Shown piece by piece: positions 1-64,000 of a stretch of DNA of 64,000 nucleotides. The stretch covers positions 124,001-188,000 of the forward strand of contig MU119287.1 in the NCBI GenBank assembly GCA_014904845.1, given 5' to 3'. Position 1 is the stretch's first letter, and each line of letters starts with the position of its first letter. The translations under genes and the position numbers were made by a program. The stretch is from Acephala macrosclerotiorum (lineage: Eukaryota; Ascomycota; Leotiomycetes; Helotiales; Mollisiaceae). The notes below the pieces were generated by a model, which saw only the letters and a list, made by a program, of their open reading frames with translations, had not been told where the DNA came from and ran no database searches.

Positions 1-3000
1 TGTTTCAATCTCGAATTGACCAGTCCAATGCCAGTACCTTCCATTTCTGTTTCTTGGGATGATAGTTTTCTGGAACCCATCATTTCATCTTAACTTGCTT
101 CTTCAGATCCAATCCGATTCAGATCTATCGATACACCACCTCGCGACATCCCTCCAAGCTTAAACTTTTCTTTTTTCTCCGCATTTATAATCTTGTGTTC
201 TATCCAATCGCTCTGCGCCGTACAGTGACGAGATTTAGGGCTCAAGAAACCCTGATTCGTAATTGCGCTTCTGCAACTAAAATGCTGGCTACGAGAGAGT
301 CCGGCGATATGCAACTGCCAGGGAGCTCTCCCGTCTGTGCATGCGACGGTGTTGAAGCTGGCGGCTCTGTAGATTTCAATTAATCCCGTCCCCGTCCCCT
401 CTACTAGAGCGCGTCATCCTTGATGCTGGGGCGGAAACGCGTTGGAGACGTGTTGATTGATTTGCGTGCGGCGAATTGAGTGTGAGCTTGCGAGAGGGGC
501 TGGGAAGCTAGGTAGACGAAGGAATTATTATGGTGGGAGATGGCGAAGCGATGGAGGTATATGCCAGACTTGTATACATGATTGAGAGGAACTAGACCGC
601 ACGGAAGATTGGATGAACACGAAGCCTATAACTTATGTTTGATTTTATAGTTCTAGAGTTTTTGAAGTAAAGGTATTCCTGACTTGGGATGGAAAAGAGG
701 ATTTGAGCACGCGTGTAATTTTCTGAGATGCGCGGAAATGACGTAAACAAATTATTCCTATGCTTTCGCCTTATGCAGCCGTTATTTAGGGGAAAGTGGG
801 GTTGGTTAGTAGATGACTCCACATTTCATGAAAGATGGAATTGTGAATTTATGCATGTTTCGTCCCCTAAATCCCCTTTTCTGAAGACTTACACTGCACA
901 CTGCAGCGTATCTTGAGATCTGGTAAGGAAGGAGAATATTGGACAGGAAAGAATGGTAGGAAAAGTAGGTACCCGATACCTAGGGAATCAGGGGTACGAT
1001 TTGATTCGATAACGGAGGTTGAAGCAACTCGGTGTTGTCGTTTAACGGGAATTTCGAAATGAAATCTAGTTCTGGCTGAATTCTCGCGGGCCGTTTTGAG
1101 CAGCAAACGAATTGTTTGGATACATTCTTGAACAAGAACTCATTTGAGGCCAGGTCTCAAATCGCATCATCCCAAGAGCATATCTTGCAATTCGCGGCTT
1201 AATTGATGGCCAGGAGGCTTGACTGGAGGCCGACTTTCTAGGCCATTGATTCAGCGCCAATCAGCACCAGGGACAGGGGCTGAGATGGGGATTTCAAGAT
1301 TGAAGATCACGAAATCCGAAGAACAGGATAACGCGAACAGAAAATAATAAATTTGAGCTTCTGAACCTGGGGTTAAAGTTGGTCACAGATCTGGTTGGAA
1401 TCGTGCATGTTGATGCGTTGGAAAATTCTGGTCCAGAGGTTTTTTGGAGGGGAAAGTTTATGCAGGGACTTGAATGATTTTCGGATGGTGGGAGCGGGTT
1501 GTGATTGGGAGGATTTTGAACCGCTGGATTAAGAGGCGAGCTGATGATTGTCGTGAATGAATGCGGTGAGTATTCTTGAAGACGAATTGGTTCTTGGATG
1601 CGATGTTGAACGGAGATGGGGTGGTTTGAAGTAGGCTTCGTACAGTGAGTTTGCTGGTACATAAACTTGAATGAAGGAGAGATTGCCTAATCGGGATGAT
1701 ATTGAAGCTGATAATTCTCCGTATTATATTAGACTAATGCTCCGTTATTACCGGTATGCACGCGACTTCATAACTCTTCTTCGGGGAAGGATTGCAGTAA
1801 TGGGTCCTCGGCTTCTAGAAACCTGTCTGGTTTGGTTTGAACTCATTCCCCGGTGCATGAGCTATCCATACCGAAGATCGTACAGCAGTCACAGGGCTGG
1901 CCCAAAACGCGAAAATATGGTATGGTGATAACGGGCGAATGCATCCACCGACCTTACATTGTTCTTGCAGATGCAAGATCTCATGCTGATTGTTGCTGAT
2001 TGTTTATTGTGCTGAGATTCGTTCCCAGCGGGCCTTTTGGCTTCGTGACCAACCTCACTGCACGCGTGCCAAAGTGCTTGCATAAATGAGACGCTGCAAG
2101 AAACACATCGTAATCGGGGATGACATACAGAGCCGAGAAACGATTCGTTGACCAGTCGGCGCGGCCATGTATCAAAAGCTCTTATTCCTTGAATATGAGC
2201 TGTACTGTAGCTGTATTTGGCTGCAGGGCATGGATATGGGTCTCCTGCAGTGTCGAGCCACCAGAGGCCAGAAGTGTCAATCGATTCAGGATAGCCGGGA
2301 CCAATGAAGCACCGAACTGAGATCAGATCCAAGGAACTCAAGATGTAACCTTGTTCCTGGCCTGACGGACTGGAAGTGCGTGCAGATGGTTAGGAGTAGC
2401 TTCAGCCAGTGGCGGTGGAAGGATTCGCGCGTTTTGGCGTGAGCGTGTTTTTTTTCTGGTGGTGAGATGCTGGATATGAGGATGTTGATGTCCACCCAGT
2501 CAGTGGTCGAAACGCGACGTTGATCAAGGTCGAGGGCGTGAAGCCTTCCTCCCAGCGGAGAGGGCGATGCCTGTCTGGGAGAAGGCGAGTGAGCGGGCTT
2601 GAAGGTGCTGCTGTTAGAGTATGGGGCAGCTGGCGGGTGATGCGAGCGCGGCGAAGCACAGTACGAGGCGGAGGAGCGTTAGAGCGGCGGGCAGAACTCG
2701 CTCCTGTATCAAAGCAGCGTCCCTCAGCTCAGAGGATGCATTCAAGCGGCACTCCTCCTCACTGGCCTCGTCCCAGGTCGACGTGCGGTGTCAGTGGTCG
2801 ATTCGCTAGGGAAGGCTCGCTGGGTGGTCTCTCCAGGTCTTCTCTCTTTGGCCTCCTTTGTGGTCTTCGCGTGTCTCTCACGACCTCTGATCTCTCTTCT
2901 TGAGGTGTCTCTGGTACATCGAACGTATTCGAGCGAGAAACTCTGGCTCACTCTGGTGGTTCAAACATACTGAATGGTGCACGCTGACTGGCCTGCACGC

Positions 3001-3900
3001 ACTCCAACTGATCAATACCGTCCCCTGACTGGCTTGCTGCTCGCACTTGTCCTCGCTGCCCTTGTCGACCACGCTCCTTCGTGCCATTGTCCCAGTCCCA
3101 TTGTCTCCACTCCAGCTCAAGCCCAGAGATCAATGGCAGAGACCTTACAGGCTCAGAGCTCACACGCCCGCCTGGGATGGCGCACGCTGCTAGCATCCTG
3201 AGCCCTCCTAGCACTTCGCTTGGTACTGCTTTGCCCGGTGCAGGCATTATCCCTATTCCGGCTTAGCCCCAAATCCACTCAATGTACCACTTCTCACCAC
3301 GACACACGGCTGTCTGTTCTGCTCTGCTCGTCTCTCGTCCTTTAACCTCCTCACTCCCTCTCCTCCTCTCCCCTCATACTCATACATCTCGAGGGAAGGA
3401 GGCTCATCCGACAGGGCAATTGATACCGTGTTACTAGAAGCGAGAAGATCCGAGTGAATTACGGGTGATGCTCGACTGCACCATCGTTTTCGCTCCTTTC
3501 GTCTATTCAGAGTAACTGTCAGCTCCGCCAGGAAAATTCACCCCCAGTGCTGCACGAATTCGCCTTCGACGCAACACACGAACCCCTCATCTTCCTCAAT
3601 CCTCTACCTCCTCTTTGTTCGGCTCCCATCTTCGAGCTTCGTCGACAGCAATCTTCGAAATTCGGACAGCCTCGAACTGAAACAAAACCCCCTCTACAAT
3701 TCGTGTCTGTAGAAGTACCTCCCCCTTTCACCGACACGTAGAACTCGCGTTGACAGCTCGAAGTTCAATTCACGATCATTACGACCGATATCACGATCGA
3801 TAATCCTGCGAATTTGGTATTGTCTGCTGTGTCAAGGAGGTTCCTGGACCTAGCATCAATCCAATTTTAAGATTGCGATCCACCCACAGACACTCACGAT
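1..3900. other. Long intergenic region upstream of the cyclin gene
   Basis: I see no convincing gene here. The open frames on both strands are short, lack splice-linked partners and have no recognisable motif. The last 700 bases or so (about 3,300-3,780) are pyrimidine-rich, as is common in fungal core promoters and 5' leaders. Three ACGCGT hexamers (near 436, 709 and 2,062) match the MluI cell-cycle box bound by MBF in yeasts, but three in about 4.6 kb is only slightly above chance for a 6-mer. Confidence 0.5.
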
Positions 3901-3908
3901 ACTCGACA

Positions 3909-4678
3909 TATAAAGGTGAGCTTTCAGCGTCCAGACTCCCAGCCCTATCTTCTTTCGTCTTGTCCCTGTTCTCGTGCAGCATTGTTCGTAGGCTAATCGT
4001 CGCCCTTGCCTAGCATTTGCATGCCAACGGTCGCGTATCTGGTGGCATTCTCCAGATATCTCCCCTCGACGACTCGGCACGCAACCATCCTCTCACCTCT
4101 ACACACGCAAGAGCCAAGGCTGGAGACGTTCACTCGTTCATCCCGCCTTCCTCTCGCTGATTCCTACACAATCCTCGCACTTGGACAATTGTCAGGCACT
4201 CAGGTTCAAGTCAGGGAAGGGAGATACCCCGTACAGGATCGAAATCTTCCTCTTCCAATTTGTCGGTACGTTCTCCGTCCTGCATAGAACATTCTCACTC
4301 CACAACCTTCTCCTTTTCTTTGCACGGTTGGCGGCTAGTGGCTTGCATCCCTCGCTCCACTTAATCTCAAGGTTTTATCTTACTAACCATCCATCAGATC
4401 TCCGAAAGTGACTTAACTACCAAGTCTTCGTCACTCTAAATACCACGGCTCTCACGTCGATCGGCAGTTTCGACTCGTCCTCTGTCATTCATTTGATCTA
4501 ATTCACCAACGACTTTCTCTAATCTTCTAATTCCTCGACAAAGCCGAGATTTCTTACTAGAACGATTCAGTACATTCTTTTTTTTACAATCCAGTCAGTG
4601 TCTACCGAGCACTGTCGGTCGAAGCTCCTGGAGAACTTGACGTCCACTCTTTCAAACTCGAAACCTTTCACCTTCATC
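3909..4678 (+). promoter_or_regulatory. Cyclin 5' leader with TATA-like box, intron and upstream ORF
   Basis: A TATAAA sits at 3,909. A GTACGT donor at 4,266, a perfect TACTAAC branch site at 4,381 and a CAG acceptor ending at 4,397 define a strong 132-nt leader intron. A weaker candidate intron runs 3,916-4,013 (GTGAGC donor, GCTAAT branch), but it would start inside the TATA-like region, so the two readings compete. An ATG at 4,021 opens an upstream ORF that continues across the spliced intron. It ends at TAA 4,414-4,416, giving 87 codons plus stop, well before the cyclin ATG at 4,679. Splicing and transcription start are inferred. Confidence 0.5.
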
Positions 4679-5916
4679 ATGGCTTATCACCATCAACAAC
4701 CGTGCGAGACCTTCTTCGTTGAAGATGCCTACCCACGGCGCAGCGGACACGACTACACGAAGATTATTGGTCGCCGGAAACAAGAAGCCATGGCGAACGA
4801 ATTGTCGAGACAGGCGTCCGAAACCTACTTGGAGGACATCATTGGACATATGAAGCATATGGAGGTCAATAAGCCTTGGCCTTCACTTTCAATTTCGTTT
4901 TGCTAACCTTCTTCCAGAACGAGACCCTACCCGACGTTGCCTCCATCGACATCCAGCAAGAGATCCAATGGTTCATGAGACCCTACCTCATCGACTTCCT
5001 GATCGAAGCACATGCTGCATTCCAACTCCTCCCAGAAACCCTTTTCCTCGCGGTCAATCTCCTTGACCGATACTGTTCAAAGCGTGTCGTCTACAAGAGA
5101 CATTACCAACTAGTCGGGTGCGCTGCGCTTCTGATCGCTGCAAAGTATGGTGACAGGAAAGAGAGAGTACCAATGATCCGGGAGTTGAAGTCGATGTGCT
5201 GCTCTCTTTACGATGAGGATATGTTCACGCAAATGGAATGGCATGTCTTAAATACGTTGGAGTGGATGATTGGGCACCCTACCGTCGATAGCTTTCTGCA
5301 GATCGCCTTCAAGGACAATCCAGCATACGAGGATCTTGAGGTTGAGCATATGTCGTGGTACCTTTGCGAGATTGCCATGTACCACAAAGACTTTGTTTCA
5401 AGAAAGCCTTCAGTCATGGCTCGTGCATCATTGGCCCTCGCTCGAAATATCCTTGGCCGGTCCGACCCCTTCGAAGGCCAGGATTTCGAGGTCAGCGATG
5501 TCATCGTTAAGCTCTCGACCAAGGTCCGCACTCCATCCCAGGTCCTCTTCCGAAAGTATGTCTCACCCTCTATGTCACGAGTGGCTGAAACCCTCGAGCG
5601 CACCATCCAAAAGCAGGAAGCCATGAACAGAAGAACAAGCCCACCAACACCACCATGCGAGCCGGCCATGCAACAAAAGCCCATCTACAGCCAAGAGATG
5701 TACCCAGGTACCCCTCAAAAGCAACCGTATGGCAATGTGGTCAATGGTTACATGACGCCTCCAATCACACCGGAAGGAGAGTACTTCATAAACGGAGAGA
5801 ACAAGGGTTACCATCAAGCACCACGATGTCCAGTTACACCGACGCCGTCTGGAACCAACCCATACGTCCACCATCAGCAGTACCAGACGTACCACCACGA
5901 TGTGATGATGCATTGA
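4679..5916 (+). CDS. G1/S-type cyclin (CLN family)
   Basis: Regulatory subunit of the cyclin-dependent kinase that drives G1/S entry; acts in nucleus and cytoplasm. Two exons, 4,679-4,864 and 4,918-5,916, joined by a 53-nt intron (GTCAAT donor, GCTAAC branch, TTCCAG acceptor), give 394 residues. The cyclin box covers roughly residues 65-195. It shows MRPYLIDFLIEAH, LAVNLLDRYCSK, and LIAAKYGDRKERVP followed by an aromatic-rich helix (LNTLEWMIGHPTVDSF). A second helical fold follows to about 300. The C-terminal tail carries SPPTPP and TPPITPEG, likely CDK phosphorylation sites. The ATG is chosen because it is the only in-frame ATG before the domain; the frame extends upstream only to a GTG. The set of box residues is closer to G1 cyclins than to B-type cyclins. 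Leader features suggest translational control. Confidence 0.88.
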
Positions 5917-7350
5917 TTTGCATCGCCATCTACTTCACTTCTCTAATGCAGACATACTACTGCATCTCGAGCTACCAATCTTCCTCAAACCTCTCTTATG
6001 TACCACAATTGTATTGATTGTGATTCGGAATTTTTCACATTTCTCGGAACACGGCAACCCAAAATCGTCCTCCCCAAAAGAAATTCATCTGTGTGGCAGC
6101 ATCAGCGTTTTCCTTCCATCTCCTCGTCTCGGCATTAGCGATTTGATTTTCAACCCCCCTGGCACATCCACTGTTTGTCATTTGTCTGTTAGCGATTTGA
6201 TTTTTCATTTTCCTTTTCTTCGATATCCGGAGATTTTCCTTTTAACGGGAAGCACGGATCAATACCTTTGATGAGCGAATACCATTCCTGCACAGCACAA
6301 ATTCCTCGAGCATGGCGATTGTGAAAAGCATGGATGGAAGGGCACAGAACGGAGCGGGACACAAAACTGGAGATTTGGCATGTGATGGATATGGACCATG
6401 CATGCGAAGGATGGGAATAGGATAGATTGCTACTACTACTCATCACCATGTTCTTTCACTGGAAATGGGTGGATATGAGAAGGGGAGGTTGCTTTAATTT
6501 GCATGGGTGGTGGATCTGGATAATTTCACAAAGCCTGCTGTGCATTGTGGGATGGATATATCTGGATCTGGATCTGGATATGCAATGCGAGCGTGGGTGG
6601 ATGTGATACCCGAGCTTGCTTGGTCATGGTCTTGCCAGCCATAGCGAGAAGGGGTAATATGCATGCAATGGAGGCAGGCAATTAGCTAAAGTAGTAATAC
6701 AAGGGCATGCAAACATTTATGCCTCAAATGATTCTTCATCGGTGATTTCTATTGATCTCACAGCCCATCGGTATCCTCCAAGTGGAGCTCGAATATCTGA
6801 ATTTCTTCTAATGTACCCAAGATCCAGACCTAGAACCCAGACTAAGGCCTACGCCTCCATCTATTTCATGTACATGTCTCGTCCATATCTCGTTCATCGT
6901 ACCATCCACCCAGTTGAAGTGTGGTTGCACAGAGATCTCTAGCGGTCTCAAGTCAGGAATGCAATCTACTGTCCAGGTCAACGGGTTCAAGAATGCTTCC
7001 CATTGTTCTCGTAAATTGGATTTCTCCGCTCGAAGTATGGAGGGAGGTGATGATCTGTTCTGGCCTTTGCATATTAGTTTTTGGAGGGGATGAGAAGGAT
7101 GAATGATGGGAATTTGATGCTCTGATGATTTCCTCGCTTCAAACTCCAATCCGATATCTGGAGGGTGGGTCATGGAGTGAAGTAGTAAGTGCTGAATACG
7201 AGGAAATATGAGTTTGTGACTTGAAGATACGATTAACTTTTTTGATTATGCCGAAATGTTCTCTTCCTTGACGCTATACTTTTCTATTTTCTAACACTCT
7301 ATCCCTCTATCCATCTACCACCGTTTCATGCTTAACTCTACCTCACAAAC
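5917..7350. other. Intergenic region between cyclin and retropepsin-like gene
   Basis: Holds the cyclin 3' UTR and the convergent 3' end of the next gene. A short GGATCT-type tandem run lies near 6,556-6,581. A 121-codon ATG frame on the minus strand (7,173-6,808) has no motif, no splice partner and no clear coding bias, so I do not call it a gene. Confidence 0.4.
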
Positions 7351-9405
7351 TCAAGGACCACTTCCCCCTCCAGTCCCACCAGCAGCACCCACATTCCCAA
7401 AACCCCCCGGCGCCCCAAAATTCGCCAACGCAGCATCAGCCTGCCTCAACCCAGGATTACTCTCCACAACAACCTCATTAATCTGGCCCCTCAAAAACGT
7501 AATATTAGACACATGATCCAGCACCTTACTATCCTCATCAACAATCATCCCATCCCTATGATCAAACCTAATCTTCGGATTTCCATACCTATCAAACGGT
7601 AACCCCGGTTTAATCGCCTCAATCCCAATCGCCCACTTCTTCTGTCCCGGCATTCTATGCGATCCTAAAACATCATTCCGATCTTCACCCAGGAATAAAT
7701 GTTCCCGTGTAGGAGCGGACGAGATGTAACATGCCATGAATGGAACCATCCCCGATAAACGGTTTGGGATAGCGATTCCTAGCTCATCGTATTGCATCGG
7801 ATTTGCGGATTCGATGACGGGACAGAGACCCCCGAGGTAGTGGTGAGAGAGTGGCCAGACGGCATTTTTGGGGTCAACGAGTTGTTTCCCCTCATTGTCG
7901 AGCACACAAACGAATAATTCCCATAACCGCGTAATAGTGATCCCGTTCGCAGTCTGCATCCTGGTAACACATTGCGCTCCATATCTATTAGCATCTATCC
8001 CCAACGCCATCAAATCTTCAATATGCAATGATGGGAAAGTTGCACCAGAGTCAAGTAAAGATCGAAACGAGAGTCTGGGACCGTCGTTCTGGCAATCGAT
8101 GAGAGAGGGATCGTTGGCGTCGCGAGTGAATGTCGGTTCGAGGATTGAGGGGTAGGCGGTGGAGGTTTGGACCATGCGACGGACGAAGCTGGAGCGTTTC
8201 CAGAAGCCTTGGTGTACGTAGTAGGGCCCCATGCTGGACCATTCGTCTTGGCGTTCGAGGGCGGCACAGGCGAGGGTTTTGGGTTTGCTTTCGGGGTGGA
8301 CTTTTAGAGGGGGTTCGCTGGAAGGATATTAGTGTTGGGTTGTGAGTGAGGGTGGGGGTGGGCGAGATGTGGGATCTGGGAGGTGAGAGGGAGAACGGGG
8401 TAGTTGAAAGGGGGGACAGAAGGAAAGGGGCTGCTTACTACCAGAGCCAGCCGGCACCGTGGAGGGCGAAGTATCGGTCTAGACGGGTGTTGCGGTCGAG
8501 GCAGAAGGAGTCGTAGGTTGGGGCGGTGTCGACGATACGGCTAGCATAGATGAGGGTGTAGTGCGAGGTGTAGCCGATGGAACTGGACTGGTAGCCTTGG
8601 ATGGCACACTTAATGTTTTCGGTTTCTGGTCCAAACTTGGAGGTTTCGAGAGCCCATTGAAGAGTCTCAAGTCTGGTTTCGATGGCTGTTGCAGCGGGGT
8701 TGATAACTCTGCGAGTTTGTTAGCATAGTTGGAGACATTTTGGGAGAGGAAGTAGAACTACCCAACTTGGTGGTTCTCCTGAAGGCTCTCATCGAGACAG
8801 GCCCGCCTGTCTTTGGCGGCCTGCAGTTTATCTTCAACGATGGGTACCAAGCTTGGGATGTTCTGTTGATGCGTCACCAGAATCTCTTTCCACTGCTGGA
8901 CCTCTTTGTCTGCACGACCGATTCTGGAGAGACCGACTTCTTCTCTGGCGCCGATGATAGTTGAAGGGAAGACGGCATTCCCGGGGCACATGTCAATAGG
9001 TGTTTCCTGGTTTGAGGATGCAACATTACTTGATCTCTTGGCTTTTCTTGGAGTTTTTGGTCCAGCTGGTCTTCGTACGGTCGGAGTTGGTGAGGTTTCT
9101 CGTAATCTTCCAGTACCATGTCTCAGAGAGGTGTCGAGCAATGATAGCTCTGCATTGGTCAATCTTGCCGCAGCTCCTTTAAATTTCGGCTGGGATAGAA
9201 TTGGTGATTTGAGGGACCCTTTGCGGCCGGTTTTTCGTGGAGATGATGGCTTGGTGATTCTGGTCGGTGAGCCTGAACCTTTTCTGCGATATTTGGGGTG
9301 GTTTGGTGTTTTTGGGCTGCTCAGGGATAGGTCATGGAGGGAGATGCTGAGTGGGGCGTACTTTCTGGTGTGGATTGCACCTGTCTGGATTCGTGTGGAG
9401 ACCAT
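7351..9405 (-). CDS. Retropepsin-like protein with basic N-terminal tail
   Basis: Three exons, 9,405-8,762, 8,708-8,442 and 8,317-7,351, with canonical introns (GTAGTT/TGCTAAC/CGCAG and GTAGTA/ACTAAT/TCCAG) give 625 residues. The ATG has an ideal ACCATGG context. Residues 1-150 are basic and rich in SP, PRK and KTPRK, suggesting nucleic-acid binding or nuclear location. Around residue 393 lies LLDSGATFPSL, the hydrophobic-hydrophobic-DSGAT signature of retropepsin-like aspartic proteases. It is followed by a TANGITI strand and, at 511-522, LFLGEDRNDVLG, which could be the second conserved hydrophobic-Gly element. No gag, RT or integrase reading frame lies nearby, so this is a stand-alone host gene rather than an intact retroelement. 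It is divergent from the 2,693-residue gene, with 592 bp between start codons. Protease activity, partner and process are unknown; a non-catalytic fold is possible. Confidence 0.72.
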
Positions 9406-9997
9406 GGTTGCTGGTTGATGCTGGCGGGTGTTGGTCGGCCTTGACGTTTTGAAGCTGCGGTTGATGGCTCTCAGAATCAAATATCAGCAAAGTACATCCT
9501 GGTGATGGAGTACGGCACGGTGCAGTAGTTATAGCCATGGTTATGAGTCTGAAGTTGCTGTTCTATGGAAGAGAGTTGCTTTCGTGTCGATAACGTTGTG
9601 CGGTGTTGGTAGAGAAGCGAGAGAAGCATGGTCGAAAACGGAAGGAAACTCGACGTCCAGCCTCACAATATCGCATGACAAGCAGCAAGGCCATCCTCCA
9701 AGGGGTTTCTCCAGCAGGTTCTGGAATTTGGATTATTGAAGTGGCTGGCATATCGTCGCTAGACCCACTAGTTACATTCCAGCTTTGTTGATATTTCCAT
9801 ATGCGACAAGGAATGCAGGACCCGAGACAATCAATATCCTGCCCCATCGTTCGCAACATCGCGCAGAACAGCAGCACGGTCTGAACGGAACCAGCGTTTA
9901 CGGAATTGCAATACTATCACCTCAAGGACGCATTCAGCATCACTGCAGTCGATGTGAACTTTGGCGCGTATGAACGAGTGAAGATAGCCAGACCAAG
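9406..9997. promoter_or_regulatory. Shared intergenic promoter of the divergent pair
   Basis: This 592-bp gap separates the ATG of the retropepsin-like gene (minus) from the ATG of the giant gene (plus), so it must hold both promoters. I see no clear TATA box and no convincing internal gene. Co-regulation of the two genes is an inference from head-to-head layout only. Confidence 0.45.
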
Positions 9998-12900
9998 ATG
10001 GCAGCCCCCGGGTACGATCCAAACTCTCTCTACAAAACTTCAGGACACTTGTTAACAGTTATCACAGCCCACCTCCCGACCCTTTCGACCCTAACAAGTA
10101 CTCATTCAAGGGCCATCCGCAGCCTTCAGTCAATGACCGCCTTGAGACTGCCAAGAACTTCTTGGCTGACGAGGATCCTGATCGATTTCTGAACTTTCAA
10201 GACAAGTTCACCGAGATCGAAGAATTTGTCGCCGATGTCGAGAAGGAGCCGCGTCTTGCCTATGATGCAGCCCAACTTCGAGATGTCAAAATTATGCTCG
10301 AAGAGCATCGCGACTGGCAGAAAACGGTTGACGCTGGCTGGAAAGACATTAAGTGTCGTGACCGAGTTCCTAAAAACCCATTCTCAAATCGACTGATTAA
10401 TACTGATACGGTTGATTTCATCAAGGAGGAAGGACGGGCGTTGGGAATTAATGGCCAGATGAGAGATGATGCTCCTCCCTTCACCACTGAACGCGAAGAT
10501 GATCACGATGATTTTCTGCGAGCGATGAGGAGCGATGTGATGCAAAATCCAGACGAGGTTGACGAGTCCAAGAATCTGCTCTACATCGAAAGCAAAGCAT
10601 ACAGCTGGGCGATGCAAGATCCGGCCTTCATCCCCTACTGGATGCACCCCACGAAGGGTATCTTGAAGAAGGGACTATCGGATGTCGACGACAAACCATG
10701 GTATATGACACCGCTACCGCTACCGTTTTACATCAAAAATCGACCTGATCGCGGATTCATGCCAGATTACTTGATCAAGAGAGAAAATCGAATCAATGCT
10801 TTGCTGAAAGTCAGGAAGCCCACGTCCCAGCAATTCAAGGAACTTGAGGACTTGCTCAGCTACCACTACCCGGATGATTTAAAAATTCTTCACGATCAAT
10901 ACCACGATTTTCTTGAGACTGATGGCTTGGATGGCAGTGTTAAGACACCTTATCAGCTCAACAAGCAAGAGAGCAAGAAAAGGGACATAATCACGGCGGC
11001 ATTTCAAGACGCACAACTGAAATGGGTACAATCTTTCGCAAGCATTGGATTATATCTGGTCGTCCGGAAACCATGGAAAGAAGTCGAGGTCGAATTGCCT
11101 GGGGTGTTTTACGTCGACGATGGCGTGCTGAGCGACGCACAAATTGCGACACATAGGCAAGCGGACCGTCTAATCAACCAACTTATAACCCACGGTAATT
11201 GGAATCATCTCAGTGCAGTGCAGAAGAGGCAAATGGAGGTACTATTGCACGACTGCCAATCGCAGGATGTCCGAGATCTGGAGAAAAAAAGGGATGACAT
11301 TTTGACGATCTGGGGAGTGGATCGTGTCGAAGACCTAGAAAACTTTCCCCAACTCCAGTGGGAGTCCCTCGATACGCAAGCCTACGAAGCACGGATAAAT
11401 TGGTTCAAGAAGATCAGAGCAGACGGAGTACAATTGGAAGTCAGATATCTGCGCCCTGCAGAAATTAAGGAAGATGACCCGAAATTCATACATTTACCCT
11501 GGTCGATGGACTCCATGCCAGACGGTACCTCGCCGAACTTGGACTGTAAAGTTCCTCCCGAAGTCATCGAGTTGCAGGCTGAAATTAACAAAAAGCTCAG
11601 CGACGGCAATGTGAACAGATCGATTGGCGACGATGGCACTGTCGATTTTCAGAACGACTTGATTCAAGTAGCCTACCCAAAGCTACGACGTTTATTGATA
11701 CCCTGGATAATCATCAGAGATAAGATGGACGCCAACGAACAAATCAGCCCCAACGATAAGGCAACTTTTGATATTCTCGACCCTGAAGTCAGAAAATTGT
11801 GGAACGACTGGGTCAGTACTCTGGGCACTGAAGTCAAGGTGAAAATGGCTCGGAGCCAGATGAAGGCTGAGACACCCGACGTCTTGTATTGGCGCCTTCC
11901 TACCACTGGCAACGATGACCCTGATGTTCTGGCCCGCAAAAACACCAAAGCTATCAACGATTTGCTTCAGACCGATCTCAGTACGCAAGATTCGGCAGTC
12001 AGCGATAAGTTCATGGACGAAGCCAAGATACTATTCGAAGATCTTCAGTATCCTGCGCTCAAAAAGGCTTACGACGACTATGAACAAGCCCTGAAACCCG
12101 ATTCCGTGTCTAAGGAGACCCCAATTAACCTCCTGAACAAATGGGACAAGAAATTGCAAACCTGGATTTATGGCAAACTGGGTCATACGTTATCGATTAA
12201 AAGGCCTCTCCCGTTTTCTGACCCGGACGACGATCCGCAAGTGGTATATTTCCATGGGGCACTACTAGACACTAGATCGACGAAGAGGATTCGAGACCGC
12301 ATGGACTTGACGAAAAGTCCTGAAGAGGTTATACAACAACTTGAAGGATTTCACCATGTCCATGGTGTGGGAGACCTGGTACCACCTTACTTTAGGTACC
12401 TGCAACGTTGCGCACAGGATTCTGGCTCGCCCATCGACAAGCTTTTGCTAGATTGGCATAGCGACTTCTTGCTCCACGGCCCACTCACAGACACCAGTGT
12501 CATGGGTTTGGCCCAAGACTCTGATAACACCACTGACACGGCGATATGGCGTAATGCATACGTCGATAAAGATGGTGTTGTCAAGAACTTTAAAGCAGAA
12601 CCTACGGAGGGAAGTCCTTTTATCAAAGTCGAGCAGATCAGCGATTCTAGTCAGGCTAGCAGCTCGGATGATTCGCCCACTTCGCAGCAGTCAAACACAA
12701 CTAATTCCTCGCTGTCTTCGAACTTTTCGAGATCTTCCGCTGGCTATCACTCGCGGGCCCTTGCGAAACGTATTGTTCAACGACAAGCAGACTTCGGTAT
12801 AGACCTAGAGCAATTCAGACCTCACTTCGCCGCGATTGAGAACGAAGTGAACGCCATTTTTTACAGGATGAATTCGACCCAAGAAGCCCCCCCAGAAACA

Positions 12901-15900
12901 GAGAGAACCAAGCTCAATATGCGACTTGATGTTCTTCTTGAGCCTTTTGCGCCAGATAATTTAGTCAACGCTTGGAAGAAATTCACCCTTTTCAGAAACA
13001 TGATGCAAGTACCTGGTACCATGCCAGTAGCCGCTTTGCGCAAGAAAGAATATTATCAGGGCGAGGAATTAGCAAGAAGCATAACCAGGTTGTTAGTGGA
13101 ATGGAAGTTGCGACTACAACGTTCGCCTAATGGGGTATACGTCCAAATGTCAACAAAACCAGAGGACGAATTCGACGGAGCGGCGCTCATTCTCAATCCG
13201 AGGCAAACTGGGCGAAGCACGAATTTCCGCCTTCATGCGCCGAAAGACCTCTCGGCGCCCATAGGTACATCGGAGGTGATTGAATACCAGCCTTTGAACG
13301 TAGAAAAGCTCGACGTCTACTACAAGGACAAGGAACTGAGAACGAAGATTCTCAGAAGACTAATGGACCGAATTAATGTACTCCTGAAAAAACGAAGGAG
13401 AAGTGATCCGCTGAACAGAGAAGACAGCGAAGAATTACTCGATAAGCTCCTCGGATTCATGTCTCCTAGTCTTCTGAAAATCGAATCAGAACTTTGGGAG
13501 CTTGATCAGAAGGTTAGAGACGTTACTATCCCTCGTAATCTCGATGACGAGGAAAGGTTCGAGCGGCTAAACATATCCTTCAACTCCTTATATGATAAAT
13601 GGTTGGACGGGTTTCCTCCGCAAGGCATCTGGATCTGCACCGTGGACCTCCCGGAAGAAAAAGTAACGCAGCCTGGGCCACTGTTCTTGGAGGATCCGAA
13701 GTTCTGGGATTACTGGACACAAAAGGAACTGGATGGACCCGTTGAAACTCTATCCTGCCGACGGCCTCGTCGCTCGTGGGAACTTCCAAAGCACATCAAG
13801 GTTAGACTGGAAATGTCGAATCAGTACTTGGAAGGGACCTTGTCACATGAAAACATCGATGAAGTTGAACTCATTTTGAAACTCACTTATCGCCACGTCG
13901 GACAACCACTTCGCATCCAGATTCACGCCGAGCTCAATCGACAATTAGGCGAATCTTTGCGCCCAGAAGAAGCTGTCGTCATGGAAACAATGCAATCCCT
14001 GGCATTCCGCGGCTGGAAGAATTACATCAAAAGGACTTTCGAGGAAGACAGGGAAAACAGGCTGCCAAAGAACCAAAAAGCAATCAGGATCGTCGAGTTC
14101 GTTCCCGGGCGTTATTACACGTATTTCGGGATCCCTCTTCGATCTGAGGACAACCTCACGAGTCCCTATCCACCTGGTGCTGAATCATTCTGGGACTCAA
14201 TCGCAGAGGACTATATCACCACTTATTGGGGGCAACTTGCAAACCTTGCAAATGCATTTCTCAAATTTGCAGCACGCGTTCGAAACCAATCGCGTCTGAC
14301 GGCGGATGAGATTTCTGCTTTGAGATTGAATATACTCAATCTTGGAAATAAGACTCAAGAAACTCGCGAGAACTTAGTCATTGGGGTCCTCGACCGTCCA
14401 GATATTATCAATGTATTCCCACCGCTGACCTCTGACCAGCAAGCTATCCTTGCGCGGGAGTATAGGGATATTCTCATGGATAGATGGGTGCGTTCATACG
14501 CAGAGATAGTTGAACATGCTGCCTCGATGCCAGTGTTAAGGACAGTTGACAGGTTGATTGTTAAAGCGCGACCAGGAGAACCATTCCGCAGCGGAGTGCC
14601 TGTCATCGCTACGCCAAGTAAATGCGAGATCCGCGAACTCGAAATTGAGCTTAACAATCTTTTAACAAGAGAGCGCTCCAAAACTATTCAGCCTCGGGAA
14701 CAAGAAGAGCTGGATTTTCTACTCAGATCATTACTGCCTCCCAATTTGCAAATGGCGAAGGAGCGGTTGGATAAGCTTCACGAAAGCTATGTCACATTAC
14801 CAGGGCTGAACATGAGCGAGACTATACAGTACAACAGATACCAGCAGCGGTACAAGCAAGAGTTTGCAGCTTTCAAGCAAAACCTCGAACCACGGGGTAT
14901 TCTCCTAGACAGGTGGTGGTACCCAGCCGATGTCACTGCGCAAGCATGTTCTCGTGCTCGCATGTGGAAGGAGGCGACAGAGAAGGATGTCAACGCAGGC
15001 ACTTATCCCGCTACAAGCAGCAGCCTCGAAGATGAGCATATCGGTCAATGGCATGGTCTGTACCAGGAAATGAAGGACTATGCCGACACGGAGAACGACA
15101 ACACAGTTAACAAACCGGCTAAAGAAGCCAGGTTACTTTTTGATTCAATGCCTGAGCATCTTATCACCCTGGGAAAGGAGATCCACAATTCCAAGGAGCT
15201 TGTAAGTAAGCTACCCGCAGCCACTAGCAATGAGGAAACTCGACAGCGCTCGCACGCATTGGCGTGGGTCGAAGACTTGATAGGTCAATTCGTAAGAGCT
15301 TGGACAAGATGGATCGTCGGAATGCCTGTGAGCTCACTTCCCCTAACGAAGGTTTGATGATACTGATCCTCCATGAAAGCCTTCGCAACTGAATTCTCTT
15401 CGGTCCGCTGCCGGAGGGAACTTACGTTCAAACACCGGCGGAAATACTTCGGGCGGTGGGGCACTGAATAATGGAGTAGGCGTCAACTTCAGTAGCAAGG
15501 CTGAAAGAAGAGGTATCAAGAGAGCAGCCATCGAACTCGCCCTCAATCTCCTCGCCACTAATCAGGAGCAACACCGTCCCCTTGACATCTACCGAAACCT
15601 TGACCTACCTGGAAAGTATCACTCCATCGATGAAGGTGTACCACTATGTTTGCCCTTGGAGCCTTGGCAACGTCCTGTCGAGCAGGACCCGTTTCACTAT
15701 ACCAAAAAACTGACGGCATTTCATCAAGCGAAAGAATCCGAATATAATAATGCGCGTACCCAGCAAGAGAACAGTCACCCCAGTGAACTTCCTGTTCCTG
15801 CTAACTACATGGGACCCATTGCACCAGCAGACACAAGAGACGTCGAGGAAGCCAAGAGGCGATGGCTGGCTCATCTGGCACAAGTCAATGTCCGCTTACA

Positions 15901-18278
15901 ACACGCGAATCTGGACGCTACGCGACCCCTCTTGCAAGAACTGCTTTTGTGTTACGTGGCTGGGAGCAATCTCCAACGAGACCCTGACGATGTCCGGGAC
16001 CAAGATGTAAGGTTAACAATACACGACGTGAACCTCCTGAATGAATTAGCAGAACCATCTTGGGATGAACTCAGACAAAAGTACCCAGAACCCACTCCAA
16101 ATACAATTGGTTACGCTGCTCTTCTCAAGCAGCAGCAAGACGACAAGAATTTTGAGCAAGAGTTGAACGTGCTCGACTGGAGTGGCCGGACATGGCAGCC
16201 AGGAAATAATTGGAACACAACTAACGTTCTAGCACAACGACCATATCAACAGAATGTCGACAGTGTGCAAGGGTATTCCATAACTGATCTTGCGCAGGCA
16301 ATCACTAACGCTCGGCTTGATAATGATAGAGCTGCTGGTGCCAAAATGGCTTCCCCATTGATTTCAAGGGAGGAAACTGCAGATCGCTTGGGTAGATTAC
16401 AGACCTTGCGACGGATACAGTAAGTAGAACCTCTTAACGCAATTGTCATTGCTAATCATCGTAGCTTGAACAAACCCGCGAATGATCCGTTCGAAACGCT
16501 AGTAGCCAAGATTCCTTTGAGTGGACATCCAGAGAATAAGTACATTCTCTCTCGAGACGCCGTGCAACGGTCACCTGGAGTTTTCTTTGATGCCGTTAGA
16601 GGCGAATACCAAGTTCGATACGATGCAAATGGTAAAATGGGACCCCCCATAGTCCAGCCTAACAAGTATGAGCATCTACGATCAATTGCATACCGGATTG
16701 GTCGTGACACCTCTGATGCCTTGAAGACAAGGAGCGCTCCAAAAACGTCTAGGAGACTACTGGTTCATGAGCAGATTAAAGCTCTGCAAGATACGCGATT
16801 AAGAATGCTTCCAGAGGGGAAAGAAGAAGAAGATGTGCAGAACATGGCATTAGAATTACATAAGATTGCACCATATCTTGCTCCAGAGCATGCAATCGTG
16901 GTTGACAAAGAACCTCCAAAAATCGAGCCGTCTGACGCAGCGATGCTACTGCAGATGCAGATGCTCGAGGAAATCAGTAATGCCTGGGAACCTCGCTTCC
17001 CTGGGCAGTCCGAGCGACTGTGGAGTTTTGCTGATGATAGGGTTGCACCGCAGACCACGACCATCAATGGTCGGACAGTCCAGCCCAGACGTAGAATAAC
17101 TCAATTTTTCGACGTTAGACGATTCCCGGCATGCTGTCAAGACACTGCTACAAAGACCGCCATTGCCCAATCAGGCCCACAGTTGCAGACTCGAACTTCG
17201 ACAACGACCACAAACACTACGGTTCCAGTACAACAGACTCCCGCGGAACAGCGAGCTGAGGCTCTCAAAAAGAACGTCAGACATATACAAGGACAGCGGC
17301 CGCACTTTCCGTTTGGAGAAACGCCATATCAGCAAGCTTACCAAAGCTTTTGCATGGAATGGGATTTGGCTGATGGTAAGCATATCCACCATGTCAACTG
17401 AATGAGCTAACATATCTCCAGTCCCTGAGTTTCAAGCTCCTCCGGCCCCTCGACGAGGCTTGTTCGCCAAACGTCCGTCGCCAGAACCAGCTGATCCCTT
17501 CGGTCTCCCACCAATCCCACCAAACTGGCAGCCAGACAACATCTCTGCAGCAGAGAAGCGTGCCCAGCTCATTGAGGCTGCAAAGAATACACCAGGATTT
17601 CCTAATCCCAACATTCTCGAGAACTATCATACGCCTGCAGAGATCCGGGCCATGAAACAGCGCGAAGCATTCGACAAAATTCAGCACGAACTAGAGCTAG
17701 CGCAGGATTCTATTGTCGCACTTGTCAATGAGGGTTATGCGAAGAACAACAAGAAGACATTCGCGCAGCTAACGCCTCAAGAGTTTAGCCAGGCTTGTGA
17801 CCGTCTGCAAATTGATAAGCAGACTGGCAGGTTCAGACCAGATGATTCTAACAAGAAGACTCCGGAGAAGAAAACGCCCTCAATTTGGGACTGGTTCCGG
17901 AAGGTTAGACAAGGTGGCAGTACCGGCCCCGAGAAAGAAAACGAGAAAGCAAAATGGCACACTGAACAGGATACTGGGGATGCGGCTGCGAACGAGGGTG
18001 GTGGCGCAGCACCAGAGGAGAAGGCGAAACAAGAAAGTCAAGACTATGGACCTGAGAAGCCAAAAGTTTCCAAGGAATCCAAGGTCAAGAAAAAGAAGTC
18101 CAAAGAAAAGACTCCTGATCTTCAAGCAAGCGTTGAGGATACTGAGGATGAGGAAATCAAGCAGGAGCAAAGGGGATTTGATGGCACGAGCAAGAGCAAG
18201 GGTTCAAACAAGAGGGCTGCACCACTAGCTCCGAGGAGGACATCGCCGAGGAAAAGACCAAGAAAAGCTGAGGCTTGA
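9998..18278 (+). CDS. Giant 2,693-residue modular protein, family not recognised
   Basis: Five exons: 9,998-10,011, 10,068-15,327, 15,380-16,419, 16,465-17,375 and 17,422-18,278. Introns are 56, 52, 45 and 46 nt, all GT-AG; summed length is 8,082 nt and all junctions keep frame. The ATG has an AAGATGG context, and exon 1 joins to a PPPDPFDPNKYSF-like start. Residues about 240-1,600 hold about ten copies of a diverged helical module, starting near 244, 369, 506, 632, 746, 920, 1,096, 1,253, 1,396 and 1,523. Each has an 'xINxLLxx...ELExLLxxxxPxxLxxL' helix pair and is followed by a short basic/proline stretch with a strand-like 'KxPxxxxF/Y' segment. A Ser-rich linker lies near residues 850-880 and a Gly/Asn linker near 1,770-1,790. 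Residues about 2,548-2,693 are charged and lysine-rich, ending SPRKRPRKAEA, a likely nuclear localisation signal. No enzyme motif, membrane segment or signal peptide is seen. It may be a scaffold working with its divergent neighbour; that is inference. Confidence 0.72.
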
Positions 18279-19345
18279 ATTTAGGCTGGTTGGAAAAGCG
18301 TGAGAAAATGGGTTTGTGGCTTGGACAGCAATGTTTTGTTGGTATTGAATTCTAGAGAGACAGTTTTGTACGAGTAGTTATTTATTGCTATTGTGAAATT
18401 GAAGTTTTTCCTTGTTCAGATATTTCTGTCTATGTGTCTGAGGTGGAACCACTGTCTTGACTCGGGAAGCTGTGGGATGGTGGAAATCATCCCACTAGTT
18501 CAGCGCCGGGGCTAGATATTCTGGCCAAAGAAGGTTTTTGAGGTTAAATATTCTCTGGATGGAGGTCATTTCACTAGGTTAGCTTTTACCTTGGCTTTGA
18601 AGTTCCCTGGAACAGTTTGGTCGAGGCAGCAAGAATTGAGACTTTTTAGATTTCGAAATTCACCACGTTGCCATCCTCCCGACCAATATTCACGTTTGAT
18701 TAGTGTGAGGGGGACGATGAATACACTAACTATATCAACTAAATACCTCGAGATATCAGTGAAACATTGTTAGGGAAAGGCGCTAGTTGCAACTTGAGGT
18801 GCGCAAAATATCAAGTCGAAGAACACAAGTCTGGGTGCATAGATTCACTATAGCTCAGGTTCCGAGGCGTTCTTATGACTACAAAGTCACGGCTATGAGT
18901 TAAAGACAGTATGAAGTGAATATTGCTCAAATAACTTGTCCATTGCTGTTAGATCAGAAGTTGTGGTAAAGTGTTGTTAGAGTGCTGTACGCTGCGCCTG
19001 TCGTTGATCAGATGACGTGACAACGGCCCATAGTGGAGCGCATCTACCATTTTGACCCACCAAAAGCTTACTTCAGACGATTTAGTAAGAGTACAAACAT
19101 CCACTAGCACCGTTCCGCAGACGAGGATGCCTCTGGGAGCATAAATAGCCCCCCACGTTCCCTCATACCACCTTTTCCTCTTCCATACCACGACAACGAG
19201 TTCCACTCTCAATCTTCAAGACAACTTCAACAATAATTGACCTTAGTTCAGCTTCTTCTCACACTCAAGCAATTCCCTTTCCGCAACTCCACTTCCTCCT
19301 TTACACAACTTCTTCGACCTGCACAACTTGAACGGGATCGCAAAG
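18279..19345. other. Intergenic region with TATA-like box for the secreted-protein gene
   Basis: No gene seen. An ATAAATAG box near 19,141 lies about 200 bp before the ATG of the secreted-protein gene and is followed by a pyrimidine-rich leader, a typical fungal arrangement for a strongly regulated gene. Confidence 0.4.
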
Positions 19346-20237
19346 ATGATGTTCGCAACTACCATCATGGCCCTTGTTGGTCTTTCTGCTATCCCAATGG
19401 TAATATCTCCTCTTCGAGCTCCTGATATGAGCCAAAGCTGACATGATATGTGCATAGACCCTCGCTGGTGTTGCCCTAAACGATGTCCCAAAGGGCTTGT
19501 CCGTCCGCACTGGTCCTAGCACTCCTTACCCTCTTGGTGTTATGACCTTCACCGGTGAGCTTGGTGGTCATCAAGTCCAACTCAATGGCTCTGTTCAGGT
19601 ATGCCATCCGAATTGGATGACGTCCTTGCTTGCTCTCAAACTATGGCTGACTGGTTAATAGGAGATCCATGCGCAGATGAAGGCCAAGTACCCCGACTTC
19701 GATGCTGATGCACTTGTTCGTGCCCGCAAGCTCGCTGCTCGTGATGGCGGCTCTGACGTTACCCTCGCTGCTCGTAACAAGGTAAGATACTAGCTTCTAC
19801 CCTGAATCCATCTTTGTGAAAGGCGCATATCTGACTGGTCATAGGAGCTTCCTGGTAACTGCTGCCCCTGCCCCGGTAATGAGCAATGGGCTTGGGCCGA
19901 CGCTGGTCGTATTCAAGAAGGCGTTGACTATCTTAACAACTTCAATGGTCTCTGTAACGTCGGTGCTACATCATGTGTAAGTCCTTGTCTGCGCATTGAC
20001 TCCTGGTCTTTGCTGACTTGCTTCAAGGTTCGGATCTCCTGCTCGTGGAACTCCGGCATCTACCTCTGTAACGACGCTGACCATGCCATTGCACCCAGCT
20101 GTGTCTATATTGCCTCCTACGCAACTGATCTCATTAATCACTGCGTCATCTACAACCCCATTGGCCAAGGTTATGTCTGCGGTCAGGAATTCGACACCGA
20201 TCGCTACAACGTCATCGTCCACGATGATAGCTGTTAG
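19346..20237 (+). CDS. Small secreted cysteine-rich protein
   Basis: Five exons, 19,346-19,399, 19,458-19,598, 19,662-19,781, 19,845-19,976 and 20,028-20,237, all phase 0, give 218 residues. The first 20 or so residues are a hydrophobic signal peptide (MMFATTIMALVGLSAIPM, then an Ala/Gly/Val stretch). The mature part has a variable N-terminal half, with KLAAR as a possible Kex2-like processing region. A C-terminal half carries 11 cysteines: a CCPC cluster, GLC, TSC, ISC, YLC, PSC, NHC, YVC and a final DSC. Each exon is a whole number of codons, so exon shuffling would keep frame. Size, secretion and cysteine content fit an effector or defence-type secreted protein, but I do not recognise a characterised family and no activity can be assigned. 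A decayed paralogue follows directly downstream. Confidence 0.8.
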
Positions 20238-20795
20238 ATGGGCTGATGGATCTTGCTTGCTTTGAATTTCTCGACACTTGAGATGCCTCGAGGACTGGGA
20301 TTGCTGGGCCGCATAAATTCTTGAGTCTCCGCATTGCGATGGGTTGTCTTCGGATATGCAGAAAAACTGGGTTTGGTATTTTCGTAGAAATTCGGTCAGC
20401 CATAAAAACAGCTGTGAATGGAATTACCATTCAGGCAAACTTTCGGAGTCTGAATGAAGTGGTGAACACCATTGTGACTTGACGCACTATTCTTTTGCCT
20501 GCTGACTTTGATTAATATTTGGGATCTTGAAAGCCATGGACTCTTAACTCACCTGATTCCCCATTAACCTTGCTCGTTCCAGGAGATGTCCGTTCCAAGC
20601 GGCATACTTGCTTGTATCCAAACCTTCTACCTCCATGAATTTCTTCCCCATTTCGCAACGTCCATATTCTGCCCCTGCCTTGATTGAGGTAACTCGAACT
20701 ACACAGTGCTCCCACAAATCATAGTCTTTGACGTTTCCTCTGCTTCCTCTTTCACCTGTCTCTTCCATGCACTTGCTTCGAAGAAAATCGCAACA

Positions 20796-21640
20796 ATGAA
20801 GCTCAATGCTCTCCTCAACAGCCTTCTGTACCTATTTGCTTCTCCATTGGTAATGATTCGTCCCCAACATGCCCATTCCTTAGGTGCTTGACTTTTAAAA
20901 CTTAATTTCAGGTCCTCGCATCCAGTCTTCCCCATAGCCTGTCTGTTCGCACACACCTTGATGGAATAGATACCTTAAAGGTGATATTTACTAGCGAACT
21001 TGGTGGCTATCAAGTCCTACTCAACGGCAGCATCCAGATCCGAAACCCCCTCTCACCATCGTGATCTCATCTATGCTATCCGCAAACGGGAGATCCATGC
21101 TCAAATAAAGCAACTCTATCCCAACTTCGATCCTAACGCCATCTTTACTAACCATACTCTTGATACCGAGCTGAGGAGAACAAGAGTGACTACAATTGCT
21201 GGCCCGTGCTCCGGCAACCAGACTGGAAGCGCTGTTCGACGGAAAGCATTCAAGCCAGTATCCGATACCTGATTAGCTTGAATGGAGTCTGCAATGTTGG
21301 ACCTTAGAGTTGCGTGAGAATTAGCTATAGTTGGGATGCTGTTATCTATCTTTGCAATAATCTTGGACTCCCTTCTACTCGGGGAGGTGCCGGGCTAATT
21401 TGAAACAGAGAGATTACCTGATTAAACCAAGCTGCATATGCAATGCCAGTAAGCCCTCCACATCTTCCACCGAAATTTATGCTTAGTATGGGAACAAACT
21501 GACCGTTCATCTTCTAGGTTATGCCCAGGACATCGTCGGTAAATGCAATCGGTACGTCCCAGAGGTAATAAATGGATATGGCATGTCTCTGATTAGGCGT
21601 GGGATACCTATGAACTTTATGTTAATTTTTTCTCATGCCG
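20796..21640 (+). pseudogene. Decayed tandem paralogue of the secreted cysteine-rich gene
   Basis: Exon 1 (20,796-20,849) is 54 nt, the same as in the upstream gene, with a signal-peptide-like start and an intact GT-AG intron to 20,911. Shared blocks follow in order: SLSVRT, SELGGYQVLLNGSIQ, REIHAQIKQLYPNFDPNA, LNGVCNVG, SCVRISYSW, IYLCNN and a YAQDIVGKC segment. The second intron has lost both splice sites (donor GT is now AT, acceptor AG is now GG) and contains a TGA in the read-through. A TAG interrupts the VCNVG/SCVRIS region. The cysteine-rich 3' part is scrambled after about 21,400. I see no way to read a full protein. Confidence 0.72.
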
Positions 21641-21970
21641 GTTCTGCTTTGGTCTCTAGAGGTGAGCAGCAGCCGCTTTAACCTGAGCCGAGGGGGAGAT
21701 TGCTTGTGCGGAGCCTGAGTCCCCCTGGGTTACCATAATGTGGGTCCCATTTTGTCCCCCTCTGGCCCCCTGGTTTTGCTTGGCTAGAGTTTTCGAGCTG
21801 AGTTTACTAGTGGACCCGTTCTACCCTCCTTACAATGGTTCCTGCCGGAGCCGATTTGGACCCTCACGTCAAGCAGATGTATGCTTTAGCCTAATTGCTT
21901 TCTTCAATTCCTCTACAGCAATGCCATAATTAATGGGTTAGATCATGTTTCCCCTCGTTTTGCATATCTA
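21641..21970. other. Intergenic spacer
   Basis: No gene or repeat recognised. A C/G-run-rich stretch lies near 21,720-21,800 (several GTCCCCCT-like runs). Confidence 0.3.
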
Positions 21971-21974
21971 AGGT

Positions 21975-22520
21975 TCGCTTGAAGATTGCCTCTCAACTCA
22001 CCTTCGTTATTCCATGCTTTATCAGCGGAGACTCCATAACAACTGCCCAGTCATGCACCGTCAAAGCAGTCTTCAAGGAAAGCTTAACTTCTTCTGTGCC
22101 TCTCTTGATCATCTCTTTGGTATAACCTGCAATCAATACTTCTTTCTTGCCCTGCTCTATCTTTATCCTCGCTACAGCAGCGACGAAATTTGAAGCATCA
22201 AGGATGCAATAATTGAGACCTTGACATAATCTCGCTCGAGTTAGTATCAATACATTTGTTTTTGTTTTCAATACACTAAACATACGTGGTGGAAGTGGAT
22301 GGGCAGCGTCCTTGCAAAGAGTGATCCTGCCTTAATAATTTTCAAATGGTATCGGCACCCAATACGCCATTGGGTCAATGTTAATGATCGTATCATCCGA
22401 CGCCCACAGATTAGCAGACCGGAAAGGTTCTGATATCTGGCTAGCGGCTCTTTTGACCCTTGCCATTCGCTCTTCATTGCTCAAGCTTGTATCTCGTTGT
22501 CCCAACCAAGACGATCCTAC
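21975..22520 (-). pseudogene. Remnant of FAD-dependent monooxygenase (C-terminal part)
   Basis: Reading the minus strand in two frames recovers ordered family landmarks. First comes a block ending IINIDPMAYWVPIPFENY, then GRITLC, then DAAHPLPP, then GLNYCILDASNFVAAVARI and EMIKRGTEEVKLSLKTAL, and last HDWAVVMESPL. This is the second FAD-contacting region (GDAAHxxxPxxGQG) and C-terminal helix of aromatic-hydroxylase-type flavoproteins. The key GD motif is spoiled: the Gly before DAAH is Lys. The PxxGQG loop is broken by a frameshift, and a TAA stop follows the ENY block. The N-terminal FAD/NADPH half is absent. It is therefore non-functional. Confidence 0.68.
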
Positions 22521-23079
22521 TTGAAAGTGTTAGACTTCCAGTGGTTTTTAGTGCTGAGTAAGTACTGCGATGGATATTAATGTCCCCGCACCTAGCTAGA
22601 TCTCATCACCTTAATCAAAAAACCAGCTCATCAAGATCATCAAATATATCACTCAGATTGACAGAAAGGTCCAAGTCCCCCCAAAAAAACAGCCGCTTAG
22701 CTGGCCGCGCCACTCAGGTCCAAGAACGGGGGCATCGTATCTAAATCTGGGAGCTAATTGGGGGAATTATTGTTGTCATTTCTATAGACTTGGATATGAA
22801 GTTTGAGGTTTGAGATCAATAGAGGATGCGGTAATTCCGATAATACTAATGCGATATCAAGGACTTTTGGTACTAGCTATAGTAAAATTCGACGAAAATA
22901 ATCATATATCAGGTTTATAGCTTCCTTTATAGCTTCCTCTGACCAATGACAGTCCTTACCGCTGCTTCCTCCCGACTGAAGGCTTCTCATGTCTTTCACT
23001 GAGCTGTCCTTGGTCAGTGGAAGTATGGCGGCCTACTGAGTCGTGTATGGTTGTTCTCTGTATCTCAAACATACGAGCA

Positions 23080-24116
23080 AGGAATGGTGAGTCCCCTTGA
23101 GTCTCTAAATCATCCTTGGAACAACCATCCTGGGAACAATCATTCTCGCCGGACCATTCATCATCGTCGTGGTTGGCGAAGCAGGGTCGGTGGGATGAAG
23201 CTACTAATGCTTTGCAATGGCTCAGGGGCGCTTCATCGCATAAAGAAGTGAAAGCTAAGCTCACCGAGATCCACGCTCAGATCGAGGAGGAGATTAGAGC
23301 AACATCTGGGCGATCTATCAAAAGAGCTGTTTCAACGGCAAATTTCTTCCGCTTGCTCTGGGCTTGTGGGATCATGATCCTTGCTGTCGGGACTGGTCAG
23401 ACTGCTATTTTGTATTATGCACCCACGGTGTTCAAGCAGATCGGCTTCACAGGCCAGAATCCAGGACTTCTCGCCAGTGGCGTGTTCACGGTTGTCAAAG
23501 TCGTCGTCACGATCGTATTTTTGACACTGGTGGTTCAGAACTTTAAGTGAAAGCACTTACTGCTGTTCGGGAGCGCCTTGATGTTTGCTATGCTGTTCAC
23601 GCTGGGGGCGTTGCTGAAGACCCATCCTCCCGTTACCAGACATTTGGCAAATAATAGCTCTAGTGGGAGAACGATGGTGCGTCTTTTTATCTACACTGAG
23701 AGACTATGCTGACCTATGTAGATGGCAAATATTTACATCTATATTATTGGATTTGCCTTGTCTTGGGGACTTCTTAGCTGGGTTTACGTTGGAGAGTAAG
23801 TTATTCACCTTGTATTTAAACTCGGCTAATTTCAAGAAAATTTCCCACCCGGATCCGCGACCATGGCATGGCGATTGCCGTTGTGGTTATCTGGTTTTTC
23901 AATTTTGTGATTTCGAAATGGGCACCGCTGATTTTTTTGCATCTCACCTGGAAGACTTGGATGGTGCGTTGTTGTCCACTTTAGGAATTTGGCTAACATG
24001 AACAGCTCTTTGGGACCTTTAATATTCTTGGCTTTATCTTTGCTATCTCCTTGCTAGAGACGAAGGGGGTGTCACTTGAGGAGATGGATGTTTTGTTTAG
24101 AGTAGTGGACGAGTAA
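23080..24116 (+). pseudogene. Truncated MFS sugar-transporter pseudogene (C-terminal half)
   Basis: The frame shows the central loop of Sugar_tr family transporters (WLAKQGRWDEATNALQWLRG), then membrane helices including TGQTAILYYAPTVFKQIGF, WGLLSWVYVGE and FPTRIRDHGMA, and a C-terminal ETKGVSLEEMD motif that is diagnostic of the family. Introns at 23,677-23,721 and 23,796-23,836 remain spliceable. A TGA at 23,548-23,550 interrupts a helix and would be CGA in an intact gene (a C-to-T change). The first six helices are missing upstream. With the adjacent monooxygenase remnant it may be the ruin of a small catabolic cluster; that link is inference. Confidence 0.75.
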
Positions 24117-25221
24117 ACTCGCCGTTTGGATATTGAGGAACATCTCGGTGTGACGACAGAGAGGACGATTTCAAGTGTGGAGAAGGGGATGTAGGCAGGG
24201 GCTAACCTTTGAATTAATGAGCTTGGTGGCAAGATTGGTGCAGATTTCAACTGAGGAACCTCACGGCAAGCAAGAGATTCTGGCGAGCTGAACTCATGAA
24301 CTGGTCAGGCAGAAGCGCTGCGACCGGATAAATCCCGCATTCATTGAGCGATTTCCAACGCGGGGTATATCATTGGTTAAAGCTAGTGCAGGTAGTCGTC
24401 TGCAAGGAAACGCGGTATTGCACGGAATTGGAAGGTGGCTGCGAGCGAACCATTATACTGGGACAGGTGGAAGTTCGCTAGGGTAAGTTCTTCTTGTCCG
24501 TTCTTGGAAGTGCCTAATTCAGGCGGCCGGTGACACTTGTGATATGACTTAGAAGGTTTTGGGCGCCAAGAGCGAAGATATCATCTGGGGTCTCTGATCG
24601 TTAAAACTCAACGAATTTATTGTGAGAGAATGCTAGACCAAACTAGGTGTAATTAGCTCAGAAACAGGAAGGTAAAATCACATGACGAGATGCTCAAGCT
24701 GCTTAAGCTGCTCAGGTGGGCTGGGTGGGCTAGATGGGCTAGGTGGCCTAAAGGTGAGCTGAGGGTGACTTGAGGGTGATTAGCGCCTGAGCAAGAGCGG
24801 CAAGCTCACTAACCGAACGCGAAGCACAAGAGAGAGTTAGTTCATAATACCAACGGATACAACGTTTACATTCATATGGACAGTTGTTAGAGACCTTGCC
24901 GTTGCTGCGGAAGGGTGGGCGTTTGATTTCCTGACTGCGAGCTCGGGGGGTGTCTGCACGGTCTAGTGGGATCGACGTACACAAAACTGGAGCTGAGTTC
25001 TTTTCATGGGTTTAAGAATGACCGCGAGAATAGAGACGAGTGCACATGCATCTTCAGATAGACTTGAGAGTTGGGTCTGACCTCCTGCCTTCGCCCTTGA
25101 TATCAAAGAAAACGAACCCTTGACTTCCATTAATATCTTCGAACACACGCGAGAAGTTAGCATGGGTGATGCGAAGACGGCGTCTTTCGCCTACTGACTT
25201 CAGTCACGGACGTTCTTCTTC
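24117..25221. other. Intergenic region without recognisable gene
   Basis: No coding frame with a motif or splice partner. A short low-complexity stretch around 24,688-24,755 repeats GCTCAAGCTGCT-like and GTGGGCTGGGTGGGCTAG-like units. Confidence 0.3.
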
Positions 25222-26820
25222 TCAGACAGCGTTACCTTTTGGTCCCGCCGCCTCGCTACTCTCAAAAGCAACCTGCTTGGTCTTTTTTCGTCTCTTCATT
25301 AGCTTAGCCACCCATCCATTCCACGGCAATGCCACGCTAAGAACCCATATCCCAAACACAGCGACCGTGAGCGGGATCGCAATGGCCCAATAAAGTTTAA
25401 AGCCATCTTTCGTTCTTGGTCCATTGTTGCTGTCCCAATTGAAGAGCGGCATCGCAAAGATTGTCTATTGACATATTAGCACATCCACTGAAAACCAAGA
25501 CAGATGGACCAGGAGGCTCACAGCCAGGAAAGTCCCCGGCAAGAAAAACATCGTCAAAACAGCAATCGCCTTCATCGCACTACTATCCCTCTTACTCTCC
25601 CTTGCAATCACCGTTGATATCTCCGCCAACCGAATATTAACCTTCGAATCCTTCTGCGCCATAAACTGATATACAACAGCAAGTTGTGTCTGGACCCTTT
25701 TCTCCTCATACTCTGTTCTTAACACTAAATTTTGAGCTGTGTTGGTGTGATAGGCTAGGGTTTCTTTCATCCATGTATAGGTGTTTGCTTCTTGTGGATC
25801 GAGAGTGTGGAGATTCTCGACTTCAAGGAGGATGTTGGAGAGCGTTAAAAGGATGCCTTGGATGCGCATTTTTTCGACGCCGAGGGTTCGGGCGGTGAAG
25901 TTTAGAGTTCGGGTTGTGCTGATGAAATCTAGTTTTAGAGGGTCGCCGAGGGGACGGTTGATCCATTGGTGTTGGCCCATTGTTTCTTCAAGCTCGTTGA
26001 GACGGTCATTGCCAATCTCTATGTGAGCTGACGAAGAGACAAGACAGAGTTCGGAAAGCAGAACAGGTAGAAGGAGGGGATGTGCAATGTGCTCTTGAAA
26101 GCTCTTCAATTGTTGAATCAGTAGATCGTAGGAGTGATCCATTGTCTTGGATAGAAGCAGCGCATGGGAGACTTTTGTTGAATGGCAATAGTTGACTGCG
26201 ATGTGGTAGTATGAGGGCTGGAATATGCCAAATTTGAAGACAAAGCCTAGGATAGTTTGTGAGCAACTTTCGCACAAATAGAAAAGCGGCGCTTACAGGA
26301 ATTGAGCTGTGGATCGCCTTGTACTGAATTGCTCTGGGAAGAAAATTTGTATGCACATTGTGTTCGTGCTTGCATGGTTGGTATAAATTGTTCCGGAAGG
26401 TGCAAGTGCTGTCTGAGGAGATCAAAGTCGTCTTTCGTGAAGGGTAAGAGGCGATTGTGTGAAACTGGTTCCAAGCTACATATACCAAGCCTGCTTCATC
26501 AGCAATGGTTCTCGAGGCTCTCGAGATGGTGTCACATACAAAAGCCGGGGCCCACCCACAAGACCATTCTTGTGTACCGAGGTAGTGATATCCTAAATGT
26601 GTGAGCAAAATTCCCCTAGGACATCATCTTGAATCACATTTTCAACCCATTTCTTCAGGGATGGTGTATCTAGTTTCTCACTCGAGTGTTGGAATTTTAG
26701 CCCGTATTGCAAAATATCAAAAGAGTCGCAAATGCTCGCCTGATTGAAATGGAAGTTCTTGTCGAGTGCCGGGTATCCATATTCGAGGTCTCGACGTAGT
26801 GGGATAGGCTTAAAATCCAT
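25222..26820 (-). CDS. CorA-like fungal membrane protein
   Basis: Five exons, 26,820-26,638, 26,592-26,540, 26,475-26,297, 26,246-25,522 and 25,464-25,222, give 460 residues; all junctions are GT-AG and frame-restoring. The long central part is helical and soluble, with heptad-like stretches, and ends in a charged helix. Two C-terminal transmembrane helices follow: AVLTMFFLPGTFLATIFAMP, then FNWDSNN, then WAIAIPLTVAVFGIWVLSVAL. This layout matches the fungal branch of the CorA/Mrs2 superfamily; the classic GMN signature is not present, so ion transport is not assured. The start is the least certain part. In-frame coding-like sequence upstream to about 27,060 (LQGKGTVVRLCERKMLP) suggests one more 5' exon. 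It may therefore be longer than given. Confidence 0.62.
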
Positions 26821-27216
26821 ATTTCCAGGTACATTGTTTTCACGCAAATGATAGAATTGTAAAAGCAGAAATAGACAAACTTTCTGCTTTTGCAGGATTC
26901 GAGATGCATGTCTCAGCCGCACTTGCAGGGGTAGGGTCGCCCCGGATAGGCATCGATTCCGAAGGCAGCATCTTGCGTTCGCAGAGCCTGACAACAGTTC
27001 CTTTACCTTGCAACTGCTTTGGTATCTCTTTGAAGCTGCCTGTCGTAATGTTCACGCTGTCAGGCTGCCAGAATTACCCTTCCCTCCATAATTAGACTTG
27101 CGTTGTACCATTCATATATATGTATCCGAACTTAAGTTTACACCGACGCCTGTCCAGACTTCGTACAAGATCTAACGCCCCAATACATGTCTTCTTGGAA
27201 GTGTGACCTCTGTATC

Positions 27217-27938
27217 TTAATCCTGATCCATCCATCCAAGACCCCCTTTCCAGACCTTTTTCCTTCCAGCACAATTTAAACATTTCCTCTCAGCCCCTAA
27301 GTTGCTTACCGCACAGCTATGGCATACTTGCTTTCCGCAGCTGGTGCAAGCATGGTCGCCTTCCATAACGATATCCATCATCATGTCCACATCCATCGCG
27401 TCGTCGTTCGAGTTCAGTGATGCGTCGCAATCTTCGCAATTGGAAGCATGGAAGAAATTATTTGCCCCAGAAGAAATGGCAGAGACGTTCGAGGAATTCG
27501 AGAAGGTGCTCGATGGAGATGATTGTCGCGCTGACGATGGGAGCGCCCAGAAAGAATGAAGACTCGATTGCTGCCTCGATTGACTGCTCGATGGCAGAGG
27601 GGATGTCGTTTCTTGTGATGGAAATGCGGATGGAGGTGGCAATTCGGGTTCAGGTTTCTGTTGTGCAGAGAAGAGAAGTGATAGTGTATGTTCTGTAGAC
27701 GTTAGTCGAGGAGGGTGGTGACGTATGACATGATTTGCATACGGTGGACCTCAGATTCTGATGGTCTATTGTCGCGGTGTCGTTTTCTTGTTCTTGATGG
27801 GAAGAGAGAAGGTCTCGAGATTGGGTTTGGATGCGATTGGAATTGGTCGACAGACATGAGATTCGATGAGAGAGGCGAGGATAGGAGGGAGCTGGCGGAT
27901 GAGATGTCGGAGTCAGAGCGCTTTCGTTTAAGGACCAT
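27217..27938 (-). CDS. Hypothetical protein with C-terminal six-cysteine motif
   Basis: Two exons, 27,938-27,743 and 27,692-27,217, joined by a 50-nt intron (GTATGC, GACTAAC, TACAG), give 223 residues. The N-terminus has a KRKR basic cluster followed by Ser-rich disordered sequence; the middle is Ser/Pro/Gln-rich. Near the C-terminus is C-x2-C-x4-C-x2-C-x10-C-x2-C (CTSCGKQVCHSC and CLNC), a plausible zinc-binding treble-clef-like motif. A DAMDVDMMMD acidic stretch precedes it. Nuclear location is inferred from the basic cluster. I do not recognise the family; a regulatory or protein-protein adaptor role is possible but unproven. Confidence 0.65.
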
Positions 27939-29990
27939 GATTGCAGATGGGGAGGGTGATTGGGATTTTTGATAGACGAGAAGGCGTGAAGAGGAATTGA
28001 ATTGAATTGAATTGATAACGTGGAGGTGGACTGTGACGATGTTGTTGGAGGACGGGGCTGGAGACGCGATGCTCTCGCGAACCACTTTCAAAAGAAACGC
28101 GCTAGTGAAATCAGGTTAGCGCAAACTGCTTCTTCAGACCTCACTTCGCGACTTCAACACTCATTTCAACACCATATTATATTCTACAATGGCCTAGAAC
28201 TTGATGGATTCTTGTTCTATCTTTTGACACGCGCCGATCACTTTATGTTTGCCCCTGTTCTTTGACTGTTCTTTGACTGTTCTTCTGCAAGATCAACACC
28301 TCTTCCTTGGTAAATCCGATCACATTTGGATACAGGTAGGAAGTGCCGAGCCAGCATGCCCAGCGGCGAGTATGGATATTTGGTCACCTGGGGCATAGCG
28401 ATAAGTTTATCGTAGATGTGCTACAGTGCTTCATCACAACTTCAATTCAGATCTCCAGCCCCAACGCTGTCCAGTTCTGTCGAGGACATTTGCCAATTGT
28501 CATTGAGGACTCTTGAGCTACGTCTGCCGATCTAGAAAAGCCATATGGCCCCGAGCGTACCTACACATGTGAATTATGTGCTCCTGTTAATGATTGAATC
28601 ATAGCTACGGTAGGTACGAGGTAGGTAGCTAGTTTCTGAACCTGATTTCTCTACACTGCTGACATTAAAGACAATGGGATAGGACACGTGTTGTGTTGAA
28701 AAGCCTAACGACTCGATGGACTGGTAATCTTCGAATATGAGAATGGAAATCCCAACCATGTGCTCATCAAACTTCTGCCAACGAAATTCAATCTTTGCTA
28801 GGACATGCTCGAGCGGTCGGCCACTATATCAGGAGGTCCAGTGGGACATACAAGTTAGCTCGTTTGGTACCGTTATTGAGAACTGTCGGCGAACATACAA
28901 TTTATTTACGCCTTGCCCAGATATTAATCATTCAGCCAGAGCGAGCATAACCTTTGACTATCTCCTGGATAGACGTCTTTTAACATAATATTCTCTGTCT
29001 CCCCTATGCAAAGCCTCAATACCCCAGGGTAGTCAACGTGTCAGTTTTGCAGTCCGTAGAACTGACAGCATCAATTAAACAGAGGGAAAGACTGTTCAGA
29101 ACGAGCGTTACAAACGAGTTTGGCATGGGCGAAATCTCTAGCTAGCTCTCAACCATGCAGCGCACCTTCGTGTCATTCAGCTGCGTGGTTAAGCTACCGA
29201 GGAAGGAACACGGCCCCAGCCTTCCGTGGAAAAACAACTCAGAACCCAGCCGAGATGGATCAATGATCCGAAACCTTGCCTTAGGCACCCCTCTGTGGAT
29301 TGGCGATAGTTCATGTCCTCAGTACTTTGCTACACGAGAGATGAACGCTAGAGAGCTTGTTGAAGTCTAGACCTCAATTTAAGTACAGCGTGTATCTTCA
29401 CGGACTCACACTCCAAAGCGGACCTTCCTCCTAGAGTCCTAGTCGTGAGCTTTACTTTTCATTGCACGGCTTCGGCGCCTACGATATCAAGATAGCTCTG
29501 GAGACCGTCTATCATCTTACAACACTCAGGTGTGGACTTCGTGCACAATCTCGACCTTCTGTTAGCATCAATGGAACGAGTTGGAAAAATAGTTGCGTGC
29601 AATCGATTATCGTCACTATTCTGCGTTGCTTCCGGATCCAAAGTCAAAATCAGCCTGAGACGGCCTCCAATGACCCCAATGACCCACCAATGTCTAAGCC
29701 CTGCCAGATTCAGTACGCGGCTGCTCCTCCAGAAACCACGCTAGGAATATGCAAACTGCCAAAAACCAAGAGCAACCTGTGCCTCCCAACCACCAGCGCG
29801 CGCTAGAGCTTGTGCCTACCCGACGAGCATGGAAACCGGAATGCAGGCGCAGTGCTGACCGGCATACCAGAACCGAGTGTAGTCCACAGGCAGCTTTGCA
29901 AAGGAACTCGGAGCCTTGTCAGGGCCCGGAGTCTTTTCAGGAGCCTACTGTCGGTTAGTCGCTTGCTCGTCTCTTCTCTCGTGAATTAGC
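27939..29990. other. About 2 kb without supported genes
   Basis: Several ATG frames of 60-115 codons occur but none carries a motif, none links to another by good splice sites, and none is preferred by context. The stretch joins the small cysteine-motif gene to the 3' end of the HET pseudogene. I see no repeat or element boundary in it. Confidence 0.35.
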
Positions 29991-29999
29991 AAGGTAATG

Positions 30000-32992
30000 C
30001 TAGAAAGATAGCGTTAGTAAGACATACATTATTTTCTTGGGTTGATCTCTGCTGTTTTGTACTGTTGCGTAAAAGCTTTGCGAACTGCCAAATCAAGATG
30101 AATTTCTCAGACGACAAATACCCTTCTTTTAACCCGTTCAACGCCTCGCCATCCATCATACCATGAACGTAAGACTCGCCAATCAGCTGCCAGCCATCAT
30201 TTCTCGCTCCCTTAGCACAAACGGTGTATGTCCTCCAAAAAGAACGACGATTTTATCACCTACGTGAGCTTGTTTTGGAACAAGCCCGAAATAACCATTT
30301 TCTGTAACGCAGAAAGTCTGTTTGATGTCGTCTTCTCCAGCACTCTTTTCAAAGGTATGATTAAACACTCCTCTAAACCCCTTTTTTCGTCTAGTCTGTG
30401 GACCAGTTGCTTCTTTCGCGGTATGCTTGGAGATCTAGTCGTCATCGAAGAATTCAGAAAAAGTATTAAAGTCTTCTCCAATCTGTTTTATTCTTCTCCA
30501 TGCATCTCTCTGCTTAGTTACTGCGAGATGCCTCATCCCTTTCCAGAGGACCTGGTTTTTGACTGATTCGAAGCGAAGAATCTGCATGATCCAGTTGTAA
30601 ATTTTCATTTCGATGTATTCAAGATAAACCAGAAGCGTGGATTGCGACGTCCAGCTTTCGGTTGGGAGATCCTCGAAATGCTTTTCGTGGTCAAATATGT
30701 CGGCCACGAGGGTTCGCCAACAAGTGCATTGGGGATCCGAATACACAGATTTATCAGGAAGTTCCCTAGATAATGATCCCAGTCGTCGCGGGACATTAGC
30801 TCTCCTACGTCTGACTTGGTAGGAATCAATTGAACGATCTTGTCCATATGAACTCCACGGGCTGTCAAAGTGCTTCTTTTGTTATTTTACCTGAAGGCGG
30901 CAAAGAATTAGAGGCTTCGGAAATCGTGGCTTCTAACAGCTCATCGCCGGCAGCTCGGTATATTCGTTGACCCAGAGCGTCATTCCGTACACACAGGATA
31001 TGAGCTGGTTCATCAGGATCAGAAGACCTCCAATCGCGTATCCAAGAGGACATATTCGGGTCTTAACCAGAGCGAAAAGCTAGAATTGACAAAGAGCCTT
31101 CGTATTGAATGAAATCCTTTATCACTTGGGTAAATACTTCCTTAACAGAAAGATCATAGTCCAGTGCGAAACCTGGATGAGAAGATGGTAAGACGAGCGG
31201 AAGTGATGCGTATGCCTTGTCGCGGGGATCCTGGCACTCTAAGATGGAGAATACATCTAGCATGGGCAAAACTTCTAAAATTCAAAGTTCTCGCTCAGAT
31301 TTTTCTGTTGACCTATTCTCGTGGGACCTTAGAAATCGAGAGGATACTTCAACGATGCGACGGATTGCACTTTGGCATCCTCCTTGTCGCCGACGAACAG
31401 CAGCAATATTGGTCAGTCTGGAGAGTCCACGTGAAAGGTCTCCTGCCGCTTTCAAAAGTGTAAGGTCATACACATTTCGCTGGTCTTTGGGGTCTAATGC
31501 ATATCTGTAAAGTTCAAAAGACAAGCTTTCAACAGAGCCCCTTAATGGAATTGTTTGCAGCTGTCGTCCAAGAATGAACTCGACATTTCCATTTAGTGTG
31601 TTGTGCGACCCTAGACTAGTCACTTCTTAGGCTATCCAGACCCTGCCCCACCACTATGGAATAAAGTTAGCCTTTATGCTTGAGTCAACAATTCAATGAA
31701 GTTTAATTCGTACGAGGCTTAGCATTGGCGATGAATGAATGAGCAAGATTTGAAGGAGGAAATAAAAAAGTTGGAAAAGTAGGCTTACCGGATTAGCAAA
31801 AAACTTTACAAGTAGTTCCCATGGAAAACATGATCTAGAGAGCCTATCAAATCGCAATCCAGCTGAAGTCTCATCTGTGTGAACGGTTAGACTCTGACTC
31901 TCATAGATTGGTCAGAGTCTGCCTGAGTGTCCCGCTCCATGGTGCATTCGCATATAACTCACCTATATTATAGATCTGCCACAACTCTTCTAGCCCTTCC
32001 TTTGAAAGAGAGTACTCTGCTCTCGGAATGGTAGACTTGGATGCCTCAATCTGTGCAGCCTTGTAAATATCTCCGGTTTCTGTCTCTGCATCATCGCCCG
32101 CGTTGTTGGACTTCAAGTCACCCTTCGCTTCTTCCTCTCTCCCTCTCTTCTGATTCTGTCGCCCTTTAACTTGCTTCTTCGTATAATTGTTTTGCTTCGT
32201 TTTGCCCTGCTTTTCTTCATCCTCCTCTTTCTTGACTATTGTCTATATAAGAAGTATTTTAGCCTCTATGGCTCGTATCGCAGCAAGCGCCAGCTCTGAA
32301 TCTTCGGTGGGAGGACCCAACCAAACCATCACTTTGTTCGCTCGAGAATAAATATCTCTCATCAAACGAGCCTGATGGCCACACCCAAAATAATTCGACT
32401 GGTTTATGCTCAAAGCATCAATCCACCACAATACACCAGTGTGCTCGTTGATCTGCCCCTTCATGTTTCGTAAATGTTTCAAGGCCAGGTAAAGGTTTTT
32501 TCCGACGACCTTAGGCTTTCTATCAACAAGTATATGATAAGGCACGATTTTGGATCCCCACACGTATAAGAGAGCAAAATATCGTGGCCTGTCGTTCAGT
32601 GAAGTATGTATTATATCGACGCGAATTGGCTTGTTATCTTCGCCGGGATTTAGGCGTAGCAGTCGGACTTCATTGTCTAACGGATCTAGAGGGGGCTAAT
32701 TGGGCGCAAGAGGTGTATGACTATGGGTAGCAGTCCAATGATGATGTCGAATTTGAAGAAACAAATCGGTGTCCAAATTTGTCCCAATATCTGTAGTATT
32801 ATAACTACTAATGCTTGACGAAATGCTCGAGGGTGCAAGACCGCAAGTAAATATAAATCTTTTAGTATTTTCCAATAGCCCGGAACTAGGACCACAAGAA
32901 TTCTTACAACCAAGACGCTCGCGCGATAATACAATCGCCACAGCAAATAGTGCTACGTGGCAAATAGGATATGATCTGATAGCGGAAGTCAT
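30000..32992 (-). pseudogene. HET-domain (heterokaryon incompatibility) pseudogene
   Basis: Landmarks appear in order on the minus strand from an ATG at 32,992. They are VRLLRLNPGEDNKPIRV, RPRYFALLYVWG (family consensus ALSYVWG), WWIDALSINQ, LMRDIYSRANKVMVWLG, CQDPRDKAYASLPLVLPS, SSWIRDWR, ARGVHMDKIVQ, ENGYFGLVPKQAHVGDKIVVLFGG and GESYVHGMMDGEAL. These are the HET domain and the typical C-terminal block of HET proteins, which trigger cell death on non-self recognition. The frame is broken: stops at 32,696 (TAG), 32,243 (TAG), 31,282 (TGA), 31,063 (TAA) and 30,435 (TAG), plus frameshifts near 30,860 and 30,200. Several stops fit Gln or Arg codons changed by C-to-T. Some gaps may be introns, but not all. 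Confidence 0.8.
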
Positions 32993-33169
32993 TTTTGATA
33001 AGCTTGATAAATGAAAAGACTTGAAAAGGAGATTTAATTGTCCACAAGGCGATGCAGAGTTCGTCGTCGATCATCACGTGCTACTAGTGTGCCTTGTATT
33101 ACTTTCAAAGAATAAAAGTAAGTTAAAGCGCAATCAATTAAAATCAAGCTAAGAGCTCGTTTTTTGGTG

Positions 33170-33615
33170 AGTTTAAATAACTGATTAATCGATATTACTA
33201 TTGCTTAGCGCAGCGTAGAATAAAAAAAGCGTTAATTTTTTATAAAAATAATTTAATTATATATAAATTATATATATTTTACTATTTTTAATTAAAACGA
33301 TTATATATTATTTTAAAATTACGAAATTATAAAAAATTTAAATAAATTAATTATATTTTATATAATAAAAAAAATATAATACTATTTTAAAAGTTATAAT
33401 TAATAAAAATATTATTATTAAATATACGAAACTTATTATATTAATTAAATACTTTTTATAAAATATAATATTAAATTAATTATAAATTAAAATAAATATC
33501 GAAATAATTAAAAAAAAGAATTAATTAAAACGAAAATAATATTAAATCAAAAAAATTTTAATTTTCTTTTTTTTTAATAATTAAAAACTTAAAAAACTAG
33601 AATAAAAATGTTAAT
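33170..33615. repeat. AT-rich island (probable RIP-degraded DNA)
   Basis: From about 33,230 to 33,600 almost every base is A or T, with long A and T runs and frequent TpA. There is no open frame of note and I find no clear terminal inverted repeat. Its sharp edges, and the C-to-T style stops in the adjoining HET pseudogene, fit RIP of an old repeat. It is not a coding region. Confidence 0.65.
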
Positions 33616-33818
33616 ATATTGACTACTTCTTTGGCAAAACTCGTTAGGCCCTGGTGCTGTGGCTTTGATATGATAGCGTGGCGCTGAAGAAAAGAAGTTT
33701 CAATGACTAATAACCTGAAGCTTTAGCAAGTGGTACTCGAAATCCAGCGCACAGGGCCTGGAACAAGCTCGCTTAATATACACCCCACCAAATGCCATTT
33801 CGAGCCAATCATTTAGTT

Positions 33819-35762
33819 TCAAAGCAATACAATCATCCCACCAAGCACTAAGGCTGCAATCTTGAATGATAACGTTGAGCGTGTCATGTTCTCATCTCCA
33901 CCAGAGTGAGAGGAGGTGGATTTCGGCGACGATCCCGTCGTTGTCGCATTGCTGGTGCTGTTGGTGCTGGTGAAGTTAAGTCCCTTCTCAATCACGTCCC
34001 AAAACTCGCAAGTAGTATAGTTTACAACTCCCACAGTAGTACTGTTCAAGATGTTGACACCGAGAGATGCGGTACCATTCCACACAGGCCATTCCAGACT
34101 GGAAGTCGATGGATTCCCAGTCGCTGCGATGGAAGTCCATGCTTCCACTAGCGCTTTGCTAATCCCATGCTCGACTAAGGTGAAGTTGCAAGTTCCGTTG
34201 GGCAGAGGAAGATTCTCCAGGTTGCCGAAGGTAAATGCAATTTCTGCTGTATGCGCTGCTTGGACGACTGGTAATGCTTGGGGTGGAAAGAGATTCTCGA
34301 ACCACAGGCAAGAAGGTGTGTGAGAGAAGAGGTAAGTCCATGATGGAATCCCGTTACGAGCTGCCGAATTGAGAGCTCGATATGCGGGGCAGAAGTAGGA
34401 GACATCGGTGATGATAGTTGACATTGCTGTGAAACCTGGGAATGGACTGGCACTAAAGGCAGAGAGTGGGTAGTATTGTGCGACATTCTGAGCCGCGCTG
34501 CCGAAATTGTCTTGGAGGAAAATGTTGTATTGATCGTTAGTAATGTTTGTAGATCGGTATTGGCCGAGCACGAAGATTGACCCTTCATTGGCATCTATGT
34601 GATATGGTCAGTGCTAGGTCTAGAGGCTAAGAGGGAGAGACTTGCTCGATCCATAGACTGTCGGGACCTTTGTCCCAACAGCAGATGGCTGTGACGCGAT
34701 AATCTTTCCATCAATATATGGTTGGAATGTGTTGGGATGGAGACTACTATAGATGATCGTTCCTGGGAGCTCAGGGGCTGTTGCATTCAGCTCGGCAGTA
34801 GTCTTCGATCTCAAACACGCCGCCTTTCCAAGTCAGTTGAAAGTCAAGACTAGGAATGAGCGACTTACATCGCTGCAATTCAAGCTGTCGGCATAGCTCG
34901 CGCCCAAAGTATATGCAACATCACTTGTTGCGACATCCCGCCCGGCACCAGATTCAGAGATGACTGAGTTAATAAGCGAAGTAGCTTGAGGTAGTGTACT
35001 GACAATGAAAGCATTCGTTGCACCTGCAGATTGACCGAATAATAGAACCTTTTTCTGGATTTTCATTAGCACTGATAGATAGAAAGAGGACAGAGACTTA
35101 CAGTGCTACCACCAAATGCAGCTATGTTATCTTGAATCCATTGTAGCCCTAGAAGAATGTCCTCAATCCCAAAGTTCCCCGTTATGCCAGCACTTTCCAA
35201 CGCCAGGAACCCCAAGGATCCGAGTCGGTAGTTGATTGAGACAAGCAGAGCCCCTTCTTCCGCGAGATTGCACCCATTGTATAGCGGATCAGATATGCCA
35301 CCGGCAGCTTCTCCTCCTCCATACAGCCACACTTTGACAGGAAGGTCGGATGTGTTTGTCGCGTTGGGTGGAACCCAGATGTCGAGGTAAAGACTAGAGC
35401 AGTATTAGTCGTGGACGCTGTGGATACTGTAGCTCGTCCTTCTGCACAATGTGTTTAGCTTACCAATCCTCAGATGTCGGCCCTCCTTCTACGAACGTGG
35501 TGCCAAACTGTATGCAAGCCGCACCAGGAGTGCTCGCGTCATATGGTCTAGTTGGGTACTCTCCGGAGTAGGCTTGAGGGGATGTGAATCGACGATCACC
35601 AACAGGTGGGATAGCATAGGGAACATTTAAGAAGAAGCTGGCAGTGGAACCAGGACAGATGCCTCCTTGGAGAGTCCCAGCCGTTGTCGTAACAGAATTA
35701 AATGCTTGAGAAAGAGCAAAAGTAGGAGCAAACAAGACAGCCGATGTGAGCAGTGAGTGCAT
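33819..35762 (-). CDS. Type-B carboxylesterase, secreted and probably GPI-anchored
   Basis: Hydrolyses ester bonds of an unknown substrate at the cell surface. Five exons, 35,762-35,464, 35,393-35,102, 35,054-34,869, 34,823-34,646 and 34,594-33,819, give 576 residues. The last intron has a GC-AG boundary (GCAAGT donor); the others are GT-AG. A signal peptide (MHSLLTSAVLFAPTFALS) is followed by the esterase-lipase fold with CLYLDIWVP and an oxyanion-loop WLYGGGEAAGG. The triad is visible: Ser206 in GQSAGA, Glu322 in NANEGS and His433 in AAHTAEI. The C-terminus is Ser/Thr-rich, then a hydrophobic tail (FKIAALVLGGMIVLL), as in GPI-anchored proteins. Many NxS/T sites support secretion. A decayed relative lies at 59.4-60.9 kb. 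Confidence 0.85.
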
Positions 35763-37150
35763 CTTGAAAGAGAGCCTGAGGATGTGAGGGAAAGAAGCCA
35801 AAGCTCGTTGATAGAATATAAATTCGTAAACAGAAGGAGGGTCTTGAGAAGTTATATAGCTTCGAGAGACCAAACACTCCGTGCAGAAGGCGAAGCAGGA
35901 ACAACGCTCCGTCAGCACGGGAGCATATTTACTTCCCTGTATGTTAATTACCTAGACTTACATGTGTCGATGGAGCACCAATAGATCGCTTTTACATTCG
36001 AGGAACGACCAGGCATCCCATGTCGCGCTTGCCAGCACTGGCCAAGCGAAGGAGAAAATGGGGTCGTTAGAATGCATAATTCATCTTAGTCGCGAGGACG
36101 ATCGCTTTCACAATTATATTGGCGAGAAGGAGAGGCTTAGAAAGGAACGTGGGCCAGTTGGGTGCAGGTTGAGGAGGCTCGCATCAACGAAAGCGGAACG
36201 AGCATCCTAGTCACCCCAGAAATACTTCGCTAAACTTTTCAGAAACAGCCACACAAAAGCTTTTGTGCGAAAAGGCAGCGGCAAGAATTTGTGGCGCATT
36301 TGTGGGCCTTATTCAACTTCGGAAAGTTCCCAACGGGCCTGTCAGAAGTCGAGATCGCGGGAGCTGCGCCGCATGCACTTCAGCGAAGCGAGGCCAGCGT
36401 TCTTGGTGTGCTGGGCTCGAACTTGTGCATGGCGTGGAAAACGCAAACTTTGCGTTCAGTGACTTGTTGGGACCTTTTGAGACCAAAGGACCGCTTGCTT
36501 GAATCTAATCTCTATATCTTTACGCAGTTTCTTGTAGCTATAAATCTGGAGTTGCTCCTCTCACCAGTCTCGGGATACCTTAAGCGACACAATTTAGCGG
36601 CATCACGTGCTATCACACAAGTAGATTGCGACAACGAGCATTCTCCAACATCCAGTACCAGCCACGCAGTAAGCTGAGAGGAACTGAGTAGGGGATGGGA
36701 TTATGGGATCATATACTAGCATCTCAGAGTCTCCTCTGACCCCACTCTATGATACTACTCCCTTGCGAAAAAAAGGATGGCAAAAAAAGGTTCCGTGAGG
36801 CAATGCATGACTTCCCCAATACCACCATAATGCTCCTCCCCCTACTAATAACAAGACCAAAGAGCACAAAAATTCGAAAGAACGCCGAAAGAACGCTTTT
36901 ACCCTAAATAGGGATCCGAAAACTTCGCAGCCATTACGAACACCCGCAAGAGTCGTAATGACTCGATAGCATTCAATGGGTGGCTACTGGTGACATTGGC
37001 TTGATAAAATCATGTGTTTTGAATATAGGATGACTTACTTCCAATAGCCATGTTAAGAGAGGTCTGATCGCTTTTCTCAGAACTCGTAATCAGAATCATC
37101 CTCCCATGCACAAAACTGCAGCTCAGCAGGTTCGTATCTATGATTCGGTG
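35763..37150. other. Intergenic region without recognisable gene
   Basis: Contains overlapping plus-strand frames of 65-128 codons around 36,263-36,677 with no motif; I treat them as chance. No element ends are seen. Confidence 0.3.
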
Positions 37151-37156
37151 TATTAC

Positions 37157-37690
37157 CTAAGAGTCGGAATTGATGGATTCAGTAACTCGATCGGCAGATA
37201 TCTTTAAGACTAATCTCATAAGCTCTTCATCTCTGCACAATCCTCTGTCCTCAGAGTAGTAGGTAAACAGGAGTGGCATGAGAGAAGCATCGTTGACAGA
37301 ATACTCTTTAAGCTCTTTCGGGATAGGTCTGATGTCGAATGCTCCGTACTTATCTGGGCCAGAATAAGCGACCTTTCCAGCACGTCTAATCCTATTCTAG
37401 GCGCGAGGCCCTAGATAAGGGAGTGTCGATTCAGGCCGGTTTTCGATACATCTATCCAGACTTTGCAGACGTTCTCTGGAAGTAGTTCGAGTGGCGACCT
37501 CCATGACCTGCAGATCAATCACACCCTTCATATAAATCTTAAAGTGGCCAAAGATAGAGTCTAAGTCCGCGCGGACATCAGACCAGACAATTAGGATCTT
37601 TTCGTCTTCAAGAATCTGACCAAAGGATCTCTTTTTCCCGGGGAGCGAAAGCGTGTCGAAGATTTTTAAGCCAAGTTTCTTAGCATCCAA
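37157..37690 (-). pseudogene. Remnant of 3'-5' exonuclease-like domain protein
   Basis: The minus strand reads LDAKKLGLKIFDTL, ILEDEKILIVWSDVRADLDSI, YMKGVIDLQVMEVATR, then after a TAG at 37,397 GKVAYSGPDKYGAFDIRPIP, YSVNDASLMPLLFTYY. This follows the DnaQ-like/Rrp6-type family (PF01612): DVRxDxD, xGVxDLQLxE, RPxPxxxxxYxxxDxxxLxxLxxxY. The N-terminal strands with the first catalytic Asp/Glu pair are not found upstream, where the MITE-like element lies. In-frame TAG and missing N-terminus make it a relic. An acceptor-like TTTTAG precedes the block, so the missing part may once have been spliced from beyond the element. Confidence 0.55.
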
Positions 37691-37815
37691 AAGCTAAAAT
37701 TAATCAATCGATACAAGCTTTACTTCGATAAAGCTTAGATTTGATTTTCGGCCATATTAGTTGCCTCCTTCGGCATTAAAAAAGATTTCAACCTTGTAAT
37801 TTTTAATGTGTATTG

Positions 37816-38193
37816 TTTAGGCTTAGCTTTAATACCGGATCGCAAAAATGGTTTAAAATCGCGATTTTTATCGTTAATTTATGCAATTATTTAAAAGGCT
37901 TTTTTTATAAATTTAACGAATAATTGCTTAAAAAATAGAAATTATATACTTGAAAAATTAATAATTAATTTATTACAATTGCAAAATTAAAAAATTAAAA
38001 AAATAAATTTTTTTAATTTTTTAATTTTAAATATTTTATATATTTATTTAATTCAAATTATAAAAAAAAAATATTAATATATATTAATATTAAGTTTAAA
38101 ATTCGTAAAAAAAAAATAAAAATAAAAATAAAATAAATAAAAAATCGCGATTTTAAACGATTTTTACGATCTGGTATTAAAACCAAGTTTAAA
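37816..38193. mobile_element. MITE-like AT-rich element with about 54-bp terminal inverted repeats
   Basis: The left end (37,816-37,869) and the reverse complement of the right end (about 38,140-38,193) align over about 54 bp with some seven differences, six of them transitions. Shared blocks include TTTAATACC, GATCG, AAAAAT and TTTAAAATCGCGATTTTT. The interior is nearly pure A/T and has no transposase frame. Size (378 bp), inverted ends and lack of coding capacity fit a miniature inverted-repeat element altered by RIP. I could not identify a target-site duplication with confidence. Confidence 0.65.
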
Positions 38194-41150
38194 TGCCGTC
38201 TATAATCGAATAATTTTTTGTAGTGCTTCCTCGATATCAACTATTGTATGTATTAAAAGCTGTTGTCGATAGGCCTCTTCTTTTAATGCTTCCTTCTTTT
38301 GTAAAAGGCGTTTTTCTTCCACCAAACGAAGACGTTTCTCCTCTGACACTCTTTCTTCCACCAGAAGGCGCTGTCTCGTCTGACATCATCTTCGGAAGGA
38401 GTTGGCCAGGAGAGGAGAGTTTTGTCGCTATTAAATGACCAGCCGCTGTTAAATGTAGAATTCGACGTGATTGGACTTGGAAAGGAGAGGGGTTGGGGTG
38501 CAGGGTTTCGCAGAATATCGGCGTAGGTTAACTTGAATTCAGAGGCGACAGCGACAGTAAGCTTAGGCGGTTGGTATCCTTCAAAGTCGGGCAACCAAGA
38601 TGATTTCTGCTTTTTGGGTAAAAGTCTTAATCAATAGTCGATTGGTGGCAGGCTTGACAGTGGCGTAATTGGGATCAGCTCAGTCGTGGACTCAATATCT
38701 TCTGTTCCTTCGCTTTCAAGCAAAGTTTCGAGAGAGAAACCTCCCCCCATCGGTCGACTGCGGTAGCCCATTCAGCTGAATCTCCCAGACCAGCTTTCGA
38801 GTTCAAGCGTTTGTTGCCAAGTCTTGCAGACTTAACAGACGATCTGAATTTTCATGTGTAACGGGGAACAGGTTCATGAGGAAGACGTGGGATCGGTGTG
38901 ATGGCTCCTGTCCAAGTCCTGATGGGTATCTTGCTCTTTGCGAACTACGCAAAGATGCTCGTCATTATATAGTGTTTTCTGTGCGTAGAGGAGTAGCCGA
39001 AGAAAGAAGTCTTGCTACCTTCTGGTGTTTTATAGGTTTGGAATGGGGATTAGGTATATTGGCTAGGGTTTCAATAGGAGGTGGAGATCTCTAGGTGGTG
39101 GAAGCGCTCGAATCCTTGTTACTTGGCTCGGCATGCTTTCCGCACGGAGAAAATGGGGAGCATTTCGAAGAGTGACTTAGGCGTTTGAAGACGTTCGGAG
39201 ACTTGGCACTATTAGTGAGACTTTCGCAAAGCACTTTGTAACGAATTCCCTTCGAAGCAAGAGTGAGGGTGGCATCGTTCGACTGGGGTGGCGGGACATG
39301 AATCGACGTAGGTCGAAGTTTGCGCCGCATGGTGACGAGTTCGACGCTCTCCAACGATGTAGAGGAAAGCTTCAATGGGATCATGCCTATTGCAGGGGAG
39401 GAAGCAGAGGTATAATTAAGGGGTTGCGCTCGCAAGATAGAGGATTGCTAATGAGTTTTTGGTACCTTCAATGAAGCGCATGCGCTCAGGTGCTATGAGG
39501 GAATGCAAATTCCCCACTGGAGTAGAGTCGAGAAAGCAAGAAGCACTGCTATGCAGCTCTTGCAGGGATATTCAGGAAGAGTAGAATAATTGAAGTGGAT
39601 ACAGTGGAGGACAGTTACTTGATATATCGGTAAACTTAGGGGCGCTCCGCTTTTCTGCAAAGAATTCTTCGGACGAAACTCGCTATATAGGAGCACAGGA
39701 ACCCAATATCTCTTGTCAACAACATCTTTGTCACTGCATAGCAGCACAGGCTCGCAGGTAGCTGGATAACCTTTTCGAGACCATAATCGGCAACAATAAT
39801 ATCAACTTTGACAACTTGCGATGAGAACCAGGAAGCGGTTTCTAGACGTTATAAACACTCATTGAAAGCTTGGCAGCGAATTTATTGACGATTTTGTACT
39901 TATGAAGCGGCGTCAGCTCGCTCACATCACTCGAACTGAACCTCGCCATTGCCAGGTACCTTTTGGCTCTTCGGCGGTGTCAATTCGACATTTCTGTTCT
40001 GTCCACTCAACACTCAACAGAGGATCTATTCTCCCTCCCGTTCCCAGCGCCTCCAAGCTCTTCGTGATGCGTAAAGACCTTTGGTGTTCACGTGCAGGTA
40101 GGGGTCGAATCCGGTAGGTATCAGGGAATGAACGATCCTCTAGTCTGACATAGCAGCCGTCGAAAAACGACGTAGCTACGTCGCCGAACTCATCTCTATA
40201 GCTCTGATGGATGAGGGCAGCAGATCCTCTTTCACTCCCTCTCATAATCCGAAAAATGCTGCCACATATGTAAGAACCTACCACCGCATCGATCTTCCGC
40301 CTTTCTCGTCTGACTATACCAAGATTCTATCCTTCACCTCAACTTCCGTAGAAGATGGATGGAACTGATTTTCTGATCGGGATTTTGCTTCGCTCAAAAG
40401 AATCGAATGGTTGAGATGTGATGTAGCATATTGTGTATGAAATAGTGAGCCCAAAGGAGGAACTAGCGGTAAAGCATGTGGTGGTTACATACACGTAAAT
40501 CCAGCTTATGGTGAAGTGATGTGGTTATTGGCTAATGCTTTTTTGCTTGCTGGGCTTCGATAAAGATGGCTTGGTGATCTGGGACTTCTAGCAGACTGGA
40601 ACCGCTGCAAGAACCTCGCCACGATTTCAGCATCAAGAGCAAGGGGAAGGGCGGTCTGATGGTTGGTTCAGGCGCTTGAAGACGTTTGGGAACTGGTGTT
40701 TGTTAGTGATGTGTTGTATAACGAGATTATGAGAAGAATTGCTTACGGCGGAGGTGGAGGAGCGTTGAATGTTGGAGGCTCCTTCGGCTCCAGAGTATTG
40801 AAGGCTCGAAGCTTGCTGGCCTGTGGGACCGTATCTGGGAAATGACGATTTTGGATCCAGGACAGAGGATTTCAAGATCTCGTCCCCCAGCTTAGCAACT
40901 CGACTCTAGGAAGTGAAGAACGAGCAATGGTATTTTAACCTTGGCGTAGGTTGTTGTCACAGTGGGGCAGGTCGGACAGGTTTTAGTCTGGCAAGAAACT
41001 GGCAACTTTGGATCGCTTCGGCCTCGAATATTATGTGACGAGATGTGGGTTTTGGTTTCTGGTCTGGATTATTTAGGTACTGTGGTGTAAGAAGAGGTTG
41101 TGGGCGAGGAGTGAGTGTTGCGATTGAGCCAGCGTGATCAAAAAAAATTA
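38194..41150. other. Gene-poor region with short paralogous fragments
   Basis: A minus-strand frame at 38,594-38,283 (start PDFEGYQPPKLTVAVASEF) looks weakly coding but is isolated. Two minus-strand frames, 39,435-39,091 and 40,875-40,633, share an NVFKRL block and flanking sequence (GGCG-TTGAAGACGTT-GG on the plus strand), so they are related fragments. A 120-codon frame lies at 40,284-39,922. None has a recognised domain, and I do not call them genes. Confidence 0.35.
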
Positions 41151-41375
41151 CGTTAATCAATTCAAATTATGATTAACTTAATTAGATTAAATTATATTAT
41201 AATTAACGCATTTTTGAAAAAATCTAGATTAACGAGGAAAATTTTAATCACTATACAAAATAATCATAATTATAATTAAATAATCATAAAAATCGTGATT
41301 TAATCTAGATTTTTATGATTAAATTATGATTAAGATTTCATAATTTAATTTAATCTAATCATTTATCATACTAGA
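41150..41375. mobile_element. Second AT-rich inverted-repeat element
   Basis: An arm at about 41,167-41,235 matches the reverse complement of about 41,300-41,372, with shared TTAGATTAAATTA and AAAAATCTAGATTAA blocks, around a short centre near 41,270. The composition is strongly A/T. It is shorter than, and different in end sequence from, the element at 37.8 kb. It resembles a degraded MITE or a long foldback. Confidence 0.5.
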
Positions 41376-41814
41376 TTGAGCGGCTGATGATACATAACAG
41401 AAGATAATATAACAATACAAAAGTCTGTTGAAGTGAGTGAGTAGTGACGAGAGTGCAAGAAATGAACGGCAGCTGAAGGAAATAAAATACTACGTCAAGG
41501 TTTGCTACATCGGTGACAGTTACAGATTGCTTGCTGAGGCCTGACCTCAATCATCACAAAATGGACAGACATCAGGGAAGATATGTGACAAATTTCTGCA
41601 CTTGCAGGTCATGGGCAGAGAGGCACTCGAACCACAAATTCCGGACATCAGATGGGGCGTGTTTGTTGCTAAGAGGAGCCAATATACCCTCGTATCAGGA
41701 AAACATTAAAATTACTAATTGGGTATCAAAGATGCTTTCCTAACCTATTCTGACAACAAACAAAAAAGTTTTCGCTTCCCTCCCATCCCGTTTTCCCTGG
41801 TCCCCACGATTACT

Positions 41815-44800
41815 TCAATTCAACCAAAATAACCACCTCAACCCTGCCACTAACCCCCTCCCCACACCCATCACCACCCTAGCGATCACAACCATAAACC
41901 AAACATACCACATAATCCCCACTAGCCCCCACTCAACCAACACCCACCCACCCCTCCTCAACCACCTAAACCGCCGCCTCCTCCTCCTCATCATCTTATC
42001 AATCGTATCACTAATCCTCTTAACCTTCAACGTCTGACTCATGACCAAATCCTTACTAACCTCATCCGCCTCATCAGCCGCCATTCTAGTCATCGGCGTC
42101 AAATTATCAGCTAGACGATGTTGCAAGGAGGAGATTTGGTCCATAAGTGTAGAGATTGAGGAGTTGACGAATGTATCAGCGGAGGAACGCCACATTTGGG
42201 AGGAGAGTTGGATGTCCTCGGATATGATGCGGGCGGCGAGACGGTGTTCTTGGGATTTGGGGACGGGGGGTGGTGGGTTTTTGGGGAGGGTGGCGAGGTC
42301 AGTGTACGGTGATTCATCAGGGATTTTGAGGTCTTTTGGCTCTGCTGCTCGGCGGGAGATTTCTTTTGCTTTGATTCCTGAGGAGAGGAGAAGGGCTCGT
42401 ACACGGTTGATTTCTCGTACGGTCATTGGACCGCGGTGTGTGGACATACCGCGATCAGAGATAGACCATGCTCGTTTGCCATCAAGTGACGGCCTGTCGT
42501 GGCTTGTTTCGAGGCTTGAAAGGCCGGTGATGGGAAGTGCATTTCGTCGCTTGCCAGGTAGCCCAAGAATCGAGTTCAACCGAGCATCTGCCATCTGAAC
42601 ACCATTCGATAGACTGCCTCGGCGAGAGTCAATGTCTGAGACCGATGAATCTTTGTCATGCCGACGAGGGCCACTTTCTGGTGACGATGTTGGAGACGCA
42701 TTTTGCACATCAATTCTTGGAGCATCAACTCGAGAGCGTTTCTCGCTTGTCGAAGACTCCGGCTCAGGAGAAAATCCGTTCGCTTTGGTACGAGTTGACC
42801 TGCTTCGACGCTCGAACGGTGATGTGAATGTCGGCAACACTGGGACGTTCCGTAGGTAAGACGACCTTTCCTTCAGCGGCGAAGCCTCGTCGACATTGTA
42901 AAGAGGCAGCCCAGCTGAGCTTTCACGAGAGCCCTTGGTCTCCCCTTTGCGGACATCCTCGATATCTGACTCATCTGTTGAAAAGCCAGAAGTAGTACCG
43001 ATTACCGAATCTTTCTTGAAGAGCAAGTCGCTGACTCTGGAGACCGGATTTCGAGCTTTGAACAGTCCTCGAATTCCAGAATCCTCTTTGCCGCGCCGGA
43101 TACTGCCATTCTTGATAGAGTTGGACCCATCGTCAGTGGCTTTTGACGAGACCCTCTTTATCGGGCTCATTGACCGTCGTCGTGGATCCGAAGCGTCGGT
43201 GTAGTCGCCGGGGCGTTCCTTAGGAGGAGGAGATGCTGCACCAAAGGGAAATTCATCATCTGATTGAATATAACCAGAGCGCTGGGTTCTTTCATAGAAA
43301 GGCCTGCTAATTTTAGACCTTACTCTAGACAGCGGTCTTCGCGTTGGCGAGCTCGGTCTACTTCGAGACGAGAGGTCCATACCAATACTCGGAATGAAGG
43401 CGTTCTTAATCTTGGTTGCTCTTGATACGGGGGAGCTTGGCGCGGTGTTGAGATCCTCCAGAGAACTTCTCGGATGCGCACCGGGCACTTCGAGACTTGC
43501 CCTGCCTGAAGAGCCAGCCTTGATGGATTCTCGTTTATCTTTAGTTAAGGAAGAGGTTCGGCTGTGAACCGCCTTCCCATGCTCATATCTGTCAAATTCT
43601 TCCTTCAAGGATGGCTTCCGGTTCTCTGTCGGCTCCTGCTTCCATGGTGCTTCTTTTTCTTCTCTTGCAATCATCTCCGCCATCTGCTTCTCAAGAATGT
43701 CCTTTCCACGATCATGACTTTCGGTTGTTCCGCTCCGCCTGCGTCGTGGCGGGCGAGAAATTTCGCTATCAGATGAATCCGAATCCGACCTGCTACGAGA
43801 GCGAATACGCATACGAGCTTCGCGAGTCGATCCATTGTGACCATGATGTATCCTCGTAGCTTCTCGGACGTCGCGAAGTTTTTGTCGAGCTCTTGATGTG
43901 GTTGAATCAGAGAATCGGTCAGAACTAGGCTTGACAGACCTGAACTCTGGTAGTTGGGTATCGATTCGCAAATCAATCCCAAGGTCTTCCGCCTTTGCTG
44001 CAGGTGGGGACCTTTTAGGTTCAATAGTATCGCTTCGGTGTGATACAGGCCTCTTCAACTCCGTAGTCCGAGGGAAGATAGTTCTACCAAGGCTATCCTC
44101 GATGATCTTCTTGTTGTCGTCTTGCTCGAGCCAGAAGACATCAGCAATCAGATCCGCTGGATTTATCATCCAATCCACTCTGGGACGCTTGATTTTGGTG
44201 GCCGAGCCTTTACCCATCGCAGATTGAGGTGAGGCATGCAGTGAGGCATCATCTTCTGCAGCTTTTGAGAATGGAGGTAGCATGAGGGTGTCTGCCGCCT
44301 GGTAATCCTCGCTAGATGCCTGTTGAATGACTGCACCGACCCAGGAAGAAACCTTCTCCAAGTCTCCAAAGCCTTGAGCTTCTCCATCGATCGCCCTAGA
44401 ATTGCGAGATCGTACCTTGCGGTTCCTTATGTACTGCAAGGGATTATACTGTCTCCCCAGAGGTCGGTTTATCGGCACAGTCGAAGAGACAGAGCAAGAG
44501 GCTGGATTAGAGGACGTTGGTGATTCCGGAGCCATGGCGCTAGAGCCCGAGGTCGTTGCTCTTTCTAGCCCCTGAGGTTTGAGAGGTGGCACATACTGTA
44601 GCAGCCTCCGATACTGAGCCATCAACTCAATAGCATTCTTGGCCTTCTCTGCTCTCGCAAGAGTTGAAGCAGAAAAATGGTATTGATACGACCCATTCGG
44701 ACTCGAATCAAAAGACGCCTGCAGAGAACTACCAGTTCCTTGTCCGACAATCCTTGGAGAAGTCGTCATAGCCCTCTGCCCTTTGTCTGGTTTCGGGGAG

Positions 44801-45588
44801 ACATTTCTCGAGACTCGGCGCTGCTGTTGAAGATGTTGTCGTAGACTGCCACCCACGAAACTCTCTCCCATCCCCGATGAGACAGGAGGAAGAGGGGTTG
44901 ATGTGATTCTTCTTGATGCATTACGTCTGCTCTCGCTGAGATTCAGGGCGAGATTGACAATTTGTGTCGAATCAACGTCGAGTCCAGCGCTCACAGCTCT
45001 CTTTCCAGTAGCATGATCTTGTCCTTCGATGCCTTCGTTGGTGTGGTCTGTTGTCCCGTTGCCTATGCCGGCAGTGATAACGTTTCCCGCCAGCGGACTG
45101 CCTCCAATGCTAGATCCAATGTTTGACCGTCGCTTTGTATGTTTCTTTTCAGGGCTTCTTGTGGAAGTCTTACCCTTAGGATCTTGAGTAGAATGTCGCT
45201 GTCGTGCAGGTTCTGGCGCTGCTGTCGTCGTAGTCTCTGCAGGCGGAGGTTCGAATACGGAATTATTCAACAGGAATCCACCACTACTCCTACTCTTATG
45301 ACTTCTATGACTCCCTCTGCCATCTTTCACTGCCTTCTGGTTATCAACACCAAGCCTGTCCTCATCGCCATCGATAAACCCATCGGTCTGCCCACCAGTC
45401 ACAAGGCTACTCCGCTGGCTGGCAGCCGTACTCGATTCGCCCGTCTCATTGCTTGCGACACTGTATCTCGTCCCGCTGGACAATGTGCTCCTCGTGCATC
45501 GATCGGTATCTCTGCTTTGCCTGGTGTCTAAGGATGCATTTTGGTTCGAGGTCATCGTTGTCGCTGAAGAGCGCGAGGTGTGATGCAC
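41815..45588 (-). CDS. Large disordered protein with hydrophobic C-terminal tail
   Basis: A single 1,257-codon frame without introns. Most of it is Ser/Arg/Pro-rich and probably disordered, with many SP/TP and RS motifs. More ordered islands are QYNPLQYIRNRKVRSRNSR near residue 390, WMINPADLIADVFWLEQDD near 480, a charged coiled-coil segment (ILEKQMAEMIAREEKE) near 640, and TVREINRVRALLLSSGIKAKEI near 1,060. A helical stretch near 1,150 precedes an RRRRRR block and one or two hydrophobic segments that end the protein (GWVLVEWGLVGIMWYVWFMV), suggesting tail anchoring in an internal membrane. I believe such proteins are conserved in filamentous ascomycetes but cannot name the family. A downstream in-frame ATG (residue 12) is an alternative start. 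Confidence 0.75.
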   Translation of the reverse strand: MHHTSRSSATTMTSNQNASLDTRQSRDTDRCTRSTLSSGTRYSVASNETGESSTAASQRSSLVTGGQTDGFIDGDEDRLGVDNQKAVKDGRGSHRSHKSRSSGGFLLNNSVFEPPPAETTTTAAPEPARQRHSTQDPKGKTSTRSPEKKHTKRRSNIGSSIGGSPLAGNVITAGIGNGTTDHTNEGIEGQDHATGKRAVSAGLDVDSTQIVNLALNLSESRRNASRRITSTPLPPVSSGMGESFVGGSLRQHLQQQRRVSRNVSPKPDKGQRAMTTSPRIVGQGTGSSLQASFDSSPNGSYQYHFSASTLARAEKAKNAIELMAQYRRLLQYVPPLKPQGLERATTSGSSAMAPESPTSSNPASCSVSSTVPINRPLGRQYNPLQYIRNRKVRSRNSRAIDGEAQGFGDLEKVSSWVGAVIQQASSEDYQAADTLMLPPFSKAAEDDASLHASPQSAMGKGSATKIKRPRVDWMINPADLIADVFWLEQDDNKKIIEDSLGRTIFPRTTELKRPVSHRSDTIEPKRSPPAAKAEDLGIDLRIDTQLPEFRSVKPSSDRFSDSTTSRARQKLRDVREATRIHHGHNGSTREARMRIRSRSRSDSDSSDSEISRPPRRRRSGTTESHDRGKDILEKQMAEMIAREEKEAPWKQEPTENRKPSLKEEFDRYEHGKAVHSRTSSLTKDKRESIKAGSSGRASLEVPGAHPRSSLEDLNTAPSSPVSRATKIKNAFIPSIGMDLSSRSRPSSPTRRPLSRVRSKISRPFYERTQRSGYIQSDDEFPFGAASPPPKERPGDYTDASDPRRRSMSPIKRVSSKATDDGSNSIKNGSIRRGKEDSGIRGLFKARNPVSRVSDLLFKKDSVIGTTSGFSTDESDIEDVRKGETKGSRESSAGLPLYNVDEASPLKERSSYLRNVPVLPTFTSPFERRSRSTRTKANGFSPEPESSTSEKRSRVDAPRIDVQNASPTSSPESGPRRHDKDSSVSDIDSRRGSLSNGVQMADARLNSILGLPGKRRNALPITGLSSLETSHDRPSLDGKRAWSISDRGMSTHRGPMTVREINRVRALLLSSGIKAKEISRRAAEPKDLKIPDESPYTDLATLPKNPPPPVPKSQEHRLAARIISEDIQLSSQMWRSSADTFVNSSISTLMDQISSLQHRLADNLTPMTRMAADEADEVSKDLVMSQTLKVKRISDTIDKMMRRRRRRFRWLRRGGWVLVEWGLVGIMWYVWFMVVIARVVMGVGRGLVAGLRWLFWLN

Positions 45589-45934
45589 CCTTCAAGGCAG
45601 AGCCTTTTTAGATCATGGTTGAGTGAGGACGTTTCGCGTGGAAGGTATTCAGGAATTCGTTGTCAATCACATGCACTGCTGTTCAGGCAAGGAAAACTTG
45701 ATCGCGTTGACAGGTTCGATAGGGTGTTCTAGGGAACGCGCCAAAATAACCTTATTTCCAGCAAATGCCGAGCGAGGAAACAAAAGCCGACCTCTGTTTC
45801 AGGATCACTTCTGTGGACTTCATTATACAGAAATTACATGGCATTTGAGTATGAGCTATGTTCTAAACACGTTACACTACTGTCTTAGAACGCCAGGTAG
45901 AAGTCCCCTAAACGCCATACTTTTGCTATTGCCT

Positions 45935-47965
45935 CTAAACGACTCTCGGACCCTTCCCTTTCTCGATTTTTCTCCTCTTGGCCCTCAACTGTTCGGCCTC
46001 AGCATCCTTCTTCTTGTTACTATAAGTCATCTTCTCCAAAATCTTCCTCTTCTTTCTACTCATCATCATCTTGGCTCTCTCCAATTCCTCATCCTCTTCC
46101 TTAGCTGTCTTCTTTGCCTTCTTTCGTGCATCGGCCTTGGCCTTGGCTCTAGGGTTAACCTCCTTTTGATCCAATGTAGTGCCTGCGAGTTCGGCTTCTA
46201 GCTCACGCTGTCGCTGTAATGCTTCGGATGTTCCTTCATCTTCCTCTTCCTCTTCAACATCGGAAAATCCGCCAAATGGCACGTCGTCGTCCTCGGCTTC
46301 ATCGGAATCCTCCTCGGATCCGGCGACATCCATACCCTCAGCAGTTGCGTCAACTTCATCATTTGTGAGCAACCTTAGTTCTTTGACAGCGAGATCATCA
46401 TCTGACACATCGGACTCGATGTCGCTGTCGGCCTCTAACTCCTCATCCTCGCGTTCTTGCTCGTTGAGTGGAGCGCTTGGATCATACTGGCCTCGGACCT
46501 TCTTGACGAACGGACTGAGATGAGGTGGAAGTGATGCGCCTGGTGCATAGAGATCTGGTCTCTTAAGCTCCTCGTCGTTTACACTGTCCCAGATCCATTG
46601 TGGTTGGATATAGATTCTGCCGGGTACTCGCTGCCCGGGTCTGACACGCTGAGATGTTTGGTTGTCTTCGGCTTCTTCCTCTGGGCTAACCTGTGGCGGG
46701 GGTTTGTCGACGACTTGATGTGTGATGGATGGGTCGAGTTCGTTGTGTGTGAAAGCACCTTCGCCGAGGACGGCATCCCATCCGATGCGCTTGCAGCCGA
46801 ATGATCTGAGGATGAACTCAAGGGGTTGTCGTGGGGTCTCTCGGGAAAGGAAGAAGGTGAAGTTTGAGAAGAGGGTCGAGGGGTCGGCCGCTGAGTATGA
46901 TGGTTGCGGCAGGATATCTCCACCTGGTGCTGCTGGCTCGAACTTATCGATTGTGTTGGTCGGCTGCTCCTCATCATCGTCTTCCTCGGAAAGAGTCTGG
47001 CTTGTCGCTAGCTCCTGTTCCTTTTCAGGGACATTCAGCTGTGACATGAGCTTGTCAATCTCCTTCTGCAGCTTCGGGTCTGGCTTCGCCGACTCTCCGT
47101 TTGTGATCTGCTTTGGCTGTTCGATCGCACCAATTCCATTGCCCTCCAACGAGAACGCTCCCAGTTCAGCTCCTTGATCGTCGCGATTCTTGTCGAACTT
47201 CGGTGGGTATACGAGACCAATTGATGTGTAGAGACGGAAGTTGACGAATCCAAGAAGAGTTTGGTAGAACTCCACGAATGTCCCCATAATCCGGAAATCC
47301 ACATCTCCAGTCACTCTCTGATTGAATTTGTATGGCACCAACCACAGAATATCCTGCCCTTGAATCGTAGCTTGATAGTAGATACCCTTGATCGACAAGA
47401 ATGACTTGCGCAAGCTATGAGACACAATCAAGTAGTGTTCAAACTCGAGACATAATCGTTCGCATCTTGCGATCATCTTGGCAGGGACGGTGTCGGTGGA
47501 CGGGAGGTTTGCGAACAAGAACAACATCGACAAGCAGTCGTCGAGATCTCGCAGCGCATCGATAAATGTCGGATAACGTTCGCGAATAACATGATCGAGT
47601 GTATACTTCGTCTTACCCGTCTTCTCAGGCCGGTTGGCATTCTTCTCGAGTCGTTGTGCGTCGTGCGCGTCTCCTCGTCCTAGAGCTTTCGAGATCTTCT
47701 TCTCAAGCGCTTTCTGGTCTCGGAACTTGGCAAGAAGAGGTTCGTGAAGCAGATATTGGATATCTTTCGTATAGTAGAAAGTCGTAGAATGGCTCGAGTT
47801 CTTGGCTGCCTTCTTCCTGTTTCGTGGTTCTCGAGGATAGATACCTTTCCATATGCAGAGTTTTCGAAAATCTGGGAGAGAGATTTGGAGTTTTCGTACG
47901 GCTTGAGTTCTCGTAATGTAGTTTTTGGCATTACCAGCAGTTCCCTTCTTCTTTATTCGGCCCAT
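45935..47965 (-). CDS. NOP7: Pescadillo homologue NOP7
   Basis: Nucleolar factor of the PeBoW (Nop7-Erb1-Ytm1) complex, needed for 27S pre-rRNA processing and 60S ribosome assembly. An intronless 676-residue frame starts [20 protein letters not shown], the canonical pescadillo N-terminus. The Pescadillo_N domain spans about 5-290, with [29 protein letters not shown], and the [19 protein letters not shown] block. A BRCT domain lies at about 360-460, with [20 protein letters not shown] and QWIWDSVND. An acidic stretch (about 500-570) and a lysine-rich coiled coil end the protein. The length is usual for fungi. Its ATG is 241 bp from that of the divergent PIG-U gene, so they probably share a promoter. 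Confidence 0.95.
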
Positions 47966-48206
47966 TGTTGCTGATTGTGAAATTGGGACTTTGAATTAGT
48001 TTTCACCGTGGGGTCTTTGGAGAAATTCCAAAGCTGGTGAACTTTTTTCCTTATCGCGGCCCGATAATTTTCCGACCAGCTTTCATCAGCCAATCACAAC
48101 TTCCGACCCCTGACGCGATCTGAAGTTCTGAACAGCTGGAGCTCGAATTGATGACATTTGGAGTTGGAGGTTGAGCTTCAATCACGATCCCCTGGAATAA
48201 TCTAAC

Positions 48207-49570
48207 ATGAATATCGATCGAAGGAAAGCGACTCTGTTCGGTGCTGCTACTGCAGTCCGTTTGCTGCTCTTCACTGGCTTTCCAGGTCTCCCGGATCTAT
48301 TAACGGCACGCGTTGAAATATCAACACCAGTGACCAGCTTCAAAAGACGTAAGCACTTTTGGGCTATTAACGACGAGCTTCCAGCTGATTGTATGCAGTA
48401 CAAGAGGGCTTGTACCTTTACAACCATAACGTCTCGCCCTACGATGGCGGTGTCTACCACCAAGCTCCTCTTCTCCTCCCCCTATTCGCCCTCTTACCAA
48501 GCTCTACGACATACCCCGCCTTCACATACCTTCTGTACATTATTGTCGACCTCCTCAGCGCCAATGCTCTCATGCAGATTGCAGACTCGGGCGAAGCAGG
48601 CTCGTCAAAGTTATACACATCTCCGAGGAAGGATAAGAAATGGAGTAGCTTTGCAATCGCAGCAGCGTATGTTGTCCGGCTCTGTTTCAGTCTCCATGCT
48701 AATATAGTTCTCAGTTTTCTCTTCAACCCTTTCACTATTGCAACCTGTATGGGCCGGCCTACGAGCGTTTTTACAACCTGTGCGATACTACATGCAATCT
48801 CGAAAGCAGTGGCGGGCAACTCCTTTACATCCATGTTCGCATTATCCTTCGCCGCTTACCTTTCCATGTACCCAATCCTCCTCTTCCCACCATTAGCACT
48901 CCTATGCTTCGACCGAAAGAAGCCTATGAAGGGTCAGGAATCCGTCTTCAACTTCGTCCTGGGAAACGCAATGGCAGTTGCCGGTTCCATGTACTCGCTC
49001 CTGCACATGTCTTCCTTGATCACAGGATCTTGGGAGTTCCTATTGTCCACCTACGGAGTCCAACTTTTACTTCCGGATCTGACTCCCAACGTCGGTCTCT
49101 GGTGGTACTTCTTCATCGAGATGTTCGATTCATTCCGGAACTTCTTCCTCGGTGTTTTCTGGATCCATCTCTCGTCATACGTTGCAGGCTTGACAATCCG
49201 CCTTCGGCGCCAGCCCCTATTCGTCATCATCACCCTCCTAGGGATCTTTGCGATCTTCAAACCCTACCCATCAATTTCCGATACATCCCTCTTCCTAGCT
49301 GTATTACCTCTATATAGACACGTGTTGCCGTTGATGAGATATACCTTTTTGGCTTCATCAACAATCCTCTACGCAACACTCTTGGGACCTGCATTCTACT
49401 ATCTATGGGTCTACGCCGGCAGTGGAAACGCAAACTTCTTCTACGCCATCACTCTGGTATGGAGTCTCGGCTTGAGCGTATTAGTAGCAGATGCATTATT
49501 CGCAGTTCTGAGGGACGAGTGGGAAGTCGAGAGACCGGAAATGAAGGGGAAGGAGATACGTCAAATATGA
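48207..49570 (+). CDS. GPI transamidase subunit PIG-U (GAB1/CDC91-like)
   Basis: Multi-span ER membrane subunit of the complex that attaches GPI anchors to proteins. Exons 48,207-48,348, 48,399-48,666 and 48,715-49,570 give 421 residues. The first intron joins SFKR to LQEGLYLYNHNVSPYDGG, the family hallmark. The second intron (48,667-48,714; GTATGT donor, TGCTAAT branch, CAG acceptor) is 48 nt, in frame and free of stops. Removing it yields AFLFNPFTIATC, which matches the conserved FLFNPFTI core. Other landmarks are HQAPLLLPLF near residue 70, FPPLALLCFDRKK, WWYFFIEMFDSFRNFF, and many hydrophobic helices. The esterase in this window is a possible client, as it has a GPI-like tail. Confidence 0.9.
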
Positions 49571-49681
49571 TGAGAAACAGAAATCCAATTGTGATTAAGT
49601 TAACTATGCTTTTAGAGTCCGATTCTTCCTGTTACATTCATGAACCCGCATCTACCATTTTCCAACCCCGAAGGCCAAGTA

Positions 49682-51229
49682 CTAAATCCACTGCCGAGTC
49701 CCAAAAGCGCAGCGATCACATGTCCTCCCCTCTCGACCCAGCTGAGGCCTCGCATGAATCCTGCATTCGTCACTATATATACTCTCTTCATCGGTCTCTA
49801 CCTCCTTCACGCTCTCAGTGACTAGCGAAGCCCCCTCACGCCTCAATACTGGCTGCTGTTTATCCACTCCCTGCTTCCTACCCTTACGTCCCTTCTGCAC
49901 TCTCTCAAAGGCTCGTTTCTTAGCAGGTAAAATTGCAACACCTTTCTTCCTTCTAAACCTCACCCAGTCAACCCCCCTTCCAAACCAACCCCTATCAGCA
50001 CCATTTCCCCGACTAGCGGCCCGATCTCTGTTCTTGCTTTGTACTTTCATCACCTTTTCACTCTTCTTCAACTGTTGTACCGCGCGCTTGTTTCGTGCCT
50101 TCTCTTTCTCTTTGTGCACTTGGATTTTCTGGCGGTGGGAGTCATCGATTGATTTTGCTCGCGCGCTGCTTTCCCGTCTTTTTTGACTCAATCTTCTCCT
50201 CTCCATGCGCTTGCGATTGCGGTTCCAGGTCCAGTTCTCAAGATGTCTATCGAGATTTTGAGTTTTCTCGATTCCGCGCTTGAGGTTCTTGATGAGTTTT
50301 TGGGCGAGGTTTAGGACGCAGTCTGGGTCTGGTGTTGGGAGCGATGATTGGTGGGGTGGGAAGGAGCTCTTGAAGTCCGGCTCGACGAAGGAGTTTGGTG
50401 TTTTTTGAGGGACTTGTCTTGAGGCCTTTTCTTCTGGTTCTTGTTCCAGGGTGGGAAAGACTTCGATGTCTTCGAATGGTGAGACTTGGTCACAGTTCGA
50501 GATGGTGGATATGGATTCTGCTTCTGAGAACGGGTTTCCGAAGTCGAGGAAACCTGAATGTCGGTGAAAGGTGTTTGAGGTTGAGGGTTCAGATAGTCGT
50601 TTTGGCGCCATGACGGAGTTTCTAAATGCAGGGAAGGGTTCGTGTGCTGATATTGAGGGAGCAGTTGAGTCTCTGTATGAGACTTTGTGGGAGATGTTCT
50701 CAAGGAGAGATATTGGTCTATCTTCCAGACGAGAGTGGATGATAGTCCCAGGCGTGGTGGGCGATTCGCTGTTCTCCACTTTCACAGATCCAGGTCTGAT
50801 AACAGGTTCTGAACCAGCGCGTTTGGTTGTTGATGGTGGGGTTGGTGGGGTTGACCCCCCAGTTGACGACTTCGTTCGGGTTTTGTCAAAGACGAAATCT
50901 TGTCTTGTTGTCTGTGTTGCAATGCTGCCGAAAGGTCGAGCTTCAGGGAAGTCTTGTGCTTTGCTCACTGCTGTCGTGCTAGGTAGGGATTGGAAGAAGG
51001 CGCTGGCGGATCTGTCTTCGTCCTCTGGCGCAGGCGCAGGCGCAGGCGGAGGAGTCGTTTTGGCTGGAGGAACATTCCTGAAACCTTCGCCATAGGCATA
51101 TGTCCTTATACTGCCGTCTGGGACTGTGCTTTGGGGACGAGACTCCATTGCTGGCATGCGTCTTAGATTTTTGGTGGGCCGTCGTCTCAGACTCATGGTG
51201 GGTCGAGGAAGTCGTGAAGGCGCATTCAT
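49682..51229 (-). CDS. Basic hypothetical protein with lysine/arginine-rich coil
   Basis: An intronless frame giving 515 residues from the ATG at 51,229; another in-frame ATG at 51,322 would add 31 residues, but that stretch looks like leader. The N-terminal half is Pro/Ser/Thr-rich and disordered. Residues about 310-420 hold a highly basic helix-forming region (RKRMERRRLSQKRRESSARA, then HKEKEKARNKRAVQQLKKSE). The C-terminal part has FRRKKGVAILPAKKRAFERV and ends with a CDRC pair. RNA or chromatin binding is conceivable from charge alone. It is convergent with PIG-U, with a 111-bp gap between stop codons. No family recognised. Confidence 0.65.
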   Translation of the reverse strand: MNAPSRLPRPTMSLRRRPTKNLRRMPAMESRPQSTVPDGSIRTYAYGEGFRNVPPAKTTPPPAPAPAPEDEDRSASAFFQSLPSTTAVSKAQDFPEARPFGSIATQTTRQDFVFDKTRTKSSTGGSTPPTPPSTTKRAGSEPVIRPGSVKVENSESPTTPGTIIHSRLEDRPISLLENISHKVSYRDSTAPSISAHEPFPAFRNSVMAPKRLSEPSTSNTFHRHSGFLDFGNPFSEAESISTISNCDQVSPFEDIEVFPTLEQEPEEKASRQVPQKTPNSFVEPDFKSSFPPHQSSLPTPDPDCVLNLAQKLIKNLKRGIEKTQNLDRHLENWTWNRNRKRMERRRLSQKRRESSARAKSIDDSHRQKIQVHKEKEKARNKRAVQQLKKSEKVMKVQSKNRDRAASRGNGADRGWFGRGVDWVRFRRKKGVAILPAKKRAFERVQKGRKGRKQGVDKQQPVLRREGASLVTESVKEVETDEESIYSDECRIHARPQLGREGRTCDRCAFGTRQWI

Positions 51230-51686
51230 TTTGAGGTTGTTTATTTTGAAAGTTTGGGGGGTTGCGATTCTTGAGTTTCGGAGTTTAACAAGTTGTTGTT
51301 GTCTAAACACTATCCATGTCATAGAGATACATTATGCGATGATGTAGGTATAATATGCGCTCTGGATTCAAACTGGTACACCTAGGAAAAGGCTCAAGAA
51401 CTTGACGCGCTCGCTTACCTTCAAGGGGGCTAGCAGAACGGTTCGGCCCCAGATATTGAGCTGTCAAGCGGAAATAACACCCTTATAAATGTAATTTCAT
51501 TCGCCAATTCACCTCACCTTCCAGCACAGTCATCATCTTGACTCCTGAATCTCCACAAGACTCTGACCTCACTGAATCATAGCCTCTCACGTGACACTTT
51601 CACCTCAATCCAGACTAGTGCCCTCTCATCCAGCCTTGCGAAAAAGACCATTCTCAGCCTCGCGAAACCACAATCAAAACATAACA

Positions 51687-51707
51687 ATGCCTCACAATGA
51701 ACAATGA
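51687..51707 (+). promoter_or_regulatory. Overlapping upstream mini-ORF at the Rrn9 start
   Basis: An ATG ten bases before the main ATG opens a six-codon frame (MPHNEQ) ending at TGA 51,705-51,707, so it overlaps the true start codon at 51,697. If the mRNA 5' end lies upstream, ribosomes starting here would terminate just past the main start, allowing reinitiation or repression. Regulation is inferred. Confidence 0.45.
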
Positions 51708-53683
51708 CCCCACAATCCCCGACTCCAACCCCTCAGAATCATCAGATGAATCCTCCCCCCCGCGACCCAACCGCTGGAAAGGCCCCTCCTCAACATGGGC
51801 AAACCTAACATCGGAAGAACGTGGTTTAGCTGCCAGCCTCGACCAGATTAGGAACCAGGATTTGAGTGTGCATTTGTATAACGCGCATGCATTGAAGAGG
51901 CGTGCTAGGGAATACGCTGCTAATCCTGAGGTATTTGCTTCTGCTATTCGATCTCATTTGAGGGGAAGGGAGGAAATGGAGGGAAATTGGGCTGATGGTT
52001 GATGCTTAGGAGGTTAAGAAAGAATACCCCGCAATACCAGACGAAGATCAGACATTCAAACCGCCAAAATCTTGGACTGCGTGGCCGTTGCCTCCGCATC
52101 TGGTGCCGAGGGAAGGGGAGCAGGTTGGACCGGATGATGAGAATGAGAGGTATACGTTTAAGAGGAGGGAGGTGTGGAGACCGAGTAGGGGGGTGGAGGA
52201 TGTGTTGCTGGGTGTTACGCTGAGGTTTGCGAAGGAGAGGTTTTTAGAGAGGGAAGAGGAGGAGGGAGAATATTTGGATCGGGGGAAGGGTTTAATGGAG
52301 GGTACAACGCTCGAGGAGAAGGAGGACGACGAATTAAGCATGCAGGACTGGGAGAGGTCTGACGAAGAGGGAGATGTAGGCATGAAGGAGGAATTAGCGC
52401 CACCTCATACGAAAGAACGACTTATTCCTGTGCTGTCCGCCGATGATGACCGGTCTCGAGATATACTACGACCCTCGTTACGCCACACACTGGTGAAGCT
52501 AGACGAAATGTTGATCGCTTTGCATTATGCACGAAAAACTTGTCGAAGATTCTCCCACTCTTCAGCGACTTCTGCGAATTCGGACAATGAGGCGGAAGCA
52601 GATGGAGAAGGATCGGTCTCTCCCTCCAAACGAGGGCGAGGAAGGCCAAGGAAGTTTGCCGATTTGCCTGATCGGTCTCGAGCACAGAGCATCCCACAGG
52701 AGCAGGAGGAGGGGCAGGAGGAGGTTCCCAACAACCCTAACCTTTTTCGAGGAAAGACGACTCATCGAGGTCGGCCACTGAGAGCCTACGAAAGACTAGA
52801 AGGAGAATCCCAGCAGGATTACCTCGTTCGGATCGCGCAGATTCAGAAAAAGGTTCTACCGGCGTTTGCACCGCCGCGAGAAGTAAGCTATACGAAGTCG
52901 CCCACACCATCTCCAGAGAAATCGAGAAAATCTCCTGGGCCTCGTATAGCGTCTGAAGAACTAGATCGTCAGAGACGAATAAGGTTACAGCCTCGAGACT
53001 GGAGTGAAGTGTTGTCATCGGCGGCATTGGTTGGCTTCCCACCAGATGTCATCGCAAGAACGACGCAGCGATGTGCAAATCTTTTCAGTGAGAGTATGAC
53101 GATGCGGACTATTGTTGAGACACCTTACATGGAGAAAGATTCAGACATGGAAACGAGATATGCCCCAGAGCATATCCCCGACTTCGACGAACCAGAACTG
53201 GAAAGCTCTAGTCAAGAGGGAGATTCGTTGGAAGGATCTACCGACAACATGCCCCTCGAGATTGAACGACCCGACTCGCTGACTCTTAGGCTCGCTCAAG
53301 TTCCTCCATCAAAGCAAACTTGCTTCTGTCCCATGCCTGGCTGTTCGAGAAGGATCCATGGATTCCGTGATAGCGATTCTCTGAAGAGCCATTTACGTCT
53401 AGGTCACAAGATAGCAAAGGATGAGGTAGAAGACTATATTCTGCCAAGCGACGAGGATATGGATGGCGGAGTGCATGTCGATGGCTTTCTGAGGCCGTTG
53501 AAGAGATTGGGTGGTGCAAGGGGTTCGTACAAAAAGGTAGCGAAGAGGACAAGGGCGGAGGAAAGTAGCGAGGGCGAGGATGCTGACGATGAAAACAAGG
53601 AGACATGGAACTCGACGGCGGAAGAGAGGATCATTGATGCTACGAAGGAGGATAGGAGTGTTCAAAATACGCAACTCGATTGA
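51697..53683 (+). CDS. RNA polymerase I-specific initiation factor Rrn9-like
   Basis: Probable subunit of the upstream activating factor that recruits Pol I to rDNA. Exons 51,697-51,930 and 52,010-53,683, with a 79-nt intron (GTATTT donor, CTTAG acceptor), give 635 residues. The Rrn9-type region spans about 55-110: DLSVHLYNAHALKRRAREY, then KSWTAWPLPPHLVPRE. An AT-hook (KRGRGRPRKF) lies near 285. A C2H2-like zinc finger sits near 516-545, with spacing C-x4-C-x15-H-x4-H inside CFCPMPGC...LRLGH. The rest is acidic or Ser-rich. A zinc finger and AT-hook extend the fungal protein well beyond the yeast size. The family call rests on the N-terminal motif. Confidence 0.75.
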
Positions 53684-53919
53684 ACCCAAGTAACGAAGTT
53701 CTTCCGGTGAAACAACGTTGCCAAAAACGCCATTCCTCCAAACTGAACTGGGGATATCCGAGCTATCCTTAATCCCTCCCTTTATTTGGATGAAATGATA
53801 TCACATTCCGGCTCAGCCCTCCGTTCGCCGGTCTTCTCAGCTTCGTCAACCTCTTTCCTACGACGCTGCTCAACCGCCGCCTCGCATCTCGCCATGACCT
53901 CCGAATGCAGGTCTACCCA

Positions 53920-54511
53920 TCAGTCTCCCGCTGCCATCAACATCCCTCCGTCGTGATCGTAAGAATCGATGCTATCCACGGCACACTTCCGATAATGCAT
54001 CACCTCTCCAGGTGTATGCCAATAAAATGTTCTTGGAAACTTTGCGCTGCCAATAATATTTGCTATGCGGTAAAGGGCTTCAAATGATGGTGCTATTGGA
54101 ACAGGACTCGTTATACTTGAGCAGCTTCGAGGCACACTCGAGAAGTACGAATAGTTGTCGTCCTGGGAGCAGATCGAGCTGGGTGAATCTCCGTCTGACC
54201 ATGAAAGACGCACTTTACCGAACAGATCTGTTGTAGGTGACAATTCTGGGTTGTTTGGTACCGCTTCTTGTTGAAAGTCCGGTGCTTCCCATATTGTCTC
54301 TGGTTTTGTGTCGGACGAGGCGCCTTGTGATACGACTGAATCTGATTCATCTGAATTTAATATCGCGGGTAGGATGGATGTCCTCACTGGCATGGGTTGC
54401 ACCACAGGAGGCCCATCTTTACTGCCAGGAGGCTGCAGGGTATCACTACTTCAAGGCCAGCGCCCATTTCATGAGTCAATCGAAAAATTCTTCACTTACA
54501 CCCGCAAGCAT
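53920..54511 (-). CDS. Small acidic hypothetical protein
   Basis: Two exons, 54,511-54,500 (MLAG) and 54,432-53,920, with a 67-nt intron (GTAAGT donor, TGCAG acceptor), give 174 residues; further 5' exons are possible. The protein is rich in Ser, Asp and Pro, with ILNSDESDSVVS and a C-terminal block (APSFEALYRIANIIGSAKF) that looks ordered. No signal peptide or domain recognised. It is convergent with the Rrn9 gene; the stop codons are 236 bp apart. Confidence 0.5.
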
Positions 54512-55020
54512 GATCCGATATGTGCGTTCATTTCTTATCACGGATTTTGTTTGAGAACGAGAAAAGCAGATATTCAGACCAAGTGGCACTCTTGAAACTT
54601 TATAGACAAGAACATAATTTGCCTCTACCATTGATTAGCAGACTTCGAGACTCATGCCACTTCACTGCGATACAGTCATCGTGATGTATTCCAGATGTTT
54701 GGCGGACGATACCAGTTTGGCAGTGACTCTTCATCACGCTGTCCGTTTGGATCATATAGCAAACGGACTCGAGATGGAAGAGGTCATGTGGTCTTTGCTC
54801 TTCCTCACCCTCGATTGTTTTACACCTCCACGAGTAGCGTCACGTAATTTCATGAACAAAATCGGAGTAATCATAGATAGTTCAGATTATCTTTTGCTTT
54901 GCACTATATATTGCTAATGCTAGGATACACAAGTCTCACGAGTATCTCACTTCACCTATGCTCGACTTCAACTTCCTCGATTCAATTCCATTCGCCGCCA
55001 TCCTCCCCTATTGAACCTCC
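54512..55020. other. Intergenic region
   Basis: No gene seen. Likely promoter of the gene to the left and 3' region of the gene to the right. Confidence 0.3.
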
Positions 55021-55671
55021 TCAAACCTCTCTGTCGTCCTTCTTGGAAGCATTACCAAAAGGTCCACCCCTCATACCTGCCATCCTATGGTGTCTTTGCT
55101 GAGGAGGTGCTTCGGAAATTAGCTCCTCTGGAACTGGTCCTGAATCGCTTTTGCTCCTCGCATTTTCTTCGTCTGAAAATCTGAATACCCAAGTCTCCGA
55201 CCCATGCTTGATCAAGTGAGAAACATACTTAGCAGCGATTTCACGATCGGTGAAATCTTTGCTACGCAGAGTGATACACTTCGGTGGTCCAGCATAGCCA
55301 GGGCTCTCTGGCATTGGCCCACTTGGCATCTGTCCCATCCCTCCTCCGTGACCTGGGTACGGATGGTGAGGATACCCAGGACCAAGATTCATGAATGCCA
55401 ATCTCTCATGAAGAGCTTGTTCATCCTCAAACCTCACTCCATATGGCGCACCAGGGAAAGGACCTCTTTCACTCAAGCCTGGTGGAGCGCGGCGCATACA
55501 TGGTCGCGGATCTTGCCGAGCCGCTTGAGCGGCAGCATAAGAAGCATAGTCGCGGCCTGGACCATCATGGATGGAATCACGGTCGAGACGAGGAGAGCCG
55601 TGTCGACGTGAACTTGGAGATATTTTACTCTCTTTCTTGGGTCGGGTATATCCGCGGAGAGTCATCTTCAT
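55021..55671 (-). CDS. Hypothetical Gly/Pro/His-rich protein
   Basis: A single 216-codon frame from an ATG (MKMTLRGY) to TGA. The N-terminus is basic (RPKKESK); the middle (residues about 85-130) is rich in Pro, Gly, Tyr and His (PGYPHHPYPGHGGGMGQMPS). The C-terminal third has a more ordered block (KDFTDREIAAKYVSHLIKHG, then ETWVFRF) and an acidic Ser-rich end. No introns, signal peptide or known motif. Low-complexity central sequence and a folded C-terminal segment resemble RNA-associated adaptors, but that is only an impression. Confidence 0.6.
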   Translation of the reverse strand: MKMTLRGYTRPKKESKISPSSRRHGSPRLDRDSIHDGPGRDYASYAAAQAARQDPRPCMRRAPPGLSERGPFPGAPYGVRFEDEQALHERLAFMNLGPGYPHHPYPGHGGGMGQMPSGPMPESPGYAGPPKCITLRSKDFTDREIAAKYVSHLIKHGSETWVFRFSDEENARSKSDSGPVPEELISEAPPQQRHHRMAGMRGGPFGNASKKDDREV

Positions 55672-56319
55672 CTGGCTGGGTCGGGGTGGACTTGGCTGAA
55701 CTCAGTGGTGTTGAAGAAAATGAAAGTTCTAGTGCAATTGTCTTCATCTTTCCGCGGGAAATACTTAATTTTTGTATTTTGCATGTTGCACTGCTTCTCA
55801 TTCATGCTGTTCCGAGAAGCCCCGTTTTCGACCAGCACACTGCAAGTCATGGTGTGGCACGTTTGCAATGACCTGTGCAACCCGCAATCGAAAACCCAAC
55901 GGCATCTCAAACGAATACATTAATACTCAACATGGTCAAGACAGGCATTCGGTACAGTAGAATTTCTAGCATGCCTTGATAGTTCAAGCGAGAAGATCCG
56001 GATGATGGAAAAGTGCAAGCACGTGATTCAGATCATAGTGTGACTCAAGAAAGCGATTGTATTTCAAAATCAGCACAGTCTATTCAAACTCTAATTCCAA
56101 AGAAATATCACAGCCTGATTAGCATATCTTCTGCAGAGAAACTTGTTTCAAGTCGTCTGACCCCAAGTCACCGTCTCCAGCACCCCTTTCACCCTTCACA
56201 CTTCTAAGTGCTCTTATGCCCACACACCTTGCATCTCCGTTTCCTAGCCAAATTCAGTTCATTACATTCGTCTTAATACAATGCTTAGTTAGCCGTATTG
56301 TGGGTTAATCTCGTTACAC

Positions 56320-56796
56320 TTACGCATTTCCGGGGCCCTCTGGCACCCAGCTGTGTAACGGGACACGCAAACCGCTGCCTTGAAATTCCTCACCCGCCAA
56401 GTCTGCAATGTGAGGATTCTTTTCCGTAAAGCAATTGATACACTCATATTGATCTGCCTGCTCATGGGTCTTATCACTCTCTTCAGTAGAGCCAGACCAG
56501 AAAAGTTCCCGGGTCCCATGGCTCAAGAGCGAGTTAAGCATGACGCTCCCATAGTTGGAATTGCTCCTGAATTCCTCACTTGTCAATCTGCGATATCTGG
56601 GGGGATAATCGAAGATTGTTTCGTGGTCATGAGGCTCGTCCGAATTCTGGGAAGTGCCGTCACTGTTTTCTTCATCTGCGTCTGAAGAAGTATCGTCGTC
56701 TGAATGTGCAGCGCGTTCCTCTGGGCGGCGAACAGCTCCATCTGGAAGGGGAACATTTGCATCCAGAGGCGGAGCAATCGGATTTTTCAGGTGGAA
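56320..56796 (-). CDS. Partial coding frame, acidic hypothetical protein
   Basis: The minus strand is open for 158 codons from after a TGA at 56,797-56,799. It has protein-like content: PDGAVRRPEERAAHSDDDTS, DYPPRYRRLTSEEFRSNSNY, then a C-terminal CINCF pair. There is no usable ATG upstream in this frame, so a spliced 5' exon is needed. The overlapping frame at 56,959-56,672 (MKMNSRYSGNARL) is a candidate but gives no phase-consistent junction I can find. Only the 3' exon is supported. Confidence 0.35.
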   Translation of the reverse strand, partial: FHLKNPIAPPLDANVPLPDGAVRRPEERAAHSDDDTSSDADEENSDGTSQNSDEPHDHETIFDYPPRYRRLTSEEFRSNSNYGSVMLNSLLSHGTRELFWSGSTEESDKTHEQADQYECINCFTEKNPHIADLAGEEFQGSGLRVPLHSWVPEGPGNA

Positions 56797-56959
56797 TCAG
56801 GGCAAGAGGTACCGATCCAGTCTCTCCAGGGAGTTGTGCAACGTTGCGGCTAATAGTCGAGTCCATAGCTACGAGGCCTGGGGCAATGATGATTCGGGGC
56901 GAGATTTGGAATGTGGCTCTGAGGCGCGCATTTCCGGAGTATCGGGAGTTCATTTTCAC

Positions 56960-59418
56960 TGTAAGTTCGTTTCTTCTTCGTAGTTCATTGGTCTCTTGGT
57001 GTGTTATTCTAATCTTCTGGTTCAGGAGTCCTGCCGGTGTTATACATTCTGATCCTCATTCTTGGGCTTGGCTGCCCAGTCATGGCAGCTCTTGACATGG
57101 AAAAAATACTTACTGTGTCGACCGTGGTCGTCCTCCAGATTGCCAAGTTTGTATCAACTCACCCTAACACCCATGGATACTTTTCTACCGGCTGCCGTGT
57201 GTGGCACATTTGTTATCGCTTGTGCTTGCGTGCTCCAAATCACCTCTTCTTACGTGGTCTTGGCGTTTGCGAAAGGGGCACATCAGCACAGGAGTCAGAA
57301 GCACAAACTCTGGCCCTTAATCTCAGATCTACTAGCTCACATATGAACACTAATCAATGCGTCGGAATTAATGAATTCCTTCGTCGCACACGTGACTGAC
57401 ACCTAGGTAATTTCGGACAAATTCCGGCCCGTTCGAGACGCGACTTCAAGCGCGTTCCATCGAGCTGCTCTCTTTACTCACTCACCGGCTCAGTAAACCC
57501 TCTTCTTCATGCCCTCTAGACACTCTCCGGGGAACACCCGACTTGGACGCCGCCTATGCTATATCGGACTCTCTAGAGTGAGCTGCCTATCGGGGACTCT
57601 CCCTATATTGTTCCGCCTTATTCAAAAGGGTGGTAAACGTCAACCTTCCTGGCCTGTTCGAGATGTCTAAGAAGCCGCTGTCACGAATGTACTCCTGGCG
57701 CCCTCACTTATCGATTCCGAGTTTTGATGATCCTGCTGCACATGATCGGCCAAAATCATGCTTTGGAACTCAACCATGGCAGAGCAACCGGAATCTGAAG
57801 CTAGCATCATACCCGACATCCACAACACCATCCAAAAGAATCCTCAAATGGAGAACTTCCCCACTATACTAAAACCATTACAGGACTTCTCATTAACGAC
57901 CTCCTTAGGTCCGACGTCCCTATCAAGCGCCAGGCGATGTCACATAACTATTCTCACAAGGCATGTTGGTATTTGCATCCACTCGCCTCACCATTTTACA
58001 TCCAGATAACCGGCATGGACATACATTAACTACTCTCAAGCAGTAGAACATATAAGTGTTCAATTTTGGTTGCATATCAAACTCAAACTGCGAAGCATCT
58101 GTTGCATTTTCAGGTTCATCATTTCGACCTTCGCGCTGCCCGTCGTCCACGTAGGGAAAGGCTCAGTTCCAACAAGGACTTGACGGAAATCCAAGATGTC
58201 ATCATTCTGTTCTGTGATGCCGTCGTCATCTACCATTTTGGACAGAGGAATGCTCTCGTCCTTAATCGCAGCGTGGAGCTTTGCACCAATGCCAGCACTA
58301 CCTTTTCGGACCAAACCGGAACGACTCAGAGGTCGTAGGCCGGGAAGATGAGATTATGATCAAGCTATACATGGACACTGTGCTTAAGCTCTGGAGTAAT
58401 CCTTCGAAGAGCAGTGGCATATCCTGGTGTTCCGTGCTTCATCTCTACCCCGCGTTCGGTCCTACAAGCATATGGCAGGACGATAGAGAAGCACAATTCG
58501 TTTGCAATTGCTCTGATCGGACGTTGTGCTGTGGGCCGCACAACCTCTTCCGCGGTATTGGTGGTAAATTTCCAGCTTGGGTTCGGAGCCTGGTGCAGCT
58601 CGCGACCACGCACGTCAACCTAGATGGGAACGATATCTCTACTATCCGAAATCTATGGTCACGGCTGGTTGAAAGATCCTGTCGGAGACAAGCTCATAAC
58701 TGACAGATTCTGAAGTCAGCCTGAGAAGAATGCCTAGGGCCCTGAAGCAGATGCCTGAACTATACACACGTACATTGTCCCTTATTCGTAGCGACGAGTC
58801 TCGTTAACGGCGTGTTACAACACATGTCTTCGCAATATCGCATTCGCTGCTGGTTTCTCTCCCTCGAAAGGCTTAGAAAGCTCGGCTTCCCTTGTCAATC
58901 CCACCATCTAAACATCTCGGAGGCAAATTTAGGCTTGGCACATGGACACGAAAGGGGCGCGGGAGCGATAAGGAAGGCACGACTCCAGCCCTTTCCCCGA
59001 GTGGTACTTCGACGGTGGTATAAGGGGTTCGCTGTTGTCAGCTACCTCACCCATGGTTCTGTCATTTCGTCAAGCATTGAAGGCGCCATGTGGGCATCAT
59101 GAAAGATACCTAAAATGACCTAGTGGCATTCGATGCATTGTCTATCTCCGCAAAGCGCACAAGTGCTAACCCTGCCGCCGTCAAATATCAGGGAAGGGTA
59201 CCAAGCATCCCATTCTTTTTAACATCAAAGAAGGGGAATAATCATCCTCGGCGATGACATTGTCCACGTAGAAATTTCAGACTCAATGTCCCAATCTACC
59301 TTTTAGCTTCTGTAAAGCCCTCATATTCGAAATGTATCCTCCTGAGAGGGCCAACAGTCGTTATTGGCCGCCTTCTCTTTCGCTTTGCTATCACCTCATA
59401 TTCACTTATTCCTCTCAC
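56960..59418. other. About 2.5 kb without a supported gene
   Basis: Minus-strand frames at 58,613-58,365 (with RPTAQRPIRAIANELCFSI) and 58,314-58,060 (with RKGSAGIGAKLHAAIKDESI) have plausible codon content and lie in order. They may be fragments of one decayed gene, which I do not recognise. The rest shows only short chance frames. Confidence 0.3.
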
Positions 59419-60880
59419 CATGATCTCTTAGCATACTGTTCTCCTTGTTGCTACCTTCGCCTCAGGCGTAGAATCTTTGTACCCGAACTCTTCGTTGCCT
59501 ATCATCGACCAAGGATATGTAAGTTAGCTGGTCGGTTGTGTCTCGAAGAGGCCTTCTGATGGAGATCTAGGAACGTCATCAAGCATTGAGCTTCAGTCTA
59601 TGCATGATCCATCACTACAGATGCCTGTCCTCACTTCGGGTATACTTTAGGCTCGAAGACTGGTGGCACAGCAACGACCTTCAATCCGAACGCACTGCTG
59701 AGCAGAGGTGACAATGGTTTCATCTATGTAGCCTTTAACTAGCGTCTCGGTGCCTTTGACTTCGTCGTTGGTCCAACATTGTAAGCGAGCGGAAATGTGA
59801 ATGCTGCACTCCACGACCAGATGCTTGCGTTACAGTGGGTTCAGGACAATATCCACCTCTTTGGAGGCAGCAAGGACAAAATCACAGTGGTGGGACAGTC
59901 TGCCGGCGCTGGGTCCATCCTCCATCAAACCATAGCATTCGGAGGAAGCGGACGCTTGTTGTTCTCGCAGGCAATTATAGGGTCAGCAGCCTTCAATCCC
60001 AATCCTACTTCGGACGCGCAAGAAAACACCTTCAACAAATTCTTAGAATTCTTAAATATCAGCATAATCGATGAAGCTCGTCAAATCTTACCCGAGACTT
60101 TGATTGCTGCAAATTTGTTGCAGATATGGAATTCGCTCTCCGGCACAAATACCCATGGGCCTGTTGTTGATGGAGTCTTTGTCTTAGATCTTCTAGGGAA
60201 GCTTCTTGCACAAGGACGATTCCACAAGGATCTCAAACTTATGGTTGGCCATAATTCGGACGAGGGGTTGGTCTTCACTCCGCCGCAAGTTGACTTATCT
60301 GATATATACGATACTTTTCTCCAGCTAGCATTCCCAAGCGTGTCCTCATACGTCCTCGACTACATCACGATGACCTTGTATCCTCCTGTTTTCGATGGAA
60401 CGTATGGCTATGTGACAGAGTTTCAACGGGCGGTAGCCACCACAGCCGATTCCACTCTCGATTGCAACGCTAAATACATCGATTGGGCTTTCGAGAGCGG
60501 GACGCATGCATGTGAGTGTCCAAATATTGTACCATAATGGCTCTGCTAATCAAGCCAGATGAATTCTCTCTCGCACCTGGGACCCATGGCCTTGATGCGC
60601 CTTACATGCTCATTAACGGCGTCACCAGTACGTTCAAGAATTCTACCGTTGCTTCTACTCTCCAAGACTATATCACCAGCTTTGTCATTAGCGATTTAGC
60701 CAGCAGTCTTAGATTTCCGACTATACGCGATACGGCATCGACAACCAGGCTGTCAACATAAACAAAACATGGATTGGGATCACAAGCGACGAGGGCAGGA
60801 TGCACATGGTGGCAGCGGGCTTTATACAGCTGAATGGCAGATGTGAAGAAATTCATTTCTTTCCCTAACTGTACCGTGGG
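59419..60880 (+). pseudogene. Decayed type-B carboxylesterase
   Basis: A signal-peptide exon begins at 59,419 (MIS-stop-HTVLLVATFASGVES, the stop being TAG where Gln fits) and ends at a GTAAGT donor after DQGY. The next recognisable block, near 59,650, starts past the first quarter of the domain: GSKTGGTATTFNPNALL, then FIYVAFN with TAG, RLGAFDF, another stop (TAA), and the intact segment from NAALHDQMLALQWVQDN. The nucleophile motif GQSAGAG, the acid NSDEG and the His motif APGTHGLDAPY are all present. A GT-AG intron at 60,515-60,557 still fits. A frameshift near 60,725 shifts the tail to YGIDNQAVNIN. Multiple stops and a missing middle make it non-functional. Confidence 0.78.
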
Positions 60881-61136
60881 GGTGTGTAGTCCCCAAATAA
60901 CATAATGAATGCTCAAGCTTCAGCTTGAAATCACAAATTCCATCGAAGCTTTACGACCACCTTGCAGATTCTAGTACTTGGACCTTCTGTCCTTTCCCGG
61001 TATAACATTTTGGTCCTAGATACATCTGTCAGCTCAAGCCTTCTTTGGTCAGATGTCTCAATCCACTTACGGATTCACTCCAAATTTTAGCCGATCACGT
61101 GGATGCACCTCGACGCGTCTCCCAGGCTCCACACCC

Positions 61137-61739
61137 TCAGTTTCGAGCATATCGCAGAACCAAGACCAATTGACCGTTGCTATCAATTTCTCCCTCGAAC
61201 TCCTCATCTGCAATGTTCTCCTCCTCCATCTCCTCAATCAATTCCATCAAGTCCTTGGGAGTGGTGTTGTGAAGGGTCCTCTGCCATCTGTTGAAGACTC
61301 GGACAGCGTGGATCTCGTCGAGAAGGAGGGGCAGGACTGGTCGGTTGATGAGAAGACGTGCGCGCCATGGCATGCGAGTGGAATTGATGAGGGCAAGTCG
61401 GAGGAGGGGTGGTGCCTTGTCGCCCTTGTAGCGCATGGAGATGAAGTCTGGGTCGGTCTCGAATGGGACGGGGAGGCCAAGAGATGGCTTGGGAAGTGTT
61501 GGAAAGCGTTTGTGGATAGCCATTGGAAGAGCTTTCGGAGGTTGTATTTGTTGAACGAATTGAGTGAGGTGATGGACGTGCGAAGTTGTGGAGGTTTGTG
61601 TCGTGGTGAAGGAGGAGTTGACAAGAGACGCGATTGTGGCAGAATAAAGGTTTTTGGGCAAGCTATGAGGCTATCAGACGTCAGAAGTTAGCTAGGGCTT
61701 GAAAAGTTTTCACGTTGGTAAATGCCAGATTCACTGCAT
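61137..61739 (-). CDS. Small basic protein, possibly mitochondrial
   Basis: The main exon, 61,662-61,137, begins with LPKNLYSATIASLVNSSFTT, a Ser/Thr-rich start without acidic residues that resembles a mitochondrial presequence. No ATG precedes it in frame. A five-base first exon at 61,739-61,735 (ATGCA), spliced by a 72-nt intron (GTGAAT donor, GCTAAC branch, CATAG acceptor), restores frame and gives 176 residues. The body holds HKRFPTLPKPSLGLPVPFE, RARLLINRPVLPLLLDEIH and an acidic helix (ELIEEMEEENIADEEFE). This size and charge pattern suits a mitochondrial ribosomal or assembly protein, but I cannot name the family. The start at Met47 (MAIHKRF) is the alternative. Confidence 0.55.
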
Positions 61740-61803
61740 TGTGTCTAAGCTTCTTGAAGCTGACGCAGTCACTTAGACTTCGCAGAGTAAGACTCTCAAA
61801 ACT

Positions 61804-62245
61804 CCCAGCCTTAGCTGGATAATCTCACCCAAAGAATCTCCAACCCCTTTCACTAGGTAAATATAATATGATAATTTAGGCTTAAAATAACTAATTATAA
61901 AGGGTAAATTTACAGCAATGTCCTTAATAAGCTTGCATTAGAAGTTAGATGTACTTTTTCACTCTAAGAATGTCCATCCCCTTTCTCTGGGCAAACGTGA
62001 CTCGCTTGGACTTGGGATAACTAAGTATAAACTTTAGAGAAATGTCCTCAATGACCCTGCCTTGGAAGCAAGATGTACTTTCTCACCCTAAAAATGTCGG
62101 CCTATTTCTCTGAGCAAATACCATCACCTGGAACAACAAAGTGCATCATTAAAAAGCGATGCTCTTGGTAACCCAGCCTTGGCTGCACTTTCTCTGCCCC
62201 AAGGGAGCCTAGTTCCCTCTCTAGGCAAATAACATACGATCATTT
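61804..62245. repeat. Four-copy diverged tandem repeat, unit about 117-127 bp
   Basis: Units begin near 61,804, 61,931, 62,054 and 62,171. Each shows a CC(C)AGCCTTGG-like start (CTTGCATTAG in unit 2), then a TTTCTCACCC-like block followed by AAAATG-type sequence, then CTTTCTCTGGGCAAA-like sequence and an AAATGTCCTC-like block (last in units 1-2). The copies are strongly diverged, so the array is old. No coding frame spans it. It lies between the small basic protein gene and the next minus-strand gene. Confidence 0.55.
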
Positions 62246-62473
62246 GCCAATATTACGATACTTGCATCATATACATAACCAAGCCCAGTCTCCTCGGTTT
62301 CCCTATCAAGCTTAAGAAATTGGCAATATTTTCACAGTGCACGTATGCTGTGGGAAAGTGGAGCCTGCGACTCCACAACTGCTTCTACATGGGTGTTGCG
62401 ACAGCATCTATTCAATTACCCTATCTCTATTCCTACAGAATCAAGAAGTCCCAAGCACAGAATTCCTATATAT

Positions 62474-63474
62474 CTAATCTGATCCATCGTCATTTCTCTT
62501 GTTAAGACTGTTATACCACCTTGAGGTAACCTCCAAATGCTGTGATAAGGCTCTCGGGAGCTTGCTTGGCATCGGCGTCCGGTCCTTCAGCAGGTGTAGT
62601 GTCTGCGCATGAGCGAAATCAGGAACGACATTTGGTGTCCAGGTGGGAGCTCTAAGAGGGATTCGGGTTCCCGAGGGAGCTCGCTGTCGGACGGGGGATG
62701 GTGCTGATGTAGGTTTAAAAGCATCGAATCCACTTCTATTGTTAGCGTTAGGAGTGAACTTCTTTGGGAATCTGGAGGCTACCTTGATTTGACAGGGATC
62801 ACGGGCGCGGATGCTAGAACCTTGGGACCAGGAGTGGAGGATTGCGTGTTGGGTGAACTTGTCGTAGCGTTCTCTGACAGATCAGATTTGACATCGGTGT
62901 TCTCTCTAACACGTCTGGCTTCACGAAGACGACTAGCTTTCTCAGCCCACTCCGCATTGCGACGCTTGACCATCTTGAACATCTCTTTGCTCTCATGGAC
63001 TCGACTAACCTTCTCAGCCCATTCAGCGTTCTTAACCTTGAGCATCTCGCGTTTCTCGTTGATTTCTGCCACCAGACTCGTCTTCGTCATATCCAACTTC
63101 CTTGCGGCCATATCCTCGATAGTCTTTAACTCCGCCTTATTCACCTCCCCCTCCGTTTCCTTCCCGATCTTCAATTTTGGACTTCTTGCATGCTCAAGAG
63201 GCTTCACGTAGTCGTAGCTCAATTGTCCTCCATGATGGTATTGATGTTTTCGTTCTAGATAATTATCATTGAGGAACTTTCTCGCTTTGCGCGGAGAGGC
63301 ATTGGATACGGCTAGGCGTGTAAGTGGGGAGACTTTTTCGGGAAGTGGTTTTTGTGTTGCGCGTCTATCCAGGAGAGCGGGGCTCAAGGCAGAGAACTCC
63401 GTACAAGATGTTGTTTGGCTCTTCTTGCCTGGTGGAGTCAATGGTGACGGGAGCGCAGAGAAATATTGAGGCAT
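62474..63474 (-). CDS. Hypothetical protein with repeated NAEWAEK helix
   Basis: Exon 1 is 63,474-62,783; a 47-nt intron (GTAGCC, CTAAC, AATAG) leads to exon 2 from 62,735. Exon 1 encodes 230 residues: a Pro/Ser-rich start (MPQYFSALPSPLTPPGKKS), then a long charged helix with two copies of a short unit, KNAEWAEKVSRVHE and RNAEWAEKASRLRE, suggestive of a coiled coil. Exon 2 read in phase continues SGFDAFKPTSAPSPVRQRAP to a TAG at 62,474. A different frame after about 62,605 reads more naturally (DTTPAEGPDADAK to a TAA at 62,511), so the C-terminus is uncertain; a missed splice or a frameshift is possible. Family not recognised. Confidence 0.55.
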
Positions 63475-63964
63475 CTCGAGAAAGCGCGATGGCTTGGTCT
63501 AAAGAAGCGTGCGGCGAAATGTGAGTGATCGGTGTTGCGCGTTCTGCCTGCTATGCGGAAGCCTAATCGAGGTTGAGGCTGATGGAATGCAAATTTGAAA
63601 TAGTGATGGGTTTGCAGATTGATTGAATTGATTCTTCAATGCAGAGAATGAGGTAACTGGGAGGAAATATTTGCAACGTTGTCGCCCCGGTGTGCGAGGT
63701 AAAACTCAGACATAATTTAAGAAAAGCACGCTGGTCTTTGGCGAACTTGACAAAGCGGTCAGGGTACTAGAATTACGTTGATTCCCTTGTCGAAGCCTCG
63801 CATCGCTTGGCTCGATCTTTGGCAAAAGATCGTTGGCTGTTTACGCTACAATCAAGCTCGGGGTTTTCAAAGGCGCAAAACTTCAAATTATTGGCTTCTT
63901 AAGGCGCTTATAGTAGCGGAAATCAACCGCAAGGTTCTCATATATTGCTGTCCTGTGCACCAAC
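63475..63964. other. Intergenic region
   Basis: No gene seen; probably a divergent promoter between the minus-strand gene and a possible plus-strand start at 63,965. Confidence 0.3.
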
Positions 63965-64000
63965 ATGAATTCTACGCCATCTTTTGCAGATCTCGAGACA
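63965..64000 (+). CDS. Possible start of a gene running off the window
   Basis: An ATG in good context (CCAACATGA) opens MNSTPSFADLET and is still open at the window edge. Twelve codons are too few to judge; an ATG at this distance from a divergent neighbour is the only support. Confidence 0.25.
   Translation, partial: MNSTPSFADLET

What the first reader, a model, noticed from the sequence alone, without database searches (positions are those of the whole stretch)
7351..18278. Head-to-head pair: retropepsin-like protein and a giant modular protein
Two multi-exon genes of unknown family face away from a 592-bp gap. One carries a DSGAT aspartic-protease motif, the other is a 2,693-residue repeat protein. 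Both have basic, SP/PRK-rich ends. The pairing suggests one process, for example a protease that matures or regulates a large scaffold, but function is inference. This is my best candidate for an undescribed system.
Basis: partly seen in the sequence, partly recalled or inferred. Interest (0 to 1): 0.78.

Follow-up and report, generated by a model that had tools for sequence, protein, structure and literature searches.

The report
Conserved retropepsin and repeat-scaffold gene pair
Two neighbouring fungal genes that start back to back, one for an HIV-protease-like enzyme and one for a very large protein built from an undescribed repeated unit, seem to lie near each other in several related fungi too, which hints at a shared but untested job.

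The parts
8762..9405 (-). Gene A exon 1 (predicted): disordered basic N-terminus and start of the conserved N-terminal domain
   Evidence: GT donor at 8761; start resembles homologue P0002 MVSTRLQTGAI
8439..8708 (-). Gene A exon 2 (predicted)
   Evidence: Acceptor 8709, donor 8438 chosen of two that keep the frame; WLWYEPPL junction as in homologues
7351..8317 (-). Gene A exon 3 (predicted), retropepsin-like domain, stop at 7353-7351
   Evidence: fold on homologue P0002
8050..8052 (-). Codon of the presumed catalytic Asp394 (LLDSGATF)
   Evidence: Position; Asp kept in 119 of 120 listed homologues, D[ST]G in 116 of 120
7663..7674 (-). DVLG (residues 520-523), hydrophobic-Gly motif of the second half of the lobe
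   Evidence: Position; hydrophobic-Gly in 120 of 120 aligned homologues
9406..9997 (.). 592-bp gap between the two start codons; presumed shared promoter region
   Evidence: promoter function is inference
9998..10011 (+). Gene B exon 1 (predicted)
   Evidence: start MAAPG as in P0121
10068..15327 (+). Gene B exon 2 (predicted): N-terminal conserved region and most of the module array
   Evidence: 1,789-codon open frame; acceptor 10067 chosen of several, matches P0121
10768..11115 (+). B module 1
11167..11487 (+). B module 2
11557..11892 (+). B module 3
11935..12252 (+). B module 4
12823..13182 (+). B module 5
13354..13686 (+). B module 6
14626..14931 (+). B module 7
15079..15388 (+). B module 8 (partial, weakest, 28.6 bits; crosses the intron 15328-15379)
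15380..16419 (+). Gene B exon 3 (predicted): start of the best conserved block (FSSKAERRGIKRAAIELALNLLATNQEQHRPLD, from 15488)
   Evidence: Intron 15328-15379 chosen of many frame-keeping options because MP/PSQL aligns without gap to P0121
16465..17375 (+). Gene B exon 4 (predicted): conserved block continued
   Evidence: Intron before it is the only frame-keeping pair found; the one after it is one of three, chosen because LADVPEFQ matches P0121
17422..18278 (+). Gene B exon 5 (predicted): end of conserved block and variable tail, basic in this genome

Best explanation
A and B are a conserved, co-regulated partnership. A is an intracellular retropepsin-like protease: a single lobe with one DSGAT aspartate that would have to dimerise to form an active site, preceded by its own conserved N-terminal domain that would provide dimerisation or targeting. 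B is a large intracellular scaffold: an N-terminal conserved region, an array of eight mainly helical modules that in the model each end in two short strands, low-complexity linkers (seen by eye), and a best-conserved C-terminal block. Most likely the two are expressed together from the 592-bp region between them, and A acts on B or on proteins held by B: it cuts B at exposed linkers to release or retire module segments, or is anchored by it. Shown: gene structures by homology, A's conserved motif and predicted fold, B's modules, and indirect signs of linkage in four other species. Inferred: dimerisation, activity, location, shared regulation, and the protease-scaffold relation.
Confidence: 0.4

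Rival explanations
1. Neighbours by inheritance only. Both genes are real but do unrelated jobs; the short divergent arrangement was simply kept in related Helotiales because little rearrangement has happened or because a shared promoter cannot be split.
For: The linked species all fall near the window's A in the A tree. Most A homologues are from species with no B among the hits. Different rates of divergence of A and B.
Confidence: 0.4
2. Domesticated retroelement genes: A from an LTR-element protease and B from amplified gag-like units.
For: Weak matches of A-family members to gag-asp_proteas (13 of 55, best E 0.00098) and Asp_protease_2 (10 of 55, best E 0.00082); retroviral proteases among the structural neighbours.
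Against: One match each in the own genome, introns, a mostly taxonomy-like tree over several classes, only two short direct repeat pairs (27-29 nt) and no inverted pair in 5900-20000, 0 Pfam families at E <= 0.01 in 10 B proteins, no BFVD match of the module model at E <= 0.001. An ancient retroelement origin of A's lobe alone is not excluded.
Confidence: 0.1
3. B is an artefact of joining two or more separate genes across the intron 15328-15379.
For: That intron has a weak acceptor (CATGAAAG) and many other pairs keep the frame; the best conserved block begins soon after it.
Against: Other species annotate one protein of similar length and order, and residues on both sides of the junction align without a gap to P0121. 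Module 8 runs across it. Those annotations are themselves predictions.
Confidence: 0.05

Closest known systems
Eukaryotic single-domain non-viral clan AA peptidases (DDI, NIX-1, SASPase; classes as named in passages of PMC2642776)
   Same: Single retropepsin-like lobe with D[ST]G and hydrophobic-Gly in a cellular protein
   Different: No ubiquitin-like or UBA match in 55 members at E <= 0.1; own N-terminal domain of about 150 residues; extra segments in and after the lobe; found in several Pezizomycotina classes
SASPase (ASPRV1) with profilaggrin
   Same: Works-like comparison only: retropepsin-like protease beside a giant repeat protein as possible substrate (the relation is recalled; titles and abstract starts seen)
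   Different: No comparison of B with filaggrin was run apart from Pfam; genes divergently paired here; no cleavage data
Retropepsin-like aspartic protease of Rickettsia conorii (PDB 5c9f, 5c9d, 5c9b)
   Same: Closest solved fold for the A family
   Different: About 20% identity over the aligned core; bacterial; only title and abstract start of PMC4140852 seen
Fungal proteins named hypothetical, uncharacterized or Peptidase A2 domain-containing
   Same: These are the A family itself
   Different: No study of them seen in the listings

Membership tests
Clan AA retropepsin-like peptidases | D[ST]G catalytic motif after a hydrophobic strand | tested here: met
   LLDSGATF in A; D[ST]G in 116 of 120 homologues, Asp in 119; two read DCG, one has an insertion after the Asp, one lacks the segment
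Clan AA retropepsin-like peptidases | Second-half hydrophobic-Gly motif | tested here: met
   DVLG in A; hydrophobic-Gly in 120 of 120
Clan AA retropepsin-like peptidases | Single-lobe retropepsin fold | tested here: met
Clan AA retropepsin-like peptidases | Score above the Pfam cut-off of a retropepsin family | tested here: inconclusive
   Window exon 3 to gag-asp_proteas 12.8 bits, cut-off 28.2: below it; 13 of 55 members match at E <= 0.1, best 0.00098, bits not shown; PF00077 no match in the own genome
Clan AA retropepsin-like peptidases | Homodimer and proteolytic activity | not testable with these tools
   No assay; one conserved Asp motif per chain implies dimerisation
DDI1-type proteases | Ubiquitin-like and UBA domains flanking the protease | tested here: not met
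   No such family among the seven Pfam families matched by 55 members at E <= 0.1
LTR retroelement (Ty3/Gypsy) gag-pol | Multicopy element with LTRs, gag and reverse transcriptase | tested here: not met
   One match each in the own genome; two short direct pairs of 27-29 nt and no inverted pair in 5900-20000; no reverse transcriptase and no gag match other than the weak protease one
Known helical-repeat scaffolds (spectrin, HEAT, TPR and the like) | Sequence profile of the repeat | tested here: not met
   0 Pfam families at E <= 0.01 in 10 of 10 B homologues; window exons only weak rows, E 0.11 or worse
Known helical-repeat scaffolds (spectrin, HEAT, TPR and the like) | Fold of the repeat | tested here: inconclusive

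The most novel reading that the evidence does not exclude
An undescribed two-gene protease-scaffold system of Pezizomycotina, ancient in its protease half, in which a dimeric cellular retropepsin cuts a fast-evolving giant array of a new four-helix plus two-strand module at its linkers, giving fungi a counterpart of retroviral polyprotein processing or of SASPase with profilaggrin.
Probability: 0.15. Interest if true: 0.8.

Novelty: new variant of a known kind. Interest (0 to 1): 0.5.

Why it matters
Cellular retropepsins with a known natural substrate are few, as far as I recall. A protease family found in several fungal classes with an almost invariant catalytic aspartate, and apparently linked in Helotiales to one giant protein, gives a concrete candidate substrate that can be tested. 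The module in B would be a new repeat family for protein databases. If the link is only positional, the families remain undescribed but ordinary.

Tried and rejected
Domesticated retroelement: see the rival. A and B sharing a module: profile comparison of the B module with the A family gave probability 0.2%, and hmmsearch of A no hit. PF00077 in the own genome: no match. Weak PDB sequence rows for A (huntingtin glutamine run E 0.0022, Gfh1 coiled coil E 0.33; Baseplate hub E 1.1) and for four B modules (best E 0.29) judged low-complexity or chance; the full B profile gave none at E <= 1. Known fold for B: none at useful scores; only residues 222-742 were folded, and this does not show that the fold is new. 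A's N-terminal domain was not searched alone. Relatives of A in viral and prokaryote contig collections: 58 and 96 pattern hits, none confirmed. RNA families at the gathering score: none. tRNA: none. Basic ends as a clue: dropped; A first 100 aa net +5 or more in 19 of 72 homologues of 500 aa or more; B last 60 aa net +5 or more in 3 of 10 and negative in 5 of 10.

Literature, seen as listings only except passages of PMC2642776: six of these locus tags in no paper; others (20 of 139 papers listed; 10 of 59,215; 10 of 254; 12 of 262; 15 of 1,089; 10 of 80) showed nothing on either family. These were broad word searches of an open-licence library, so a study could have been missed.

Limits: the A search listed 120 of 158 hits, scored only the 7,992 candidates sharing most words, and many rows carry no species name. 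By the tool's length rule the B searches take proteins of about 984-3,130 aa and 1,484-4,723 aa, so shorter or very divergent relatives were not candidates. The module profile was trained on the proteins it was then counted in. Species taxonomy in this report is recalled.

Full report
What is there. The window is part of a 69.66-Mb assembly of 778 contigs; the closest named relatives of its two proteins are Mollisia scopiformis, Phialocephala subalpina and a Mollisiaceae isolate, so it is a member or near relative of that helotialean family (inference). Two genes face away from each other. Gene A reads on the minus strand from an ATG at 9405 to a stop at 7353-7351, with introns at 8761-8709 and 8438-8318; two donors keep the frame for the second intron, and the one that gives ...GWLWYEPPL fits the homologues, for 626 aa. 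Gene B reads on the plus strand from 9998 to 18278 in five exons. Several introns had more than one frame-keeping choice; I chose by agreement with P. subalpina P0121. The gap is 592 bp. All splice sites are predictions; there are no transcripts.

A tree of 31 A proteins (window plus 30 named) groups M. scopiformis and the window with Oculimacula, Rhynchosporium, Cadophora, Leptodophora and Diplocarpon, then other Leotiomycetes, then lichen fungi with Geoglossum, with Sordariomycetes apart (taxonomy recalled). Exceptions: Halenospora (P0086, the row without the active-site segment) lies outside its class, and a row named Lasiodiplodia mahajangana (P0069) falls among Xylaria relatives. This is mostly the pattern of an old vertically inherited gene. 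Exon 3 of A has one match in the own genome.

Linkage. The protein lists report the longest contig and, for some rows, locus tags. Four species have both an A and a B representative: Oculimacula yallundae (tags 9291 and 9290, contig 816,287 both), Diplocarpon mali (004962 and 004963, 164,687 both), Rhexocercosporidium (2,254,844 both) and Cadophora sp. DSE1049 (616,390 both). That is 4 of 4. Rhynchosporium has both, but from different species representatives, so it cannot be judged. The tags in the last two of the four are far apart in number and say nothing on distance. Orientation is not given anywhere.

Against a fixed pair: Phialocephala subalpina, Mollisiaceae sp. DMI_Dod_QoI, Diplocarpon rosae (two B proteins) and Monilinia vaccinii-corymbosi list B, but no A under their names among the 120 shown; unannotated or misannotated A genes, unnamed rows, cluster members or the 38 rows not shown could explain this, and I could not check. 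Mollisia scopiformis, Leptodophora, Hyphodiscus and other Leotiomycetes, and the Sordariomycetes and lichen fungi listed, have A and are not among the ten B hits; B searches are length-bound and need shared words, so absence is not shown.

Structure, motif, size and arrangement are right. The repeat claim is right and can be stated more sharply. The basic SP/PRK ends are real here but not conserved, so they do not tie the genes together. The co-occurrence test comes out in favour as far as it could be run; the test of divergent orientation could not be run.

How it may work. I commit to an intracellular dimeric protease co-expressed with a scaffold that it cuts at linkers or that anchors it, at about 40%, equal to the plain rival of neighbours kept by slow gene-order change. 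Motif, predicted fold, modules and indirect linkage are shown; dimerisation, activity, location, shared regulation and the relation of protease to scaffold are inferred. The nearest works-like case is SASPase with profilaggrin (recalled; listings only). From PMC2642776 I saw passages only: they name DDI, NIX-1 and SASPase as the eukaryotic non-viral families and speak of a DTG/ILG template, which A resembles.

Novelty. A is a new member, and with its own N-terminal domain a new variant, of cellular retropepsin-like proteins; the B module is undescribed as far as Pfam and the PDB and BFVD searches show. No paper on either appeared in the listings, which show only the top rows from an open-licence library.

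Noticed in passing
4873-5916 (+): Cyclin frame (Cyclin_N E 7.7e-35, Cyclin_C E 5.8e-13) whose end lies about 1.4 kb from the end of gene A.
   Followed up: no
45935-49570: Pescadillo frame (minus) and GPI transamidase PIG-U frame (plus) face away from each other with frame ends 393 bp apart, perhaps another head-to-head pair.
   Followed up: no
52010-53683 (+): Frame with an RRN9 match (RNA polymerase I factor) just over the cut-off, 26.0 against 25 bits.
   Followed up: no
41815-45591 (-): 1,258-aa open frame with no Pfam match at E <= 0.001, serine/arginine-rich by eye, with a hydrophobic C-terminal stretch that could be a membrane anchor.
   Followed up: no
P0086 and P0008 (homologues of A): Halenospora protein lacks the DSGAT segment and Rhexocercosporidium has an insertion right after the Asp; both may be gene-model errors.
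   Followed up: partly
P0067, P0080 (homologues of A): Hypoxylon crocopeplum and Parahypoxylon ruwenzoriense proteins read DCG in place of DSG at the active site.
   Followed up: no
P0127, P0130, P0126, P0129 (homologues of B): Diplocarpon rosae lists two B proteins with different contig lengths; Cadophora and Monilinia B proteins are short with only two modules found.
   Followed up: no
P0069 (homologue of A): A row named Lasiodiplodia mahajangana groups with Xylaria in the A tree; possible mislabelled or contaminated record.
   Followed up: no
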